64,000 nt of DNA, taken from Aureliella helgolandensis (GTDB lineage Bacteria; Planctomycetota; Planctomycetia; Pirellulales; Pirellulaceae). Location of the stretch: positions 310,001 to 374,000 of the forward strand of contig NZ_CP036298.1 of assembly GCF_007752135.1 (NCBI RefSeq), given 5' to 3'. Every line of letters starts with the position of its first letter. The first letter of the stretch is position 1. The notes below the pieces were generated by a model that saw only the letters and a list, made by a program, of their open reading frames with translations, was not told the origin of the DNA and ran no database searches. Positions 1-64,000 of this stretch are shown here, in pieces. The position numbers were made by a program, and so were the translations under genes.

Positions 1-180
1 GGGCTCAATATGGCGATCGACGACCGTATCATGACACAGGGTCGGCGTGTGAACTTCCAGAATGTCGCGTTGATGGAAGAATTGTCGTAGACGCCAAGTT
101 AATTCACCGCGGCGGCGCAAGACTTCGATAGAAGCCGTTGGTCGCCAGGGTGGATTGATATCTGAAGTCAACAAATTCAT
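1..180 (-). CDS. epmA: EF-P beta-lysylation protein EpmA-like (N-terminal 60 residues, cut by window edge)
   Basis: The minus strand reads from an ATG at 178-180 without a stop to the window edge. The first 60 residues carry a typical EpmA/GenX (PoxA) N-terminus: WRPTAS, then a helix ending RQFFHQRDILEVHTP, followed by LCHDTVVDRHIEP. In class II lysyl-tRNA synthetase folds, and in EpmA in particular, this stretch is the first helix and strand of the catalytic core (RxFFxxRxxLEVxTP). EpmA ligates beta-lysine to elongation factor P. The lack of an anticodon-binding domain before this motif argues for EpmA rather than LysS. The catalytic residues and C-terminus lie outside the window. It is divergent from the T2SF gene that follows. 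Confidence 0.75.
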   Translation of the reverse strand, partial: MNLLTSDINPPWRPTASIEVLRRRGELTWRLRQFFHQRDILEVHTPTLCHDTVVDRHIEP

Positions 181-361
181 GGTGCACAGGTTTCGGCAAG
201 TTCGGGATGGGGAGGAAGCCGCAGACCTAATTCGTGCGACACATACTACAATGGAGAGAGTTGTTCCGCGTTGCACGTACCGTTCGAGGCCGGTTGGTAA
301 TGCTTTAGCTTTCGTAATGTTCGGTCAAGCTGTACAAGTTTTCTAATGCGTTGCACAAAAG

Positions 362-1393
362 GTGAAGATAATGATGAGCCTGGGGGCCTTGGCCGCGTTT
401 TGCCGTCGAATGGGGATCGGCCTCAAAGCGGGAGTCGACATTCTACGCTTGCTTGAGAATGAGACCAAGTCTGGCAATGCCCAGCATCAGCGAGTCATGT
501 CGCGTGTGTTGGAGGAAATTCGAAATGGCAACACTTTCTCGAAAGCCATGTTTCAGGAGAAGCAGTATTTCCCACCACTCCTCATTCAGATGGTCAATGC
601 GAGTGAATTGGGGGGGAGGACCGAGGCCATGTTTGCCTACATGGCAGACTACTATGAGCAGCTCAAGCGGACTCGGGCCCTGTTCCTTAGCAAGATCTCC
701 TGGCCTCTTATCCAACTCTTCATGGCGGTGGGTATTATTGGGCTGGTGATCTTGATCCAGGGATTGCTGACGCCCAATACACCGGGGAGTTATGACGCCT
801 CTGGAGTTGGGCTGCGGGGAGTGAATGGGTTTTTTATCTATTGCTTTGTCGTCAGCAGCTTCTTTGGCGCCGTGAGTCTAGTTGGCTACGGAGTGTGGAA
901 AAATTGGTTCAACTGCCACCGCCTCTTGATGCCTCTGATACAGCGCATTCCGGGCATCGGGACGGCGCTAGTAACGCTGGGGTTGTCGCGTTTGAGCATG
1001 ACCATGTCGATGCTGCTGAACGCCGGGGTTGAAGCGCGTCGTAGCCTGCGCCAAGGATTCCTGTCGACGGGGAATTACTATTTCATTGGTGGTATGGATC
1101 TGGCTGTGGCCGAAGTTGGAAAGGGCTCCAGCTTCGGTGAAGCCTTCACCGCGTCTGGCGTCTTGCCACAAGAGTTTGTCGAAGCGGTGCGGATCGGTGA
1201 ACTTAGTGGCACTGAAACCGAGTCCTTTGATCACCTCGCCGAGCAGTATCGGCAGCGTGCTCAAGCCGCACTGTCGACGATCGCGACGGTCGCAGGGATC
1301 GCGATTTGGATGGGCATTATCCTGTTAATGGCATTCATGATTATTCGCATGGCAATGAGCTATATCAATCTGCTCAACGGATTTTTGCCGTAG
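362..1393 (+). CDS. Type II secretion system F family protein (GspF/PilC-like)
   Basis: The 343-residue protein has the two-repeat T2SSF architecture of inner-membrane platform proteins of type II secretion and type IV pili. The first cytoplasmic repeat covers about residues 8-125 (GIGLKAGVDILRLLE, then FPPLLIQMVNASELGG). Membrane segments lie near 118-140 and 156-180. The second cytoplasmic repeat follows (LSRLSMTMSMLLNAGVEA, then LPQEFVEAVRIGELSGTE), and a last membrane segment lies near 302-332. The reading frame opens with GTG at 362; ATG codons at 371 and 374 are equally possible. At 343 residues it is shorter than classical GspF (about 400), which is usual for stand-alone planctomycete copies. 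No other secretion gene is beside it, so the machine it belongs to cannot be told. Confidence 0.85.
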   Translation: MKIMMSLGALAAFCRRMGIGLKAGVDILRLLENETKSGNAQHQRVMSRVLEEIRNGNTFSKAMFQEKQYFPPLLIQMVNASELGGRTEAMFAYMADYYEQLKRTRALFLSKISWPLIQLFMAVGIIGLVILIQGLLTPNTPGSYDASGVGLRGVNGFFIYCFVVSSFFGAVSLVGYGVWKNWFNCHRLLMPLIQRIPGIGTALVTLGLSRLSMTMSMLLNAGVEARRSLRQGFLSTGNYYFIGGMDLAVAEVGKGSSFGEAFTASGVLPQEFVEAVRIGELSGTETESFDHLAEQYRQRAQAALSTIATVAGIAIWMGIILLMAFMIIRMAMSYINLLNGFLP

Positions 1394-1535
1394 AAAATGG
1401 CGTAGGCAAGTCTCTTTAAACTTGTGAGTTCTGCGACATTGCCGTTGCGTTCGTCCCGGAAATGCCTGTCTTGGAGTGTTGGACCTACGTGGGGGATGGG
1501 GCCAATGCGCACAACGCCAACCCACTCTATTCGCA

Positions 1536-2573
1536 CTAGTAATGCAATTGGAAGGTGATCGGGAGATGGTCCGAGCCAGGAGCGTGGGGCAAGACCTGAC
1601 GATCGGAGATGCTGCACGCGCCTAAGGTTAAGGCATGGTCGATGGGAATGCCCAGTGGTCCTGCCCAACTGGGCCACGAGGGGCAATTTCCGCTTCCAAG
1701 CCGTGAATCTTGAAAGCCCAAGGCTATGAGATTTGCAAAGGAACGGGTCCAGGGAGTGGTGTTCAAATCACCGACCACGCAGATAGGAACACGCTGGGAC
1801 AACGCCCAGTCGCCAAAGGTCGTAAGTTGTCGGTCGCGGTGTTCGACACGACTGACTGGCAGTGGTGAGTAGGTATGCATTCCTATGATTTGCACAGCCG
1901 GCTCCCCAGATGCATCTGGATAGGTGGCAACGATGGCAGGACGTTGTTCGTAGCCCCACAGCTCAACCGTAAGCTGGGCACGCGGGTCGCGACTGAACAA
2001 CGCAATCCCTGATCCATGCCAGCCGGGAAGGGAGCGGTAATTGGAGTAGCGTTCGGCAAGTACAGGCAGTTGCTTGAGGAGACCGGGACGATTCTCGATC
2101 AGGATTAGCAGATCCGGATCTTGCTCTCTCAATACTTGGTCGACTTCCGCCAGCGATTGGTTGACGGTCAGCACGTTCCAGGACATCACGCGGAGCGACC
2201 GCTGTGGGTGCTGCAGGGACGTCGGGTGCGGAAGGTAGAGCGACCAAGGTTGCACGAGTAAGAGTAGGTAGACGCTGGCCATGGCGTTGATCACCAGCGG
2301 GGTTCTGAGGTTTAGGCTGAGTTGCACTGCCATCAGGATTGGTAGTACGCACAGAATATGAAAGGCGAAATGGACCGCTAGTTCGCAGGTTGGCGAGAGT
2401 GGGGCAAGCCATACTAGCGGGAGGTATAGGCATACTCCCGCGGTGCCGAAGTTGGACAAACCACGCAGGATTCTTCTGCCATTGCGCGGCCGCAGCGAGC
2501 GTTGATCTGCAGGTTCGTGCACGGTTTCAGAGGCGAGTGAATCAGGTTGGGTGGTAGGGGGCAGCGGATTCAC
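1536..2573 (-). CDS. Membrane-anchored endonuclease/exonuclease/phosphatase (EEP) family protein
   Basis: The 345-residue protein starts with GTG. Residues about 43-114 hold three hydrophobic segments, so the catalytic domain (from about 127) is membrane tethered, as in the YafD-like EEP group. EEP catalytic motifs are all visible: SWNV (Asn133), ILIEN (Glu160), GMHT (His232), GDLNTTPW (Asp269/Asn271), IDHAL (Asp312/His313) and SDHLPI (Asp335/His336). The family cleaves phosphodiester bonds in nucleic acids, phosphoinositides or similar substrates; the substrate cannot be told from sequence. It is convergent with the T2SF gene and has no operon partner. Confidence 0.85.
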   Translation of the reverse strand: MNPLPPTTQPDSLASETVHEPADQRSLRPRNGRRILRGLSNFGTAGVCLYLPLVWLAPLSPTCELAVHFAFHILCVLPILMAVQLSLNLRTPLVINAMASVYLLLLVQPWSLYLPHPTSLQHPQRSLRVMSWNVLTVNQSLAEVDQVLREQDPDLLILIENRPGLLKQLPVLAERYSNYRSLPGWHGSGIALFSRDPRAQLTVELWGYEQRPAIVATYPDASGEPAVQIIGMHTYSPLPVSRVEHRDRQLTTFGDWALSQRVPICVVGDLNTTPWTRSFANLIALGFQDSRLGSGNCPSWPSWAGPLGIPIDHALTLGACSISDRQVLPHAPGSDHLPITFQLHY

Positions 2574-3136
2574 GCGGTTCAGGTTCCATCATGGTAAGCC
2601 AGCGATTGATCGAGAGTCTCGTGCTTGGAGACCTGATTCTCAATCCTCAAGTCCAGTTCTCAAAGGTTGGTTGAATTCGTTGCACTTTCAATCCCAATCC
2701 TAGCATCGCACCCCGAGTCGAATTGCAGGAGCAGCCAATCCAGCCTCGCTTATCGGGTTGTCGATTCAAGAGCGTACTTGGTTTTACCATGAAGGTAGCA
2801 CTCCCCAATCACCCGGTAGCTGCGAACACACTTCCTTATGCACGCGGCGGGCTGCTATTGCGACAAGCCGTTAAGCCTTAGGGGCGGCAGCGGTGGTGGC
2901 TCAAGCCAGGATAGGTCAGCTCCACTGGAAAAGAAAGGTGGATTCAAGACTGTATCGCGCCCAAGCTGGCCGGGCTAGACGACGCGGGGGCGGCTGAGCT
3001 GCGAGCAACCGAGTGGCTGGATTCTAAAATCTGTCGAGTTCTCTTGGGGGAGCCCGCGCAAGTTGAATAGCGATTAGCTAGACTGGGGAACGTTTGGTAA
3101 CTAAGTGCTCAATCCCACCTTTGGAGTTTTTCAACA
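2574..3136. other. Intergenic region without a supported gene
   Basis: This 563-base stretch lies between a minus-strand gene and a plus-strand gene, so it should hold both promoters. I see no convincing coding frame, RNA gene or repeat in it. Confidence 0.5.
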
Positions 3137-3826
3137 ATGCGTCACCTATCACGCTCCCTGATGGCAGTCGCCATTCTTACTGCCTCGACTATCCTTCATG
3201 CTGACGACGGCTTCAAAGAGATTTTCAACGGCAAGGATCTCACCGGCTGGAAGGGCAATTCGGAGTTGTGGTCCGTAGAAGACGGAGCCATTACCGGTAC
3301 CACCTCGGATGAAAAGAAGCTCAAGTTCAATACCTTCTTGATCTGGGAAGGCGAGGTTGCAGATTTCGTCTTGGAGCTGGACTACAAATTGGGAGCGGAG
3401 GGAAATTCAGGAATCCAGTATCGAAGCAAGGTCCTCAACGAGGAGGATTTCATCGTAGGCGGCTATCAGGCCGATATTGATGCATCGCTGACTTACGCGG
3501 GCATCAACTATGAAGAGAAGGGACGCGGTATTTTAACGCTTCGCGGTGTTCGCACGACCCTTGCGAAGGATGGCACCAAAACCGAAGAAAGTATCGGCGA
3601 TGCCAAAGAGCTGGGAAAGAAGATCCACGGAGAAGACTGGAATCACTACCGCGTGGAAGCCAAGGGCAACAAGCTCAGCCACTACATCAATGACCAGCTG
3701 ATGTCGGAAGTGATCGACAACCAGACCGAAAAGTCCTCTGCCAAAGGTGTGTTGGCCCTCCAAATTCACCAAGGCCCTCCCATGAAGATTCAATTCAAAA
3801 ACATGCGGCTAAAAGTTCTCAAGTAA
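3137..3826 (+). CDS. Secreted DUF1080 (3-keto-disaccharide hydrolase-type) protein
   Basis: The 229-residue protein opens with a signal peptide (hydrophobic to about residue 22, cleavage near ILHADDG). The rest is one DUF1080 domain, recognisable by FKEIFNGKDLTGWKG at the start, the central LELDYKLGAEGNSGIQYRS and the closing LALQIHQGPPMKIQFKNMRL. DUF1080 is a concanavalin-like beta-sandwich that is massively expanded in planctomycetes; some members hydrolyse 3-keto-glycosides, others probably only bind sugar. It stands alone with long gaps on both sides. A second DUF1080 domain is fused to an SGNH hydrolase near 61 kb. Confidence 0.88.
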   Translation: MRHLSRSLMAVAILTASTILHADDGFKEIFNGKDLTGWKGNSELWSVEDGAITGTTSDEKKLKFNTFLIWEGEVADFVLELDYKLGAEGNSGIQYRSKVLNEEDFIVGGYQADIDASLTYAGINYEEKGRGILTLRGVRTTLAKDGTKTEESIGDAKELGKKIHGEDWNHYRVEAKGNKLSHYINDQLMSEVIDNQTEKSSAKGVLALQIHQGPPMKIQFKNMRLKVLK

Positions 3827-4413
3827 GGTTCGCGTGGAAAAGGTCAGCATGGAAAAGTTGGGGGCTACTGCACGTTGCTGCCGGGACAAACATCCCGCTA
3901 GGCATCCCGCCGAGCCCCGTACTCGCCGCCCGCTTCTTTTGATTGGTTTCTTCGAACCAAAGCCGAGACCATCGCAACTCCCCCCACTCGCCCACCAAGC
4001 GGGGTGGAGGGAGCAGGCGGAGGTAGGTGCAGCTGTTTTTCTCAGCTGCCTCTCAACGTCAGCTTGGGGCCGCGCGGCTTGCCAGTCGTAGTGAACTCTG
4101 GCAGAGTGAATCAGCCGTGGTGCGCTCTGTAGCACTTTGCTGCATTCCCCAGGGGATGTTGAGTAACTGCAAACGCATCGTACGATTCACGCGAAAGCTT
4201 TAGTTCTCCTTTTTCGCGCAGTTCGCGGGCAGTACTCCCAAGCTCATCTGCACGGTGCAATTGGAAACCATCCATCGACCGCAGAGAGTCCAGCTGCGGA
4301 CATTGTCACTTGGGAGGTGGGAAGCATTCCTTGACCCGACTCAGACTCGGCGGATGGCATGGGCAGTTTGTTGAACGGTCGGGCAATCGCCACAATGGGC
4401 AGCGAAACGCAGC
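3827..4413. other. Intergenic region with small inverted repeats
   Basis: No coding frame here looks real. Two small hairpins are visible: ttggtt/aaccaa around 3943-3960 and gcagctg/cagctgc at 4029-4035 and 4043-4049 with a T-rich loop. They may serve as transcription ends between the two convergent genes, but neither has a clean downstream T run. Confidence 0.4.
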
Positions 4414-5352
4414 TTATTCGGCGCATTTGCCTACGAACAGCCAGTCGGTGAACGACTCGGAAACGTGCTGGTTGTAGTACTTGACGGGTAGCACATCCAC
4501 TTCCACCATCGTCGACCGCATTGCATCTGCCAGCTGGTCGTTTCCCTCATAGGACCACAGAGCAAGAATTCCGCCGGGGCGCAAGTGTTTTGTCGCCAGC
4601 TTCAATCCAAGAGCCGAATATAGGCCGTGGTCGCTGGAGGATAGTTGGTCCTCGGGCGAATGGTCGACATCAATTAAGATCGCATCCCAGCGGAGCTGGC
4701 TTGGCGCACTCAGTAGCCGCTCGTACACATCCCCCTGCACGACGGTTAGACGAGAGTCGTCTTTGAGCCGTTCCGATAGAGGAATCAGATCGGCGTTCAT
4801 CCAGTCGATGACCTGAGGCAAGAACTCCACCACTTCAACTTTGGTAACGCGGTCCGAATCGAGTGCAGCAGCGGCGGTGTAGCCCAGTCCAAGGCCGCCA
4901 ACAAGTATGTGAAGTTCCTTTCCAGGGACGCGCTCGATCGCGAGTTTAGCCAACGCCTCTTCGGAATCCGTATGTAGACTGCTCATTAAAAATTCGTGAT
5001 TGAGCGTGACTTCCGTCACCCAACGTTGAGGTTCTCGAAGTGTCAGACGCCGGCGCAGGCAGAGGATTCCCAGTTGGGTGTCCTCGTAGGCAAGCACTTC
5101 GAATTTTATGGACATTCGGTCATTTCGTGTTAGAGGTGCGAGCGAGGGCTGTTGGCGCCAGTGTGCCCAATCAACGAGATTCCAAGCCCCCACCCGAATC
5201 GCGTCGCTGATATCGAGCGTGTCGCTGCGCCGCAATTGAGCCGCCAGGCTTCGTTTGCAGGCGCGCCGGCGAGATTGCCTTTTCAGGCGGTTCAACTTTC
5301 CGATAAATGCGGTTGTCACATCGTGGGGAGGATGCTGCCTGAAATGCTCCAT
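4414..5352 (-). CDS. Spermidine-synthase-like (Rossmann methyltransferase fold) protein
   Basis: The C-terminal two thirds match the spermine/spermidine synthase family fold: a glycine-rich nucleotide-binding loop LVGGLGLGYTA, the acidic end of strand 2 (VEVVEFLPQVIDW), GDVYERL, the core DAILIDVDHSPEDQL and LRPGGILALW. Stand-alone proteins of this type are often SAM-dependent methyltransferases or aminopropyltransferases with unknown substrates. The frame is open from 5352 (312 residues), but the first 79 residues are basic and not family-like. An in-frame ATG at 5113-5115 (protein starting MSIKFEVLAYED, 233 residues) gives a more ordinary N-terminus. The longer form would leave only 39 bases to the helicase gene upstream, so both starts remain possible. 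Confidence 0.75.
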   Translation of the reverse strand: MEHFRQHPPHDVTTAFIGKLNRLKRQSRRRACKRSLAAQLRRSDTLDISDAIRVGAWNLVDWAHWRQQPSLAPLTRNDRMSIKFEVLAYEDTQLGILCLRRRLTLREPQRWVTEVTLNHEFLMSSLHTDSEEALAKLAIERVPGKELHILVGGLGLGYTAAAALDSDRVTKVEVVEFLPQVIDWMNADLIPLSERLKDDSRLTVVQGDVYERLLSAPSQLRWDAILIDVDHSPEDQLSSSDHGLYSALGLKLATKHLRPGGILALWSYEGNDQLADAMRSTMVEVDVLPVKYYNQHVSESFTDWLFVGKCAE

Positions 5353-5391
5353 GCCATGGCCACTGCGACTCCACCAGCTTGAGCAGCTCTG

Positions 5392-7506
5392 TCACGATGC
5401 TATCTCCTCGCTTGACGCATCGGAAAATTGACGTGTGGAACAGACGGACTCCAAGAATTCTGTAATTGCGCCACGATGAGTGATTGCAAGCGAGTGCATC
5501 GCGCGAGTCACGGCAATGTACAGCATATGCCGATCAATCGCTTGGTGATAATTGGTTTTCGTGCAGAACGGCACCAGTACCTTATCGAACTCGAGTCCCT
5601 TGGCGAGGTAAGCTGTGGTGATGACAACGCCACTGGCAAAAACTCTGCTCTTTGAGTTCAGCAATGAGACTGTGGTCGTGGACCGAAGGTGTTCGTAGAG
5701 TTCATCGGCTTCCCCCTGGGTTCGGCAAATGATTGCCATCGACTGATATTCGCCTCCGCAGAAATCTTTTACTTGCCCCGCGATGAAATCGAGTTCCTCC
5801 GATTTCTTGCGAAACGAATTGAACGTGGGCTCCTCCCCGTGCCGCGCAATTGGTTCCAGGTCGGGGTTGTTCAGAATTGCTTGGGCAACTTGCGTGATTT
5901 GAGAAGTCGATCGGTAGCTCTTGCGCATGTAAACGCAGAGCGATTCGGGCAGGATATCTCGTATGGCTTCTGCATGAGAGGAGCTGAGTGGATTGACTGA
6001 TTGATTGCGATCGCCGAGCACCGTTTTTTTGCAGGGGTAGAGTTGGGAAAGGACTCGATATTGTAGGGGACTGTAGTCCTGCATCTCGTCCACCACCAAG
6101 TGCTTGACCGCTGCATTGGGAGTGGTGTTCGACAGTTGCAATTTCATGTAGATCAGTGGATAGACGTCGGCATACTCCAACGAGCCCTTGGGACCGATCT
6201 TGAACAAATCTGCTTTGCCACTCCATTCGTAGAAGCCCTTGTAGAGTTTCTTCAGATCGGTCTCGCCCATCATGGCCTTGAGCTGTGCTCGCAGTTCGGC
6301 CCGCTGTTTGTTTTCGATGACCTTCTGGTGGTTCAACTTGATCTGCTCCACAATGGCCGCAGTTACTCCGTTGAGTTGTTCGTTGAAAGGTTGGTTCTGT
6401 CTTCGCTGAAAGTGCCTTCGGACATCTTCGGCCGAGACGGAATAAACGCTCACTTTGACACCTTTTGAGCTGACGTTCGACTTTCGCAGACTGTCGACGT
6501 AGCGGTCGAAGTCGGCCAGGAAATCGGTGCTGGCCTTGTAGCGTACACGTTCCGCAAAGGCTGTATCCTTGCCTCGCAACAATACTTGGATTTGCTCGCC
6601 GAACGATTGGAAGTTGAATTTCGACTCCAGCAGCACGTCCGCTAAAACTTCCATCGTGGTTTCGCTGATCATCTCTTCGCCAAGCTCTGGCAACACCTGC
6701 GAGATATAATGCGCGAATACATTATTGGGTGAGATGATTAAAATGTCTTGCGAGCTAATCGTGTCTTTGTATTTGTAGAGCAGGTACGCAATGCGGTGCA
6801 TGGCGATCGAAGTTTTTCCCGACCCTGCTGCGCCTTGGATGATCATCGTATGCGCATCATCGTTTCGGATGATCGCGTTCTGATCACGTTGAATCGTTGC
6901 GACAATCGTCTTCAGCTTGGTGTCCGACGCTCGGCTTAACTCTTCTTGCAACACATTGTCGAGAATGTTGAGCGACGATTCGAGCATGAAGCGGAATTGC
7001 TGTTTTTCGATACGATACTGGCGTTTGAGATTGATTTGCGCCTCGATTTGACCATCTGGAGCATCGTAGTACCCGTCCCCGAGTTCGAAGTCGTAGAATA
7101 AGCTGGAAATCGGTGCTCGCCAGTCATGGATGAACTGCCGATCCGCATCCTCGCTGAAGGAGTGAACTCCGATGTAGAGCGGCTTGCCACTAGGGTGTTC
7201 AACGGATTGAATGTCAATTCTGCCGAAATACGGAGATTCAATCAGTCGCTCAAGTCGCTTTTGCTGTTCGACCGAAAATTCGCCGACGCGCGACGCCATG
7301 TTCGCAGCCTGACGCAGATTCGCCTTATCGACATGGTCTAGATCACGTATCTGGTCTTGCAGCTGTTGTTTGATTTGGATCATTTCAGCATGACGGGCAG
7401 CCACGTCAGCCCGCAGGTTCCTATAGGTTTCCTTGAGCCGAGCTGTAATGGACTGATGAAGTTGGCGCTCTTCCGCTTCGGTGCGATATTGTATTTCAAG
7501 GTTCAT
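5392..7506 (-). CDS. helD: HelD-like superfamily 1 helicase (RNA polymerase-associated)
   Basis: The 704-residue protein belongs to the HelD/UvrD-like SF1 group. The N-terminal 60 residues form a charged coiled coil (LHQSITARLKETYRNLR onward), as in the HelD arm that enters the RNA polymerase secondary channel. The HelD hallmark DWRAPISSLFY lies at 128-138, Walker A GAAGSGKT at 225-232, Walker B VVDEMQD at 471-477, motif III GDRNQSVNP near 498 and a C-terminal motif VTRAMHSLAIT. HelD removes stalled RNA polymerase from DNA by ATP hydrolysis. It is best studied in Firmicutes and Actinobacteria, and is less common in this kind of genome. A general DNA helicase IV-like role is the alternative. 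Confidence 0.82.
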   Translation of the reverse strand: MNLEIQYRTEAEERQLHQSITARLKETYRNLRADVAARHAEMIQIKQQLQDQIRDLDHVDKANLRQAANMASRVGEFSVEQQKRLERLIESPYFGRIDIQSVEHPSGKPLYIGVHSFSEDADRQFIHDWRAPISSLFYDFELGDGYYDAPDGQIEAQINLKRQYRIEKQQFRFMLESSLNILDNVLQEELSRASDTKLKTIVATIQRDQNAIIRNDDAHTMIIQGAAGSGKTSIAMHRIAYLLYKYKDTISSQDILIISPNNVFAHYISQVLPELGEEMISETTMEVLADVLLESKFNFQSFGEQIQVLLRGKDTAFAERVRYKASTDFLADFDRYVDSLRKSNVSSKGVKVSVYSVSAEDVRRHFQRRQNQPFNEQLNGVTAAIVEQIKLNHQKVIENKQRAELRAQLKAMMGETDLKKLYKGFYEWSGKADLFKIGPKGSLEYADVYPLIYMKLQLSNTTPNAAVKHLVVDEMQDYSPLQYRVLSQLYPCKKTVLGDRNQSVNPLSSSHAEAIRDILPESLCVYMRKSYRSTSQITQVAQAILNNPDLEPIARHGEEPTFNSFRKKSEELDFIAGQVKDFCGGEYQSMAIICRTQGEADELYEHLRSTTTVSLLNSKSRVFASGVVITTAYLAKGLEFDKVLVPFCTKTNYHQAIDRHMLYIAVTRAMHSLAITHRGAITEFLESVCSTRQFSDASSEEIAS

Positions 7507-7611
7507 GGGGTGAGAGTTTCAATCGAACGGAATACGGTGCTGGTTTGGAAGTGGATCGTTATTGGCAAATCTAGCTAGCAATTCCCGGAACTGAGCTTGA
7601 GCCCCTGCGGC

Positions 7612-7782
7612 CTAGGACTGCAATAGAGTCTCTAACTCCAACCTTGCGTCACCAAGCTCCTTCTCAACTTTCTCGATCTCATCAGGTTCATCGGCTTGTG
7701 ATTTGACGCACGCCAAGACCTTTTGCAGCTTCTGAATGCGTTGCCTTAAGATGCCAACTCTCTTTTGTGTCTTCTTATCCAT
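7612..7782 (-). CDS. Small coiled-coil protein, 56 residues
   Basis: The minus strand reads from ATG at 7780-7782 to a TAG at 7612-7614. The product is extremely charged, starts MDKKTQKRVGILRQRIQKLQ and continues through a long helix with EIEKVEKELGDARLELETLL. The spacing of leucine and other hydrophobic residues fits one antiparallel or dimeric coiled coil. Short MDKKTKKRI-type proteins of this kind are annotated as hypothetical in several planctomycetes and proteobacteria. The function is unknown. It lies upstream of and in the same direction as the HelD-like gene, with a gap of 105 bases, so co-transcription is possible. Confidence 0.65.
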   Translation of the reverse strand: MDKKTQKRVGILRQRIQKLQKVLACVKSQADEPDEIEKVEKELGDARLELETLLQS

Positions 7783-8316
7783 GGAGAGGACCTCGACTCG
7801 ATATACCCATACAACTGGAACTGCAAGAAATTCGCTAGCAACTTAGGGACGCAGTGCGGCTGGCGAGATGGTGTCCGTACGCTCAGAGAAAACGCTGGAA
7901 AAGCTAACCAGCGAGTGGAATAAGAGCGTCGAGAGAGTATTGGCTAGGGTGGACACATGCTTGAAAATGTAACCCAATCTGGGTGGTTCTGCAAGATACA
8001 GCATGCGCCAGTCAGGCTTGTCCCCGCCAAGCCGCCACGGTGAAGTCCCGCAAAACGCATTTGCTGAGAGAGGGCAACTGCGTGGGAAGCGATACGGGAT
8101 TCGGAGGTGAGCGGAGATGGAATCCATTCGTTCCCATCTACGTTGACCGCTAAGATCGATAATCCGATGCCGCCAGCGAAGATGCGGCCGCGTCGTTAGG
8201 CGTGACGCGGACCAATGGCGACAACCAGCACTTGCAATCGATCTGCTGGCTCAGATTCGTCGACAGGTCTATCCCCATGCATCGACGGCAGGCAATCGGA
8301 ATGCTCCTGCCGAGTA
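7783..8316. other. Region without a confident gene
   Basis: A 94-codon minus frame (7843-8127) and short frames near 8150-8400 are open here, but their products are Pro/Ser-rich with no family features and no good start context. I treat the stretch as non-coding or as decayed sequence. Confidence 0.4.
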
Positions 8317-8538
8317 CTATGCTGCATCGGGATGGCATTGCTTCCAATGTCGGATGGCTGGCTTGATTTCACGCATGGCAATCCAGTGACCATGCGTCTT
8401 GCTTGTACTCGATAAAAGTGTGTCTGGATTTACATGGCCTTTTTCAATGCGTTGTAGCAACTCATTTTCGTTAATCGGCCCCACTCTCTTATGCTTGTAA
8501 AAGAATCCACTCTGCAAAAAATACCAATCGGCTGACAT
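8317..8538 (-). CDS. Small GYF-like (DUF4339) domain protein
   Basis: The 73-residue protein matches the GYF_2/DUF4339 pattern over nearly its full length: an opening WYFLQ aromatic strand, VGPINENELLQRIEKGHVNPDTLL in the middle (the GPxxxxEL...G.i.pdTLv consensus) and a closing HWIAMREI. GYF-type domains bind proline-rich peptides, and DUF4339 copies usually sit on membrane proteins; this one has no membrane segment. The partner is unknown. It stands alone, with a starting ATG at 8536-8538. Confidence 0.7.
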   Translation of the reverse strand: MSADWYFLQSGFFYKHKRVGPINENELLQRIEKGHVNPDTLLSSTSKTHGHWIAMREIKPAIRHWKQCHPDAA

Positions 8539-8899
8539 GTCTATTTCTCCCTGGCTAGTGCAGGCACTGTTTCAGTTGGGCGGGAGTACTGCCATGTACA
8601 AGTTAAACGTACTTGCAATCTAAGACGTGCGGGACGTCCTTCGTTGTTGCGCAAGGCCGATCCGGCCGCGACTGTAGCGTGGCCCGGCCGCGCGTCGGAT
8701 CTGACCTTTACTTATTGCTGTACCAACCAGTGTTGCATTATTGGGGGGAGGAAAGCAAGAAGTAAATTTCAGAAATCGCAGAGGCGGTGTACATGGGTTC
8801 ATTGGTCGCAGCCGCTACGGGCGCGGTCAGCGTGCTTAGGTAATACAACCACGTTGGCCGCCGTTCCGGTCGCAGGTTGGCGTAGATATGTCCAAATTA
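8539..8899. other. Intergenic region without a supported gene
   Basis: About 360 bases between the MATE exporter end and the GYF-like gene start. It must hold the promoter of the small gene. No convincing frame or RNA is visible. Confidence 0.4.
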
Positions 8900-10315
8900 T
8901 TAGGACTCGGATTCGATTACACGTTTCGTGGTCCAGGCCCCCCGCACGTAGCGGGTGGCAAATACGGCTCCCATGGAGCTGACCCAACCAGCAATGACGT
9001 ACCACCAGAGCATCAAGCTTGCACCGTAAGCAGCTTGGATGGTCAGTCCGACAACCACCGCAGCCGATGAGACGCAGATGGTGGCGAGGAGGACAAACCA
9101 AGTATCTCCAGCACCTTTGATGGCGCCCACGAAGACGACTTGCCAGCCGTCGAGGACGCAGTAGACGGCAATAATTGCTAGCAGTGGTTTGAGCAGCGGC
9201 AGCATCTGCTCAAAGCGTTCTGGGGGAGTGCCCCAGGCATAGAAGGAGATCATGAAGTCCGGGGCCAGGCCGAGTAGGGCTGCGAAGCTGACCGAGTAAA
9301 TGGTCGTGACTCCCAAGGCGCAGGTAACCGTGCGGCGGGCTAGATCGACGCGTCCAGATGTTAGGTGTTGCCCGACAAGGACACCGACTCCAATGCCCAG
9401 GCCAATCATCGGCACGAAGACCAGGATGTTCAGCCCCAGCGCCAGGGTGGTAGCGGCCATGTGGAGTTCGCCGAGTCGTCCGACTTGCAGCATGATGACC
9501 GAGAAGCAGGCTGCTTCGGCCAGCATCTGCAGGCCGGCGGGGCCGCCGTAGACAATGAGTCGTCGAAACAGATCCCATTCCCAGGGGGAACGTCGGCCGA
9601 GGTGGCACGTGTTGCCTTGGTTCTTGTCCCGAGCGATGCTCCAGCTCGCCAAGGGGATTTTCAGCCAAAAGGAAAAGGTGGTTGCAATTGCAGCACCCAC
9701 AATTCCCAATTCTGGGATCGGTCCCCAGCCGAAGATAAGGACGAAATCGAGTATGAGGTTGATGATGGATGCGATGCCGTCGATGGCGAGCACCGTTTTC
9801 GTCCTTCCTTGTCCCGTGAGGAGCCCGCTTTGCACGCTATAGAACAGAACGCCGATTCCGCCGATCAGAAGTAGACGCAGGTACGTCGACTCGAGTTTCA
9901 CCAGTTCTGGGGAGTGCCCCGCCCATCGAAAGATTTGATCGGAGAGTGCCATCGCCAGTAGTAGCAGCGGGACGATCGCCCAAGCGATGGCTTGGGCGTG
10001 TTGGTAGACGGCACCGATGCGCAGGAATTGCTTGGCCCCGCGATATTGCGATACAAAGGTGCTGAGATAACCGAGCAGCCCCATGGGGAGACAGATGAAT
10101 GTCCAGTAGAGAGTGCCGGCTCCCATTGCGGCCGAGGCGGCTGCCTCCGATTGCCAGTACAGCAAGGTGCGGTCAGTGAAGAGGGTCACTGACACAAAGC
10201 CAGCAGATAGCATCAACGGCAACGCTAGCGAAATGATGGGCCCCGGTCCCCATTCGGAGCTCCACCATGCAGCAAAGCGGTTGAACTGCGACACCGGTGA
10301 AACATCTGTAGTCAC
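8900..10315 (-). CDS. MATE family efflux transporter
   Basis: The 471-residue polytopic protein has about twelve membrane segments in two homologous halves, the layout of MATE exporters, and its length is typical for them (about 450). Recognisable parts are the first helix IISLALPLMLSAGFVSVTLFT, the loop LPMGLLGYLSTFVSQYRGA, GQGRTKTVLAIDGIASIINL at the end of the first half, and YGGPAGLQMLAEAACFSVIM opening the second half. The family exports cationic drugs, dyes or metabolites in exchange for Na+ or H+. The substrate is not predictable. It has no transcriptional regulator beside it. Confidence 0.9.
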   Translation of the reverse strand: MTTDVSPVSQFNRFAAWWSSEWGPGPIISLALPLMLSAGFVSVTLFTDRTLLYWQSEAAASAAMGAGTLYWTFICLPMGLLGYLSTFVSQYRGAKQFLRIGAVYQHAQAIAWAIVPLLLLAMALSDQIFRWAGHSPELVKLESTYLRLLLIGGIGVLFYSVQSGLLTGQGRTKTVLAIDGIASIINLILDFVLIFGWGPIPELGIVGAAIATTFSFWLKIPLASWSIARDKNQGNTCHLGRRSPWEWDLFRRLIVYGGPAGLQMLAEAACFSVIMLQVGRLGELHMAATTLALGLNILVFVPMIGLGIGVGVLVGQHLTSGRVDLARRTVTCALGVTTIYSVSFAALLGLAPDFMISFYAWGTPPERFEQMLPLLKPLLAIIAVYCVLDGWQVVFVGAIKGAGDTWFVLLATICVSSAAVVVGLTIQAAYGASLMLWWYVIAGWVSSMGAVFATRYVRGAWTTKRVIESES

Positions 10316-10665
10316 GTGGTTTTGAATCGCATTCTAAAGGCAAGCGGGGCTATGAGTAACGCGTTGGCGGGCGGTCCGGTATCTTTCACGTGAGACGCCT
10401 CCCTACGGCATTCTGTGCGGGACACCGCGGAAACCGTGGGCCCGGCCATTGCAATCTGGACAGTGCAACGACAAGCGGTCCAGTATGCTAGTCCGAAACG
10501 CCCCGTTTCGACAGACCCGGGCTAGAGAATCCGCGCTGGCGGACGTCTAATTTCGCCTACAATGGGCCCTCGCAGTTCTCTGCGAAACGATTACCGTAAT
10601 GTAGCTTCCCTTCGAAACGGCAAAGCACCGTTGTCTCCCCATTCGCCCTTAGAAATTGCCGTGTC
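10316..10665. promoter_or_regulatory. Divergent promoter region
   Basis: This 350-base region separates the divergently oriented MATE exporter and 2-hydroxyacid dehydrogenase genes and so carries both promoters. It is GC-rich and holds no tRNA or coding frame that I can support. No specific promoter boxes are convincing. Confidence 0.4.
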
Positions 10666-11679
10666 ATGTCATCCACTACCAGTTCATCGAGTCCTCCGAA
10701 TGTCGTGTTGTGTTACCCCGTTGAAGCTCGTCATTTAGCGTTGTTTGCCTCGGAGCTTCCGCATGCCAACGTGATCGATGCTGGCCAGGAGGGCATTGGT
10801 TCGGCCATCTTTGACGCGGATGTTTTTGTGGGGCATGCAAAGGTCCCCGTGGACTGGGATGCAGTGGTAGCGCAGGGGAGGTTGAAGTTGATCCAAAGCT
10901 CCGCTGCGGGACTCGATCATTGCTTGGTGCCCTCGGTGATCGAGTCGGACATTCCAGTGTGTAGCGCCTCGGGGTTGTTTGCCAATCAAGTCGGTGAGCA
11001 GACGCTCGCCTTGTTGCTGGGGTTGCTGCGAGGGATGCCAACCTTCTTTCGGCAGACTTTAGCCAAAGAGTTTATTCGCCGCCCCACCGAGGATCTGCAT
11101 GGCAAGCGAGTTGGCATCGTTGGGATGGGAGGGAATGGTCGCCGGTTGGCGCAGTTGCTGGCACCGTTCCAGGTTACGATTCGAGCAACCGATTACTACC
11201 CGGTCCGCCAGCCGCAAGAGGTGTCGGAATTGTGGGAGGCCGAACGGCTGGAGGAGTTGGCTTCCGTCAGTGACATTCTGATCCTCGCGTTGCCGCTGAA
11301 CCGCAGCACGCGCCAGTTGATCTCTGCCCGTATTTTTGCGGCCATGCCCAAAGGGAGCTATTTGGTGAATGTGGCGCGGGGGCAGGTGGTGGACGAGTCG
11401 GCCCTGATCGACGCTCTGGTGTCTGGCCACTTGGCGGCGGCCGGATTGGATGTGACTTACGAAGAACCCCTGCCGGCAAGCAGTCCGCTGTGGGAACTGC
11501 CCAATGTCATGATAACGCCTCATGTGGGGGCTCAGTCAGCTCGCCGCGTCGACGACTCGACACGCTTTGCAGTCGACAATCTACAACGCTTTTTCACGAA
11601 CCAACCGCTTTTGAATCGGGTTGATAAGACTCTCGGCTTCCCGCATCCCGATGTTATGGTGGTCAATAACCCTCAATGA
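10666..11679 (+). CDS. D-2-hydroxyacid dehydrogenase family protein
   Basis: The 337-residue protein has the D-isomer-specific 2-hydroxyacid dehydrogenase architecture. A flavodoxin-like substrate domain frames a Rossmann NAD(P) domain with GMGGNG at 153-158. The catalytic triad is present: Arg238 in NVARG, Glu267 in YEEPLP and His286 in TPHVGA. The family reduces 2-oxoacids (glyoxylate, hydroxypyruvate, phosphoglycerate and others); the substrate is not assigned. It has no C-terminal ACT domain, so it is not a typical SerA. It starts at the ATG 10666. Confidence 0.9.
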   Translation: MSSTTSSSSPPNVVLCYPVEARHLALFASELPHANVIDAGQEGIGSAIFDADVFVGHAKVPVDWDAVVAQGRLKLIQSSAAGLDHCLVPSVIESDIPVCSASGLFANQVGEQTLALLLGLLRGMPTFFRQTLAKEFIRRPTEDLHGKRVGIVGMGGNGRRLAQLLAPFQVTIRATDYYPVRQPQEVSELWEAERLEELASVSDILILALPLNRSTRQLISARIFAAMPKGSYLVNVARGQVVDESALIDALVSGHLAAAGLDVTYEEPLPASSPLWELPNVMITPHVGAQSARRVDDSTRFAVDNLQRFFTNQPLLNRVDKTLGFPHPDVMVVNNPQ

Positions 11680-11799
11680 GGTGCTAAGATATCCACGGGG
11701 ACTGGATTTTGAGATTTGTGTTTTTTTTTGCAATGCGCTGCTATGCTGCTGTACTAAGATGAATTGTCGATCTAAGTTGATAGCCGCCGCGTTCCAGCA

Positions 11800-13017
11800 A
11801 TGCGGCGCCTACTACGTGCGGTTGACTCCACGGAAGGCGCGGGTAACCACAAGGCGGTACAAATGATGCAGACGACGAGAATGATGGACGAGGGGAAAAC
11901 CGAAGCTTTTATCGACAGCCCGCAACCGCAGGTTGCTTCGTCACTGCATCAACGCTACCAAGCACTGATGCATTCTCAGCGGGTGCATTGGACGACGTAC
12001 CACAAATTCAAACGCGAGTTGGGGAGCGGTGGGCAAGGTGTCGTCTATCTCAGCGAGCGCAATGGTGCCGATGGTTTTAACCAGCCGGTAGCCATTAAAG
12101 TCTTTTCTCCCGAGAGGTTCCCCAGTCCGTCGGCCTACCGGGCGGCCATGGAGCGCATCGCCCGTGTTGCCTCCCGCATCGCCATGATCCAACACGACAA
12201 TCTGCTCGATGTTCAAGATTTCGTGGATCGCAATCAAATTCGATTGATGGTCATGGAGTGGATCGATGGCTACGATATGCGGCAATTGATGAGTCTGGAG
12301 AGGCTAGAGCGCGTGCGAGCTCACGCGAGCCGAGATAGCTGGGAGTATATCAACAGCGTTATAGCTACCTTTGGGCCGGAGCAGTGTCGCTTCAAGGCGG
12401 GGGTGGCCGTGGCCGTCGTGCGAGATTGTTTGGCGGCCCTAGACGCTTTGCATCGTGAACGGATCGTGCATAGCGATATCAAACCAGCCAACATCATGCT
12501 CAAACGCACTGGGCACGCTAAGTTGATTGACATGGGGTCTGCCTTTGAATTGGATGATCCTCCGTCCAACCGCACCTGCACGCCAATCTATGCTGCGCCC
12601 GAAGTGCTCGAGGGTGCCAGTTGCACCACCCGCAGTGATCTTGCGAGCTTGGGGTATGTGCTGGTGGAAATGTTGGCCGGGCAGCCTTGCTTCTCCGCGG
12701 ATATGAATTTGCAGGAGTTGCTGGAAGCAAAGCGGTTGTTGCCGCAGCGGTTGAGTGAGATCTTGCCGGAAGAGGTCGTGTGCAATGATCACTTGATGAA
12801 CCTCTGCGAGCGGTTCATCGCTGCTGACCCAGCGCGTCGCTTCCCTAGTGCCGAGGCGGCTGAACTCTTGCAGGAGGGGGCGGCACAGTTCCACCGCCAG
12901 CTAGTGTTCGGGGATCTAGCCAGTGAATACGGTCACGATCTGAGAACTTGGCTGGAAGTCGTGCGGCGCGTCGATGAGGCGCCATCGGTCGACCTCGACT
13001 CCAGTAGTTTTGAGTGA
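11800..13017 (+). CDS. Serine/threonine protein kinase
   Basis: The protein carries a complete Hanks-type kinase domain. In the 405-residue numbering: glycine loop GSGGQG 75-80, VAIK Lys100, catalytic loop HSDIKPAN 224-231 (Asp226, Lys228), metal loop DMG 244-246 and APE 266-268. HRD is replaced by HSD and DFG by DMG, but all catalytic acids and lysines remain, so it is probably active as a non-RD kinase. It has no transmembrane segment or sensor domain, so it should be cytoplasmic, unlike many planctomycete kinases. The first 21 residues are poorly family-like; an ATG at 11863 (MMQTTRMMDEG) is the more likely start. Confidence 0.9.
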   Translation: MRRLLRAVDSTEGAGNHKAVQMMQTTRMMDEGKTEAFIDSPQPQVASSLHQRYQALMHSQRVHWTTYHKFKRELGSGGQGVVYLSERNGADGFNQPVAIKVFSPERFPSPSAYRAAMERIARVASRIAMIQHDNLLDVQDFVDRNQIRLMVMEWIDGYDMRQLMSLERLERVRAHASRDSWEYINSVIATFGPEQCRFKAGVAVAVVRDCLAALDALHRERIVHSDIKPANIMLKRTGHAKLIDMGSAFELDDPPSNRTCTPIYAAPEVLEGASCTTRSDLASLGYVLVEMLAGQPCFSADMNLQELLEAKRLLPQRLSEILPEEVVCNDHLMNLCERFIAADPARRFPSAEAAELLQEGAAQFHRQLVFGDLASEYGHDLRTWLEVVRRVDEAPSVDLDSSSFE

Positions 13018-13049
13018 TCTAGGGGATGCACCGGTAGGTCTGGAGGTCT

Positions 13050-13112
13050 GCTAGCTTGGTAAAGAGCGGCCTCCTGCCGCATAAGCTAGCAATCTTTGCT
13101 AGCTGTTTCTTT
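13050..13112 (+). terminator. Probable intrinsic terminator of the kinase gene
   Basis: Just after the kinase stop, agctagc at 13084-13090 pairs with gctagct at 13098-13104 around a 7-base loop, followed by a T-rich tract (gtttcttt). A third copy of gctagc, at 13050, can pair instead with 13083-13090 around an inner gcggc/gccgc stem. The two folds exclude each other. Confidence 0.5.
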
Positions 13113-13611
13113 GACCGCCCTGGAAAGTTCTAGCTCTGTGTGGCTGTGCAGGATTTTCGGGCGTTGTCGAGCTCTTCGGAAGTCTTTGTCCGCAAGTTGA
13201 AAAAGGCCATCCCTGACCCAAGAGCCATCCTTGCCACGCCGAAGCGGGTGCGTCTATTTTAAACAATGGTTCTATAGAATGCGGTTGGTGGTGTCGCTCC
13301 ACTGACTGGACAAGCAACTTGAACGATTGGAACCTTGCCACTTGCGCCTTTGCAATCGGGGTCGTGGTGGGGTTCGCTCCCAACATTTTTTTGTCGGGGA
13401 CCTGTTCCGGCTGATGATAAGGAATTCTGCGGTGAGGTCGAATTGTTACTAGTGTTGTTAGACGAGAGGATCGGCGTTCGATGAATTCTGCAGGGTGAGA
13501 CACTGTCGGATCACCAGCAATCGTTCCATCGACTTCAGGGATTGTGTTGCTCTTGAACGCAGTTGTCAAGCAGATGGTCAAAAAAAGAGTGATCTGCAGC
13601 ACGAGTTTCAT
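13099..13611 (-). CDS. Possible small secreted hypothetical protein
   Basis: A 170-codon minus frame starts with a plausible signal peptide (MKLVLQITLFLTICLTTAF) and continues with a basic, Pro/Arg-rich sequence that resembles no family I know. GAGG lies about eight bases upstream of the ATG. The 3' end overlaps the kinase terminator, and the C-terminal half looks unlike a folded protein. It could be a chance frame; the signal-like N-terminus is the only support. Confidence 0.3.
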   Translation of the reverse strand: MKLVLQITLFLTICLTTAFKSNTIPEVDGTIAGDPTVSHPAEFIERRSSRLTTLVTIRPHRRIPYHQPEQVPDKKMLGANPTTTPIAKAQVARFQSFKLLVQSVERHHQPHSIEPLFKIDAPASAWQGWLLGQGWPFSTCGQRLPKSSTTPENPAQPHRARTFQGGQRNS

Positions 13612-13739
13612 GTACCTCGAAAGGAGGTTTGCGGTTAAGATACTCCTCTTACCTGAGATGTTTTCGGTTGTACATCCAGATCGTGCGAGAGTGAATTGCA
13701 GATTGTATTTCAGTCAAAAAAATCTGGAGATCTGGAGAT

Positions 13740-14516
13740 TTGAGTTTGCCCTTAAGCCACCTACAAGAGTTGCGTCTAGATCAAGTTCTAACCGATGATG
13801 TTTGCCGACGCCTGGGAATCTTTGCGGTACCGACGGACTTTCGATTAACTGTGGTCATTCCAGTCTACAACGAAGTCAATACGGTATTGGATGTGATCGA
13901 GCGGGTGCGGCGCACGAAGTTGCCACTTGAAATTATCGTGATTGACGATGGCAGTCAGGATGGCACCCGTGAGAAGCTGGCTGGGCTGCCCGCTGCGGAC
14001 GATTTAAGAATCATTCTTCACGAGCGGAATCGTGGTAAGGGTGCGGCGCTGAGAACTGGATTCGAGCACGCTACGGGAACGGCCGTGGTCGTTCAAGACG
14101 CAGATCTTGAATATGATCCCGATGATTTTCGCTTTCTCATCCAGCCGATTGTTGAGGATGTGGCGGACGTCGTTTATGGAACTCGCTATGGGCATCATGA
14201 TCGCCCTGTGCCTCCACTGTGGCATGTGTTTGTAAATCGATGGATCACGAGACTCTGCAATGTAAGAACGGGCCTCTACCTGAGTGATGTCGAAACTTGC
14301 TATAAAGTGATCCGACGTGAACTGATTCAGGATCTTGCCCCCAATTTGCAAGAGAATCGATTTGGAATCGAGATTGAGTTAACGGTTAAATTAGCTCGCA
14401 AGAAGGTGCGGTTCTATGAGCGTCCGATCCGCTACGATCGACGAGGCTTCGATGAAGGTAAAAAAATTGGCTGGAGAGACGGCGTGCGCGCCCTCTACTG
14501 CATGCTCCGCTACTGA
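13740..14516 (+). CDS. Family 2 glycosyltransferase, DPM1/polyprenyl-phosphate type
   Basis: The 258-residue protein has a GT-A fold of the dolichyl/polyprenyl-phosphate mannosyl- or glucosyltransferase group: TVVIPVYNEVNTV, IIVIDDGSQDGT, ERNRGKGAALRTGFEHA and the metal-binding DADLEYDPDD, followed by GTRYGHHDRP. These enzymes move a hexose from a nucleotide sugar to a polyprenyl phosphate at the inner membrane face. There is no C-terminal membrane domain, so it acts like the soluble DPM1 type. The start is TTG at 13740; no ATG lies upstream of the first beta strand. Confidence 0.87.
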   Translation: MSLPLSHLQELRLDQVLTDDVCRRLGIFAVPTDFRLTVVIPVYNEVNTVLDVIERVRRTKLPLEIIVIDDGSQDGTREKLAGLPAADDLRIILHERNRGKGAALRTGFEHATGTAVVVQDADLEYDPDDFRFLIQPIVEDVADVVYGTRYGHHDRPVPPLWHVFVNRWITRLCNVRTGLYLSDVETCYKVIRRELIQDLAPNLQENRFGIEIELTVKLARKKVRFYERPIRYDRRGFDEGKKIGWRDGVRALYCMLRY

Positions 14517-14549
14517 GCGCACGAATCGTCACTCGACAAAATCTATGAG

Positions 14550-15551
14550 GTGTACCTAACAGACGTGGACAATCGGAATTCAGATGCCATCAGCACCGAC
14601 CATCTTTACACGCCTGCCATGTTGGCCGAGTTGCTGCACGTCTCGGTTCGAATTATTCGACGGTGGCAACGCAGTGGCTTGCTGACTCCAACCACCAAGA
14701 TCATGGAGTTGCCCTACTTCGATTACGCGGAGTTGACGACGGCCAAGGCGCTAGCGCGGTGGATGCAGCAAGGGGTATCGGTCCAATCGATTGAGCAGCA
14801 GTTGGCCGCGTTTCGCACGCGGCTTGGCGCGGTTTCCGTTCCGGTTCGAGAGTTGATTCAGCAGCTGCCGATTTCGGTCGATGGTAAATCCTTAGTATTG
14901 CGGCATGGAGAATCGCACATTGAATCCTCCGGCCAATTCCGACTTGAATTCGAGGTGGAGACGGAGCCGGATTCCGAGCAGGAGAGCCCGGCCACGATTC
15001 AGTTTCGCGAACCCTCCAGTGCGGCGGCTCCGGGGAGGTTGGGGGTTGCAGGTCGGCCAGCCAAGGGCGCACCTGCAGTCGCAGAGGAGGCTATGATTGA
15101 GCAAGCCATTCTGGCGGAAGATGACGGGGATTTAGAGACGGCCGTCGACTGGTATCGATCCGCGCTCGCCGCCTATGGCCCCAAGGCCGATACCTGTTTC
15201 CAGGTCGCCGAACTGCTTTATCGGCAAGGGGATTTATGCGGGGCGCGAGAACGCTATTTCACGGCGCTCGAATTGAATCCGGATTTGGTGGAAGCACGCG
15301 CCAATCTCGGTTGCGTGCTGGCGGAGTGTGGGCAGGCTGATTTGGCGGTAGCCGCATTCGAAGGAGCGCTGGAGCAGTACGCGGATTATGCGGATGTCCA
15401 CTTCCACCTCGCCCGCGCATTGGACGACTCCGGTCACGCGATTCAAGCAGCCGAGCATTGGATGCGATTCCTAGAGCTTGCGCCCGACAGCCCTTGGGCC
15501 GATGAGGCGAAGCAGCGAATTCAGGCCACCGCTCCGATGCTCGATATGTAG
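14550..15551 (+). CDS. MerR-like DNA-binding and TPR protein
   Basis: Residues about 18-85 form a MerR-type winged helix (YTPAMLAELLHVSVRIIRRW, then a beta wing and an alpha helix with TTAKALARWMQQGVS). After a Pro/Glu-rich linker, residues about 180-325 hold TPR units (AILAEDDGDLETAVDWYRSA, FQVAELLYRQGDLCGARERY, ARANLGCVLAECGQADLAVA). The combination suggests a regulator whose partner binds the TPR part. No metal- or drug-binding cysteines like those of classical MerR are present. It starts at GTG 14550, with GTG 14565 as an alternative. It lies 33 bases after the glycosyltransferase and may be co-transcribed. Confidence 0.8.
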   Translation: MYLTDVDNRNSDAISTDHLYTPAMLAELLHVSVRIIRRWQRSGLLTPTTKIMELPYFDYAELTTAKALARWMQQGVSVQSIEQQLAAFRTRLGAVSVPVRELIQQLPISVDGKSLVLRHGESHIESSGQFRLEFEVETEPDSEQESPATIQFREPSSAAAPGRLGVAGRPAKGAPAVAEEAMIEQAILAEDDGDLETAVDWYRSALAAYGPKADTCFQVAELLYRQGDLCGARERYFTALELNPDLVEARANLGCVLAECGQADLAVAAFEGALEQYADYADVHFHLARALDDSGHAIQAAEHWMRFLELAPDSPWADEAKQRIQATAPMLDM

Positions 15552-15572
15552 GTCGTCGCAACAGATAGGCCG

Positions 15573-15599
15573 TCGCAACTTGCGATCCCGGCATGCCGG
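15573..15599. terminator. Paired inverted repeats between convergent genes
   Basis: Two palindromes, tcgcaa-c-ttgcga at 15573-15585 and ccggcatgccgg at 15588-15599, lie between the stop of the MerR-TPR gene and the stop of the microcompartment operon. They could end both transcripts, but there is no T run, so this is a weak call. Confidence 0.35.
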
Positions 15600-15605
15600 C
15601 GGCTG

Positions 15606-16547
15606 CTAGGCTAACCCCACGCGTTTCAAGACCGTGTCGAGCGTGGGACGCAATGCGGCGCCGCTATTGCGCAGGCCTTGCATCTCCTTCGGCCAGAGCT
15701 CAAGCTCGATCCGATTGACGACGCCGTCGCGACCGACCACTGTGGGGACCGACAGAGCTACATCGCGAATGCCGTAAGCGCCCGTTTGGATCGAACTCAC
15801 CGGCAATACCTTGTGGCTATCGAGCAAAATGGCCTCAATCACATCGCGAATGGCGATTCCCACGGCAAAGCCAGCCCCACCCTTCTTGCCAATGACCTCG
15901 GCTCCAGAGCCCTTGGTGCGGGTGAAGAGTTGGTTGGCAATGTTCGTATTCCAGCCAGGGTATTTTTCCAGTGGCAAGCCACCCACCGTTGCGCTCGACC
16001 AGACCGGGACCATGCTGTCGCCATGCTCGCCGAGGATCAGGGCCCGCGTCTGGGTCGGAGGAGCGTTCAGATGTTCGGAAATCAAACTGCAAAAGCGAAT
16101 CGTGTCGAGTTGCGTACCCAGGCCGAGGACTTGCGATTCGGGCAATCCCAGTGATTTGGCAGCCAGGTAGGTCAGAATGTCGACCGGGTTGCTCACCACG
16201 AGCACCTTGGCCGTGGGCTTTAGCCCCGCAGCTTTTACTTGCTGCAAGATTTGGTTGAACAAGTCGGTGTTGCGATTGATGAGATCCAGCCGTGATTCAT
16301 CCGGTTTGCGACGCAAGCCAGCTGTGATGCAAACCACATCACTGCTCGGGATGTGTTCGTACGATCCGGACGTAATGATTTGATCTGCCACGCTGGGAGC
16401 GCCATGCATAATATCGAGCGCCTGGCCGGCAGCAAGATCTGCATTGACATCCAACATTGCGATCTCACGCGCAACGCCACCGCACTGCAATGCGAATCCG
16501 GCGCACGAACCGACCAGACCACCACCACCAATAATACTAACTTTCAT
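15606..16547 (-). CDS. Lactate/malate dehydrogenase family protein, last gene of the microcompartment operon
   Basis: The 313-residue enzyme has the L-lactate/malate dehydrogenase fold: GGGGLVG NAD loop at the start, ITAGLRRKPDESRLDL (mobile specificity loop), VSNPVDILTYLAA and the active-site GEHGDSMVPVWS. At the key specificity position it has Arg (AGLRRKP), as malate dehydrogenases do, where lactate dehydrogenases have Gln. In the operon it would recycle the NADH made by the aldehyde dehydrogenase or oxidise lactate further. No encapsulation-type helix is visible at either end, so it may act outside the shell. It follows the aldolase gene by 55 bases. Confidence 0.88.
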   Translation of the reverse strand: MKVSIIGGGGLVGSCAGFALQCGGVAREIAMLDVNADLAAGQALDIMHGAPSVADQIITSGSYEHIPSSDVVCITAGLRRKPDESRLDLINRNTDLFNQILQQVKAAGLKPTAKVLVVSNPVDILTYLAAKSLGLPESQVLGLGTQLDTIRFCSLISEHLNAPPTQTRALILGEHGDSMVPVWSSATVGGLPLEKYPGWNTNIANQLFTRTKGSGAEVIGKKGGAGFAVGIAIRDVIEAILLDSHKVLPVSSIQTGAYGIRDVALSVPTVVGRDGVVNRIELELWPKEMQGLRNSGAALRPTLDTVLKRVGLA

Positions 16548-16602
16548 GTCATTCTTTCTATCGTTGACTTGGTCGCTGACTTGCTAATTCCGCACTGGCC
16601 AA

Positions 16603-17466
16603 TTACTTGCCGAGTTGTTTCATCACTTGATCGGTAATCAATTTGATCAACTGCTCTTCATTGATCCCCGAGGCGGAAGCCGGTGGTGCGGCGGGTTGCA
16701 TGGCAGGCATGGCAGGAGGAGCTTCGAAGGCGCGGCGTTCGACTCCGGAAGCTTCCCAGGTATTGCGAAAGACGTCATTGGCACAAATGTCGCAATTTTG
16801 GTACTCTTCGGTATTTCGCGGGTCGCTGAATCCCCACTTGTCCTTCAGTTCAAGCAGCTCCTTGCTCTTGGTTTGATCCAGGTACTGGACTCCACCGAGT
16901 TGTTTGGACAGCATCAGGATACGGCAGTAGGCATCCAGGATTTCAGTCCACCAATAGGCTCGTTCAACATCCTCACCGAAGCTAACCGTGCCGTGATTGG
17001 CAAGGATCATGACGTTGCATTTGTGAATGAACGGAATGATCGTATCGGCAAAGGCTTGTCCACCTGGGGTTTCGTACTTCGTGATGGGGACATCCCCTAA
17101 GAAAACCTCCACTTCAGGCAGCACGCACTGAGGAATGGGTTCGCGGGCAACGGCGAAGGCGGTTGCGTGAGGTGGGTGGCAGTGCACGACCGACTTGATG
17201 TCGTCGCGTTGCTTGTAAATCTCCAAGTGCAATAACGCTTCGCTACTGCGTTTCTTGTTGCCGGCAATTTGCTTGCCCGTCATGTCGATTGTCGAAATGT
17301 CTTCGGGCTTTAGAAATCCTTTGGAGTGCATTGTGGGCGTGCAAAGAACTTCATTTTCGCTAATGCGGACGGTGATATTGCCATCGTTGGCAGCCGCGAA
17401 GCCTTTGGCATAAATGCGACGACCAATCTCACACATGTCTTGCTTAATTTTGTGTGCGTTAACCAT
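16603..17466 (-). CDS. Class II aldolase (L-fuculose-phosphate type) with C-terminal encapsulation helix
   Basis: The 287-residue protein has a class II aldolase/adducin domain over residues 1-215. Glu76 (RSSEA) is the catalytic acid/base; His95 and His97 (HCHPPHA) and His158 (NHGT) are the zinc ligands. The family splits fuculose- or rhamnulose-1-phosphate into dihydroxyacetone phosphate and lactaldehyde. A Pro/Ala-rich linker (about 249-266) leads to a C-terminal amphipathic helix, INEEQLIKLITDQVMKQLGK, the form of an encapsulation peptide that targets cargo to the shell. A CxxC pair lies at Cys225/Cys228 (NCDICAND). It corresponds to the aldolase of the studied planctomycete compartment. 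Confidence 0.92.
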   Translation of the reverse strand: MVNAHKIKQDMCEIGRRIYAKGFAAANDGNITVRISENEVLCTPTMHSKGFLKPEDISTIDMTGKQIAGNKKRSSEALLHLEIYKQRDDIKSVVHCHPPHATAFAVAREPIPQCVLPEVEVFLGDVPITKYETPGGQAFADTIIPFIHKCNVMILANHGTVSFGEDVERAYWWTEILDAYCRILMLSKQLGGVQYLDQTKSKELLELKDKWGFSDPRNTEEYQNCDICANDVFRNTWEASGVERRAFEAPPAMPAMQPAAPPASASGINEEQLIKLITDQVMKQLGK

Positions 17467-17515
17467 GAACTACCTCTCGCAAATGTAAATGTGTCGTTGA
17501 ATTTTTGGTGGTGTT

Positions 17516-17827
17516 CTACTGAAATTTAATCTGTTGTACGGTCTGGGGATCGATATTGACGGTGTCTAGAATAGCGGAGCAATAGGCGTCGACCGCTTTC
17601 AGCTCTGGGCGGAACGGTTGGGCCGCTTCGCCTCCGTCACTGACGGCAATCTTAGCGCCCAATCCGGCTCCTAGTGCATCCCACACGATCAGTAAGTCGG
17701 GGTTTTCTGCGGCTGGGGTTCCTAGCAATTCTGCATCTGCCGACTCGGCCGCGACCAGCCGTGCACCGGTAAAGGTTGGGTGAAAGCGACTGAGGGTCAC
17801 ACTGCCCAGGACTTTGTAAATCTTCAC
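17516..17827 (-). CDS. BMC-P shell protein (EutN/CcmL family), third copy
   Basis: The 103-residue protein is a pentameric vertex protein of the EutN/CcmL (Pfam 03319) family: it opens KIYKVLGSVTLSRFHPTF and has LLIVWDALGAGLGAKIAVSDGG, the usual VDxxGAGxGxxVxxxxG strand-turn. The GTG start at 17825-17827 overlaps the TGA stop of the upstream gene (17824-17826) by a GTGA, so the two are translationally coupled; a longer frame upstream is a shadow of that gene. Trp-Asp replaces the usual Val-Asp before the GAG loop. BMC-P pentamers cap the corners of the polyhedral shell. Confidence 0.85.
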   Translation of the reverse strand: MKIYKVLGSVTLSRFHPTFTGARLVAAESADAELLGTPAAENPDLLIVWDALGAGLGAKIAVSDGGEAAQPFRPELKAVDAYCSAILDTVNIDPQTVQQIKFQ

Positions 17828-18495
17828 TGCAGGGTACTCCTGTTCCAGGCTCGAAGCGCATTGCCGATGGCCGCGGTTGTCCAATCCCTTTGGTTGAGGA
17901 TCAAGACGCTAGGCTCCGCTTCTGTGACGGCTTGTTGGATATCGGCTAGCCCAGAAATCTGGACGGCACGTAGCTCTTGATGCTGGCTGCGTAGGCAGGC
18001 CACTTGCGCCGCAAAGGGCTGGTCGGTGCACCATAATGCTCGATGTGCTGGGTGGTGGATATGAAGTTCGATTTGCGAAAGATCGGCCTTCGTTGCTTGA
18101 GTTGATCTGCAAAAATCGCCGCCGGCCTGTGCAACTTGACTGGCTAGGTGCTGTTCCATTTCAGCTGGAGCTAGGACGAGCAACTGCGATGGGGGACCGG
18201 ACTGTGGGGTGGAAGCTGGCTTCGATCGCAAAAGCTGTACGTTCCGTTGACGCAATTCGTCCTGAACCGCAGGGGTTACTACCGCTTGCGGAGGAACTTG
18301 AACGGTTTGAATGCCATCCAACCGCCCCCGCAGTGACTCCAGTGTCACCAGCGAGTGGGCGAGCTCCAACGTTGAGCTGGACACTGTTGAGGGGGCGTTG
18401 GGCAATGGATCTTGCGCCGCTCCAGCACTCATCGAACGCACTCGCTCAATCACGGTGCGCACGATAATGTCAATTTGTGCTGCGGTTAATTCCAT
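17824..18495 (-). CDS. Microcompartment operon protein of unknown function with N-terminal encapsulation-like helix
   Basis: I do not recognise this 223-residue protein with confidence. It opens MELTAAQIDIIVRTVIERVRSM, a short amphipathic helix of the type that targets cargo into shells (compare the aldehyde dehydrogenase of the same operon), then has a Ser/Pro/Ala-rich linker. The C-terminal half (about 100-223) looks like an alpha/beta domain: SQLLVLAPAEMEQHLASQV, LSQIELHIHHPAHRALWCTD, QISGLADIQQAVTEAEPSVLIL, ending in ALRAWNRS. The order HRALWCTDQPFAAQVAC then a hydrophobic strand vaguely resembles the end of RpiB/LacAB isomerases, but the active-site cysteine loop is not seen; this is only a hint. 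The gene overlaps the next shell gene and lies 7 bases after the previous one. Confidence 0.8.
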   Translation of the reverse strand: MELTAAQIDIIVRTVIERVRSMSAGAAQDPLPNAPSTVSSSTLELAHSLVTLESLRGRLDGIQTVQVPPQAVVTPAVQDELRQRNVQLLRSKPASTPQSGPPSQLLVLAPAEMEQHLASQVAQAGGDFCRSTQATKADLSQIELHIHHPAHRALWCTDQPFAAQVACLRSQHQELRAVQISGLADIQQAVTEAEPSVLILNQRDWTTAAIGNALRAWNRSTLQ

Positions 18496-18502
18496 GGCGG
18501 CT

Positions 18503-18763
18503 TCAATTGTCCACGAGGCCTAGAACGGCCCAACGGATCGGGGAATTTTCGACTCCGAACATTTCACGAATGGCCCCACCGTCACTGGTGAGCATGACTC
18601 GATCGCCTATACCGGCCCCGAATCGATCTACGGCCAGGGTCAGCGCGCCGTCGGCCGAGACTCCATCGGCGAGCAGCGGTTGGGCCACTAGCAGCTTGTG
18701 AGTCTCCAGCGTCCGGTGCTTGACGGTAGATTGGGTCGTTCCGACGATCATTGCGACTTGCAT
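18503..18763 (-). CDS. BMC-P shell protein (EutN/CcmL family), second copy
   Basis: The 86-residue protein is a compact EutN/CcmL-type pentamer subunit, close to the usual length: it opens MQVAMIVGTTQSTVKHRTLE, has KLLVAQPLLADGVS and the central VDRFGAGIGDRVMLTSDGGA, and ends SPIRWAVLGLVDN. The conserved pattern LDxxGAGxGdxVxxxxG is clear. It lies 12 bases behind the aldehyde dehydrogenase gene, inside the operon. Confidence 0.9.
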   Translation of the reverse strand: MQVAMIVGTTQSTVKHRTLETHKLLVAQPLLADGVSADGALTLAVDRFGAGIGDRVMLTSDGGAIREMFGVENSPIRWAVLGLVDN

Positions 18764-18775
18764 GTTGCGATTTTC

Positions 18776-20221
18776 CTAGCGGGTGCCGGGATCTCCTAGG
18801 ATCCACAGGTCGTCGATCAGGCTGCAGCGTCGCTCGCGGGTGAAGGTCATGGGACTGGTCACGCCCTCACCTGTTGGACCGGCGATCGAGAAGGAGATGT
18901 ATCCCTCGCCACCGAGGCCCAGTGAGGCCATGCAAGGACCGTTTTTCACAAATAGGGTCGTATCCATGGCACGCGCCATCTTGGTCATGTTGTGGACATC
19001 GCGCGAGTGAATAATGCTGGTGTGGCGGTAGCCGTGTTCGTAATGCTGGGCCAGTTCGATGCCGTGGTCGATATCGCGGCAGCGGACGAAGGGGAGGAAG
19101 GGCATCATCTGCTCAATCGACACAAATGGATGCTCCTCTCGAGTCTCGCCGTACAGCAATTCAGTGCTGGGAGCGACCGTCACACCGGCAGCGGCCGCCA
19201 GCTTGACGGCGTCTTGCCCAAGCAGAGCTTTGGTGGGTGCTAGGTGTCGGTCTTCCCCTACCTCTTGGAAGGCCGCCGAGGTGAGCTGGGCAATCTGAGC
19301 TTGGTTCAGTGGAACGGCTCCAGCACGCTGCATGGCAGCCATCATGGCATCGAAAACCGACTCGACGACAAACACTTCCTTCTCGGCAATGCACAGCAGG
19401 TTGTTGTCGAAGGATGCACCTTGGATAATGCACCGCGCGGCGCGATCCAGGTCAGCCGTTTCATCCACGACTACGGGAGGATTTCCAGGGCCGGCCACGA
19501 TGGCACGCTTGCCGCTATTGAGGGCGGCACGGGCGACCGCTGGTCCACCGGTTACGCAAATTAACGCTACATCGCGGTTGCCGAAGATCGCGGCGGCCGA
19601 TTCAAGTGTCGGTTCGCGGATCACGCAAATGAGGTTATCGATACCGATATCGTCGTAGATGGCTTGATTGAATCGTCGCACACCCTCGGCGGCTACCTTG
19701 CGGCCACTGGGGTGCGGATTGACCACCAGGGTGTTGCCACCAGCAATCATGCTGACGGCATTACCGGTAATCGTGGGCAGCGAGTGAGTTACCGGAGTGA
19801 TGCATCCGATTACTCCAAACGGCGCATGTTCGATAACAGCCAATCCGCGGTCGCCGCTGAAGGCTTGGGTCGTCAAGAACTCGGTTCCAGGAGCTAGTTT
19901 ACCGAGGCTTTCAAGTTTGGCGATTTTGTGGTCCAAACGCCCGACTTTAGTTTCGTTCATTTCCATCGTGCCGAGCTCGACGCGCTGGTCGATCGAAATG
20001 CGGCGAATATGGTCAATCGCTTTTTTGCGGTCTTCCATGGGGCGTGAACGAAGTTGTTCGAAGGCATAGCGAGCGGCGGCAACGGCCTTATCCGCGCAAT
20101 CAAATTGTCCGAAGCGTCCAGCTTCCGCTCCATGGCTGTGGCCTGGTTGGCTACCTTGTCCACGAACTTCTTGCAGGACTTGGGACACGACGCTTCGTAT
20201 GAGATCTTCGTTGATTTGCAT
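18776..20221 (-). CDS. CoA-acylating aldehyde dehydrogenase (PduP/EutE type) with N-terminal encapsulation helix
   Basis: The 481-residue enzyme is of the PduP/EutE group that oxidises an aldehyde to the acyl-CoA with NAD+. The catalytic cysteine is in FDNNLLCIAEK (Cys277), preceded by GGPAVARAALNSGKRAIVAG for the cofactor. The first helix QINEDLIRSVVSQVLQEV, followed by a Gly/His/Ser linker, is a typical encapsulation peptide. This decides the start: ATG at 20219-20221, although the frame is open 57 bases further. In this pathway the likely substrate is lactaldehyde, giving lactyl-CoA (inferred from the aldolase partner). Confidence 0.92.
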   Translation of the reverse strand: MQINEDLIRSVVSQVLQEVRGQGSQPGHSHGAEAGRFGQFDCADKAVAAARYAFEQLRSRPMEDRKKAIDHIRRISIDQRVELGTMEMNETKVGRLDHKIAKLESLGKLAPGTEFLTTQAFSGDRGLAVIEHAPFGVIGCITPVTHSLPTITGNAVSMIAGGNTLVVNPHPSGRKVAAEGVRRFNQAIYDDIGIDNLICVIREPTLESAAAIFGNRDVALICVTGGPAVARAALNSGKRAIVAGPGNPPVVVDETADLDRAARCIIQGASFDNNLLCIAEKEVFVVESVFDAMMAAMQRAGAVPLNQAQIAQLTSAAFQEVGEDRHLAPTKALLGQDAVKLAAAAGVTVAPSTELLYGETREEHPFVSIEQMMPFLPFVRCRDIDHGIELAQHYEHGYRHTSIIHSRDVHNMTKMARAMDTTLFVKNGPCMASLGLGGEGYISFSIAGPTGEGVTSPMTFTRERRCSLIDDLWILGDPGTR

Positions 20222-20274
20222 GTTCTTAACTATCTTGTGTTTGGACTCTTGGGTGGATGGCATCCGTGGCGAGT

Positions 20275-20589
20275 TCAATTGGATTTGCGATTGTAGACGT
20301 CTTGTTTTTCAATATTGACCGAGTCCACAATCCCAATGACGACACAGTCGATTGGTAGTTTCTGAGTTTCGGGCGTAAAGCGAGCGCTGCTGCCTTGGAC
20401 GATCAAGACGAAGTCGTTGACGCCAGCGCCCAGGGTGTCGACCGCTACAAAAGTACGCCCCGTAGTGACCAGTTGATCGCGCTTGTTGGATTCGAGCCGA
20501 TAGGGTTCGACAACCAGCAGTTTTTGACCGCGCATTGAATCGACCTTGGTGGTCGAAATGATCGATCCGGTTACTTTGGCAACAAACAT
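20275..20589 (-). CDS. BMC-P shell protein (EutN/CcmL family), first copy
   Basis: The 104-residue protein starts MFVAKVTGSIISTTKVDSM and has the EutN/CcmL core KLLVVEPYRL, VAVDTLGAGVNDFVLIVQGSSAR and VVIGIVDSVNI. The VDxLGAG signature is the best of the three copies. The start at 20587-20589 is chosen because the family begins exactly here; 23 extra codons upstream cover an RNA hairpin. Gap to the next gene is 53 bases. Confidence 0.92.
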   Translation of the reverse strand: MFVAKVTGSIISTTKVDSMRGQKLLVVEPYRLESNKRDQLVTTGRTFVAVDTLGAGVNDFVLIVQGSSARFTPETQKLPIDCVVIGIVDSVNIEKQDVYNRKSN

Positions 20590-20608
20590 ACTTCGGTACC
20601 TTGAAAAT

Positions 20609-20647
20609 GCTCTCCCGCCGTACGGCGGTGGGTAGGACTGGGAGAGC
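20609..20647 (-). promoter_or_regulatory. Stem-loop in the leader of the first BMC-P gene
   Basis: gctctccc (20609-20616) pairs with gggagagc (20640-20647), and the palindrome ccgccgtacggcgg (20615-20628) competes with or nests in it. It lies between the kinase stop and the BMC-P start. Possible roles are RNA stability, attenuation or control of shell-protein dosage. Confidence 0.45.
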
Positions 20648-20674
20648 AAGGCTTTCATTTTGTGCGCTGGGAAA

Positions 20675-21880
20675 CTAAGCCAGAGCGGCGACCGTCTGGC
20701 GGGCTACAATCAACTCTTCGTTCGTCGGTAGAACCCAAATTTGAGTTCGGTTGGTACCATCGTCGATGCGCGTTTCGCTACTTCGGGTGGCAGCATTTTT
20801 CGGTTCGTCGAGGGCCAGCCCCAGTTCTTGCAAACCGGCACACACGGCGGTTCGAATACTGGCTCCGTTCTCACCGATTCCACCGGTGAAGACCAAGGCA
20901 TCGCATCCGCCCAAGGCGACCAGCATGCCACCGAATTGTCTGCGGATTTCAGCCACGTAGACATCGAGAGCAAGTTGGGCATCGGCATTGCCATTCTGAG
21001 CGGCCGATTCCAGGTCACGAATGTCACCACTGATTCCGCCGGAGAGGCCGAGCAGGCCTGCTTCGCTGGACAGTGCTGCCAGTATTTCCTCTAGGTTCTT
21101 GCCGGTGTGCTGCATGAGCATTGGCAGACAGAATGGATCGAGGTCACCGACGCGATTGTTTTGAGGCAATCCCGTTTGAGGACTCATGCCCATCGTGGTG
21201 GCCACACTCTTGCCGCTTTGGATGGCGCATAGACTACTGGAGCCCCCGAGGTGGCACGAAATGACTCGCGCATCGGACCGCTTCAGGATTTCGGCGCTTC
21301 TTGTAGCGATATATCGATGACTTGCACCGTGGAATCCCCATTTGCGAATCGGCAACGCTTCGGCCCAGGCTTTAGGAAGGGCGTAGTGGTGCCGCGCGGC
21401 GGGTATCGTCTGGTGAAAATCCGTTTCGAAGGCAGCTACCAGGGCGATGTCGGGAACCGTTGAAGCCAACAATCGCATTGCCGCCAAGTAGGGCGGATTG
21501 TGCGCTGGCGCAACCGAGCTGACCTCTTCCATGGCATCCAGCACTTCGTCGTTGATGCGAAAGACGCCTTGGAAACGTCCTCCATGCACCGCTTTGAATC
21601 CGATCGCAGCGATCTCTTCTGGCCCCGTCAGGCAACCGTTGTCTGGGTCCGTGAGCTGCTGAATGCAAGCGCGGACTGCGACTCCGTGATGGGGGACTTC
21701 CAGCTCCATCTTTCCTTGGAACTCTCCAATTTCTACCGAACAAGGGCTGCTCGGTGAACCGATGCGTTCTACACCACCCCGCGCGAGTTGCTGCGCGGGC
21801 TGCCCAGACAATTCTGGAGTCATGTCGAACAAGCGGTATTTGAAGCTTGTAGAGCCTAAGTTGGCGACGAGAACCTTCAT
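20675..21880 (-). CDS. ackA: Acetate kinase family protein
   Basis: The 401-residue protein has the acetate kinase (ASKHA) fold: MKVLVANLGSTSFKYRLFDM at the start, KAVHGGRF, ETDFHQTIPAARHHYALP, KWGFHGASHRYIA, FTGGIGENGASIR and a closing LPTNEELIVA. Two nucleotide/substrate loops differ from ordinary AckA: HLGGSSSLCAI replaces HLGNGAS and TGLPQNNRVGDLDPF replaces EGLMMGTRSGDIDP. In the pathway it would turn the acyl phosphate made by PduL into the acid plus ATP; with lactaldehyde as the source this would be lactyl phosphate. No encapsulation helix is visible, as expected for an enzyme outside the shell. Confidence 0.9.
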   Translation of the reverse strand: MKVLVANLGSTSFKYRLFDMTPELSGQPAQQLARGGVERIGSPSSPCSVEIGEFQGKMELEVPHHGVAVRACIQQLTDPDNGCLTGPEEIAAIGFKAVHGGRFQGVFRINDEVLDAMEEVSSVAPAHNPPYLAAMRLLASTVPDIALVAAFETDFHQTIPAARHHYALPKAWAEALPIRKWGFHGASHRYIATRSAEILKRSDARVISCHLGGSSSLCAIQSGKSVATTMGMSPQTGLPQNNRVGDLDPFCLPMLMQHTGKNLEEILAALSSEAGLLGLSGGISGDIRDLESAAQNGNADAQLALDVYVAEIRRQFGGMLVALGGCDALVFTGGIGENGASIRTAVCAGLQELGLALDEPKNAATRSSETRIDDGTNRTQIWVLPTNEELIVARQTVAALA

Positions 21881-21972
21881 CCCTGCTCCTGCTTGGGGGT
21901 GTTGTAATGCGTCAACGGGGACCGCATGCTTAGCTAGGCCAAGCTGGCTGGCACCCGTTGCCGAGGATCGCT

Positions 21973-22302
21973 CTAGCCGAAAAAAGCGGTGGCAAGTCCT
22001 TCAGCGGGACGAGCGATGATGTGACTGCTCACAAGATCACCTGCTTGCGAAGCGGCGCTGGCACCTGCCTCGACGGCTGCACGAACGCTACCGACATCGC
22101 CGCTGACGACCGTGGTGACCAGTCCACCGCCGATATCGATTCGCTTAACGATTTCTACGTTGGCTGCCTTGACCATCGCGTCGGTCGCTTCGACCAAAGC
22201 CAGGAGTCCCTTGGTTTCAATTAGTCCAATTGCTTGTTGCATGTTCTTTAAGCCTGTTGCTGGAGCGGAAGGGGGCTGCCCTTCATTTAACTGATTGTTC
22301 AT
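21973..22302 (-). CDS. BMC-H shell protein with N-terminal extension
   Basis: The 109-residue protein has the BMC hexamer domain (Pfam 00936): QAIGLIETKGLLALVEATDAMVKAANVEI, RIDIGGGLVTTVVSGDVGSVRAAVEAGA and HIIARPAE. The pore loop is DIGGG. An 18-residue Asn/Gln/Pro extension (MNNQLNEGQPPSAPATGL) precedes the domain. It follows the other BMC-H gene by 58 bases. Confidence 0.93.
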   Translation of the reverse strand: MNNQLNEGQPPSAPATGLKNMQQAIGLIETKGLLALVEATDAMVKAANVEIVKRIDIGGGLVTTVVSGDVGSVRAAVEAGASAASQAGDLVSSHIIARPAEGLATAFFG

Positions 22303-22360
22303 TGTGCTATTTGTCTTGTGATCGATTGGGCGAAGCGACTGTGGTAGTCGCGGGGGTCGC

Positions 22361-22645
22361 CTAGCCGCCGACGTTCAAAATCTTGGATAGGTCTTCGTGA
22401 GGGCGGGCGATGACTTGCACGCTCACCACTTCACCGACTCGTCCGGCAGCTGCTGCACCGGCATCCGTGGCTGCTTTTACAGCCGCTACGTCACCTGCAA
22501 CAAACGCCGAGACCAAGCCGTTGCCGACTTTGTCCCATCCTAAAAACTGCACATTGGCAGCTTTCATCATTGCATCGACAGCTTCAACCAGGGTTACAAA
22601 ACCCTTGGTTTCAATCATTCCCAACGCTTCCGAAATCTTTGCCAT
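22361..22645 (-). CDS. BMC-H shell protein
   Basis: The 94-residue protein is a plain BMC hexamer domain: [28 protein letters not shown], then the pore loop KVGNG ([21 protein letters not shown]) and VIARPHEDL at the end. The ATG at 22643-22645 is chosen over the further open frame because a GAGGAG ribosome site lies about ten bases upstream and the family starts here. It should form the main facet tile. Confidence 0.94.
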
Positions 22646-22722
22646 GTTCGATTTTCTCCTCGCTTTTGGCATGAGTAATTCAGCCCCGTAGGGCTGCGTT
22701 AAAGTTTAGTGGTCGGTGCGCG

Positions 22723-23430
22723 CTAGTGCCCTTTGCACTTGCAGTCACCTTGGGGTTTCAGTTCAATTGAGGTGGCCGCGTCTAGATTGCACGCGTTGCC
22801 TTCGTCGGTATCGATGTGGACCTCCAGCTTGGCCGCCTTATCGGCGCGCACCAGCAAGTCGTCAAACGATACACTGCAGTCGGGACTCGAGACTTTCAAG
22901 GTCATCAAGTCTCCGTTTTCGACGCCATAGTAGGCTGCCTCTTCGAAGCTCATGTGGACGTGACGGGCAGCGCGAATTACACCTTCGGAAAGCTCGACGG
23001 CGCCGGCGGGGCCTACCAGGACGCAGCCTGGCGTGCCTTGGATCTTCCCCGAGTGACGCACGGGAGCTTGGATGCCCAGGGAAATCGCATCGGTGAGCGC
23101 GAGTTCGACTTGGCTAAACGACCGCGTCGGTCCCAAGACGCGAACTTCAGGAAGCATCCGTTTGCGTGGGCCGACAATCATGACCGTTTCTTTGGCCGCA
23201 TAGAATCCGTCTTGGAAAAGATCCTTTCCGGGCGTAAGCGTGTGCCCCTTGCCGAATAGTTGCTCCACGTGGGCGTCGGTCAGATGAACATGCCGAGCCG
23301 AAATGCTAACGCGCAATTCTGGCTTGACTGCCAATGGTGGTGATTGGATACCACTGGCTTGTGCGACGCGACCAACGATCTGACGCACTAAACTCTCGAC
23401 GTATTGCCTGTCGGCGGTGTGAGTGGGCAT
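22723..23430 (-). CDS. pduL: PduL-type phosphate acyltransferase
   Basis: The 235-residue enzyme converts acyl-CoA and phosphate to acyl phosphate and CoA inside the shell. Both half-barrel PduL signatures with zinc-binding histidines are present: ISARHVHLT in the first half and RAARHVHMS in the second, with GPRKRMLPEVRVLGP and GPAGAVEL between. The N-terminus YVESLVRQIVGRVAQA is an encapsulation-type helix, which supports the ATG at 23428-23430; the frame is open 99 bases further but that part overlaps the regulator gene. The His/Cys-rich end (DCKCKGH) is unusual. Confidence 0.92.
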   Translation of the reverse strand: MPTHTADRQYVESLVRQIVGRVAQASGIQSPPLAVKPELRVSISARHVHLTDAHVEQLFGKGHTLTPGKDLFQDGFYAAKETVMIVGPRKRMLPEVRVLGPTRSFSQVELALTDAISLGIQAPVRHSGKIQGTPGCVLVGPAGAVELSEGVIRAARHVHMSFEEAAYYGVENGDLMTLKVSSPDCSVSFDDLLVRADKAAKLEVHIDTDEGNACNLDAATSIELKPQGDCKCKGH

Positions 23431-23461
23431 GATGCAAAATTTCTTTGAGGTTGCTAGGTGC

Positions 23462-24310
23462 TCAATTGTCTTTCGGTGTTTCGTTCTCTGGCGCGGTGGT
23501 CCCGCCCACTTGGTTCGCCAGATCGGCATGTTCTGGATCGCTACCAGCCAACACCAGCTCCACGCCTGCGTCGAGCAGATGGTTCTGCCACTCTTCGCTC
23601 AAATCGTCGTCGCTAACTACCACGTGCACCTTATGCAAGCCGCACAATCGCGCCAGTGAGCATTTGCCGAACTTACTACTATCGGCCACGATGACGGTGC
23701 GGTCGGCACAGTCCATCATCGCTCGCTCGGTTTCCACCAGCAGCAAATTGCTGTTGTAGAAACCGCGGCGGTCCGCGCCCGCAATGCTCAAGACGGCTGT
23801 CTGGACATTCAGACTACTGAGCATCTCGTTGGCGTAGGGGCCGAGCGAAACGCCAGTCCGGCTGTGCACGTATCCACCAAGTAGAACCAGATCGATCTGG
23901 TCGCTGGCGGCGTACAGGTTGGCGAGTGGTAGGGAGTTGGTCACCACCTGTAACGGGCGTCCTACCAACTGCTTGGCCAACTCGTACGTGGTGCTGCCCC
24001 CGTCGAGCAGTAGGGTGTCGTGATTCTCTACCAGCTTACTTGCCGCTACGGCGATCCGTCTCTTCTTTTCCCATTGTTCCGCGCGGCGGGTCTCAAACAC
24101 TCCCAGCGACGAGGTCGGGCCAGTGGAAAAAACCCCACCATGGGTCCGCTTCGCCTCCCCCTCCGCTTCCAGGAAATCCAAGTCCCGACGAATGGTCGAT
24201 TCACTGACATCCAAACTTGAACGCAGATCGGGGATCGACACAAAGCCTTGGCTTCGGATTAGCTCCCGGAGCTTGAGTCTTCTCAGGTCGGTGGCGGCCC
24301 CGTTGCTCAA
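23462..24310 (-). CDS. DeoR family transcriptional regulator of the microcompartment operon
   Basis: The 282-residue protein has the DeoR/GlpR layout: an N-terminal winged helix (LKLRELIRSQGFVSIPDL, then SESTIRRDLDFLEAEG and KRTHGGVF) and a DeoRC sugar-phosphate sensor domain (LLLDGGSTTYELA, TNSLPLANLYA, LVLLGGYVHSRTGVSLGP, VIVADSSKFG). The family is usually a repressor relieved by a phosphorylated sugar, here probably a fuculose- or rhamnulose-phosphate or dihydroxyacetone phosphate. It is the first gene of the operon, 31 bases before pduL, so it likely controls itself and the ten genes after it. Confidence 0.92.
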   Translation of the reverse strand: MSNGAATDLRRLKLRELIRSQGFVSIPDLRSSLDVSESTIRRDLDFLEAEGEAKRTHGGVFSTGPTSSLGVFETRRAEQWEKKRRIAVAASKLVENHDTLLLDGGSTTYELAKQLVGRPLQVVTNSLPLANLYAASDQIDLVLLGGYVHSRTGVSLGPYANEMLSSLNVQTAVLSIAGADRRGFYNSNLLLVETERAMMDCADRTVIVADSSKFGKCSLARLCGLHKVHVVVSDDDLSEEWQNHLLDAGVELVLAGSDPEHADLANQVGGTTAPENETPKDN

Positions 24311-24318
24311 TTTCTGTC

Positions 24319-24354
24319 ACGCAATTGGTGGTTTTGTGTCACACTGTGGTTTTG
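24319..24354. promoter_or_regulatory. Candidate operator of the microcompartment operon
   Basis: Upstream of the DeoR gene, gtggttttg occurs twice (24328-24336 and 24346-24354, 18 bases apart, so on the same helix face within two turns). Between them is an inverted repeat gtgt-c-acac (24336-24344). The position in front of an autoregulated DeoR gene suggests repressor binding; no exact promoter could be fixed. Confidence 0.35.
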
Positions 24355-24360
24355 CTACGC

Positions 24361-24656
24361 TCAAATCTACCAGCGGTTGGGAGAAATGCAATCAATAAGG
24401 CTGGGGAATTGACCTAAACCTCGCAATTTACGGTTGCTTTGAAGGCTATGTAGGGGGGTGACTGGTTTCTGTCGTCAGCCATCTACAGCCGCGTGGCTCA
24501 CCGCTCCTGGTGTTGTGCACCGTTGGACGGGGGTAGCCCGTCTTTAGCCTCAACGCGAGGGGCCCCTGGTAAAACCCGCTGTTGCGACCGCCGCCCCTAC
24601 CTGCAGGGATGCTTGGGGGCATTTTAGTGCCGCATCGCGGCGCAGCTCCTGCCCTG
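24361..24656. other. Intergenic region upstream of the microcompartment operon
   Basis: About 300 bases between the regulatory repeats and the stop of the DUF5658-like gene. It holds no supported gene. Confidence 0.4.
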
Positions 24657-25238
24657 TCAGCCGATTTCGCCAGCTAGCAGCCTGACGCTATAGATCACGA
24701 CCACTCCAACAATCACAATTCCGGTCCAGAGGATTCCGCGCGCGTATGGCAGATTGCGTCGAGCCACGATCTGGGCGGTGATGCACACGAAGGCCACCAG
24801 GATGAGCTTGAATGCAATCATGCCTCGAAAGCCCCAGTGTTGGTAGAAGTAGTCGGCAATGGGGTTCGCCTCGACTGCATGGAAGTTGAGTAGCAAGTAG
24901 GTCATGAAAATGTCGAGGACGTTCAGCAGGATGAAGTACGTCGACTCGTTCTGGAGCGGGAGTTGTTGTCGCCAGGCCGCCGTCGACTGGAGTGGCAACG
25001 CCGGCTTGGGGGAGGGCCTGCGGGGAGCACTTGCGACTTGGCGGTCGGATTCGGTCGTCTCGTTCAAGCATTGGTAGGCCTGGTCGATAAGGTCGGAAAT
25101 CCAATCTGGGGGGCCGCCAGAGCGGCTGCCGAGATTCTGGCGCGCTCGGTGGTACGCCGCTTCAATCTCGCGACGGCTGGCGCCAGGCTCAATGCCCAGT
25201 ACCCGATGTGGGGCGATCTCTAATACCTCGCGGGTCAT
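24657..25238 (-). CDS. DnaJ-like N-terminus plus DUF5658 membrane protein
   Basis: The 193-residue protein begins with a J-domain-like stretch (HRVLGIEPGASRREIEAAYHRARQ), but the HPD tripeptide needed to stimulate Hsp70 is absent. After a Pro-rich linker (about 70-90) comes a membrane domain with about three segments: YFILLNVLDIFMTYLLL, then VEANPIADYFY, AFKLILVAFVCITAQIVA and TGIVIVGVVVIYSVRLL. The LNxxDxxxTyxLL...EaNP pattern is DUF5658. Function unknown. It starts at 25236-25238 and is divergent from the arylsulfotransferase gene. Confidence 0.75.
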   Translation of the reverse strand: MTREVLEIAPHRVLGIEPGASRREIEAAYHRARQNLGSRSGGPPDWISDLIDQAYQCLNETTESDRQVASAPRRPSPKPALPLQSTAAWRQQLPLQNESTYFILLNVLDIFMTYLLLNFHAVEANPIADYFYQHWGFRGMIAFKLILVAFVCITAQIVARRNLPYARGILWTGIVIVGVVVIYSVRLLAGEIG

Positions 25239-25482
25239 GTCGATTTCTCAGAACCTCAATGGGAAGTGGCGGGAGACTGGCTAGGAAGAACTCGGGCGTC
25301 GGGCGGCACAAAACTGACTTCCCTGCCAAAACTTGCATAGCGTTTGGCACTATAATTCTAGTGCCTCGTCCACTGCCACCAATCCACTCCCCCGAAATTT
25401 GAAGCTAGGCGGACTGCGGACTTGGTTGTCTTAAGAGCGTGTCGAGTCATTCTATCCTTTACTGTTACACAATGTCGCCTCA

Positions 25483-27240
25483 ATGCACCATTCTCTTTAC
25501 CTGTTGTTCTGCGTGTGCTCATGCCTTGGCTTAGGTTGTGATCGAGAAGAGCCAGCGGACGATTCGGGATCGATGCAAGTTGATGTAGCGGATCTGTTTG
25601 TCGGGCAGCCGACGATTCGTGGCAATCCGATCGAACGGGTGCCGTTGGTCGCAATCGTCGATCTCGAGTCGCCTGTAGAAGTCGTGCCCTCGCTAGAGAT
25701 TTCCGATGGAGATCGAGTTTGGATTCAGCCGTGGCCGGTGAAGCCCGCTACAAAGCATCGCGTGGCAGTCATGGGGATGCGACCGAATCGCTCGCATACC
25801 ATACGAGTCCGGGTAGACGCTGCAGACTCCGTGCAGGAGCAATGGAGTGAGCCGCTGTTCTTCCAAACTCCCCCCCTGCCCGACAACTTTCCACCCATTT
25901 CCGTAGTGCACGCGGAGCCGCAACGGATGGAACCAGGGGTTACCTTCTTTGCCACCAACATTTGGAAGGACTCCATCAGTATCCTCGATTACGGATACAT
26001 CGTGGCTTTGGATGCTGAGGGACAAGTGGTGTGGTTTTGCGAGACGACGGACCGCATTGCCGACATGCGCATCTTGAAGAACGGGCACATCCTCTATCAG
26101 CACGGCAATTATCGGTACGCTTATGAGATTGACATCTTAGGACGCGACATCAATCGCTGGGTGGCAACCAACTTGACGGAGCTGCCTGATTCCGGTTCGA
26201 TTCCGGTTGGAATTGATACAACGCACCACGATATACTCGAGCTTCCTAACGGAAACTTCCTGACATTGGCAACCGTTCTGAAGCATTTTGAGGAGTTCCC
26301 GACCAGTGAACTGGATCCCGAGGCCCCTTGGGCTGCAGCGCATGTGGTGTGCGATGATATCGTGGAGTTCAATCCTAGGACTGGGGTGATTGTTAAACGT
26401 TTTCCCTTGTCCAGCGTGTTGGACAACAAGCGTCTGGGCTACATGTCGCTCGGAAGCTTTTGGAAGGATAAGTACAACGATGAGGAGGGGAATGTTATCT
26501 CGCGAGACTGGAGCCATGCAAACGGTCTGACGTACTTGCCGGATGAATCGGCGCTTCTCATTTCGTTTCGCCATCAAGATTGCGTGATGAAGTTGGATTG
26601 GAAGACGCATGAGATTCGCTGGATATTCGGCAATCCAGAGGGCTGGGCAGACGTCTGGCAGCAATACATGTTGAAGCCGGTAGGAGAGTTGGCTTGGTGC
26701 TATCATCAACATGCACCTCAGTGGACACCGCGTGGAACCTTGATGCTCTATGACAACGGCAATTATCGTGCACGTCCATTCCAGCAGCCAATGCAAGCTT
26801 ACGAGAATCAGAGCCGGGTCGTTGAGTTCAGGATTGATGAAGAGGCGATGACGGTTGAGCAAGTGTTCGAATATTCGGGGGGGGAGGACGATCCCTTTTA
26901 CAGTCCGTTCTATTGCGAAGCCGATTGGCTGCCCAACACGCAGAATATCTTGGTTACCGATGGTGGACACGTCGAGTTGTCGGATGGGACCCCGAGCGAC
27001 AACGTGCCGGGTGAACGCCAGTGGGCAAGGATTTTTGAATTGACGCGTGATGCTCAGCCGGAACGCGTGTTTGAGATCCAGATCGATAGCGGAATGGAAA
27101 GCCCCTTTGGTTGGTCGGTCTACCGCGCCATGCGGTTGCCTAACTTGATCGATGGCTTCCGGATCGATCCCTTGGCCGTAGATGAACCCGTGCCTCGATT
27201 CGAGCGGGATCCCCATGAGAAGCGGGAGGTGTTGCATTAG
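25483..27240 (+). CDS. Arylsulfotransferase (ASST)-like lipoprotein
   Basis: The 585-residue protein has a lipoprotein signal (hydrophobic start, then SCLGLGC, Cys near residue 19). An N-terminal beta domain (to about residue 125) is followed by a beta-propeller of the bacterial arylsulfotransferase type: GYIVALDAEGQVVWFCET, DTTHHDILELPNGNFLTLA, DWSHANGLTYLPDESALLIS, VMKLDWKTHEIRWIFGNPEGW, and CYHQHAPQWTPRGTLMLYDNGN. The His residues in HHD, SHANG and HQHAP match the catalytic and ligand histidines of the family. ASST transfers sulfate between aryl donors and acceptors. A sulfatase gene lies 99 bases downstream. Confidence 0.85.
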   Translation: MHHSLYLLFCVCSCLGLGCDREEPADDSGSMQVDVADLFVGQPTIRGNPIERVPLVAIVDLESPVEVVPSLEISDGDRVWIQPWPVKPATKHRVAVMGMRPNRSHTIRVRVDAADSVQEQWSEPLFFQTPPLPDNFPPISVVHAEPQRMEPGVTFFATNIWKDSISILDYGYIVALDAEGQVVWFCETTDRIADMRILKNGHILYQHGNYRYAYEIDILGRDINRWVATNLTELPDSGSIPVGIDTTHHDILELPNGNFLTLATVLKHFEEFPTSELDPEAPWAAAHVVCDDIVEFNPRTGVIVKRFPLSSVLDNKRLGYMSLGSFWKDKYNDEEGNVISRDWSHANGLTYLPDESALLISFRHQDCVMKLDWKTHEIRWIFGNPEGWADVWQQYMLKPVGELAWCYHQHAPQWTPRGTLMLYDNGNYRARPFQQPMQAYENQSRVVEFRIDEEAMTVEQVFEYSGGEDDPFYSPFYCEADWLPNTQNILVTDGGHVELSDGTPSDNVPGERQWARIFELTRDAQPERVFEIQIDSGMESPFGWSVYRAMRLPNLIDGFRIDPLAVDEPVPRFERDPHEKREVLH

Positions 27241-27339
27241 GATGCACACTGAGGTTTCGTGGTTGTGCCATTTTAAACGGATGGCTAAGCATCGTTTTAA
27301 TGGCGGTAATTCTTGTTATTCCTAAGGCTGATTCTTGAT

Positions 27340-28860
27340 ATGAAAAAAACCTTTTCGATCTTCTGTTTACTCCTCCTTAATCTGACTTGGGTGTCTGCAG
27401 CCGAGCGTCCCAATATTGTCTTAATTTATTCGGACGACGTCGGCTACGGTGATGTGTCGTGCAATGGGCAGACGACCCTGCTCACTCCGCACATCGATCG
27501 CATTGCCGCGGAAGGACTGCGCATGACCGATGCCCATTGCTCGGCCGCAACATGCACGCCGAGCCGCTTCGCGATGCTAACCGGGCAATACGCGTTTCGC
27601 CAAAAGGGGACCGGCATTGCACGCGGAAACGCGAACATGATCATCGAAGCCGGTTCCAACACGTTGCCCAGTCTGCTGAAATCTGCCGGTTACACCACCG
27701 GGGTCGTTGGGAAGTGGCACTTAGGGTTGGGGGACCAGGAGATTGATTGGAATCAAGATGTGCGTCCTGGCCCGGGGGAAATTGGCTTTGACTATCACTT
27801 TTTGATCCCTGCTACGGGCGATCGCGTGCCTTGCGTCTATTTAGAGCAAGGGCACGTAGTCGATCTCGATCCAGCAGATCCGATCGCGGTAAGTTACGGA
27901 AAGCGGATTGATCCGAATCCCTCCGGTGCTGAAGCGTTTGAGACGCTCAAGCAGAAGTGGTCGCATGGTCACAATCAAACCATCGTCAATGGAATTTCTC
28001 GCATTGGGTGGATGACGGGCGGAGAGACGGCGCGTTGGGTGGATGAGGATATGGCGGACGTGATCGTCCACAAGGCGACTGAGTTTATCGACGATCATCA
28101 GGCTGAGCCCTTCTTCCTGTATTTTTCGACACACGATATTCATGTGCCACGCGTCCCGCATTCTCGCTTTGCAGGCAAGTCGGGTTTGGGGCCTCGTGGC
28201 GATGCGATGCTTCAGCTCGATTGGTGTGTCGGCCAAGTTATGGCCAAATTGGAGGCACTGGATCTCGTGGACAACACGCTGCTGATCTTCACTTCCGATA
28301 ACGGTCCAGTGCTTGACGATGGCTACCATGATGACGCAAATGAAAAGCTCGGCGACCATCAAGCCAATGGGGCGCTTCGCGGTGGAAAGTATTCTGCGTT
28401 TGAAGGCGGGACGCGCATTCCCATGGTCTTGCGCTGGCCTGAACATATTGCACCCAACACGACGTCAGACGCCCTGTTTGGGCAGATTGACCTGGCCGCT
28501 ACGCTGGCGAAGCTTGTCGGTGCGCAGGTTCCACCGCAAGCCTGCCAGGACAGTCGCAACGCTCTGCCAACCCTACTCGGCAAGGATCCCGTCGGTCGTC
28601 CCCACCTTATCCATGAGGCTGGCAACCATGCCTTGCGGGTTGGCAAATGGAAGTATGTGCCTGCAGGAAAGACTCGCGAGCACCTGGGACCTTGGGCAAC
28701 AGTAGAGCTAGAGGCACCAGGGGCGCTGTTTGACCTCAGTAAGAACACTGCAGAGATCGAGGATGTAGCCGCGGACCATCCCGAGCAACTGCAACGCATG
28801 CGCGACTTGCACGCGAAGCTCAGCCAGCATCCCGATCAAGCTGCCGTGATTGGGCAGTAA
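27340..28860 (+). CDS. Secreted arylsulfatase-type sulfatase
   Basis: The 506-residue sulfatase starts with a signal peptide (MKKTFSIFCLLLLNLTWVSA). PNIVLIYSDDVGYGD gives the metal-binding aspartates, and CTPSR (Cys72) is the residue converted to formylglycine by a sulfatase-modifying enzyme, not present in this window. GVVGKWHLG, FFLYFSTHDIHVP and IFTSDNGPV are further active-site motifs. The start at the ATG 27340 gives a clean signal peptide; the frame is open 27 bases further. A likely substrate is a sulfated algal polysaccharide. Confidence 0.93.
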   Translation: MKKTFSIFCLLLLNLTWVSAAERPNIVLIYSDDVGYGDVSCNGQTTLLTPHIDRIAAEGLRMTDAHCSAATCTPSRFAMLTGQYAFRQKGTGIARGNANMIIEAGSNTLPSLLKSAGYTTGVVGKWHLGLGDQEIDWNQDVRPGPGEIGFDYHFLIPATGDRVPCVYLEQGHVVDLDPADPIAVSYGKRIDPNPSGAEAFETLKQKWSHGHNQTIVNGISRIGWMTGGETARWVDEDMADVIVHKATEFIDDHQAEPFFLYFSTHDIHVPRVPHSRFAGKSGLGPRGDAMLQLDWCVGQVMAKLEALDLVDNTLLIFTSDNGPVLDDGYHDDANEKLGDHQANGALRGGKYSAFEGGTRIPMVLRWPEHIAPNTTSDALFGQIDLAATLAKLVGAQVPPQACQDSRNALPTLLGKDPVGRPHLIHEAGNHALRVGKWKYVPAGKTREHLGPWATVELEAPGALFDLSKNTAEIEDVAADHPEQLQRMRDLHAKLSQHPDQAAVIGQ

Positions 28861-28890
28861 CGCGAAGTGCTTGCGGCGATCATTGCGAAT

Positions 28891-30489
28891 TTACGCATGG
28901 TGAACTGCGCGAACGATGACGCGATTTCCTTCAATGCGAAGGATCGCCACTAGCGTATCGGCATCCACGTAGTCTCCCTCGGTGAGCACGTCGACTAAGT
29001 GCGAACCGAACGAGGCTTTGCCGGCAGGCCGTAAGTCAGATTCCGCTTTGCCCTCCATGCCCACTTGCAGGAGAGCTTGGGTTGCTCTGTCGGATTGCGT
29101 TAGAGCAGTGAAGTTGTTCTCTGATCCACCATCACTCAGTGTGGGTGTGTCTTGGTGTTCTGGTGTGGCCAGTCGGAAGCGATTGAGCCCAGGAATCGAA
29201 TCCAATACCAGGACTTGAACGACAAACAGGCAGATGACGCCCAGCATGGCTCCCAGCACGATTAGGAGATTCGTCTGCAGTTGATTCCACTGCATGGCCG
29301 AATTAGGAATCACGAAGTCTTGACTGGCCATTACCAGGGCGATACCCGTGAAGGCAAAACCGCATAATCCAAAGACCCCGAAACCAGGCAAGACGAAGAG
29401 TTCGCATATCAGGCAGATGATCCCTAAGGCGAACAATAGCACTTCCAGCCAACCGGCAGTGCCGCCAAGAGCGTGGCTCCAAAAGAAGAGTCCGAAGCAG
29501 CATAGGGCCGTCAGGCCAGCCACACTGATTCCCGGTGCAATCAGTTCAAAGTAGAGACCAATGAGGCCTGCGATCAGTAGGAGTGCGGTTAGCCATGGCC
29601 GGTTGAGGAGGAAGACCGTTCGATCGATCCAGGTCATCTTGGTAGTAGCCAAGGAAGCGATGTTGAGCTGCTGTAGGAAATCCCTTTCGGACGCGAACAC
29701 CCCTTCGCATAATCGGAGTTCCAGGGCCCGGTCTGCTCCCAGCGTTAGGAAGCGATTCTGTCCCGTCTCGGGAACTGGGCCGCGAATGTCGTACAATTCC
29801 TCGACGGCATCCTCTTGGGTTTGAGACTCTTTGAGGTAGACGATTTGGCCAGTCTGGCGCTCAACCGCTGCGTAAACGGTCAAGGATTTGTCCGCCATGG
29901 CTTCCGCTAATGCGGCCGGTCGCTGTTGGCCGTTGGCTAGTTCAGCTAGTGCACTGGTTAAGTAGCTAACAATCTTTTCTGGTGCATGGCGGAATTGCAA
30001 GTCTAAGCCCATTTGGATAGGTCCTGCGTCGCCAATGAGCGCCCCCTCCTGCATGTAGATGCGTTCAGCACCCAAGGAAATAATGGCACCGCCGCTGATC
30101 GCTTCCTCGGGGATGTAAACCATGGTGGTTGCCCAATCGATGTCTCGCAGTCGTCGGGCTAGTTGCAGGGATTGTTCTAAATCTCCGCCTGGACTCGTCA
30201 GTTTGATGATTACGAGATCTGCACCCTGCTTCTTGGCCCAGTCGAGACGTTGATTGAGAAACCAATGGAAGCGTCCAAAGATAGGCCCCTCCACCTCGAT
30301 GCAAACCGCCAGGCCGAATTGCCGCGCGAGGACTTCGTCGTCCACTTGTTTTGCGATTGCAGCAGCTTGCTCGGGCGGTTGTTGTTCAAGCTCTTGTCCA
30401 GAGGCGGAAAATGGAACCCCGCCGACCACGCACAGAAGGGCTACACACAGGAGGCTGCATTGAAGGGGTGCAACTGGACGGGCATGCAT
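28891..30489 (-). CDS. NfeD family membrane-bound serine protease
   Basis: The protein is 532 residues from the ATG at 30487-30489 (frame open to 30531). A signal/anchor segment is followed by a ClpP-like protease domain (DLVIIKLTSPGGDLEQSLQLARRLRD, then EAISGGAIISLGAERIYMQEGALIGDAG), four or five membrane segments (TALLLIAGLIGLYFELIAPG onward) and a C-terminal NfeD/OB domain (KASFGSHLVDVLTEGDYVDA ... VIVRAVH). The family works with stomatin-like proteins at lipid microdomains; no such gene is adjacent. It is convergent with the sulfatase gene, with 30 bases between. Confidence 0.88.
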   Translation of the reverse strand: MHARPVAPLQCSLLCVALLCVVGGVPFSASGQELEQQPPEQAAAIAKQVDDEVLARQFGLAVCIEVEGPIFGRFHWFLNQRLDWAKKQGADLVIIKLTSPGGDLEQSLQLARRLRDIDWATTMVYIPEEAISGGAIISLGAERIYMQEGALIGDAGPIQMGLDLQFRHAPEKIVSYLTSALAELANGQQRPAALAEAMADKSLTVYAAVERQTGQIVYLKESQTQEDAVEELYDIRGPVPETGQNRFLTLGADRALELRLCEGVFASERDFLQQLNIASLATTKMTWIDRTVFLLNRPWLTALLLIAGLIGLYFELIAPGISVAGLTALCCFGLFFWSHALGGTAGWLEVLLFALGIICLICELFVLPGFGVFGLCGFAFTGIALVMASQDFVIPNSAMQWNQLQTNLLIVLGAMLGVICLFVVQVLVLDSIPGLNRFRLATPEHQDTPTLSDGGSENNFTALTQSDRATQALLQVGMEGKAESDLRPAGKASFGSHLVDVLTEGDYVDADTLVAILRIEGNRVIVRAVHHA

Positions 30490-30723
30490 GGCATTGGATG
30501 CTTCGCTAAGAGAATGGGAGACGTCGCCCATTCTAGTCGAGTCAGCGGTTATGATGTAGTCCGTGCTTTCGGTCGCGCCGACCGCTTGCTTCCCTTACGC
30601 AGCACGAGGACATTGGAGAGTGAATCCAATGGTCCGATTGTGTTGAACCTTTAACGGGGGCCAGCCTATTCTACTTGTGGGTGAAAGTGCGATCCACCTA
30701 TTGATTTTTCGAAAAAGCGTATC

Positions 30724-32118
30724 ATGCTTCGGCTCCTGGTTCTATTTCTTGCTATCGTGCCAACTGTTTGTGCTCGTGGAGAGGAAGCCGCGGAGGAGTC
30801 CGGCCGCATTCGGCCGAGTCTTTCCCATCCTTTCTATTGGAACTACCAAGGCCGGGATGTGCTCTTGTTGGGTGGTTCGGTCGACGACAATCTGTTCCAG
30901 TTGCCTGGCCTTGCAGCCCATCTGGACGAAATGCAGGAAGTCGGGGCAAACTACATCCGCAATACGATGAGCGATCGGCACGATGAGGGGTTCGAGGTCG
31001 ATCCGTTCGCGCAGTTGGAGAACGGGAAGTTCGATTTGAAGCAGTGGAATGATGAGTACTGGAATCGATTTGAGAGCATGTTGAAAGGGACTGCAGAACG
31101 GAACATCGTTGTTCAGATTGAAGTCTGGGATCGTTTCGATTATTCAACCGACAAATGGCCGCCGCATCCCTACAACCCGGTCAATAATATCAATTACACG
31201 GAGGAGGAATCTGGGCTAGCAAGCCGCTACCCAAACCATCCAGGCGCCAACGAGCAACCCTTTTTCTTTACCACTCCGCAGCAAAAGAACAATGTCACTG
31301 TTTTGCAATATCAACAAAGGTTTGTGGACAAGCTGCTAGCCCATTCTCTCAAGTATGGTCATGTCCTGTATTGCATCGATAATGAGACGAACGGAGAGGA
31401 GAGTTGGGCAACCTATTGGGCGGACTACATTCGCAGGGCTGCCACTGATGCAAATCAATCGGTATGCATTACCGAAATGTGGGACGACTGGAACCTGGCT
31501 GGCCCGCAGCACCGAAGAACACTTGAGCATCCCGAGCGATATGATTTTGTGGATGTTTCTCAGAACAACCATCAACAGGGGCAGAAGCACTGGGACAACT
31601 TTCAGACGCTACGCAGTCGATTGTTGGAGCAGCCGCGACCGATCAATACCGTCAAGACCTATGGGGCGGACAATAATAAGTTTGGGCACACCAGTCAGGA
31701 TGGAGTGAGTCGGTTCTGGCGGCATGTGGTAGGCGGCGCCGCTGCGGCACGGTTCCATCGACCATCGTCCGGTCTCGGGCTTAGTGATCCCGCCAAAGCG
31801 GCGATCCGGGCGTGTCGGAAAATGGAATCGCTGGTAAATTTGTAGGACCTGGAGCCCAACAATGGTTTGCTCCTGGAACGCAGCGAGGATGAGGCCTATC
31901 TGGCCGCGGCTGATGGTGATGCTTGGGTTGCCTATTTTCCACAGGGAGGTGAAGTTGTGGTCAAATTGCAGGTTCCCAATCAAGCATGGTCCATTCGGTG
32001 GATTGATATTGATACCGGAGAGTGGGGCCCTAAGTCGGAAGTCGAAGCGGACGATCTGCTAACGCTGGCAGCGCCAGGACAAGCCAACTGGTGTGTGGTC
32101 GCGAAACGGAAATTCTAG
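30724..32118 (+). pseudogene. Secreted glycosidase-like protein interrupted by an in-frame TAG
   Basis: From ATG 30724 the frame encodes a signal peptide ([16 protein letters not shown]) and a TIM-barrel glycosidase-like domain ([66 protein letters not shown]), similar to apiosidase-like/DUF4038 proteins. A TAG at 31843-31845 stops it after 373 residues. The same frame then continues for 90 more codons with DLEPNNGLLLERSEDEAYLA and AWVAYFPQGGEVVVKLQV, a collagen-binding-like beta domain usual at the C-terminus of this group. So one base change or a read error splits a 464-residue protein. The barrel alone could still fold. Confidence 0.75.
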
Positions 32119-33258
32119 TTGAACGATCGATATCGTATGCAGACAGTTGAGTCTAGCCTTCGGCAGCGCTGGGGCTATCTCGCCAAGGATTTTGTGGAGA
32201 CTGCCGATGGGCAGCTTTTTGCCGTCGTAGTGCACGGAGTTGAAGCTGGCCGCGTGCTGACGTCCCTGCGCTACACGCGTCGATCAGAGGGGCTCCGAAA
32301 ACTTGGCTCGCTTGAAAGCCAGCAACTCCTGCAGAAACAGCACCCCGATTGGCTGTATCATTGTCCACGGCGCGATGTGCAGTTGCATGGAGTTCCCGAG
32401 TCTTGCGTCATTCGCCACTATCGGCCTGCAGCCTTTCTGGAAGAACAGCGGCAGCTGTACCGTGCAGCACACCACCCTACCCTGGCCCCAGCGTTGAAGG
32501 CCATTCGGCAACACCTAGACGCAGGAAATCTAGAGACAGGGCAGCTAGAGGCAGGACAGCTAGCGGCAGGACAGCTAGCGGCAGGACACCCGCAGACTGG
32601 GCCGACGGGAGGTGGCTTGACCGGCGAGTGGGGGATCACAGGATCTCATCTACTGGGAGCCGCCGGGGCGGACAGCGATATCGACTGCGTTGTCTATGGT
32701 ATGAAAAACTTTTTGCGAGCCCAGCAACTTGCCCAGAATGCGATGGAGCGAGGTGACTGGCAAGGCTTGACGCCGGAGCAGTGGCAAGCTGCGTACCAGC
32801 GTCGCGGCTGCGAATTATCGCTCGCTGAGTACAGCTGGCATGAACGCCGCAAGTACAACAAATTCTCGGTGATGGGGACGAAGATTGATTTGAGCTGTGT
32901 TGACAATCCACCTCCAGAAGCTCTGATCGCCGGCGAAAAGATCGGGAAGACGCAGCTGCTTGCTCAAGTCGTGGACGATACCCACGCCTTTGCCAGTCCA
33001 GCGGTATACCGAGTGTCGCATCCGCGGATACAATCGGTGCTGTCAGGCACTCCTACCTATGCTGGGCAGGCGGTCGTCGGAGAATGGATCCAAGCCCGAG
33101 GGTGGGAGGAACACACGCTCGACGGTTCACGAAGGCTGGTGGTGGGGACATCTCGCGAGGGAAGCGACGAATGGCTCAAAGTGGTTTCAGCCCCAGCCGT
33201 GGATGGCAAAGTCGGAAATCGTGAGGAAGATGCGGTATTCCGTAGCGAGTCGGGCTAG
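32119..33258 (+). CDS. Nucleotidyltransferase-fold protein of unknown function
   Basis: The 379-residue frame starts with TTG directly after the TAG of the gene before it; an ATG at 32137 is the alternative. The middle part has the polymerase-beta-like nucleotidyltransferase signature GITGSHLLGAAGADSDIDCVVYG (GS...SDID, with two acids for metal), followed by KYNKFSVMGTKIDLSCVD for a third acid. Such proteins transfer nucleotides to RNA, proteins or small molecules; the substrate is unknown. Residues about 135-159 are a five-times repeated pentapeptide (AGQLA type) from a 15-bp tandem repeat. DNA polymerase IV follows. Confidence 0.65.
   Translation: MNDRYRMQTVESSLRQRWGYLAKDFVETADGQLFAVVVHGVEAGRVLTSLRYTRRSEGLRKLGSLESQQLLQKQHPDWLYHCPRRDVQLHGVPESCVIRHYRPAAFLEEQRQLYRAAHHPTLAPALKAIRQHLDAGNLETGQLEAGQLAAGQLAAGHPQTGPTGGGLTGEWGITGSHLLGAAGADSDIDCVVYGMKNFLRAQQLAQNAMERGDWQGLTPEQWQAAYQRRGCELSLAEYSWHERRKYNKFSVMGTKIDLSCVDNPPPEALIAGEKIGKTQLLAQVVDDTHAFASPAVYRVSHPRIQSVLSGTPTYAGQAVVGEWIQARGWEEHTLDGSRRLVVGTSREGSDEWLKVVSAPAVDGKVGNREEDAVFRSESG
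32521..32595 (+). repeat. 15-bp tandem repeat, five units, inside the nucleotidyltransferase gene
   Basis: Five 15-base units: gcaggaaatctagag, acagggcagctagag, then gcaggacagctagcg twice exactly, and a degenerate gcaggacacccgcag. Each unit adds five residues (AGQLA-like), so copy changes keep the frame. It lies in the linker before the nucleotidyltransferase core. Confidence 0.9.
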
Positions 33259-33381
33259 GCCTGGGGACGATACGTCTTGTGACCCATAACTCTTCTCCGG
33301 GGCACGGCGTTTCACCTGGCATGAAGGGCAATCACGTTTGGTGAGCGTCGGGAGAAGAGGGGTTCTTTTAGGTTCGCGTTG

Positions 33382-34575
33382 ATGACAATTTTGCACGTCG
33401 ACATGGATGCATTCTACGCCTCCGTCGAACAGCGTGACCGTCCCGAACTGCGCGGCAAGCCAGTGATCGTCGGCGGCTCACCCACCGGACGTGGCGTCGT
33501 CAGTACTGCCAGCTACGAAGCTCGCAAGTTCGGCGTCCATAGTGCGATGCCTACCTCTCAAGCTCTGCGACTGTGTCCGCAAGCCATCTTGGTCCGTACA
33601 AGAATGTCGCACTACGTCGACGTCTCTAAGCGTATTCGTGATATTTTCAATCGGTATACGCCGGAAGTCGAGCCGCTATCGTTGGACGAAGCATTTTTGA
33701 ATGTTAGCGGCTGTGAGCAACTTTTTGGAACGGCTGAGAAGATCGGACGCGCCATTAAGGAATCGATCTGGAACGAATTGAATCTAGTTGCATCTGTGGG
33801 AGTGGCTCCCAACAAGTTCTTGGCAAAATTGGCCAGCGATCTCGAGAAACCCGATGGGTTTACCGTCATTGCCAGTGATCGCATTCTGAGTACGTTAGCC
33901 CCTCTGCCCATCTCACGACTGTGGGGCGTTGGTAAGGTGACTGAGCGGCGCTTCGCCACTGCGCAACTCTCCACCTTCGGTGATCTTCAGAGACTGACCG
34001 TTGAACAGTCGCGGCACCTATTGGGGAATGCCGGTGAGCACTTCTGGGGGCTGGCCCGCGGGATTGACAAGCGAAGGGTGGTCTCGGATCGGCAAGCCAA
34101 ATCAATTTCGAATGAAACGACATTTCCGGTCGATATCGACTGCGCTGATGTGCTCCAGGCTTGGTTGCTGGAGTTGACCGAGCAGGTTTGTTGTCGGCTT
34201 CGCACCCATGACCAGCTCGGGCGTACCGTGCAGCTCAAACTCCGCTACAGCGACTTTCACACAATCACCAGATCCTGCAGTGTGGACTCACCGACCGATT
34301 CCACAGATGTCGTTTGGCAAGTGGCACAGAAACTCTTGAGAGAGGCGATGCCTACGCGACAGTTGGCGGTTCGCCTGCTGGGGGTTGGGATTACCAATCT
34401 CGATACGGCCCGCCCGCAACAACTGACATTGTTTAACGACGAGGGGGAGCCAAAGCAGGTAGCGACGGCGCAAATCGATTCAACCCTGGATGCGATTCGT
34501 CAGCAGTTCGGGCGTTCTGCCATGCGCCGAGCCAGCCTGGTGCAGCATCAGGTCGATCTAAAACGGGGCTCTTAG
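33382..34575 (+). CDS. dinB: DNA polymerase IV
   Basis: The 397-residue Y-family polymerase is error-prone and copies damaged templates. MTILHVDMDAFYASVEQRD holds the first catalytic Asp and the steric-gate Phe; YTPEVEPLSLDEAFLNVSG holds the second acidic pair (DE). SVGVAPNKFLAKLASDLEKP and LWGVGKVTERRF (helix-hairpin-helix) follow, then a little-finger domain. The ATG at 33382 is preferred over the TTG just before it. The usual C-terminal beta-clamp-binding motif may be QLTLF (within ARPQQLTLFNDE). Confidence 0.95.
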   Translation: MTILHVDMDAFYASVEQRDRPELRGKPVIVGGSPTGRGVVSTASYEARKFGVHSAMPTSQALRLCPQAILVRTRMSHYVDVSKRIRDIFNRYTPEVEPLSLDEAFLNVSGCEQLFGTAEKIGRAIKESIWNELNLVASVGVAPNKFLAKLASDLEKPDGFTVIASDRILSTLAPLPISRLWGVGKVTERRFATAQLSTFGDLQRLTVEQSRHLLGNAGEHFWGLARGIDKRRVVSDRQAKSISNETTFPVDIDCADVLQAWLLELTEQVCCRLRTHDQLGRTVQLKLRYSDFHTITRSCSVDSPTDSTDVVWQVAQKLLREAMPTRQLAVRLLGVGITNLDTARPQQLTLFNDEGEPKQVATAQIDSTLDAIRQQFGRSAMRRASLVQHQVDLKRGS

Positions 34576-34935
34576 GCTATTGCTCGGCAGCCACGATTCT
34601 TTCTAGGCTTGCGCTTCGGAGTCTACACTTCCCGTGCGTTGCTCAAGCCGTTTGGCACTACCGTTGACGTTGGGCTTAAGGGGGGTAGCCGTCAGTGGTT
34701 TGAAGAGCTTTGAAGATTCCTCAAGGGCCTGTTGCTTGGGGACTGAAACTCGTGAGCTTTGCTCGTGCGACTTGAGTTGCACGCAGGTGCAAGCTGGAAA
34801 TCGAGCAAATCCACAGGTTCAATTGGGCGCGCTTGGTTGCGGTGAAAAATATGCCCAGCTGGTGACTCCACAAAAAAATCCTGGTCGCGTCAGCGACCAG
34901 GATTGGGGGATTACCTCAGTGTGTGCATGAAAGGA
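34576..34935. other. Intergenic region between dinB and the sigma factor
   Basis: The region lies between convergent genes. Apart from the sigma-factor terminator at its right end it holds no supported feature. Confidence 0.5.
34871..34904 (-). terminator. Intrinsic terminator of the sigma factor gene
   Basis: A perfect 12-bp stem, aatcctggtcgc (34877-34888) with gcgaccaggatt (34893-34904), loop gtca, is followed on the minus strand by a run of T (a run of A at 34872-34878 on the plus strand). It lies about 30 bases after the sigma gene stop. This is the clearest terminator of the window. Confidence 0.88.
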
Positions 34936-36606
34936 CTATTCAGGCACGTCGATGTGCTCGGATGTTGCTGCTTCGCGCAGTTTGCTCAACGCACGAGCTT
35001 CGATTTGGCGAATTCTCTCCTTGGTAACCCCCAAGGCAGCACCCACTTCCTTGAGAGTCAACGGTTCTTCGCTGTGATTCAGGCCGAAGCGTCGAATGAT
35101 GATTTGCTGCTCACGGTAGTCGAGACGACCCAGGATGCGATTGATTTGCGTCTCACGCTGCTTTTGAGCAATTTCCTCGGCAAAATGATCTCGGCGAGTA
35201 TCTTCGTGCGCCATAAACACTTCTTCACCAGTGGTGCGGAAGCGGTCATTGTGCTTGAACTCGTCTGGAATCGAGCGGGCAAAATTCTTCATGATGGCCC
35301 AGCTGGCGTACGTGCTGAATTTGTTGCCTCTCGAAAAGTCGAATTTCTCCACGGCGCGGAACAGCGAAATGTTGCCGTCGCTGACCAACGAGAAGAAGTC
35401 ATCCGAGCTCTTCATGTGACGCTTGGCGATGGATACGACCAGTCGCAAGTTCGCTTGAACGATCTTATTCTTGACGTCGACCGACGACTGATACAAGCCC
35501 TCGATTTCTTCCATGAGCGCTACGGTTGGGTCTTCGGTAGCCAGTTGTTCACGCAGCTTCTTGGCACGACTCTTGAGGTAATTCATCTTTCGGAATAAGT
35601 GATACTCCTGTTCTCGCGTCAGCAGTTGGACGTCGTACAGGGACGCGAGGTAGGTGGGTAGACCACTTGGGGCGCGGACCTTGCGAGGTGGAATCATCGC
35701 TTCAGGCATCTCGCCCAAAATCTCGGCTTCCTGTCGTTTTCCAGGACGTGCAAACAGTTCGTTATCGATGTACTCCAACGGTAGTTCCATGATCAGCTTA
35801 GCACGCTGTTCATTCAGCACTCGGAGCACGGAACTGCGTGAGCGGGAGTATTGACGGGCAAGTTGGCTCAAGCCCGTTCCGCGTTGGTACTGATTGTAAA
35901 TCGCCGCTTTGTCCATATCGGTCAGGACCGGACGGGAATCGGGGAATACCGCTTGTTCAGGCGTCTTGCGATCGTGATTCTTGATCGTGTAGCGAATCGT
36001 TTCCACGCTGCGACTCACCGCCAACGAAACTTGACGAGCGACTTCAGACAAGTTGTGTCCTTCGGCAGCGATAGAACGTGCACGCTCAATGATCTCTGCA
36101 CGCTCATCAGCAGACAGCTGGCTGAATCGCTCCCCACGGCGCACGCGATCCTTGTTTCTCGCCACAAAGCGTTCGACGCTGCTGTGCAGGAACCCGACTC
36201 GCTTGCGGCCATCGTTTAGGAATCGACGGCTGACTAGCCCCTGATCTCGCCAGCGGGAAATCGTTTTGGTAGAGACGTTGAACATGCGGCTCAAGTCTTC
36301 TACGGAGTGAACTGGCTCTTGAGCCTCTTCCACTTTGAGGTTGAGTGAGTCGGTTACGTCTTCGACGAACAGACGCAAATCGTGCGCGGCATCCTCACCA
36401 CGGACCATCTTGCGGTTGTTTTCCTCTGGTCGGTAATCGGTTACGCGATAGTAGATGAACTCGTAAGGGTAATCGCGGGCCAAATCGAGCTCTCCCAGCA
36501 GTCGTTCGGCACGATCTGCTTGTTCGAGACGCTTTCCACGCGGTGTGAATTTAACTTGGTGTTCGCAAAGTTCACGAACCAAAGCGATGCGGTAATCTTG
36601 ATGCAT
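34936..36606 (-). CDS. Sigma-70 family RNA polymerase sigma factor with N-terminal DNA-binding extension
   Basis: The 556-residue protein has a complete sigma-70 core in its C-terminal half: region 1.2 near 315-345, region 2 at about 380-445 (NLRLVVSIAKRHMKSSDDFF, FDFSRGNKFSTYASWAIMKN) and region 4 at about 487-548 (LTLKEVGAALGVTKERIRQIEARAL). Region 3 is short. The N-terminal 300 residues replace sigma region 1.1 and hold a MerR-type helix-turn-helix (100-130, VEDLSRMFNVSTKTISRWRD) and two more HTH-like stretches (163-210 and 228-270). The ATG at 36604-36606 is chosen for its purine-rich leader and the end of homologous-looking sequence. Confidence 0.9.
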   Translation of the reverse strand: MHQDYRIALVRELCEHQVKFTPRGKRLEQADRAERLLGELDLARDYPYEFIYYRVTDYRPEENNRKMVRGEDAAHDLRLFVEDVTDSLNLKVEEAQEPVHSVEDLSRMFNVSTKTISRWRDQGLVSRRFLNDGRKRVGFLHSSVERFVARNKDRVRRGERFSQLSADERAEIIERARSIAAEGHNLSEVARQVSLAVSRSVETIRYTIKNHDRKTPEQAVFPDSRPVLTDMDKAAIYNQYQRGTGLSQLARQYSRSRSSVLRVLNEQRAKLIMELPLEYIDNELFARPGKRQEAEILGEMPEAMIPPRKVRAPSGLPTYLASLYDVQLLTREQEYHLFRKMNYLKSRAKKLREQLATEDPTVALMEEIEGLYQSSVDVKNKIVQANLRLVVSIAKRHMKSSDDFFSLVSDGNISLFRAVEKFDFSRGNKFSTYASWAIMKNFARSIPDEFKHNDRFRTTGEEVFMAHEDTRRDHFAEEIAQKQRETQINRILGRLDYREQQIIIRRFGLNHSEEPLTLKEVGAALGVTKERIRQIEARALSKLREAATSEHIDVPE

Positions 36607-37253
36607 CTGAAAAAACCTTTCCCTGCATGTGAGTAAGTGCCATTCCATTCCTTGCGGCTTCCGACCGCCGACACCTACACACGGCTGGGCATGAGTCCCA
36701 TCCTGGGACTCTGCACATGATCCTGCCAAGCTCAACAACGACCCTTGCGCCTGCCACATCCGCGTTGTCTGAGTTTAACACGTTTCACTCAGCTTACTTA
36801 CGCCGGGGATCCGTGAATTGTTCGTTTGACAACTTAATAACGTAGTCGCAGTGGTGCGCTCAAAGCGTTTCAAGCTTGGCTGGTGTTTAGATAGATGCAA
36901 ATCCGGCGCCAGTTGTTCGCTCCAAGCCCAAAAAAACCAAGTGTCTATGCTAAGTGTCTATTGAGAAACAACTTAGGAGTTGTTCGATTATCTGCCACCG
37001 ACGCCGCAACCATGCGGTTTTGTAAATTTGGGAAGTCAGAGTGCAAAAATGACATAGCAGGCTCTCAATTTGAGACGCCCTCAATGGAGGGGGGGTGGGG
37101 GCGTGGGGTGAATGGGGCGTTTGAGTTGAGTGGGAGGTTTTCGTGGCGAGGGGGGAGTGTGCTGGCTGCACTAAACGCACTGGTTGTGCGTCCGCTGAAC
37201 TGCCGAAAAGCCATGGAAATAGCTGATCGTCACTGAGTGCAACGGAGTTCTCC
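36607..37253. promoter_or_regulatory. Long divergent regulatory region with a G-quadruplex motif
   Basis: The 647 bases between the sigma gene and the next plus-strand gene hold the promoters of both. No gene is supported. A dense G-run motif lies at 37089-37117. Confidence 0.5.
37089..37117 (+). other. Predicted G-quadruplex motif
   Basis: Four G runs of 7, 5, 4 and 4 bases (37089-37095, 37097-37101, 37105-37108, 37114-37117) are separated by loops of 1, 3 and 5 bases, matching the G3+N1-7 rule with margin. The G-rich strand is the coding strand of the gene starting near 37254. Confidence 0.65.
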
Positions 37254-38822
37254 ATGGCTGTGTCCCCAACTGAAATTCTGGCAGTTACCTTGAAGGAATA
37301 TGCTGTGTCCCCGACTCTCGGACTCCCTGCCCCTGGGGAGAGGACCGCGGTAGGATCCAAGGCATGCAAGCAAGGACCAGGCCAACTCCCCAGCCGACGG
37401 CAATTGCTCGTTGCGCTAGCTTGTGTCGTTCCGTGCTTGCCAATGCAATCCATGCTGGCGGCAGAGCCGACGAACGGTTCCCAACGCAGTAAGGGACTGT
37501 TGATTCAGCCTACGGGAATTCCTCTGCTCAACACACGCGCCAAAATCGTGATGGAGTTGGAAGGAAAATTGTTGCTGGAAGAGCCCGATCCGAGCAAGTC
37601 CGACGGGGTTCGTGAGGCGGAGGTCAAGGGCAAGTCGACCTTGGACTATTTCGAAAAGATCGCCTTCGAGGATTCCGCATTGACCGCTGCGGGGCGTCGC
37701 TACGTGGAAGCGAAAGTCGAAAATTGGATTTCGGGAAGTGCTTCGAGCCAGGAGCTGCGTCCAGAATGTCGCGAAACGAGGTTGCTCAAGCATGATGGGA
37801 AGTGGCAGCAATTCAGTGAGAACGAGGCACTGATGGCGCGGGAAGTGGAGTTGGTGCAATCCCCGGTCAATTCGGCTGCTTTGGAATTGTTGCTGCCTAC
37901 CGAAGCCGCTAAACCCAATGCGACTTGGGAACTGTCTCCCAGCGATGCTGCACAAGTCTTCAATCTCGAAGCGGTGCACCGCTCCACCGTCACCGCCAAG
38001 ATCGCTAAGGTTGAAAAGGGGAAGGCGACCGTCGAGCTGAGCGGCGAACTGCAAGCCACCGCAAACTCGGTCCCAACCACGCTTAAGATTCAAGGCAACC
38101 TGCATGTCGAACTGGCGAGCCAGACGGCCTTCATAACCTGGCTAGGTTTGGTGATCAAAGAGGAACGCGATATTAGCCAAACAGAGCCTGGGTTCGTGAT
38201 TACTGCCCGCATTCGCCTCATCCGCACCGAGACCAAAGACGAATTGCAGATTACCGACGCAGAGCTTCGGCAGCTGGCAAAGACTGAAGACCCTGGTCGC
38301 TGGTTGATTCGTCTCAAGTCGACCGCGGGGCGCTATACCTTGCTAGCGGATCGACGTTGGTCGATCTACATCGATGGAGGTGAAGAGGCAATTCTACGGA
38401 TGGTGGAAAAGAACTCTATCATTGCTCAGTGCAACATTACCCGACTCACCAAGCTCGACGAAGGAACGCAACTCACACTCGAAGGTTTGCAGGCCGATAT
38501 CAAGCAGTCGCTCGGTAAGAGTTTTGAGAGCTTCCTGGAATCGAGCGAAAAGGTGACTTCTTCCAAGCTGCGGCTCATGCGCTGTGTGGCAATGGGAGTT
38601 TCGGAAGACGTCCCGATTCAGTGGGTGTATTGCCACCTTTCCGATGACCACGGACAACGGCTTGCATTGATTTACACGATGGGTGGAAACGTGACGGACC
38701 GCTTTGCGGCGGCTGATGAGCAGATGACGTCGAGTTTTGAGATGTTAGCCGCACCAGCTCCGACCGATGTCCCCACTCCGGCGCCCCAAGTCAGTTCGAA
38801 ACCGACTCAAGCACCACGCTAG
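37254..38822 (+). CDS. Secreted protein of unknown function
   Basis: I do not recognise a family. The 522-residue frame has an ordinary signal peptide after a basic stretch (SRRQLLVALACVVPCL, cleavage near MLAAEP), then a beta-rich body with LLIQPTGIPLLNTRAKIVMELEGKLLLEE, ATVELSGEL, TLKIQGNLHVELASQTAFITW and GRYTLLADRRWSIYIDG, and a Pro/Thr-rich tail. It resembles uncharacterised planctomycete secreted proteins only in composition. The first 45 residues before the signal are atypical, so the true start may lie further in; no in-frame ATG is near the signal. Confidence 0.7.
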   Translation: MAVSPTEILAVTLKEYAVSPTLGLPAPGERTAVGSKACKQGPGQLPSRRQLLVALACVVPCLPMQSMLAAEPTNGSQRSKGLLIQPTGIPLLNTRAKIVMELEGKLLLEEPDPSKSDGVREAEVKGKSTLDYFEKIAFEDSALTAAGRRYVEAKVENWISGSASSQELRPECRETRLLKHDGKWQQFSENEALMAREVELVQSPVNSAALELLLPTEAAKPNATWELSPSDAAQVFNLEAVHRSTVTAKIAKVEKGKATVELSGELQATANSVPTTLKIQGNLHVELASQTAFITWLGLVIKEERDISQTEPGFVITARIRLIRTETKDELQITDAELRQLAKTEDPGRWLIRLKSTAGRYTLLADRRWSIYIDGGEEAILRMVEKNSIIAQCNITRLTKLDEGTQLTLEGLQADIKQSLGKSFESFLESSEKVTSSKLRLMRCVAMGVSEDVPIQWVYCHLSDDHGQRLALIYTMGGNVTDRFAAADEQMTSSFEMLAAPAPTDVPTPAPQVSSKPTQAPR

Positions 38823-39148
38823 CCACGCACGCTGCGACTGGTAACGCATGGTTGTCTGCACAGGCAGAATCGCAGTTCAGTGTGGCTCTGCCCCCTCGGT
38901 CGGTTCTGAGGGCGGGGCAGCCAGTGGTTGGGAGGATCGTCAAGATTCTGCGGGGGCGCGTTGCTGGCTGGGTCTCTCTGGCTTCGGTTGAGCGAGGCCC
39001 GCTAAGTCACGTGCAAGCAAGCCTAAACGCAATTTCACGGCCGCGCTATTATCACCACCCAAGTAAGAGTGAGTGACTTGGAGGTGGCTGCCTGTTTTCA
39101 TTCTGTGCAGCATTAGAAATGCTAGAGATTGGCGCGAAGCGGGTGCGT
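38823..39148. other. Intergenic region between convergent genes
   Basis: No supported gene; a 74-codon frame at 38852-39076 is open but has no family features. No clear terminator hairpin was found. Confidence 0.45.
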
Positions 39149-40261
39149 CTAACGTTGATAGATTGGCAGGTAATGGTATTTGACCGATAAACTCAGGATG
39201 GCTAGGCAGGTCGCGTAGACTTTGCCCGCACCGAGTTCTTCGCCACTGGTCGCCGCCCACGAGCCATCGGGTTGTTGGTGTTCCAGCAAAATGTTCGCCA
39301 CGATCCGCTGGGAGTCGCTGGCTATCTGCCCGCCTCGCTGATGCATCCCCTGGGCATAATAGTAAGTGCCGTAGAAAAAGAACCGTTCATTCCATTTGGG
39401 AGGATGGGATAGCAGCCACTGCGTAGCTCCCTGGACCAAGGGAGATTCGTATTCTCCACAGACTTGGAGTGCCAGTAGACCAGAAGCTGTCATCGCGAAA
39501 GTGGGATTATTGGAATTCGGCAGGTAGCTAAATCCAGCTGGGCTCTGCGTTGGGTTGCCTTGCGAATCGAGGCGTGCCGTGTACGAACGCCGCAGGTAGG
39601 CGATCGCCTCCCCTATGGCGGCCGCAGGCACCGCCAGGCCATCATTCTTAGCCGATCGCAGAGCCATCAATTGCCAGACGCTGACCGACAGGTCTGAATC
39701 GTTCGAATTGGGTGTGTAGCGCCAGCCGCCGCGATATTGGGTTGATTTCTGCTGCTGTTGTGCACTGAGGATTAGGTCAATGGCTGATTGGCAGCGGGCT
39801 GCGATGCGAGCATCCTGGGTTGCGTCGGCCCCCATGCCTCGCATCTCCGTGAGCATTAGCGTTACCACACCATGTCCGTACATCCGCGAGCCATCACGAT
39901 TCCCGTAGTATCCGTCCTTGTCCTGGCGATCCTCCAGCAGCACGAAGTCGAGTGCTTGTCTCGAGGCGTTTCCAAAATCTCCTGGCGAGCTTGGTGTTGC
40001 ACCGGAGCTGGCCAGTGCCATGATGGCCAAGGCGGTCATGGTCGTGGCATATTGTTGGTCGACGATCGATCCGTCGCTCCGCTGTTTCGACACAAGATAC
40101 TGCAAACCGCGATCAACGGCCGCATCGACTGCATCTTGTTGGAACACTTCCGTCTCAAACTTGCTAGTCTCGCTTTGTGCACGAGCTCGAAACGGACTGC
40201 ATCCAAGAAGCACGAGTGTGATGGCGAGCGAGTGGCATGAGGAACGCATGGACAGCGCCAA
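39149..40261 (-). CDS. Prenyltransferase/squalene-cyclase-repeat lipoprotein, last gene of the MoxR operon
   Basis: The 370-residue protein has a lipobox-like LVLLGC near residue 21, then alpha/alpha-toroid repeats of the squalene cyclase/prenyltransferase type: AVDRGLQYLVSKQRSDGSI, TMTALAIMALASSG, DGYYGNRDGSRMYGHGVVTLML, GGWRYTPNSNDSDLSVSVWQLMAL, GFSYLPNSNNPTFAMTASGLLAL and QQPDGSWAATSG. The Asp-rich catalytic DXDD is not seen, so it is likely a structural or binding member. It lies 42 bases after the large protein and is the usual neighbour in planctomycete operons of this type. Confidence 0.85.
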   Translation of the reverse strand: MALSMRSSCHSLAITLVLLGCSPFRARAQSETSKFETEVFQQDAVDAAVDRGLQYLVSKQRSDGSIVDQQYATTMTALAIMALASSGATPSSPGDFGNASRQALDFVLLEDRQDKDGYYGNRDGSRMYGHGVVTLMLTEMRGMGADATQDARIAARCQSAIDLILSAQQQQKSTQYRGGWRYTPNSNDSDLSVSVWQLMALRSAKNDGLAVPAAAIGEAIAYLRRSYTARLDSQGNPTQSPAGFSYLPNSNNPTFAMTASGLLALQVCGEYESPLVQGATQWLLSHPPKWNERFFFYGTYYYAQGMHQRGGQIASDSQRIVANILLEHQQPDGSWAATSGEELGAGKVYATCLAILSLSVKYHYLPIYQR

Positions 40262-40303
40262 CTTTTTAGTGGAATTGTGAGACGAGTGGCAAATGGGGAA
40301 CGC

Positions 40304-43300
40304 CTATTCTGCAGAGCGTTGCGGTTTGCGAGCGAGTTCTCGGAAGTAGGCTTCAATTTGCTGGCGATAGAGTGGCAGGACCGTTTCGCGACGACTCTCG
40401 ATGGCCTCCTCTGCCGATTGGGTTGGCAGATACCCCCACCGCTCGTCCGCCCGCTCGACCGCCAGCACTTGGACCGGCACAGGAGGGTGTGGATTCACAT
40501 CTGCTAAATTGCTGTCGGTAGCCATCCCGAGATCGCTAGGTGCGTCTTGACTGGGGGGCTGACGTGACTGACTCATGCGATGGGCCAATTCTTGGGCCGC
40601 CTCTGACAGCGCGGTTGGTGGGGCGGTTGTGGGCGAGACGCTCGAAGGCTGCCCTGTAGCGTCGTCTTCATTTTCGCCCAGTTCCAAGTCCGCATGCTGC
40701 TGTTGATCGAGTTCGTCGAGCATGCGTGCCAGTTCACTTGCGTCGAGCAAGCTCGAGAGCGACTCTGCCGACGATGAGGGGTTGCCGGCATTGGACTCGG
40801 ACGCAGGCGATGCGGGAGCCCTATCGGCTTGCTCCTCCGTTGGCCGCATTTGTCGCAATGCGTCGGTCGCAGCTTGCAAGGCCAGTACCGCATCTCTTGA
40901 AGCTTGGACCGCAGCGGTAGAGCTGTGCAGTTCTACACTCTTGTTATTGGGGATGCTGTCCGTGGAGGACGGTCGTGAAGTGGACGGCATGTTGTCCAGA
41001 GAGGCGGATGGGGTAGAAGCGATAGCGGCGGCCAGCGCTTCAACCGACGCCTGAATCTCCTGCTGATTGGTTGCGGTGGTTTGCTGCGTAGCTTGACCTA
41101 GTTGTCGTGCGGTCAGCATATTCAGTAGGCGTTGCTCGTGGCGCGCAGCCCTTGCCAGTTCCTCGATAGCAAACTCAACCTGCTGTTGGATCTCGTGTTG
41201 CGTCTCAACCGCTGAGCTCAATGCAGCACCGCTCGACCAAGTTTGATCCGGTAGGGGATGGATAACAGCCAGCTCATGCAGGATCGAAGCAAGTTCTTCC
41301 TCCAAGAGTTGGGTAAGCTGTGCACCGAGTGCTGCGGCGGGATTCTTCCCTGGGAAATCGGTCCAATGAAGCTGGTTGATCTTTTCGGCTCGCTGTTCGG
41401 CCATGGCGATTCGGCGCTGTTGGGTTTCGTACATGTCGGAGGAACGCTCCCGACCCTGTGAGGGCAATTGCTGCTGTTCTAGCTTCAATAGTTGTTGGGC
41501 ATTCCTAGCCAATTGCTGTTGGATGCGACGCCCACGATCTTTCATTTCACGACGACGGTCGACTAGATCGGTTGGAGTGCGGTGGATATCGCGTTCTGTG
41601 GCGCTCAACAGATTCCGGTGGGCTGTTTGAACAACAGATTCAATTGCCTGGAGTTGGCGATGAATTTTCTCGCTGGCGACATTGAGCAATTCTAGCGACG
41701 ATTCTTGGCGGGATTGATCAGCAAATTCTAGAGTTTGTTGCAAGAGCGTTTCCGCCTCACGCAGGGATGTTGCGGTAGCTTGCTCCTTGGCCGAACCTGC
41801 CGTCCAGCGAGATTCCGAGAGCAAGAGTTTCAGCAATTGGTGAGCTTGCTCGCGCGCGGAGTTAATGGCAAGCTGCCGCGCAGACGCGTTGCCATGCCAG
41901 ACTGGATCGGATTGCTGCAGTTGGGGAGCTAGAGTCGCTTGTAGGGCGGTGGCTGTTTCTAAAGTTGCGAATGCCAGCTCAACCGCCTGTTGCGAAAGCT
42001 GGGAGAGCTCACGCTGCATTGGAGGGAGTTGTTTTAGCTCGTTTTCAAGTTGCCGCATCAGTTCCTGTGGGTCGGTGTGCGCTAGATTCGCAAGCGCCTG
42101 GGCTTGGGCATAATCTGCCGAACTAAGGCCTGAGGTTGGTGCGATGTCGCTTGGGGCAGACGATTCGGTAGGGCCTCCTTCGGACGGCTCCTGAGTCTCG
42201 CCCGAGTCACTCGCTACGTTGGAAGCAGGGAGTTCGTTTAATTCTAAGCCCTCGCCGTCGCCTGGAAACGAGCCTAGGAGATACTCAGCCACGGCATCGA
42301 GCGTTTGGCTGGATTCGAGCTGCTGTTGGGCGGCTTGTTGGAGTTGCTGGAGCGGTCGCTGTGCTAGCTCGATCGATGAGAGGTTGTCCAGCGACTGAGC
42401 GACTGTCTTCGCAACTTGCTCGACAACCTCGCGTGCTCGGTCTGCCCGCTGGGCCACTTCAATTTGCTCTCGTTGCAATAGATCTTGAACGTCGGCGGAA
42501 TCGCTCAGCGCCTCTCGCAACTCTTCGATGGGGTGGGACGCTGAAGCTCGCAGCTGCTGGAGTTGGTCGAGCCTTGCCTCCGCGGGAAGGCGTTCGGCAC
42601 TCTCGAGTGTTTTTGCCAGCGCGTCGGTCTGTGTTGCCAGCTCGCGAGTTGCTTCGGCAGCGTGTCGAGCCAATTCATTGAGGGAGGGGGATAGTTCGTT
42701 CAGCCTTTGGCGCGCCCGGTCGACGTATGGTTGAAATAGGAGAGTGAGGTGTTCCACCTCTTGGAGTCCTCGTTTCAAAGGGAGCGCGAGTGAGACCGAG
42801 GGTTCGCTCCCCATTGGATCGCATCGCGCTGTGAGTTGAGCATCGATTTCCTGGAAGGATGCACTCTTCGGATACTCGGCAAACCTGCTGGTTAGATTTT
42901 GAGGAATATTCGTGGATCGCAATTCGTCCGCAACAAACTGAAGCATTCGTCCGTGTGCTTCCCACCAACGGGATGCCTCTTCGGCATATAGACGGTTTGC
43001 AGAGGACTTGCTGACTGGCTCGTTTTCTGATTCGACAAGACGTGCAAGCAGGGACTGCCCTAGTGATAGCTTGTGCTGCGACTCCAGGATGCGGAGGGCT
43101 TGTAGGATGGTGGTTGAAGGATCCTGGGGAGGAGCGACGTGTGCTCCACGGCTATCAAAAATGGCGTCCCAGGCCCGGCGAGCTGCTCCCAAATCGCTGG
43201 AGTAACGATGGGCATGGGCGGCTCGTTGCAAGGAGCGTCGCAACGCGAGTTGCATGGCAGGGATGTTGTTGGAGCCAATCTCTCGATGGCTTGGAGGAGT

Positions 43301-45835
43301 TGTGTTGCTGGCCAGCGTTTGCTGCGTCAACGCTGGAAATTCGAGCAGCGAGTTTGCCACCGATCCAGCCAATTGCTGAATCCGAAGCTGGCTCGCCTGC
43401 AACGCATCGCGGATGTTGGGCACAAGGCTAGAGGGGGCCGTTAGGGCGGCAAGATTTGTGGCAACGCCTTGCGCGTTATGCCGCAAGGTTCTTAGGTTAG
43501 CGTCCTCAGACACGCGTTCGATCTGCGCGGTTTGTATGCTGAGCTGGTCGACGACGAGACGCAGTGGCTCGGCCGTCACTTCATGGGTGGACTCGAGCGA
43601 GTCAGCGATCGCTTGTTGAATTTCGGTCAATTGCAACCCCAAGACTGCCTGGCGTCGTACTAGGTGCACGATCGAGGTGTCCGATGCGATCGAATCGGCG
43701 AGGATTTGTTGTTGAGTTTCGGCCAGTCTCGAAATCTGCATGGAGATTTGCTGCGTGAAAACATAACTCACTTGCATTCGAAAACTGTGCGCGAGGGTGC
43801 CTGCCTGTTGAGCCAGCGAGTCAACCTGCTTGAACCAAGGATCCGTTTTGTTTTCAGCGGTGGCTGGTGCGGTTGGAATCGATTCGGTTGAAGCTCGGAG
43901 GGACGTTATTGCAACGAGCGCGGAGTGCAGTTTTGCTAGGCACTCAGCAACTTGTGCCAGTTCTGCTCGCTCTAGAGAGTCTTCGCTGGACACAATCGCT
44001 TGTTCGGCCAGGCTCAAAACGCCTTCTAGGTCTTTGCGGATGCCATCGAGTGACTCGTAGAGATGCTCGTCTGGCACCGAGTTGGATGCCTCAGCTTGCT
44101 GAGCTAGCTTGGAGGCGATGTCATCGATTTGGTCGGCCAGCTTCAGACTGAATTGTTGGCTCGGAGAGGGATGCAGGGAGACACTCGTACTGGATAATGC
44201 AATGTGCAGAATTTCGCTGACACCGGTTTGTTCCATCGCGTCTATCGCGGAAATCTTTACTTCCAGCGTATCTCCTGACGTGAGTTGAAGCGGTAGTAAA
44301 TCCAATTTCCATGGAATCGCAGCCTTGAAATTCCATTCTTTCCTTTGAGGTGAGCTGGGCTCGGGTTGCTGGGGGAGCGGTAGCTCGGTGGGTACCCAAC
44401 GAGCTCCATTGATTCGATATTCTCCCCGCACTCGCTCCACAGGCAATTCGTCCTGGACCTGCAGTTCTAAATCGATCGAGGCGTGAGGGGTAGCTAGTAA
44501 ACTGGCGTTGTTCGGTGCGATCCAACGGACTTGAGGCGGCGCGTCCGTGAGGGCCGTGACGTGGTAGCTAGGGCTGAATTCATTGTTCAAGCCGGTTGTG
44601 GCGTCGTGCAGTTGCACGCGATACTTGCCAGAGCGCTGCAGATCGAATTCGGTCGACCAATGCTGTGCGTCGAGTTGCGTGAATTGCTGGGGCTCGACGG
44701 AGCGAGCTGCTTGCGAGTCTTCCCAGACCAATTGAACAACGTCCACGGTGGGAGCTACCTGGACGATCAACTGGATGCGGCTGCCAATGAGTGCACGGAT
44801 GTTTCCGTTGGGTTCGATCGCCTCGACCATTTCAGGATGTGCGTAATGGGGGAGCGAAATGCGTTTGATGAATTGGGTGACGGTTGGCCGCGACTGAGTT
44901 TGGAGTCGATACCAGGGAGTGTAGGATTGTTGCGCGACTACGCGATATTCAATCCATTCCTCATGGGTGTTCAGCATGGCTTCCCAAAACTGAGCATCCG
45001 CACTAGTGCGTGCTGTAGCTAACGGAGTCCGCTGCGCCATCTTCACCGAATTCTGGGAGGCTCCCGTTCGCGTTTGTAGTTCAACCACCAAAGGTGTTGT
45101 CTTGTTGGGTGGACGATCGTGCCAGCCGGTGATTTTGGCAGTGATTGCAATCGAATCTGAGGCAGGAATAATTTTCGCGTGGGGTAGTGGGCGGACGAGT
45201 TCGATCGCAATTCCGCTGTTTCGCCCAAGATCAGCAAGGGGCAGCAGGATACGGCCAATACGCTGAACCGAGTGCAAGCTGGGGATCCAGCAGGCGACCA
45301 GCAAGATGATGGTCGCCACCGCGGTGCTGGCTAGTGTCTTTTGGATTTTTCTCCAGGGGAGAAGGGTCGTCACATTAATCGCTTCCATGCGATCAGCGAC
45401 TTGCGTTTGCAATTCACTTCGAAACGCAGCGGAGCTCTGAGCAGAGGCGTCTCGCTGGCGTGACAGTTCTAACGCGGATAGCAGATGGTTTCGCAGACGA
45501 CTACTGGTGCGTTCGAGGCGTTGAGCTGCGTCGATGAAAGTTGTGCGGTGGAAAAGCGGGGGGAGCGCCCACAGAATCGCTGCCGAGACGAGGAGAACGT
45601 AGAAAGTTGCTGCAATAGCCGCACGCCATGTCTCGCCCACGGTCCAGGAGTCAACGAGTACGGCCACTAGCAGCAGTGTCAGGCCAATGCACCAGGTGCA
45701 CGCCAGTCCACGGGCGGAACGCAATTGCCAGCGCCGGTGAGAAAAGGCAGACAACTTTTCCCGCGTACTTTCGGCTAGATCGGGGTAGAATTCGCGTTGA
45801 GTTGGCGACAGTGTTTTTTTGAGATACTGAGTCAT
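40304..45835 (-). CDS. Very large DUF4175-like membrane-anchored coiled-coil protein
   Basis: The 1843-residue protein starts MTQYLKKTLSPTQREFYPDL at ATG 45833-45835, which overlaps the upstream stop by ATGA. The N-terminus has two membrane segments (LACTWCIGLTLLLVAVLVD, AATFYVLLVSAAILWALPP) and a third near LASTAVATIILLVACWIPSL. Residues about 230-600 are beta-sandwich-like (IELVRPLPHAKIIP..., YHVTALTDAPPQVRWIAP). The rest is mostly long Gln/Glu/Ala/Leu helices (EQAEKINQLHW, RQLGQATQQTTATNQQEIQ) that should form coiled coils in the periplasm. Similar giants end this operon in other planctomycetes. The function is unknown. Confidence 0.85.
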   Translation of the reverse strand: MTQYLKKTLSPTQREFYPDLAESTREKLSAFSHRRWQLRSARGLACTWCIGLTLLLVAVLVDSWTVGETWRAAIAATFYVLLVSAAILWALPPLFHRTTFIDAAQRLERTSSRLRNHLLSALELSRQRDASAQSSAAFRSELQTQVADRMEAINVTTLLPWRKIQKTLASTAVATIILLVACWIPSLHSVQRIGRILLPLADLGRNSGIAIELVRPLPHAKIIPASDSIAITAKITGWHDRPPNKTTPLVVELQTRTGASQNSVKMAQRTPLATARTSADAQFWEAMLNTHEEWIEYRVVAQQSYTPWYRLQTQSRPTVTQFIKRISLPHYAHPEMVEAIEPNGNIRALIGSRIQLIVQVAPTVDVVQLVWEDSQAARSVEPQQFTQLDAQHWSTEFDLQRSGKYRVQLHDATTGLNNEFSPSYHVTALTDAPPQVRWIAPNNASLLATPHASIDLELQVQDELPVERVRGEYRINGARWVPTELPLPQQPEPSSPQRKEWNFKAAIPWKLDLLPLQLTSGDTLEVKISAIDAMEQTGVSEILHIALSSTSVSLHPSPSQQFSLKLADQIDDIASKLAQQAEASNSVPDEHLYESLDGIRKDLEGVLSLAEQAIVSSEDSLERAELAQVAECLAKLHSALVAITSLRASTESIPTAPATAENKTDPWFKQVDSLAQQAGTLAHSFRMQVSYVFTQQISMQISRLAETQQQILADSIASDTSIVHLVRRQAVLGLQLTEIQQAIADSLESTHEVTAEPLRLVVDQLSIQTAQIERVSEDANLRTLRHNAQGVATNLAALTAPSSLVPNIRDALQASQLRIQQLAGSVANSLLEFPALTQQTLASNTTPPSHREIGSNNIPAMQLALRRSLQRAAHAHRYSSDLGAARRAWDAIFDSRGAHVAPPQDPSTTILQALRILESQHKLSLGQSLLARLVESENEPVSKSSANRLYAEEASRWWEAHGRMLQFVADELRSTNIPQNLTSRFAEYPKSASFQEIDAQLTARCDPMGSEPSVSLALPLKRGLQEVEHLTLLFQPYVDRARQRLNELSPSLNELARHAAEATRELATQTDALAKTLESAERLPAEARLDQLQQLRASASHPIEELREALSDSADVQDLLQREQIEVAQRADRAREVVEQVAKTVAQSLDNLSSIELAQRPLQQLQQAAQQQLESSQTLDAVAEYLLGSFPGDGEGLELNELPASNVASDSGETQEPSEGGPTESSAPSDIAPTSGLSSADYAQAQALANLAHTDPQELMRQLENELKQLPPMQRELSQLSQQAVELAFATLETATALQATLAPQLQQSDPVWHGNASARQLAINSAREQAHQLLKLLLSESRWTAGSAKEQATATSLREAETLLQQTLEFADQSRQESSLELLNVASEKIHRQLQAIESVVQTAHRNLLSATERDIHRTPTDLVDRRREMKDRGRRIQQQLARNAQQLLKLEQQQLPSQGRERSSDMYETQQRRIAMAEQRAEKINQLHWTDFPGKNPAAALGAQLTQLLEEELASILHELAVIHPLPDQTWSSGAALSSAVETQHEIQQQVEFAIEELARAARHEQRLLNMLTARQLGQATQQTTATNQQEIQASVEALAAAIASTPSASLDNMPSTSRPSSTDSIPNNKSVELHSSTAAVQASRDAVLALQAATDALRQMRPTEEQADRAPASPASESNAGNPSSSAESLSSLLDASELARMLDELDQQQHADLELGENEDDATGQPSSVSPTTAPPTALSEAAQELAHRMSQSRQPPSQDAPSDLGMATDSNLADVNPHPPVPVQVLAVERADERWGYLPTQSAEEAIESRRETVLPLYRQQIEAYFRELARKPQRSAE

Positions 45836-48363
45836 ATCAGCCCCCTGCCCTTTCTCAGCCACCATTCTGCCGTCAGTAGAACCATCGCGCTGCCAAACCA
45901 CCAGTACGAGTCCCACAAGGCGGTGGAAGTAATGGTCCGTTGGCCACTTTGCAAGGGACTTAGCTGCTCGATCAGCTGGCCCGCTTGCAATTCATGAAAG
46001 TACTGCCCTGCTCCTATCTTAGCCATACTTTGAAGCAAAGTTTGATCGCACGTTAAATCCAACAGTTCGGGGCTGTCCTCGGAGACCACTGAGAATTCAG
46101 AGCGAACGTTGAGCGATTGGAGTGGGAAGTTCTCTGCCTGCAAACGCACGCGATAGCTGCCTGCCGGCAGTGTTGCAATCGTACCACTGTAATTTCCAGG
46201 CATGTCAGTCTGCTCGGAGAGAGGCAGCTGAAATTGGGCTCCCGACGCGTCTTCAACGATCGCTGCCACGGCGCGTTGCGAGGTGGGGCTTTGATCGGGG
46301 AGTCGTAATTCGGCTCGAATCTCGATAGCTGATCCCACAGTTCGTTGTGCGGGACCGGTATCAAGCGACACGAACTCGCCCTGGATGCTCAGCGGACGTT
46401 TCTGGGCCCACTGCGCCAGCTGATTCCAAAATCGTTGATGATACAAATCTCCCACATTGTAACGCCAACGCCACGTTTCATCGGTTGCTAGGAAGAGGAC
46501 GCGGCCGCCACCATATTGTCGCGAGATCAGCAGCGGGGAATGTTCCAACGGGCTAACCGCGTCCACCAGTACTTCGCTACCAGCTAGCGCGGCCACACGT
46601 GAGACAAAATAGATCGGAGGCAACGCTTGCCACAGTTCCTGATTGCGACTGGGGGAAAGCGAGACGCGAGGCGTGGGGCTCGCTGCCTCCTGCTCGTCGC
46701 TGGTCGACGCGGTCGCTAGTTCGAGTTGTAGAGCATCCAGATCCCGGTGATTGTCCGAGATTTTTACCCGCTTTTCCAATGCAAGAGCTGTCGAGACAAT
46801 CCCTTGGTTTGCCGAATCGAGCCATTTCACCGGTAGCAACTCTTGGATCGGCGCATACGCCGCATCTTGGAGATGCTGTCTGGCACCATCGATGAAGATT
46901 AGGCCACCGCCCTGATGCACGAATTCGGTGAGCCATTGCATTTGCTCGCGCGAAAGGAAGCTGGCCGGTACGTCTCCCCAGAGGATCAAATTGAATTCGA
47001 AGAGTTGCTCTCGGCGAGTGAAAAATGTCGAGCTCCCTGCCAGCAAACTATGCAGCTCCCAAGCCGGATCACGCGAGAAGAGGTTTTTAAGGTAGCGAGT
47101 CTCCCAGCGGCTACGTCCGTCTACCAGCAGTATTTGGGAGGCTGTCACGGAGATGGAAAAGTTGAAATCGCGTCGGTTGTTCGTCAGACTGGCTTCACTC
47201 GCAGAGGTGTTTAAGGACGCGTGCATTTGGATGGGAAGGTTGGTGGCGAGCGTCCCTGCGGGCAAGGCAGCTAGGCTTCGATCGTAAATTGCCTCGAGAG
47301 GAAAAGAGAAATTAACCTCACGTCTCCCCTGCCCCAAAGACTGCAGCTCCTGTTGCCAGACTACTTCGCTTCCGTGTTCAATCCTGGCAACGTACTTCGA
47401 GCTCAATGGGAGTTGTTCATCGATCCACATTTGCCCCCGCAATGTGTCGGCGCCGTAGAGCTTCTGCGGATGTTCGATGCCTCGAAGTGCAAGGTCGAGT
47501 GGTTGTTCAAGGGAGCCGAAGCCAATCGTGTACACGGCTATGTTGCGTTGTTGCAGGATGCGAGTGGCTTCCAGGGGATCGCGGCCATGGTTCGAGCGTC
47601 CATCGCTCAGCAGGACGACGATTTCATGCGCTTGAGATTGACTTGTGTTTTCACCTGAGGATGTTGGATCTGCGGCGGATGGGAGTGAAGGGACTTGCGT
47701 AAGTGCGGTGCCAAGCGGCGAGTGGCTAGCCCATCCCAGGGGGTTTTCGCCAGTTGATGGGGACGCGCTATCGGGTGATGTGGGATACGGCACAGTAGTG
47801 GTGGACACTGGAGTAGGCGAGATAGGCGATGACTGCCAAAGAGGGAGGTTGGTGTCATCGTCGATCTGAAGTAGCTGTAGTTCAAACTGATCTCGAAGTT
47901 GCGAGAGTAGTCCTTCGGACCCGTACAGCAGGGTGTTAGCTCGCTCGAAGCGATTGGGCGGCTCAGGAGGAAATCGCTTGCTGCCCGCGAGTTGAGGTCG
48001 CTCCGTGGGAGGTGAAGGGTCGGCCGTTTCGATTTTGAACGCCGATTCAGAAGGAAGGGGCACGGTAATCGCCTGTGGAGCAATGGCGGGCTCGTCGGTC
48101 AGCGACATGCTCCTCGAACCATCAAGCAGGAAAGTTATCCGTCCAGGTTTTCCTTCGAAAGTCCAGTGCTCCCAGGTCGGTTCACTCAATGTCATGCAGA
48201 GGAGAAAAATCGTCACACACCGCAGCAGTGGTAGAAACCATCGCAGATATCCTCCACCGGCGGAGAGGAACTCTCGGTAGTACAGCAAGACCGCTAGGAG
48301 GGAGAGAGCGATTGCCAGCCCTAGACTCCAACCCCAATTGCCCGCTAAGTGCAAAAAGCTCAT
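45832..48363 (-). CDS. Membrane protein with VWA-like and GATase1-like domains
   Basis: The 843-residue protein has two N-terminal membrane segments (LGLAIALSLLAVLLYYREFL and RCVTIFLLCMTLSEP), a VWA-like region (RITFLLDGSRSMSLT, VVLLSDGRSNHGRDPLEATR, AVYTIGFGS), a glutamine-amidotransferase-like domain (LILWGDVPASFLSREQMQWL, GGGLIFIDGARQ) and a C-terminal membrane segment (WWFGSAMVLLTAEWWL). DGSRS keeps the Asp-x-Ser-x-Ser of a MIDAS metal site. The start ATGA overlaps the previous gene. It probably works with the BatA-like protein as a periplasmic surface assembly or chaperone unit. Confidence 0.83.
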   Translation of the reverse strand: MSFLHLAGNWGWSLGLAIALSLLAVLLYYREFLSAGGGYLRWFLPLLRCVTIFLLCMTLSEPTWEHWTFEGKPGRITFLLDGSRSMSLTDEPAIAPQAITVPLPSESAFKIETADPSPPTERPQLAGSKRFPPEPPNRFERANTLLYGSEGLLSQLRDQFELQLLQIDDDTNLPLWQSSPISPTPVSTTTVPYPTSPDSASPSTGENPLGWASHSPLGTALTQVPSLPSAADPTSSGENTSQSQAHEIVVLLSDGRSNHGRDPLEATRILQQRNIAVYTIGFGSLEQPLDLALRGIEHPQKLYGADTLRGQMWIDEQLPLSSKYVARIEHGSEVVWQQELQSLGQGRREVNFSFPLEAIYDRSLAALPAGTLATNLPIQMHASLNTSASEASLTNNRRDFNFSISVTASQILLVDGRSRWETRYLKNLFSRDPAWELHSLLAGSSTFFTRREQLFEFNLILWGDVPASFLSREQMQWLTEFVHQGGGLIFIDGARQHLQDAAYAPIQELLPVKWLDSANQGIVSTALALEKRVKISDNHRDLDALQLELATASTSDEQEAASPTPRVSLSPSRNQELWQALPPIYFVSRVAALAGSEVLVDAVSPLEHSPLLISRQYGGGRVLFLATDETWRWRYNVGDLYHQRFWNQLAQWAQKRPLSIQGEFVSLDTGPAQRTVGSAIEIRAELRLPDQSPTSQRAVAAIVEDASGAQFQLPLSEQTDMPGNYSGTIATLPAGSYRVRLQAENFPLQSLNVRSEFSVVSEDSPELLDLTCDQTLLQSMAKIGAGQYFHELQAGQLIEQLSPLQSGQRTITSTALWDSYWWFGSAMVLLTAEWWLRKGRGLI

Positions 48364-50672
48364 GTGGTACCCCGAACGGATGTTGAATGCCGGTTTTCAC
48401 TGGCCTGCTGTCCCTGCGACTGCTCCATTAATTGCCTGCCAAGCGTGGATTGAATCAGCAAGAGTTCAATGAGGAGTAAGGCAATTAATACTGCGATGCA
48501 CCACCGCCAAATCTCTCTTCCGTTTCGCTCGACCTCTGCTTCGGCTTGTAGAGCTTGCGTGGACTCGACAATAGTGCCCCCCAATTGCTCCGCCAGCCTA
48601 CGGAGTTCCTGGCCACCATACGGCGCCAAATTCGATTCCTGAGGAGGTGTGAAAGCAGCAAAAAGACGCGTTGCATTGCTTGCGGAGTTGCTCGAAGCCT
48701 GCACTCGGTAAACACCAGGGAAGATTGTTTTTCGGGAGGAGGGATTGAAAGCGGAAGCGATCGGAGAGGCCAGACACTCACCGTCTCGGAGTGCAATGGG
48801 CAATTGCCGCCAATCGCCGCAGCGAAAGTACGAAGTTGCTTGATCTCTGGCGATGGCATGTGCAAACAGACGCTGCATCAAGGGGACGAAAATGCCGCGC
48901 AGTGGTAGATCGGACCAGGAATCGTCTACTCCAAAACCAAATTGCAGTATCCGTCCACGTTCCCACTCGCGTGAAACGACCAGTGGCGATCCATCGGACA
49001 GCGATAGCCACGTGCGAGTCGTCGGTTCGGCTCCCATGAGAAGTGCTGGACCAATGGGGAGCCAGTGGCGAAGATTGATATCCGGGATGGAAGTGGTAGA
49101 TCGATTCAGTCCGAGCGAGCTAGCGAGCTCTGAGGATAAAAGCATGCGCTCCGACGGAGCGTTGACTAAGCCTGCGGGGGGCTGGGAGTCTTGAAGTGGA
49201 TTGGATTCCCAGACGCCTGGAATCACAAGTAAACCACCGCCGTTGGCGACGTAGTTGGAGAGCCATTGGGTTTGAGCCACGGCGAGACCAGCCTCTTTGT
49301 CCCCTCGCGGTCGTGCACTTTGCATTCGTTCCAACTGAGTGGCAGGTAGCGTTGGTGATGAGGGAGAATCCGCGATGGGAGATGCTGCCAATGCGTGAGT
49401 GTCTGCAAGCGATGCACCCAGCAGTGCGATTGCTTGGTACTTCCCCGAGGGATCGATTATCCACTGCGAAGCATGAACAACTTCGACGGAAAAGTGGTTG
49501 CGAGAAGTTTCAGAGGATGTGAATGGAGCGAGTGCAGTAGTAAGGTAATGGCTGGGGAGGGAAGGATCGTTTGGGGCCGTTGGTAGCGGAGTACGATTTC
49601 GAGTTGCATCCACCAGCAGCACTTTAGCCGGTTCGACCACCTCAACAACTTCAAACGCGCTATTGTCGCAGAGAAGTCCCTCGGGATCCTCCACCGAAAA
49701 TTCAACATAGTGCCAGCCAATGGCTTTAAAGGAGCACGCGAAATCGATTTGGATTTCGCTGCCTGCGTCAATCTCTACGAGCCTTCGTTCGAAGGCTGCT
49801 CCATCGATGCTGATTTGGACTGCAACACTTGGAAGGGCGCGCGGGCCAAAGTTTCTGAGGATTGGGCTGAGTCGAATGGGAGATGCTAGGAACACAGGGT
49901 CCGATTGATGATGCTCGATCTCAATCGCAAGGTTGGATCGTGTGGATAGACGCGGTGGAATGGGTAGCAAATGAATAGAAATGGGTGGTTCAATAGTGTT
50001 GAGCTGGCTGTGCAAGGAATTGATTTGGAGGGGAGTCAGATCTTGCCAGTCTGCATGCTGGAAATCGCTGCATATCAGTAACTTGCGATTTCCTGCGGGA
50101 TGAGCCTGCGCGATTTGAATGGCGTTACTCAGTGTTTCGAAGACGTTGAGTCGGTCCCAGCTGTTGGGCAGTGACTCGATGTCCCGCAGCAGTCGGCTTG
50201 GGGGCTGCATAGCGAGTGATGGTGCTTTGCTAGCTTGGCTCAGAGGTGGAAGCAGCATAATGTCTGCCTCGGGAAACGCGGTGACCACTTCCTGCAGACG
50301 CCTGACTTGCAATTGTGCTGGAGCAATGCCTGCGGAAGACGGGGCCTCGGGAGGTGTAGCGACTTCCATCGATGGGCTCGTGTCGGCTACCAGGAAGATA
50401 GCTAGCGGCCCGTTGCTGCCGGAGCTCTTGAAGCTGGTGAGAACGGGGCGTGCCAAGGCCAGAGCTAAGAGAATGGGAATGAGGCATCGCACCAACAGTA
50501 ACGGCCAGGATTCCCAACGCATTCGTTTCGTATTGGTTTCCAAGGCCGCATCAAGCAAATGCATCGCGCCCCAGGGGACGGTCTGGGTGGACGTTCGGTT
50601 GAGCAAGTGGATGACTAGGGGAATGGTCATCGCAGCGACGCCAGCGAGCAGGGATGCGTTTAAGAAGTTCAT
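48360..50672 (-). CDS. BatA-domain and VWA-like membrane protein
   Basis: The 770-residue protein begins with the BatA N-terminal module MNFLNASLLAGVAAMTIPLVIHLLNR (first membrane helix), then SWPLLLVRCLIPILLALALA (second helix), a VWA core starting AIFLVADTSPSMEVA, and a beta/GATase-like region (GGGLLVIPGVWESNP). A last membrane helix (WRWCIAVLIALLLIELLLI) is near the end. MIDAS DTSPS is near consensus (DxSxS) except for the middle residue. It overlaps both neighbours by ATGA, so translation is coupled. Confidence 0.85.
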   Translation of the reverse strand: MNFLNASLLAGVAAMTIPLVIHLLNRTSTQTVPWGAMHLLDAALETNTKRMRWESWPLLLVRCLIPILLALALARPVLTSFKSSGSNGPLAIFLVADTSPSMEVATPPEAPSSAGIAPAQLQVRRLQEVVTAFPEADIMLLPPLSQASKAPSLAMQPPSRLLRDIESLPNSWDRLNVFETLSNAIQIAQAHPAGNRKLLICSDFQHADWQDLTPLQINSLHSQLNTIEPPISIHLLPIPPRLSTRSNLAIEIEHHQSDPVFLASPIRLSPILRNFGPRALPSVAVQISIDGAAFERRLVEIDAGSEIQIDFACSFKAIGWHYVEFSVEDPEGLLCDNSAFEVVEVVEPAKVLLVDATRNRTPLPTAPNDPSLPSHYLTTALAPFTSSETSRNHFSVEVVHASQWIIDPSGKYQAIALLGASLADTHALAASPIADSPSSPTLPATQLERMQSARPRGDKEAGLAVAQTQWLSNYVANGGGLLVIPGVWESNPLQDSQPPAGLVNAPSERMLLSSELASSLGLNRSTTSIPDINLRHWLPIGPALLMGAEPTTRTWLSLSDGSPLVVSREWERGRILQFGFGVDDSWSDLPLRGIFVPLMQRLFAHAIARDQATSYFRCGDWRQLPIALRDGECLASPIASAFNPSSRKTIFPGVYRVQASSNSASNATRLFAAFTPPQESNLAPYGGQELRRLAEQLGGTIVESTQALQAEAEVERNGREIWRWCIAVLIALLLIELLLIQSTLGRQLMEQSQGQQASENRHSTSVRGTT

Positions 50673-51631
50673 CCTCGCGTCTCGCGGTCGCTCAGTGGTT
50701 GGTGACTCGATCTCGCGACCTGTGCGGGGCTTCCGTGGCGGCGGTTCAAGTACTCAAGCAAAATCGAAGTGTAGTCTTGTTCGGTGGTGCAGGAGATCCA
50801 GTCGATTTGATTCTGCGAGGCTCCCATCGCTAACTGTTGTCGGAATTGACGCACTTGTTGTAGATAGCGTTGTCGCAGCGAAGGGGGATCGACAGTCCGT
50901 TCCGTCGCGACTCCTTCCACGGATTGAAATCGAGTGCGCTGCCGGAATGGAAAATCGAGTTCGTCGGCGTCCCAGACTTGGAATACGACAACTTCGCTGC
51001 CAGTGTGTCGGAAATAACGCAGTGCGGAGAAGAGTTGTTGCACGTCGTCGAAGCAGTCGGAGATCAGTACGAGTAGGCCTCTCCGTTTGAGTTGGCTGGC
51101 CGCCTCCTCGAGAACTTGGCTGAGTGCCGTTTCCCCTCCCGTGCGCGAGTTGGCCAGCGCACCCAATAGGATCGATAAATGGCTGGTGCGGCTACGCGGT
51201 GCAATGGTTTGGCGTAGTCGTGTATCACACATTCCTAGTCCGACTGCATCTTGTTGTCGAATGAGCAGAGTGCACAGGCAGGCGGCGAGGCGAATCGCAA
51301 AATGGTGCTTGCTCAGACCGTTGGAACGGGAGCCTGCGTAACTCATCGAACCACTTTGGTCGACGAGGATCATCGCGCGCAGGCTGGTTTCCTCTTCATG
51401 CTGTCGAATGAAGAGACGGTCGGTCTTGCCGAATAGCTTCCAATCAATACTGCGGGTTTCATCACCACGCACATACTGCCGATGCTCCTTGAACTCAGCG
51501 CTCGCCCCCTTGTGCGGTGATTGATGACGACCGGCTGTAACACCTTCCACCACCGATCGTGCAAGCAATTGCAATTGGGCGAGTGATTCGTGGTCGTGCG
51601 AGGTAAGCATGGAAGGTACGTTGCCGAGCAT
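50669..51631 (-). CDS. DUF58 domain protein
   Basis: The 320-residue protein is a DUF58 (VWA-related) protein: GASAEFKEHRQYVRGDETRSIDWKLFGKTDRLFIRQHEEE is the family hallmark, followed by AMILVDQSGSMSYAG (MIDAS DxSGS), LLVLISDCFDD and YFRHTGSEVVVFQVWDADE. DUF58 proteins accompany MoxR AAA+ ATPases almost everywhere and probably serve as adaptors. Gap to the MoxR gene is 75 bases; the stop overlaps the BatA-like gene start by ATGA. Confidence 0.92.
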   Translation of the reverse strand: MLGNVPSMLTSHDHESLAQLQLLARSVVEGVTAGRHQSPHKGASAEFKEHRQYVRGDETRSIDWKLFGKTDRLFIRQHEEETSLRAMILVDQSGSMSYAGSRSNGLSKHHFAIRLAACLCTLLIRQQDAVGLGMCDTRLRQTIAPRSRTSHLSILLGALANSRTGGETALSQVLEEAASQLKRRGLLVLISDCFDDVQQLFSALRYFRHTGSEVVVFQVWDADELDFPFRQRTRFQSVEGVATERTVDPPSLRQRYLQQVRQFRQQLAMGASQNQIDWISCTTEQDYTSILLEYLNRRHGSPAQVARSSHQPLSDRETRG

Positions 51632-51706
51632 TCACTGGAGAGTCGCGGGAGACTTGCGAGCCTGATTGAAGGGGAGTGAGCGGTCTCGAATCAGCTATGG
51701 GGAGTC

Positions 51707-52759
51707 TTAAAGTAACGGAAGCTTAGGTTTAGGAAGTTCTTGCAGGGCACGGCGAATCAGGGCATCGGGTCGTTGGTTTTCGGATTCTGCAGAGAAAGAG
51801 GGGACGATCCGGTGCCTGAGTACGGGGAGGGCTAGATGTTGAATGTCTTCGAGCGTGACGTGGTAGCGGCCTTCGAGCAGGGCTCGGGCCTTGGCGGCTA
51901 GGACCAACTGCTGCCCGGCACGCGGCCCAGGCCCCCATTCGATCCATTTCTCGGTCCAAGCCAGTGGGCGATCGCTGCCCGGTCGGAGCGCACGGACTAG
52001 GTCCAGGACGAAGTCTTTGACATTTTCAGGCAACGGTACTCGTCGCACGATCTGTTGGAACTGCAGCATATCCGCACCGCTGACTACGGGGGACAGGGTG
52101 GTGGTTCCAGCGGATGTCGTGCGCTCAATAATGTCCGACTCTTGTTGGCGAGTTGGGTAGTCGACGGCGATTTGAAACAGGAATCGATCGCGCTGGGCCT
52201 CTGGCAGAGGGTAGGTTCCCTCTTGTTCAATGGGGTTTTGGGTGGCCAGTACGAAGAACGGTTCGGTCAATGCATAGGTCTTGCCGCCCACGGTAACCTC
52301 GTGTTCCTGCATGGCTTCCAGCAGAGCGGCTTGAGTTTTCGGGGGCGTGCGATTGATCTCGTCGGCGAGTACCAGCTGCGCAAAAACTGGGCCACGCTCG
52401 AACACGAGCTCCCGATGTCCCGTGCTGGGAGATTCCTGAATGATATCGGTCCCGGTGATATCGGCGGGCATCAGATCTGGAGTGAATTGAATGCGATGGA
52501 AGGAAAGATCCATCGTTTGGGCCAACGAGCGAATCATCAGCGTTTTGGCCAGCCCTGGGACACCTTCTAACAAGCAGTGGCCGCGCGCCAACATGGCGAT
52601 TAGCAGTTGCTCGATGACTTCGTGCTGCCCGACAATCGCCTTGGACAACTGATGACGGATTGCTTCACAGGCGGACCGCAAGCGTTGGGCGCATTCCAGG
52701 TCCATTTCCTCATTCACGAAGTCTTCCACGCCCAATCCACTACTCCCAAGGTATGCCAA
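51707..52759 (-). CDS. MoxR family AAA+ ATPase
   Basis: The 350-residue ATPase has [11 protein letters not shown] (Walker A), [22 protein letters not shown] (Walker B and sensor), [24 protein letters not shown] (sensor 1 and arginine finger region) and [12 protein letters not shown] at the lid. MoxR proteins use ATP to mature metal- or VWA-containing partner proteins. It is the first gene of the operon and divergent, 144 bases away, from the flavoprotein gene. The start [10 protein letters not shown] is at ATG 52757-52759. Confidence 0.94.
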
Positions 52760-52903
52760 TGGCTCCGATGCACATGCAGAGTTGCTGCTCGGAATTCCGC
52801 TCGATTGACTGGTTCAGGGGAAGTCCGAGAATCGAGCGACTCTATTATACTACGCACTCACGAAATCGTTGACGCTCTAAAACTGTCGGATAGACCTAAG
52901 TAT

Positions 52904-54127
52904 ATGTGGGATTTAATCATTGTCGGAGGTGGGGCCGCAGGTCTCTGGGCGGCTGGTACGGCCGCCGCCCGTGGTCGCCGCGTCTTGGTGCTTGAGAAGA
53001 ACAACAAGCCAGGTGTGAAGATCCTGATGTCGGGCGGCACGCGTTGCAATATTACCCATCACTGCGGAATTCAGGGGATCATGGATGCTTTTGGCCGGCA
53101 AGGCCGCTTCCTCAAACCTGCATTGTACGAATTGCCTCCGTCGGCGGTGGTGGAGGAATTTCATCGATTGGGGGTTGAAACCAAAGTGGAAGATACCGGC
53201 AAGGTCTTTCCCGTTAGCGATCGAGCCATCGATGTGCGGGACGCACTCCTGCGACGCTTGAACGCGGCCGGTGCGGAGCTGCGCAGTGGCGTGGCTGTGG
53301 TCGATGTAGCCAGAACCGAGGATGGAGCATGGCAGGTCGTGACCCATGAGGAGACGTTGCCGACCAGCAAAGTGCTGTTGTGTTGTGGCGGATTGTCCTA
53401 CGCCGCATGCGGTACGACTGGCGATGGGTATGCTTGGGCACGACAGGCTGGGCATACGGTTGAAAGGACCTTCCCCGCTTTAACGCCTCTTCTAAGCCCT
53501 GCAACTTGGGTTCACGAACTTACTGGCATCACGCTACCAAGTGTGGAAGCCAAAGTTGTGGTAGAGGGGGAGAGGAACAAGGATCCACGCTTGTTGAGCC
53601 GCGGAGGGTTCTTGTGGACTCACTTTGGTTGCTCCGGTCCGGTGCCCATGAACGTTTCACGGCACGTCGCGGCCCTCGCTCAACCACAGCACGCTACTTT
53701 GATCGTTGATCTTATCCCCGACGAGACAGAAGAGCAGGTGTTGCAGCGGCTGACACAAGCAGGTAAGCGAGGGATTGGTTCGATCCTAAACAGTTGGATT
53801 CCCAAGAGCTTATCGATCAAGTTGCTCGAGCGAGCACAGATTATCGACACAACAACCTGTTCGGAACTGCCCCGCAAAGCTCGGCTCAGCTTGATCGAAG
53901 ACCTCAAGAGGTTGCGAGTGCCCCTGAGTGGAACCCGCGGCTATGCCAAGGCCGAGGTGACGGCCGGTGGAGTGTCCACTAAAGAAGTGAATCCGCAAAC
54001 GATGGAAAGTCGATGTGCGCCGGGGCTGTTCTTGGCGGGGGAGATCTTGGACGTGGATGGGCCGATCGGCGGGTTTAATTTTCAAGCGGCATTCAGCACC
54101 GGGCATCTTGCTGGCCTGAATGTCTAG
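52904..54127 (+). CDS. HI0933-type NAD(P)/FAD-dependent oxidoreductase (BaiN/YhiN-like)
   Basis: The 407-residue flavoprotein starts MWDLIIVGGGAAGLWAAGTA with the FAD dinucleotide loop, then ARGRRVLVLEKNNKPGVKIL, SGGTRCNIT (family hallmark SGGGRCN), GLSYAACGTTGDGYAWA, and the closing GEILDVDGPIGGFNFQAAFSTGHLAG. The reaction is unknown for most members; BaiN reduces bile-acid precursors, which is not expected here. The frame is open from 52607, but ATG 52904 is chosen because the family starts with the FAD loop and the extra 99 residues look unrelated. Confidence 0.88.
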   Translation: MWDLIIVGGGAAGLWAAGTAAARGRRVLVLEKNNKPGVKILMSGGTRCNITHHCGIQGIMDAFGRQGRFLKPALYELPPSAVVEEFHRLGVETKVEDTGKVFPVSDRAIDVRDALLRRLNAAGAELRSGVAVVDVARTEDGAWQVVTHEETLPTSKVLLCCGGLSYAACGTTGDGYAWARQAGHTVERTFPALTPLLSPATWVHELTGITLPSVEAKVVVEGERNKDPRLLSRGGFLWTHFGCSGPVPMNVSRHVAALAQPQHATLIVDLIPDETEEQVLQRLTQAGKRGIGSILNSWIPKSLSIKLLERAQIIDTTTCSELPRKARLSLIEDLKRLRVPLSGTRGYAKAEVTAGGVSTKEVNPQTMESRCAPGLFLAGEILDVDGPIGGFNFQAAFSTGHLAGLNV

Positions 54128-54276
54128 AGCTGCGGGCTGCCGGTGCTGAGTGCCGTTCGCTCGAGCACGGACGTATCCGTTACGTGGAGTGCAAGCAACT
54201 GCGTCCCGGTTGAGCGAGAGGAGCCGGCGTGGGCTGACTCTGGTCCCTAGTAAGTGTTTTTCGAAGGTGCGAGTTG

Positions 54277-55284
54277 ATGGCAAAGATTTTGGTTACGGGC
54301 TATGGTGGCTTTTTGGGGGCTGCTGTTGCGCGGCAACTCCTGCGAGCGGGCTATGAAGTTCGTGGACTTGCCCGAGCAAATTATCCCCGTTTGGCCAGTC
54401 TAGGCGTGGAGTGTCTTGAGGGGGATGTGACCGATCGGGCCGTAGTGTTGCAAGCCGTGCAAGGATGTGCTGGAGTCGTGCACACTGCGGCCAAGGCTGG
54501 GGTGTGGGGAGCTTGGCAAGATTACTACCGGGTGAATACGCTGGCTACCTCTCATTTGCTCGAAGCAGCGCATCGACATGGGGTCCGCGCTTTTGTGCAT
54601 ACGAGCAGCCCTAGCGTGACGTTCGCTGGCGAGCATCAGTCGGGAGTGGATGAGAGTGCGCCCTACCCTAAAAAATGGCTTTGCTTCTATCCCCACACCA
54701 AAGCCCTGGCTGAGCAGGCAGTGCTGTCCGCCGCGAAGATAGGTCAGGTCCGGACCTGCGCCTTGCGTCCCCATTTGATTTGGGGCGAGCATGATCCGCA
54801 TCTCTTTCCACGCGTTATCGCCCGTGCCAAGCAGGGGAAATTGCGTCGAGTTGGGTCGGGCAAGAACTTGATCGATGTGGTTCACGTTGAATCGGCGGCC
54901 GGTGCTCACGTGCAAGCCATCAACCGATTGCTCGACGACGATCCACGCTTGAACGGACAAGCATTGTTCTTGACCGATGGGCAACCTGTGGAGTGTTGGG
55001 AGTGGATCTCAAAGATCTTGTCCACGGCGGGTGTGCCCGTCCCCACACGTTCGATTTCATACTCAGCAGCGTACGGCATTGGTGCGATATTGGAAGCAAT
55101 CTATTGGGGATTGAAACGCAAGCAGGAGCCGCCGATGACTCGCTTTGTCGCAGCCCAATTGGCGCTCGATCACTACTTTAATATCGATCGAGCACGAAAC
55201 TTGCTCGACTACCAACCCGAGCGCGATGTCGAAGCTGAGTTTGAAAAGTGCCGTCCCTGGTTGCAGCGGCTAGCCACTGCGTAG
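54277..55284 (+). CDS. NAD-dependent epimerase/reductase, OleD/HpnA-like SDR
   Basis: The 335-residue extended short-chain dehydrogenase has the NAD loop GYGGFLG, CLEGDVTDRAVVLQAVQGC, VHTAAKAGVWGAWQDYYRVN, VHTSSPSVTF and the catalytic YPHTK (Tyr/Lys), followed by RPHLIWGEHDPHLFPRVI, FLTDGQPV and WPWLQRL-like ends. The LIWG...H.P/R.I pattern is typical for OleD (2-alkyl-3-oxoalkanoate reductase) and 3-beta-hydroxysteroid-type dehydrogenases. OleA, OleB and OleC are not seen here, so the role is open. ATG 54277 is preferred over TTG 54274. Confidence 0.85.
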   Translation: MAKILVTGYGGFLGAAVARQLLRAGYEVRGLARANYPRLASLGVECLEGDVTDRAVVLQAVQGCAGVVHTAAKAGVWGAWQDYYRVNTLATSHLLEAAHRHGVRAFVHTSSPSVTFAGEHQSGVDESAPYPKKWLCFYPHTKALAEQAVLSAAKIGQVRTCALRPHLIWGEHDPHLFPRVIARAKQGKLRRVGSGKNLIDVVHVESAAGAHVQAINRLLDDDPRLNGQALFLTDGQPVECWEWISKILSTAGVPVPTRSISYSAAYGIGAILEAIYWGLKRKQEPPMTRFVAAQLALDHYFNIDRARNLLDYQPERDVEAEFEKCRPWLQRLATA

Positions 55285-55435
55285 CTATTGTTGGAACGCT
55301 CCGATCGCATGCCGGCTGGGTGAATCGTAACTCTGCGGGCTCGTGGTCTTACGGAGGTGCGGTAGAAGCATTTCCCATAACTTTCCTGGGCACGTTACAA
55401 TTGTCCGCACGATGACAATAAGCTTATGGATTTAA

Positions 55436-57112
55436 TTGACTGTGTTCATGCATCGCGCTCTATGGTATTTACTCTGGCTCGACTTTCGTGGTTCGCTACG
55501 AAGTGTGCTGAATATCCGCAATAGCTGGCGGCAGGTAGTGCTCTTGCTGCTGATGTTGTTGTTTGTTGGAATGATCATTTCCGCTCGCGCATTTGATCCG
55601 AGCGGATCGGGAGGCGGCCGATTTGGTGCAGCGATGCCGTTTTGGGCGCTGCTCTATCTATTGGCGACATGGTTGACCGCATCGGCCGATCGTGGCTTGG
55701 TGATGCGGCCCGCAGAAGTGCACTTTATTGTTGGTGGTCCGTTCCGCAGTCCTGATGTCATTACGCTCAATCTAGTGCGATTGGCATTTCGCTCGCTGAT
55801 AAGCGCTACGGTCCTATCCTTAATTGCCACCGCTTACGTCAGTAGCTTTCCTGCCGCGTTGATGGGAATGTGGCTGTTGATCGTGGTGTCGCTGCTGATT
55901 GGGATGATTGCCTCTTTGTCGGCTCGCTCGGCTCATACGATGTCGATCAAGCGGCTCCGGCGCCTGGTTTCGATGTTCGCCTTAGCCGGTTTTTTAATGT
56001 TGATTATCCAGGCGATGGGACAGTTGAGGGAGCACGGAGAGGTGCCACAGATCTCGACCGTGGCAGCGGCGGCGATCAATACGCCCATCGGTCGGGTAAT
56101 CTTGCCACCGCTGGGATGGATGTTTGCACCTCTCTCGTCCGCGAACTTCTTCCCCGATGCTTGTCTGCTCATGCCGGCTCGGCTGGCGGTCTTGGGACTG
56201 TTGATCGCCATGGTCTACGCGCTGGGGGGACGCTATGCAGAGGCCAGCACCAATCGAACCGATCAATCGGTCACCAAACGGCAGAACGCACTGCGTAGTG
56301 GAATTGCCGGCGGGGCGGGAGCCGCTTCATGGACTCGGCGATTGCGAGTACCCATGCCTGCCGCACTAGGAGGCATTGGAAGCGTTGCGTGGATGCAGAT
56401 GACCCATTCACTCCGGATCTTGCCACGCTATCTCATCTTCACCGCGGCTATTGTAGGCTTGGTTCTCGTTGTTCCCCTGATGGTCGATCCAGACCGACTC
56501 AAGGGGTGGGGGATGATGTCATGGATGACAGGTTTAACGCTGTACGCCGATTTCTTACTGCTGCTGCAACTGCCGGTAGGTTTCTTAGGCCCCGTTTCTC
56601 AACGCGAAATGCTCAAATCACTTCCCATTCCATCATGGCGGATTGTGGTGGGGCAATTGGCGGGGCCGCTCTTGCCGGTGTTGGTCTTGCACAGCCTAGT
56701 CGCCAGTTTATTTCTCTATCTGGTACCGCAGCAACGCTCCCAGGTCTTGGTGTTGTCATTGGCCTTGTTGCCAGCCGCCTTAGTCGTTACCGCAAACGTC
56801 AATCTGCTGGGCATGTGGAACATTATCCGGCCCAAAGCGCTGCAGCAACGCGATGCACTGGCCGCTGGTCGGGCAATGGCTAGCGTCTGGATCTTTTTCG
56901 CGATGTTGATTCCGGCCATCTTCGTATCGGCGGCTTGTGCTGGCCTGCTGGCTGCCCTGACCGGTGTTCCCATGCTGAGCTACCTGATTGGAGGTTCGCT
57001 CGGGGCTTTGCTATCGAGTTCGATCTACATTTCACTTTTGGCTCGCGCGTTTAGGAAATGGCAACCGAGCTCTCGTGAAGGTGGGCAAGAAGAAGTCGAA
57101 CACGATCGGTAG
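55436..57112 (+). CDS. Putative ABC exporter membrane protein
   Basis: The 558-residue protein is highly hydrophobic, with about ten membrane segments and no ATP-binding motif. It resembles the Firmicute/planctomycete putative ABC-exporter permeases: LWYLLWLDFRGSLRSVL at the start, VHFIVGGPFRSPDVITLNLVR in the first half, and VSQREMLKSLPIPSWRIVVGQL in the second. The RSPDV and KSLPIP motifs follow the transporter elbow helices that contact an ATPase. No ATPase gene is in the window. The start is TTG 55436 or ATG 55448. Confidence 0.7.
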   Translation: MTVFMHRALWYLLWLDFRGSLRSVLNIRNSWRQVVLLLLMLLFVGMIISARAFDPSGSGGGRFGAAMPFWALLYLLATWLTASADRGLVMRPAEVHFIVGGPFRSPDVITLNLVRLAFRSLISATVLSLIATAYVSSFPAALMGMWLLIVVSLLIGMIASLSARSAHTMSIKRLRRLVSMFALAGFLMLIIQAMGQLREHGEVPQISTVAAAAINTPIGRVILPPLGWMFAPLSSANFFPDACLLMPARLAVLGLLIAMVYALGGRYAEASTNRTDQSVTKRQNALRSGIAGGAGAASWTRRLRVPMPAALGGIGSVAWMQMTHSLRILPRYLIFTAAIVGLVLVVPLMVDPDRLKGWGMMSWMTGLTLYADFLLLLQLPVGFLGPVSQREMLKSLPIPSWRIVVGQLAGPLLPVLVLHSLVASLFLYLVPQQRSQVLVLSLALLPAALVVTANVNLLGMWNIIRPKALQQRDALAAGRAMASVWIFFAMLIPAIFVSAACAGLLAALTGVPMLSYLIGGSLGALLSSSIYISLLARAFRKWQPSSREGGQEEVEHDR

Positions 57113-57170
57113 TGGTTTACCTGTGGTATTATCTGGCGCAACGGTTTGTTGATATCGTCACCCACCGAGG

Positions 57171-57328
57171 GCAAGGAAGAGGGGCTGCAGGGTGATTGGG
57201 GTGCGGCCGTCGTGGTGAGGTGGGAGCTGTTGCTGTTGTTTTGCCACGGACCGGGGGGCCATGCTACTCTTGCGATTTGCGTCTCTCGTAAGCAAGGAAG
57301 GGTGGTTACTGCTGCAGGGTGATTGGGG
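57171..57328. repeat. Imperfect direct repeats behind the exporter gene
   Basis: gcaaggaag (57171 and 57292) and gctgcagggtgattgggg (57184 and 57311) appear twice, about 121-127 bases apart. The two copies frame a short spacer between convergent genes. No transposase is near. Confidence 0.6.
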
Positions 57329-57336
57329 GCCGCTCA

Positions 57337-59319
57337 CTAGCCTTCGATTAAAAGCGGCGGCATGGGGCAGTCTAGGAGGTCGGAAATACCGCGGAGTAAT
57401 TCTGCTTCCTGCCAGGTGACGTGCTGATCGGCACAGATGGCTGCGGCGCAGGCATCGACTAGCCGTCCTCGATGTTTCGCCGACACCAACGTCAGCTTTT
57501 TCATGATGATTTGCAACTCGGCCAGCGCGCTGGGTGAGCGGGATTGTTGCGTTAATTTCAATTCTGGCAGGAGTTGAGCCCCATTGCGAAACGCTGTGGC
57601 TGCAACGGTCGCGTTGTTCCCAGCTTCAGCTACGATCGACAGTAGAGAGGAGCATTCGGGGGCGAGTTGCTGGAGGTTGTAGTACTGTGTTCGAGGAGCT
57701 CGGACAGGCTCGAATTGTGGCCGCAAATGGCGCATGAGAACTTGGGCCAGCATCCATTCGAACAGATCAATCTGCTCGTCCGCCTGAGCCAATTCTACAA
57801 AGCAGAAACGGAACTCGGCAAATTGCTTAGCGGACATGGCTCGCAGGGATGGCAGCACGATGTTCATTAAGGGGAGACGTGCGCGATCGTCAACTTGATC
57901 AACTTGTGGCTGCAGTTTCTCGACGAGTTTCACTACGTCCGGTGATGCATGTTGTGCAAGAACGCTGAGCTGTGCCTTGCGAATGCTCGATTTCTTATCT
58001 AGCATCAATGCGTAGACGACGGCTCGGGCGCTGTACGTCTCGTGGGCCGCCTCAAGCAATGTCTCTGGAAGGGCTTGGATCAAATCGGCTGCGTAATCGC
58101 GGTGAGCGGTTGTCGGGTCTCCCACGTGTTCAATGGCATGGTCCACCAAGGCCACTGGGACCTCCGCAAGTTTTCTGTGGTAGCTGGACTGGGACGCGCC
58201 AGTGGAACCAGCAAATCCGGCTGCTCCCGCAACATTTCCTGGAGCGAAATTGCTGGCTGGGTTAACCGGCGCAGGAAACGCGCCATTCCAATTTGGCTCG
58301 ATGGCTCGAATGCGTTTGGCCAAAGGGGGGTGAGTAGCCCATAGGCCGGTGATGCCTTCCCAAACACCTTGCGCAAAGTACATGTGGCTGGCTTCAGCGG
58401 CATGGGGCGATTTGATAGCGGACCCCTCTTTGAAACCTCCAATGCGTTTGAGCGCATTGGCAATCCCCGCCGGATTTCGAGTGAATTGTACGGCTGAAGC
58501 ATCCGCCAAGTACTCGCGTTGCCGCGATACGGCAGCCTTAATCAGGTTCCCAAAGAACGTCCCAATGAATCCCAAGACAAGCAACGCAACGCCAATGGCC
58601 ATAATGACGATGATGACTTGACCACCATTGCCGTTATTGCTGTTGCTGCTGCTGCGTCGCGAACGCCCTGCTCCTGAGTAGAAGAACATGCGCATGACAA
58701 TCTGACCTGCCAGGCCGATTAGCAGTATTCCGTGCAGTACCCCAATCAGTCGAATGCTCATTCGCATGTCGCCATTGAGAATGTGGCTGAACTCGTGGGC
58801 AACGACCCCTTGCAATTCGTCACGGGTAAGTTGTTCAGCGCAACCACGTGTAATACCGAGTACTGCATCGCTGGGGGAGTAGCCTGCCGCAAAGGCGTTA
58901 ATCCCCTCCTCCTGCATCATATAGACCGGCGGAACAGGGACCCCCGAAGCCAGGGCCATTTCCTCTACCACATTCAAGACGCGACGCTCGACAGGATCTT
59001 TGGTGTCGGCGTGCAGTTTGCGACCACCGAGGCTCTCGGCAACACGCGTTCCACCACCGTTTTGAAGGTCCAAGATCTTGTAGAGCGAGCCACCGACGAT
59101 AATCATGAGAGTTACTAGGCCCGCGATGATCGGTACGGAGTATTGCTCAGGCTGGCTGGCAAACGGCTGAATCGCCCCACGAGCTTGCGTGCGAATGACG
59201 ATCACGGAAATTACCACCACGGTGGTCACAATCGCAATGACTGCCAACGCAAACATGGTAACTAGCCACCAAGTGCTCTTTCGAGCATCGGACTGGCGTT
59301 GAAAGAAATCGGTAGACAT
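57337..59319 (-). CDS. HtpX-like M48 family zinc metallopeptidase with extended C-terminus
   Basis: The 660-residue protein has two N-terminal membrane segments (about 17-43 and 62-82), an M48 protease domain with the zinc site HEFSH (175-179) and Glu269 in REYLADASAV, and two further membrane segments (about 190-213 and 234-258). The C-terminal 300 residues (from about 370) are predicted helical and have no domain I can name. M48/HtpX proteases remove damaged membrane proteins. Next to LemA this is the common planctomycete arrangement; the LemA gene lies 42 bases upstream and is probably co-transcribed. Confidence 0.9.
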   Translation of the reverse strand: MSTDFFQRQSDARKSTWWLVTMFALAVIAIVTTVVVISVIVIRTQARGAIQPFASQPEQYSVPIIAGLVTLMIIVGGSLYKILDLQNGGGTRVAESLGGRKLHADTKDPVERRVLNVVEEMALASGVPVPPVYMMQEEGINAFAAGYSPSDAVLGITRGCAEQLTRDELQGVVAHEFSHILNGDMRMSIRLIGVLHGILLIGLAGQIVMRMFFYSGAGRSRRSSSNSNNGNGGQVIIVIMAIGVALLVLGFIGTFFGNLIKAAVSRQREYLADASAVQFTRNPAGIANALKRIGGFKEGSAIKSPHAAEASHMYFAQGVWEGITGLWATHPPLAKRIRAIEPNWNGAFPAPVNPASNFAPGNVAGAAGFAGSTGASQSSYHRKLAEVPVALVDHAIEHVGDPTTAHRDYAADLIQALPETLLEAAHETYSARAVVYALMLDKKSSIRKAQLSVLAQHASPDVVKLVEKLQPQVDQVDDRARLPLMNIVLPSLRAMSAKQFAEFRFCFVELAQADEQIDLFEWMLAQVLMRHLRPQFEPVRAPRTQYYNLQQLAPECSSLLSIVAEAGNNATVAATAFRNGAQLLPELKLTQQSRSPSALAELQIIMKKLTLVSAKHRGRLVDACAAAICADQHVTWQEAELLRGISDLLDCPMPPLLIEG

Positions 59320-59361
59320 ACAGAGCGGTGTCGGTGAGAGAAGGGAGACAGTTGAGTCGTA

Positions 59362-59958
59362 TTAGAATGAGACCTTAGGGGCCTCGGCAATCGCTTTGCT
59401 ATCGAACTGCAGCAGTTCCGCATTTTGAGCATGTCCGAACATGCCAGCCAGCAAAACTGCCGGAAACCCTTGCCTGTAGATATTGTAGGAGGTAGCGGTG
59501 TCGTTGTACGCTTGACGCGCAAACGAGACTTTGTTCTCTGTGGTGGTGATTTCTTCCGTCAGCTGCATCATATTTTGATTGGCCTTCAAGTCCGGATACG
59601 CTTCCGACAAGGCGAAGAGGCGGCCAAGTGCGCCGGTTAGACCTTGTTCAGCGCCGGCCAGTGCTTGCATGGCGGCTGGATCGGAAGGGTCGCCAGCGGC
59701 TTGCTTGAGTCCCGATACAGCTTGGTTTCGAGCGTTGATGACTGCCTCGAGTGTGTCTTTTTCATGGGCCATGTAACCCTTGACGGTTTCGACCAGATTG
59801 GGAATGAGGTCGTATCGCCGCTTGAGCTGCACTTCGATTTGCGAAAATGCATTTTTGTAGCGTTCTCGTAGACTAACCAGATGGTTGTAGATCCCAATTC
59901 CATACAGGATGGCGATCAGAATTACCCCTAGAAAAACAGCTAAAACGATCCAGGCCAT
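59362..59958 (-). CDS. LemA family protein
   Basis: The 198-residue LemA protein starts MAWIVLAVFLGVILIAILYGIGIYN (one membrane helix), then YKNAFSQIEVQLKRRYDLIPNLVETVKGYM (family hallmark), LKANQNMMQLTEEITTTENKVSFARQAYND and YNIYRQGFPAVLLAGMFGH. The rest is a four-helix-like coiled bundle. The function is unknown; it is often paired with an HtpX-like or peptidase gene, as here. ATG 59956-59958 is preferred, since the frame's extra 36 codons add nothing LemA-like. Confidence 0.93.
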   Translation of the reverse strand: MAWIVLAVFLGVILIAILYGIGIYNHLVSLRERYKNAFSQIEVQLKRRYDLIPNLVETVKGYMAHEKDTLEAVINARNQAVSGLKQAAGDPSDPAAMQALAGAEQGLTGALGRLFALSEAYPDLKANQNMMQLTEEITTTENKVSFARQAYNDTATSYNIYRQGFPAVLLAGMFGHAQNAELLQFDSKAIAEAPKVSF

Positions 59959-60349
59959 GTTGTGAATTCTCCCACGTGGAATTGAAAAGCAAATTGCAAG
60001 ACTTAAGCATACCGTAACCACGGCTTGTCCGCAGTTCAGGAACGCTGATAGTCCCAGCAAACCCATTGGTACCTAATTGAGACCGATTGCAACAGGATAG
60101 GGCTTTGAATGCAAGGCAACTAGGCGCAGCCGCTCGGAAATTGCGCGTTGGGCCAGCTTGCGCGAGAATAGCTCACCAGCTCTAAAAGTGAGGGGTACTG
60201 GCGGGAGCGACTGCCACTTGGGGGAATCGCGGTGCTATTTGCCGATGTTTAGCGCTCGAGGGCGAGCAAGCATTGGATTGAGATCGGTTAGAATCTAGCC
60301 TGTCAAAGCTCATCCCTACCCTCACAAATTTCTAGGAGTTTCACCCGCG
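59959..60349. promoter_or_regulatory. Divergent regulatory region
   Basis: About 390 bases between the divergently oriented LemA gene and SGNH-DUF1080 gene, so promoters of both must be here. I see no gene or strong repeat in it. Confidence 0.4.
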
Positions 60350-61705
60350 ATGCGTCTACCCTATCGATTGATTCTAGGTGGTTTCCTCTTTGGAGTCTTC
60401 CTGCAGCCTGCTCTTGTTTCGGCGCAAACGGCGGCGATTGCCGAATCGTCATCTCTGCAGATTCCTGACACGGACGAAGGGCTGGCTGGCGTGGGGCCGC
60501 TGCGGCGGTACGACTGGTTTCGGAATCTGTGGCGGCAGAGACGCTCGACCTGGGCAACCCAAGTCGAGCAGGATCAAGGTGCAGTGGTCTTCCTAGGCGA
60601 TTCCATTACCCAGGGGTGGGGAGATGACGTTGGTGGCAGCTTTTCAGGGATGAAAGTTGCCAACCGTGGGATTAGCGGGGATACCACGCGGGGGATGCTG
60701 TTGCGTCTCCAAGAGGATGTGTTATCACTCAATCCTGCGGCCGTAGTCATCCTGATGGGGACCAACGATTTGGAAGAATTGGCGACACCGGAACAGGTCG
60801 CAGAGAATTTCTCAGCCATCATCTCAGCCCTCAAAGCTCATCGCGCAGACATGCCGATTGTCGTTTGCGAAGTGTTTCCTAGCTCGGAAAGCAAGAAACG
60901 CTCGGCGGAGAATATCAAAGCCGTCAATGCACTTTACCGGCAAGCAGTGCATGGGGATTCGCAAGTTACCGTGGTGGACACTTGGACGCTGTTTGCCGAT
61001 GCCAAGGGAGATGCCAAGGAAGCTGAGTTCCCAGACTTGTTGCACCCCAATCAAATTGGCTATGCCAAGTGGGCGGCAGCTTTGCGTCCGGTGCTGGCAA
61101 CGCTTGGCCTAATCGAAACCGAGACAGTCGCGTTCCAGCCCGATTCTGGATTTGAGAGTTTGTTCAACGGGCATGATCTAACGGGCTGGTGCTTGTTGCC
61201 GACTACCCAAAAGCAGCTCAAGCAACGAGCGGGGTGGAAGAATTCCCCGCCGTGGCCCATCGTTACGGAGCGTTTGGATCTTAGCGGAGAAACGGCGACA
61301 CCCGATGGACGCTACCGAGCCATCCATGGCCGCCTGGTGGTGACTACGCCTCCCGAAGGACGGAAGATTCAGCAGCTGTGGACCACCCGGGAATTCCCCG
61401 AAGACTTTACCCTCAAGCTTGAATTCCGCGCGACGCCCAATGCGGATAGTGGTGTGTTTGTGCGCGAGCCTCAATTGCAATGTCGCGACTACTTGCTGGC
61501 GGGGCCCTACAAGGATCTCAAGAATTTTCGAGAAGGCGAGTGGAATGAACTGGTCGTAGTTGTCCGGGGTAATTCCGCCAAATGCACCTGCAACGGCGAG
61601 GTCCTCGAGGCTGAATTTAAGTTGCCAGAGTCCGGTCCCATCGGATTGGAAGGTGACCGAGGGCAGATTGAATACCGGAACCTGCAGATCGGACCGGTTG
61701 AATAG
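60350..61705 (+). CDS. SGNH hydrolase fused to a DUF1080 domain
   Basis: The 451-residue secreted protein has a signal peptide, then a GDSL/SGNH esterase-type domain: VVFLGDSITQGWGDD (nucleophile Ser), VANRGISGDTTRGM (Gly), GTNDLEEL (Asn) and DLLHPNQIGYAKW (Asp-x-x-His). From about residue 268 a DUF1080 domain follows (GFESLFNGHDLTGWCLLP ... TLKLEFRATPNADSGVFVR ... GPIGLEGDRGQIEYRNLQI). SGNH domains in such proteins usually remove acetyl groups from polysaccharides; DUF1080 should bind or cleave sugar. The pair suits algal polysaccharide use. Confidence 0.9.
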   Translation: MRLPYRLILGGFLFGVFLQPALVSAQTAAIAESSSLQIPDTDEGLAGVGPLRRYDWFRNLWRQRRSTWATQVEQDQGAVVFLGDSITQGWGDDVGGSFSGMKVANRGISGDTTRGMLLRLQEDVLSLNPAAVVILMGTNDLEELATPEQVAENFSAIISALKAHRADMPIVVCEVFPSSESKKRSAENIKAVNALYRQAVHGDSQVTVVDTWTLFADAKGDAKEAEFPDLLHPNQIGYAKWAAALRPVLATLGLIETETVAFQPDSGFESLFNGHDLTGWCLLPTTQKQLKQRAGWKNSPPWPIVTERLDLSGETATPDGRYRAIHGRLVVTTPPEGRKIQQLWTTREFPEDFTLKLEFRATPNADSGVFVREPQLQCRDYLLAGPYKDLKNFREGEWNELVVVVRGNSAKCTCNGEVLEAEFKLPESGPIGLEGDRGQIEYRNLQIGPVE

Positions 61706-61757
61706 TGCAGCTCTAGCCGTGCGGCAGTGCGGCGCGTTCCGAAAAATTGGTTCGTTC

Positions 61758-63341
61758 CTAGTCTGACGGATGCGTATTTTGAGAGACAAAACTGGGGTTG
61801 GGGGGCGGCATTCGTGCCGCAACTTCCATTCTCCAGTTGTGCAATTGGTTTCTCAGTTCCTGAACCTTCTCAGGCTGAGTCGCGGAGAGATCGACCTGCT
61901 CACCAATGTCCTCCTTCAAGTTGAATAACTGCACCGAATGATTTTCAAAGTATTCAATGAGTTTGAAATCTCCGGAACGCACTGCTCCACCTGGGCTCTG
62001 CATGCCGTGATTGCTGTAGTGAGGGAAATGCCAGAAAAGAGCTTCCCGGGAGCAGGCTGTCTCTCCAGTGAGAAGCGGAGCGAGGCTAATCCCATCAGTG
62101 ACAGGGGGCGGAGCTGCGATACCGGTTAGCTCGGCAAGGGTTGGGTAGATGTCGGTACTGATGACTGGAACCTCACAGACGTTTTGGCTCAACGCTACGT
62201 GAGGTGATTTGATGATCATGGGGATTCGGATACCTCCTTCGTACAACCAGCCTTTTCCGCCCCTCAGGGGAAGATTGGAGGTTGAGAATGCCCGATCTAG
62301 ATTCGCAGGCGATATGCTTCTGCGAGGATTTCCGAAGTTGGCGGCAGACATGCCACCGTTGTCGGACGTGAACACAATGATCGTGTTGTCCTCCAGCTCG
62401 AGAGATTCCAGCTTTGCCAGCAGTCTGCCTAAACTCTGGTCGATGGACTCGACCATGGCAGCGAATTGAGCATTGTCTTGATGTTGCTTGACTTTCACGG
62501 TTCGCTCGGGGAGCACTTTAAAGCCCTCCCAGTCGCTGTTCGCGGCTCGTCGATCGAGCTGTGCGCGCGTTAGAGGGACCAGTGCGTCGGGATTGCCTTC
62601 CAGTAGAAATGAGGGCTTTGGAGACGGTGCACGTCGCGCAAGTCGCTGCTGATACTTGTCGACCAAATCCAGTCGCCCTTCGATGGGATCGTGGACCGCA
62701 AAATGAGCGAGGTAAAGGAAGAAGGGTTGGTCGCCGCTCGATTCGATGAATCGTTCCGCTTCTTCTGTAAGAGTATCGGTCAGGTAGGCGCCGTCCGATC
62801 GGTCGAGTCCCTCCATGGCGTAGGGAGCGTAGTACCCCGCTTTGGGCCATCCCTTGTTCCACTGTGGTATACGCACGTCAAAGCCATGTTGTGTCGGATC
62901 GTTCGGGGATTCCCCCAAATGCCATTTTCCGAAGTGACCGGTGCGATAGCCACAGGAACGGAGTAGTTCTGCAAGCGTGATTTCGCTGGCTGGCAACGCT
63001 TGAAGGGAGCGGACGTTCTGCAAGCGTTGGAAGGGAAAGTCTTTGCGACCAGGTAACCAGTCGGTCAACTGCAATCGCGCCGGATACTTGCCGGTCAAGA
63101 TACTAGCCCGACTGGGAGAGCATACATGGCACGTCGCGTAGGCTTGCGTGAATCGCGTTCCCTGACTGGCCAGACGGTCAATGTTGGGAGTTTCATGGAA
63201 GCTGGAGCCGTAGCACCCCACATCGCTCCAGCCGAGGTCGTCGACCAAGAAGAGAACGACGTTCGGCAGACGCTCCATCCCATGGATTTCATATTGCGAA
63301 CAGCAAATCGTTGCTAGGATCAATAACCGAAATACTGACAT
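61758..63341 (-). CDS. Secreted sulfatase
   Basis: The 527-residue sulfatase starts MSVFRLLILATICCSQYEIH with a short signal. NVVLFLVDDLGWSDVGCYGS holds the metal-binding acids; CSPSR (Cys74) is the formylglycine site. GHFGKWHLGE and VFTSDNGGMSAANFG are further active-site motifs. The frame is open 96 bases further, but ATG 63339-63341 gives a typical start. It is divergent from the amidohydrolase-like lipoprotein gene, with 127 bases between. Confidence 0.93.
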   Translation of the reverse strand: MSVFRLLILATICCSQYEIHGMERLPNVVLFLVDDLGWSDVGCYGSSFHETPNIDRLASQGTRFTQAYATCHVCSPSRASILTGKYPARLQLTDWLPGRKDFPFQRLQNVRSLQALPASEITLAELLRSCGYRTGHFGKWHLGESPNDPTQHGFDVRIPQWNKGWPKAGYYAPYAMEGLDRSDGAYLTDTLTEEAERFIESSGDQPFFLYLAHFAVHDPIEGRLDLVDKYQQRLARRAPSPKPSFLLEGNPDALVPLTRAQLDRRAANSDWEGFKVLPERTVKVKQHQDNAQFAAMVESIDQSLGRLLAKLESLELEDNTIIVFTSDNGGMSAANFGNPRRSISPANLDRAFSTSNLPLRGGKGWLYEGGIRIPMIIKSPHVALSQNVCEVPVISTDIYPTLAELTGIAAPPPVTDGISLAPLLTGETACSREALFWHFPHYSNHGMQSPGGAVRSGDFKLIEYFENHSVQLFNLKEDIGEQVDLSATQPEKVQELRNQLHNWRMEVAARMPPPNPSFVSQNTHPSD

Positions 63342-63468
63342 GTCATTGACATTCCTATTCTTGTGGGCAAGAGTGGGGAGGCAATCGCATTCTAACTCAG
63401 TGACGGTCAGTAGAGGGGATGGTCTTTTGAGTCGCACGGACTACCGCGCACATGCCGGGGAGAGAAAG

Positions 63469-64000
63469 TTGAAGATTTCTAGTTGTGTACGTCTGGTAGC
63501 GAGCCTTATTGGTGTGGTGGGCGTCATGGTGTCAGGTTGCCAAGAGAGCGCCCGCGAGGAAAACGGTCAGGGGCCGCAGTATGTCTCTCAGGGACCTCCA
63601 GGAGAAGTGGCTACGGTTCAGCCAATCGACGAAGCGGGGCCGACGCTTCGACTGAGTGAGTTCGCACCCGCTACCAAACTCCGCACCGAATCGCACTTGT
63701 TAACCCATGCTAGCCAGCCAGTGGTGGATGTGCACTCGCATTTGTGGTTTCGCACCAAACGCACCCCTGAGGAACTCGATGAATTCGTCAAGCTCATGGA
63801 TCGCAATCATATTTCGGTCGTGATCAGTCTCGATGCGCGCTTGGGGGACCGTATTGATGAGCATTTGAAATTACTGTGGACCGACTACAAGGATCGCTTT
63901 GCTGCTTTCACCAATATTAATTGGCAGGGGGAGGGGCAGGAGGACGACCCCGCGAGTTGGGATTGTCAACGCGAGGATTTCGCACATCGAATGGTGCTGG
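63469..64000 (+). CDS. Amidohydrolase-like lipoprotein (N-terminal part, cut by window edge)
   Basis: The reading frame starts with TTG at 63469 after a GGGGAGAG ribosome site and runs open to the window edge (177 codons). It opens with a lipoprotein signal ending in VMVSGC (Cys24 lipid anchor), then an acidic linker. Near residue 84 VVDVHSHLWF is the first metal-binding HxH of amidohydrolase-type TIM barrels, and HISVVISLDARLGDR follows the second strand. The substrate cannot be told from the part seen. Confidence 0.7.
   Translation, partial: MKISSCVRLVASLIGVVGVMVSGCQESAREENGQGPQYVSQGPPGEVATVQPIDEAGPTLRLSEFAPATKLRTESHLLTHASQPVVDVHSHLWFRTKRTPEELDEFVKLMDRNHISVVISLDARLGDRIDEHLKLLWTDYKDRFAAFTNINWQGEGQEDDPASWDCQREDFAHRMVL

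What the first reader, a model, noticed from the sequence alone, without database searches (positions are those of the whole stretch)
15606..24310. Complete planctomycete-type microcompartment operon for a lactaldehyde pathway
Eleven collinear minus-strand genes with gaps under 100 bases encode a DeoR regulator, PduL, two BMC-H, three BMC-P, acetate kinase, CoA-acylating aldehyde dehydrogenase, a class II aldolase, a lactate/malate dehydrogenase and one unassigned protein. There is no BMC-T protein, no glycyl-radical enzyme, no diol dehydratase and no alcohol dehydrogenase, so the shell should handle lactaldehyde made by the aldolase, as known for the related locus of Planctopirus limnophila grown on fucose or rhamnose. 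That the same sugars apply here is inference.
Basis: partly seen in the sequence, partly recalled or inferred. Interest (0 to 1): 0.75.

Follow-up and report, generated by a model that had tools for sequence, protein, structure and literature searches.

The report
Bacterial organelle operon for deoxy-sugars
This is a standard planctomycete gene set for a protein-shelled bacterial organelle that handles a toxic aldehyde from deoxy-sugars; the locus is ordinary, but its supposed lactate or alcohol dehydrogenase has the signature of a malate dehydrogenase, which would change how the organelle is thought to balance its redox budget.

Summary
In detail: window 15606-24310 (minus strand) is a complete Planctomycetes-Verrucomicrobia microcompartment (PVM) locus, with 12 genes rather than 11. 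It is common: its aldehyde dehydrogenase has a close relative in 191 of 248 class genomes, and 61 of 63 loci examined are collinear.

Four refinements.
(1) The 'lactate/malate dehydrogenase' has malate-type residues at both tested specificity positions: Arg102 in 50 of 50 sequences, Ala/Ser246 in 22 of 22. The published role, alcohol dehydrogenase, looks unlikely; a malate/oxaloacetate NAD+ shuttle is more plausible but untested. Seven genomes with the locus lack a close copy.
(2) The unassigned protein has an RpiB-fold domain without the catalytic cysteine, behind an encapsulation-peptide-like N-terminus.
(3) 'No BMC-T' is true only of the operon. An unlinked BMC-T exists in this genome and, counting it, in 12 of 52 PVM genomes, against 0 of 14 without PVM. 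In three it follows a class I aldolase with an encapsulation-like tail.
(4) The genome has rhamnose isomerase and a rhamnulokinase-like gene but no fucose isomerase hit, which favours rhamnose.

The locus is ordinary; the dehydrogenase point is the testable novelty.

The parts
23462..24310 (-). DeoR-family regulator (TTG start in the ORF list)
   Evidence: PF00455 2.5e-44, PF08220 1.2e-14
22723..23430 (-). PduL-type phosphotransacylase; likely ATG start at 23430; EP-like N-terminal helix
   Evidence: PF06130 4.7e-71; NF011652 241.7 bits, over its cut-off of 209; helix moment
22361..22672 (-). BMC-H shell protein 1
   Evidence: PF00936 2.1e-25
21973..22302 (-). BMC-H shell protein 2
   Evidence: PF00936 5.1e-26
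20675..21880 (-). acetate/propionate-family kinase
   Evidence: PF00871 5.5e-100; TIGR00016 331.2 bits, over its cut-off of 293.4
20275..20589 (-). BMC-P pentamer protein 1 (ORF listed to 20658; likely start at 20589)
   Evidence: PF03319 4.7e-27
18776..20221 (-). CoA-acylating aldehyde dehydrogenase with EP-like N-terminal helix (ORF listed to 20278)
   Evidence: PF00171 1.7e-32; NF011927 615.8 bits, over its cut-off of 403; helix moment
18503..18763 (-). BMC-P pentamer protein 2
   Evidence: PF03319 1.2e-20
17824..18495 (-). the 'unassigned' protein: EP-like N-terminal helix, short VTPxxxD segment, C-terminal RpiB-fold domain without a conserved catalytic Cys
   Evidence: no family hit of its own; relatives hit PF02502; all 11 PDB profile hits are RpiB/LacB; model pLDDT 87.9, Foldseek top 18 RpiB
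17516..17827 (-). BMC-P pentamer protein 3 (likely GTG start at 17827, overlapping the stop of the gene before it)
   Evidence: PF03319 8.7e-12
16603..17466 (-). class II aldolase with C-terminal linker and EP-like helix
   Evidence: PF00596 7.6e-49; FucA-like structures; tail
15606..16547 (-). LDH/MDH-superfamily dehydrogenase (PvmO position) with Arg102 and Ala246: malate-type
   Evidence: PF00056/PF02866; residue checks

Best explanation
The window carries a member of the known PVM microcompartment. Shown by homology: a shell of 2 BMC-H and 3 BMC-P, class II aldolase, CoA-acylating aldehyde dehydrogenase, PduL, acetate-type kinase, DeoR regulator. Inferred from published PVM work: the aldolase cleaves L-rhamnulose- (or L-fuculose-) 1-phosphate to DHAP and L-lactaldehyde; the aldehyde is oxidised inside the shell to lactyl-CoA, then lactyl phosphate, then lactate with ATP, so the toxic aldehyde stays confined. 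My change to that model: the last gene encodes a malate-type 2-keto-acid dehydrogenase, so NAD+ used by the aldehyde dehydrogenase is most likely regenerated by oxaloacetate + NADH -> malate, with malate carrying the electrons out to the separate, probably housekeeping, malate dehydrogenase, as in a malate shuttle. The unassigned protein is most likely a non-catalytic RpiB-derived core or assembly protein. Rough confidence per step: PVM membership 0.97; lactaldehyde 0.85; malate-type specificity 0.75; shuttle inside the lumen 0.4; RpiB fold 0.9; its loss of isomerase activity 0.75.
For: Gene families. Order shared with 61 of 63 AldDH-bearing regions; 47 of 63 hold all eleven genes other than the fast-evolving unassigned one. 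AldDH relative (E <= 1e-100) in 191 of 248 class genomes. Dehydrogenase: Arg102 in 50 of 50 sequences, the window plus 49 loci found through AldDH; catalytic set R109/D168/R171/H195 kept and residue 246 Ala (20) or Ser (2) in 22 of 22 PVM sequences, as Arg/Ala in 9 of 9 presumed housekeeping MDHs, whereas two planctomycete LDH-like proteins and three PDB LDHs have Gln102/Thr246. Arg102 = MDH and Gln102 = canonical LDH in PMC4109310 (passages). A second MDH-like gene exists in the genome, 34% identical. Rhamnose isomerase; rhamnulokinase-like. Unassigned protein.
Against: No enzyme was assayed. NCBIfam scores the dehydrogenase about equally as L-LDH (274.4, 272.2 bits) and MDH (271.8), all below cut-offs, and its eight best PDB hits are called L-LDH. 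In the one tree made, long branches meet and the place of the PVM clade is unsure. One PDB 'L-LDH' (1y6j) also has Arg102, though with Thr246. Of the 57 regions that are neither cut nor split, 8 lack the gene beside the locus, and 7 of those 8 genomes show no close copy, so it cannot be the only NAD+ recycler everywhere. The C-terminus of this dehydrogenase and that of the kinase are not EP-like, so encapsulation of the dehydrogenase is not shown. Most EP-like helices here are not clearly more amphipathic than shuffles of themselves.
Confidence: 0.7

Rival explanations
1. Published model: the dehydrogenase acts as the core alcohol dehydrogenase, reducing one lactaldehyde to 1,2-propanediol to regenerate NAD+ for oxidation of the other.
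For: Axen 2014 says the LDH/MDH-pfam gene was predicted to provide the alcohol-dehydrogenase function (PMC4207490, passages). PMC6620236, citing Erbilgin 2014, gives lactaldehyde -> 1,2-propanediol and lists PvmO among alcohol dehydrogenases (passages). That PvmO is this gene is my inference.
Against: The enzyme keeps the full 2-keto-acid catalytic set, including Arg171, which binds the substrate carboxylate (recalled), and has Arg102; lactaldehyde has no carboxylate. If the organism is aerobic, as PVM hosts are described, making propanediol gains little (inference).
Confidence: 0.12
2. The dehydrogenase is an L-lactate dehydrogenase that oxidises the lactate end product to pyruvate, or reduces pyruvate to recycle NAD+.
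For: The eight best PDB hits are called L-LDH; L-LDH profiles score as high as MDH profiles; lactate is the expected product.
Against: Arg102 in 50 of 50 and no Thr246 in 22 of 22; lactate oxidation would use NAD+ rather than regenerate it.
Confidence: 0.15
3. The dehydrogenase is malate-type but cytosolic, linked to the operon for flux reasons only, and NAD+ crosses the shell or is recycled otherwise.
For: The C-terminus of this protein is not EP-like; seven PVM genomes show no close copy.
Against: In two sets of related loci the dehydrogenase ends in a linker with a conserved short motif (RVTISG in 12 loci, not all from different genomes; IPRxAW in 5), which looks like a docking tail.
Confidence: 0.33
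4. The locus serves another sugar phosphate (for example a pentulose or tetronate derivative) and makes a different aldehyde.
For: The aldolase scores best against 3-oxo-tetronate-4-phosphate decarboxylase (135.9 bits, cut-off 250) and below the fuculose/rhamnulose aldolase cut-offs; no fucose isomerase hit here.
Against: Same gene order as G222, taken to be P. limnophila; rhamnose isomerase and a rhamnulokinase-like gene present; fuculose-phosphate aldolases among the nearest structures.
Confidence: 0.12

Closest known systems
PVM bacterial microcompartment of Planctopirus limnophila (Erbilgin 2014, not held, nothing seen; known here through passages of PMC4207490, PMC8217296, PMC8857213 and PMC6620236)
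   Same: The 12 genes in the same order and strand in G222, which I take to be this species; dehydrogenase 61% identical (L078)
   Different: No difference in locus layout seen. This genome also has an unlinked BMC-T (no full-length relative in G222) and rhamnose isomerase (no hit in G222)
GRM5 'fucosome' of Clostridium phytofermentans (passages)
   Same: Class II aldolase, DeoR regulator, fucose/rhamnose substrates
   Different: No glycyl-radical enzyme and no zinc alcohol dehydrogenase among the 12 genes here
SPU and SPU-like microcompartments (passages)
   Same: SPU-like loci combine a class II aldolase with an RpiB-like protein; the PVM unassigned protein has an RpiB fold
   Different: SPU RpiB is described as a sugar isomerase; the PVM protein lacks a conserved catalytic cysteine
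LDH-like malate dehydrogenases with Arg102 (PMC4109310, passages)
   Same: Arg102 and the catalytic residues
   Different: PVM proteins form their own group, at 22-40% identity to the other superfamily members found in PVM genomes searched, with a fixed LRR(K/Q)P loop in place of the xxRKPG loop

Membership tests
PVM microcompartment | PF00596 class II aldolase as signature enzyme | tested here: met
   PF00596 7.6e-49
PVM microcompartment | AldDH, PduL and acetate kinase core, DeoR regulator | tested here: met
PVM microcompartment | LDH/MDH-pfam gene as the only other NAD enzyme | tested here: met
   PF00056/PF02866
[quoted passage not shown]
   2 BMC-H, 3 BMC-P
PVM microcompartment | Gene order of the PVM locus in Planctomycetes | tested here: met
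   61 of 63 AldDH-bearing regions collinear; includes G222, taken as P. limnophila
PVM microcompartment | AldDH falls in the PVM branch of the AldDH tree | not tested
   no tree of AldDH was built; only similarity searches
PVM microcompartment | Induced by and needed for growth on fucose/rhamnose; polyhedral bodies | not testable with these tools
   needs culture, transcripts and microscopy
GRM5 fucosome | Glycyl-radical enzyme in the locus | tested here: not met
   none of the 12 genes
L-lactate dehydrogenase | Gln at position 102 | tested here: not met
   Arg in 50 of 50
Malate dehydrogenase | Arg102 with R109/D168/R171/H195 | tested here: met
   22 of 22 PVM sequences
Malate dehydrogenase | Over a curated MDH family cut-off | tested here: not met
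   271.8 bits against 283 (NF004863); 211.1 against 351.85 (TIGR01763)
Malate dehydrogenase | Activity with oxaloacetate over pyruvate | not testable with these tools
   needs enzyme assay
Fuculose/rhamnulose-phosphate aldolase | Over a curated cut-off | tested here: not met
   NF040649 110.5 bits against 250, NF005302 98.3 against 264, NF002963 58.9 against 170
Fuculose/rhamnulose-phosphate aldolase | Zinc/catalytic motifs (SSE, HxH, NHG; their role recalled) | tested here: met
   aligned with the same motifs of 4c24
RpiB (unassigned protein) | RpiB fold | tested here: met
   Foldseek top 18 all RpiB, best E 1.1e-4, target TM 0.75, query TM 0.43 because about half the protein is covered; 11 of 11 profile hits at E <= 1 RpiB/LacB
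RpiB (unassigned protein) | Catalytic Cys of the CGTG motif (role recalled) | tested here: not met
   the column that one search sets opposite this Cys holds T13 S6 A5 V3 C1 of 28; the column before it has C in 3 of 28, the window copy among them

The most novel reading that the evidence does not exclude
PVM compartments balance their lumen redox with a malate shuttle, like a peroxisome or glyoxysome. A dedicated Arg102 dehydrogenase, tethered in some families by a short C-terminal docking tail, reduces oxaloacetate inside the shell, and malate carries the electrons to the cytosolic MDH. The shell is also modular: an unlinked satellite supplies a BMC-T pore and, in some genomes, a class I (DHDPS-family) aldolase with its own encapsulation tail, so that a second, pyruvate-releasing sugar-acid route could feed the same aldehyde core.
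Probability: 0.3. Interest if true: 0.7.

Novelty: new member of a known kind. Interest (0 to 1): 0.4.

Why it matters
Some metabolosome loci have no obvious alcohol dehydrogenase, and how they regenerate NAD+ is left open in print (PMC4207490, passages). For PVM the answer in print rests on a dehydrogenase assigned by elimination. A fixed malate-type signature across the family makes a different, quickly testable prediction, with consequences for carbon flux from algal fucose and rhamnose (lactate plus respiration rather than propanediol). The RpiB link and the satellite aldolase/BMC-T module bear on where PVM came from and how widely one shell can be reused.

Tried and rejected
Conserved DeoR operator: inverted repeats upstream of DeoR in the window and 13 related loci (one with only 47 bases) gave no 10-mer shared by five or more; a palindrome suggested by a few of them had 0 matches in the window with up to 3 mismatches, 0.30 expected. 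Dropped.

CsoS2 parallel for the dehydrogenase tails: CsoS2 has (V/I)(T/S)G repeats (PMC11365436, passages, listing). The RVTISG tails look loosely similar, but I recalled the CsoS2 C-terminus only vaguely and did not test it; not claimed.

EP calling by hydrophobic moment is weak: AldDH alone falls under 5% of its shuffles (0.018); PduL 0.177, unassigned protein 0.158, aldolase 0.086, the three DHDPS tails 0.293, 0.064 and 0.112. 'EP-like' therefore rests on pattern and position.

Arg102 in the 80 loci (79 with the full residue set) is not used as evidence, because one of the two scan patterns was TAGLRRKP. For the same reason position 102 of the five Verrucomicrobiota rows is not independent. 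Rows left out: two distant relatives (L200, L201; 22% identity, Gly aligned at 102) and L197.

In print: 'bacterial microcompartment' + 'malate shuttle' gave 1 paper (listing only, not on PVM); two searches were further listings, in which I saw no paper on a PVM malate shuttle, but I did not open most of them. The DHDPS satellite: listing, 8 of 16 shown; no such term in PMC8217296. RpiB in PVM. Only open-licence papers are held, supplements were not readable and Erbilgin 2014 is not held, so 'not in print' is not claimed.
Full report
What is there. Window 15606-24310 holds 12 collinear minus-strand genes: DeoR, PduL, two BMC-H, acetate-type kinase, BMC-P, CoA-acylating aldehyde dehydrogenase, BMC-P, an unassigned protein, BMC-P, class II aldolase, and an LDH/MDH-superfamily dehydrogenase. 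The largest gap is 92 bases. The finding says eleven genes, but its own list makes twelve. Four ORFs as listed start upstream of the likely true start.

It is an ordinary PVM locus. A relative of its aldehyde dehydrogenase (E <= 1e-100) is in 191 of 248 genomes of the class; Sutter 2021 already counted 285 PVM loci (PMC8217296, passages). I fetched 64 regions of 8.6-20 kb; 63 hold the aldehyde dehydrogenase, and 61 of these have the genes they hold in the window's order. The two exceptions move the unassigned gene past a BMC-P, which may come from sorting stop-to-stop frames. One region (L042) had no aldehyde dehydrogenase, and one (L073) only the aldehyde dehydrogenase and one BMC-P. One locus (L078, genome G222) I take to be P. 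limnophila, because its contig of 5,423,075 bases plus the 37,010-base plasmid gives 5,460,085, the genome size in the abstract of PMC3035269; the body of that paper prints 5,460,075 for the chromosome, which does not fit. The closest named records include Pirellulaceae (88% for the dehydrogenase).

The dehydrogenase. In print it is assigned by elimination: Axen 2014 says it was predicted to provide the alcohol-dehydrogenase function because it is the only gene besides AldDH that could regenerate NAD+ (PMC4207490, passages), and PMC6620236, citing Erbilgin 2014, describes lactaldehyde reduced to 1,2-propanediol (passages). The sequence argues otherwise. At LDH position 102, Arg in MDHs and Gln in canonical LDHs (PMC4109310, passages), all 50 sequences (window plus 49 loci found through AldDH) have Arg. 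For position 246 (role recalled) I looked at 22: the window, 16 of the 49, and 5 Verrucomicrobiota loci; 20 have Ala and 2 Ser. Presumed housekeeping MDHs of the phylum have Arg/Ala in 9 of 9, whereas two planctomycete LDH-like proteins and three PDB LDHs have Gln/Thr; a third planctomycete protein has Trp/Thr and PDB 1y6j has Arg/Thr. The catalytic residues are kept in all 22. The genome has a second MDH-like gene, 34% identical. Against this reading: profile scores do not separate LDH from MDH, the eight nearest structures are named LDH, and the tree has long branches.

Is it needed, and is it inside? Of the 63 regions, 14 lack the gene: five are cut by a contig end (L048, L067, L068, L080, L097), one is a split locus (L073), and eight lack it there (the sorting is mine, from the contig ends). 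Of those eight genomes, G137 has a 61%-identical copy elsewhere and seven have only relatives of 32-40%; one of the seven, G156, is a single contig. So the gene is common but dispensable. The C-terminus of the window protein is not EP-like. In 12 loci the dehydrogenase ends in a linker with RVTISG near the end, and in 5 others with IPRxAW; among the frames of both locus sets the only other match was an 84-residue frame with IPRSAW. The 12 are not all different genomes (L072 and L182 have the same tail and contig length; L156 and L160 one isolate). I read these as possible docking tails.

The unassigned protein. The window copy hits no Pfam or NCBIfam family. It evolves fast: 29% and 34% identity to the two same-genus copies, where the five enzymes have 75-86%. 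From the 80 loci, 34 copies were recovered by rule, and 27 of these were aligned with the window copy. PF02502 (LacAB_rpiB) matched 12 of 28 at E <= 1; it matched 6 of 8 members tested, E 1.1e-5 to 0.17, one above the gathering score. A profile of the alignment found 11 PDB sequences at E <= 1, all RpiB or LacB, best 0.0038. An AlphaFold model (pLDDT 87.9, pTM 0.58) matched RpiB structures in the first 18 Foldseek places, best E 1.1e-4, over about half its length. The CGTG cysteine is not conserved: opposite it stand T13 S6 A5 V3 C1 of 28, with C in 3 of 28, the window copy among them, one column earlier. The N-terminal part resembles TIGR02536 (17 of 28), EutQ (4) and PduM (4), all weakly. 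A non-catalytic core or assembly protein is my best guess. SPU-like loci pair a class II aldolase with an RpiB-like protein (PMC4207490, passages), which suggests shared ancestry (inference).

Shell and satellite. Besides the two BMC-H genes, this genome has one more frame with BMC domains: a 217-residue tandem BMC-T at C1:8337078-8337728, about 430 kb away if the single contig is circular (not tested). Nine neighbouring ORFs scanned gave no other BMC domain and no sugar-pathway enzyme that I recognise; one is a proline dehydrogenase/aldehyde dehydrogenase fusion. Across 66 genomes, a full-length relative occurs in 12 of 52 with PVM (this genome counted) and 0 of 14 without. In three of the 12 regions (G368, G188, G243) it directly follows a PF00701 aldolase; some of the other regions are short, and not all their ORFs were scanned. 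These aldolases keep an IKDSSGD motif (catalytic lysine recalled) and end in a linker plus an EP-like helix resembling that of the PVM aldolase. In G368, rhamnose isomerase lies next to it. Family profiles do not settle the substrate. Satellite BMC loci as such are known (PMC8217296, passages).

The sugar. This genome: rhamnose isomerase yes; rhamnulokinase-like yes at 483.6 bits, under the 527.95 cut-off, with a model that also rings in 11 of 14 control genomes, 2 over the cut-off; fucose isomerase no hit. Among 56 genomes, 52 of them with PVM, the fucose isomerase C-terminal domain is in 24 (23 over the cut-off, many partial) and rhamnose isomerase in 14. G222 has neither, although P. limnophila is reported to use both sugars (passages), so absence of these families does not exclude a sugar. 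The aldolase's nearest structures are 'aldolase' 6voq and fuculose-phosphate aldolases, but it reaches no curated cut-off.

Verdict. The locus is a member of a known kind. The new points are the malate-type dehydrogenase, the RpiB identity of the orphan protein, and the BMC-T/aldolase satellite; none has been tested at the bench. Erbilgin 2014 could not be read, so some of this may already be noted there.

Noticed in passing
genome C1:8337078-8337728 (L215:8079-8732): Unlinked BMC-T gene; full-length relatives in 12 of 52 PVM genomes (this one counted) and 0 of 14 without PVM.
   Followed up: partly
L250:7831-8883, L256:9344-10369, L258:9530-10609: DHDPS-family aldolase with an EP-like C-terminal tail directly upstream of the BMC-T in three genomes; candidate second aldehyde source for the PVM shell.
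   Followed up: partly
C-termini of the dehydrogenase in L072, L079, L081, L085, L086, L089, L098, L156, L157, L159, L160, L182 and L075, L084, L087, L088, L096: Linker plus conserved end motif (RVTISG in the first twelve, IPRxAW in the last five).
   Followed up: partly
window 25483-28860 and 61758-63437: Arylsulfotransferase and sulfatase next to the PVM locus and a second sulfatase further on; a possible hint at sulfated polysaccharides as source of the sugar.
   Followed up: no
genome G087 (L042, L073, and C2:128970-129676): PVM-type genes lie on at least three contigs in this genome.
   Followed up: no
window 40304-48363: Two very large minus-strand ORFs (1870 and 843 aa) without a Pfam match at 1e-10, beside a BatA-domain protein.
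   Followed up: no
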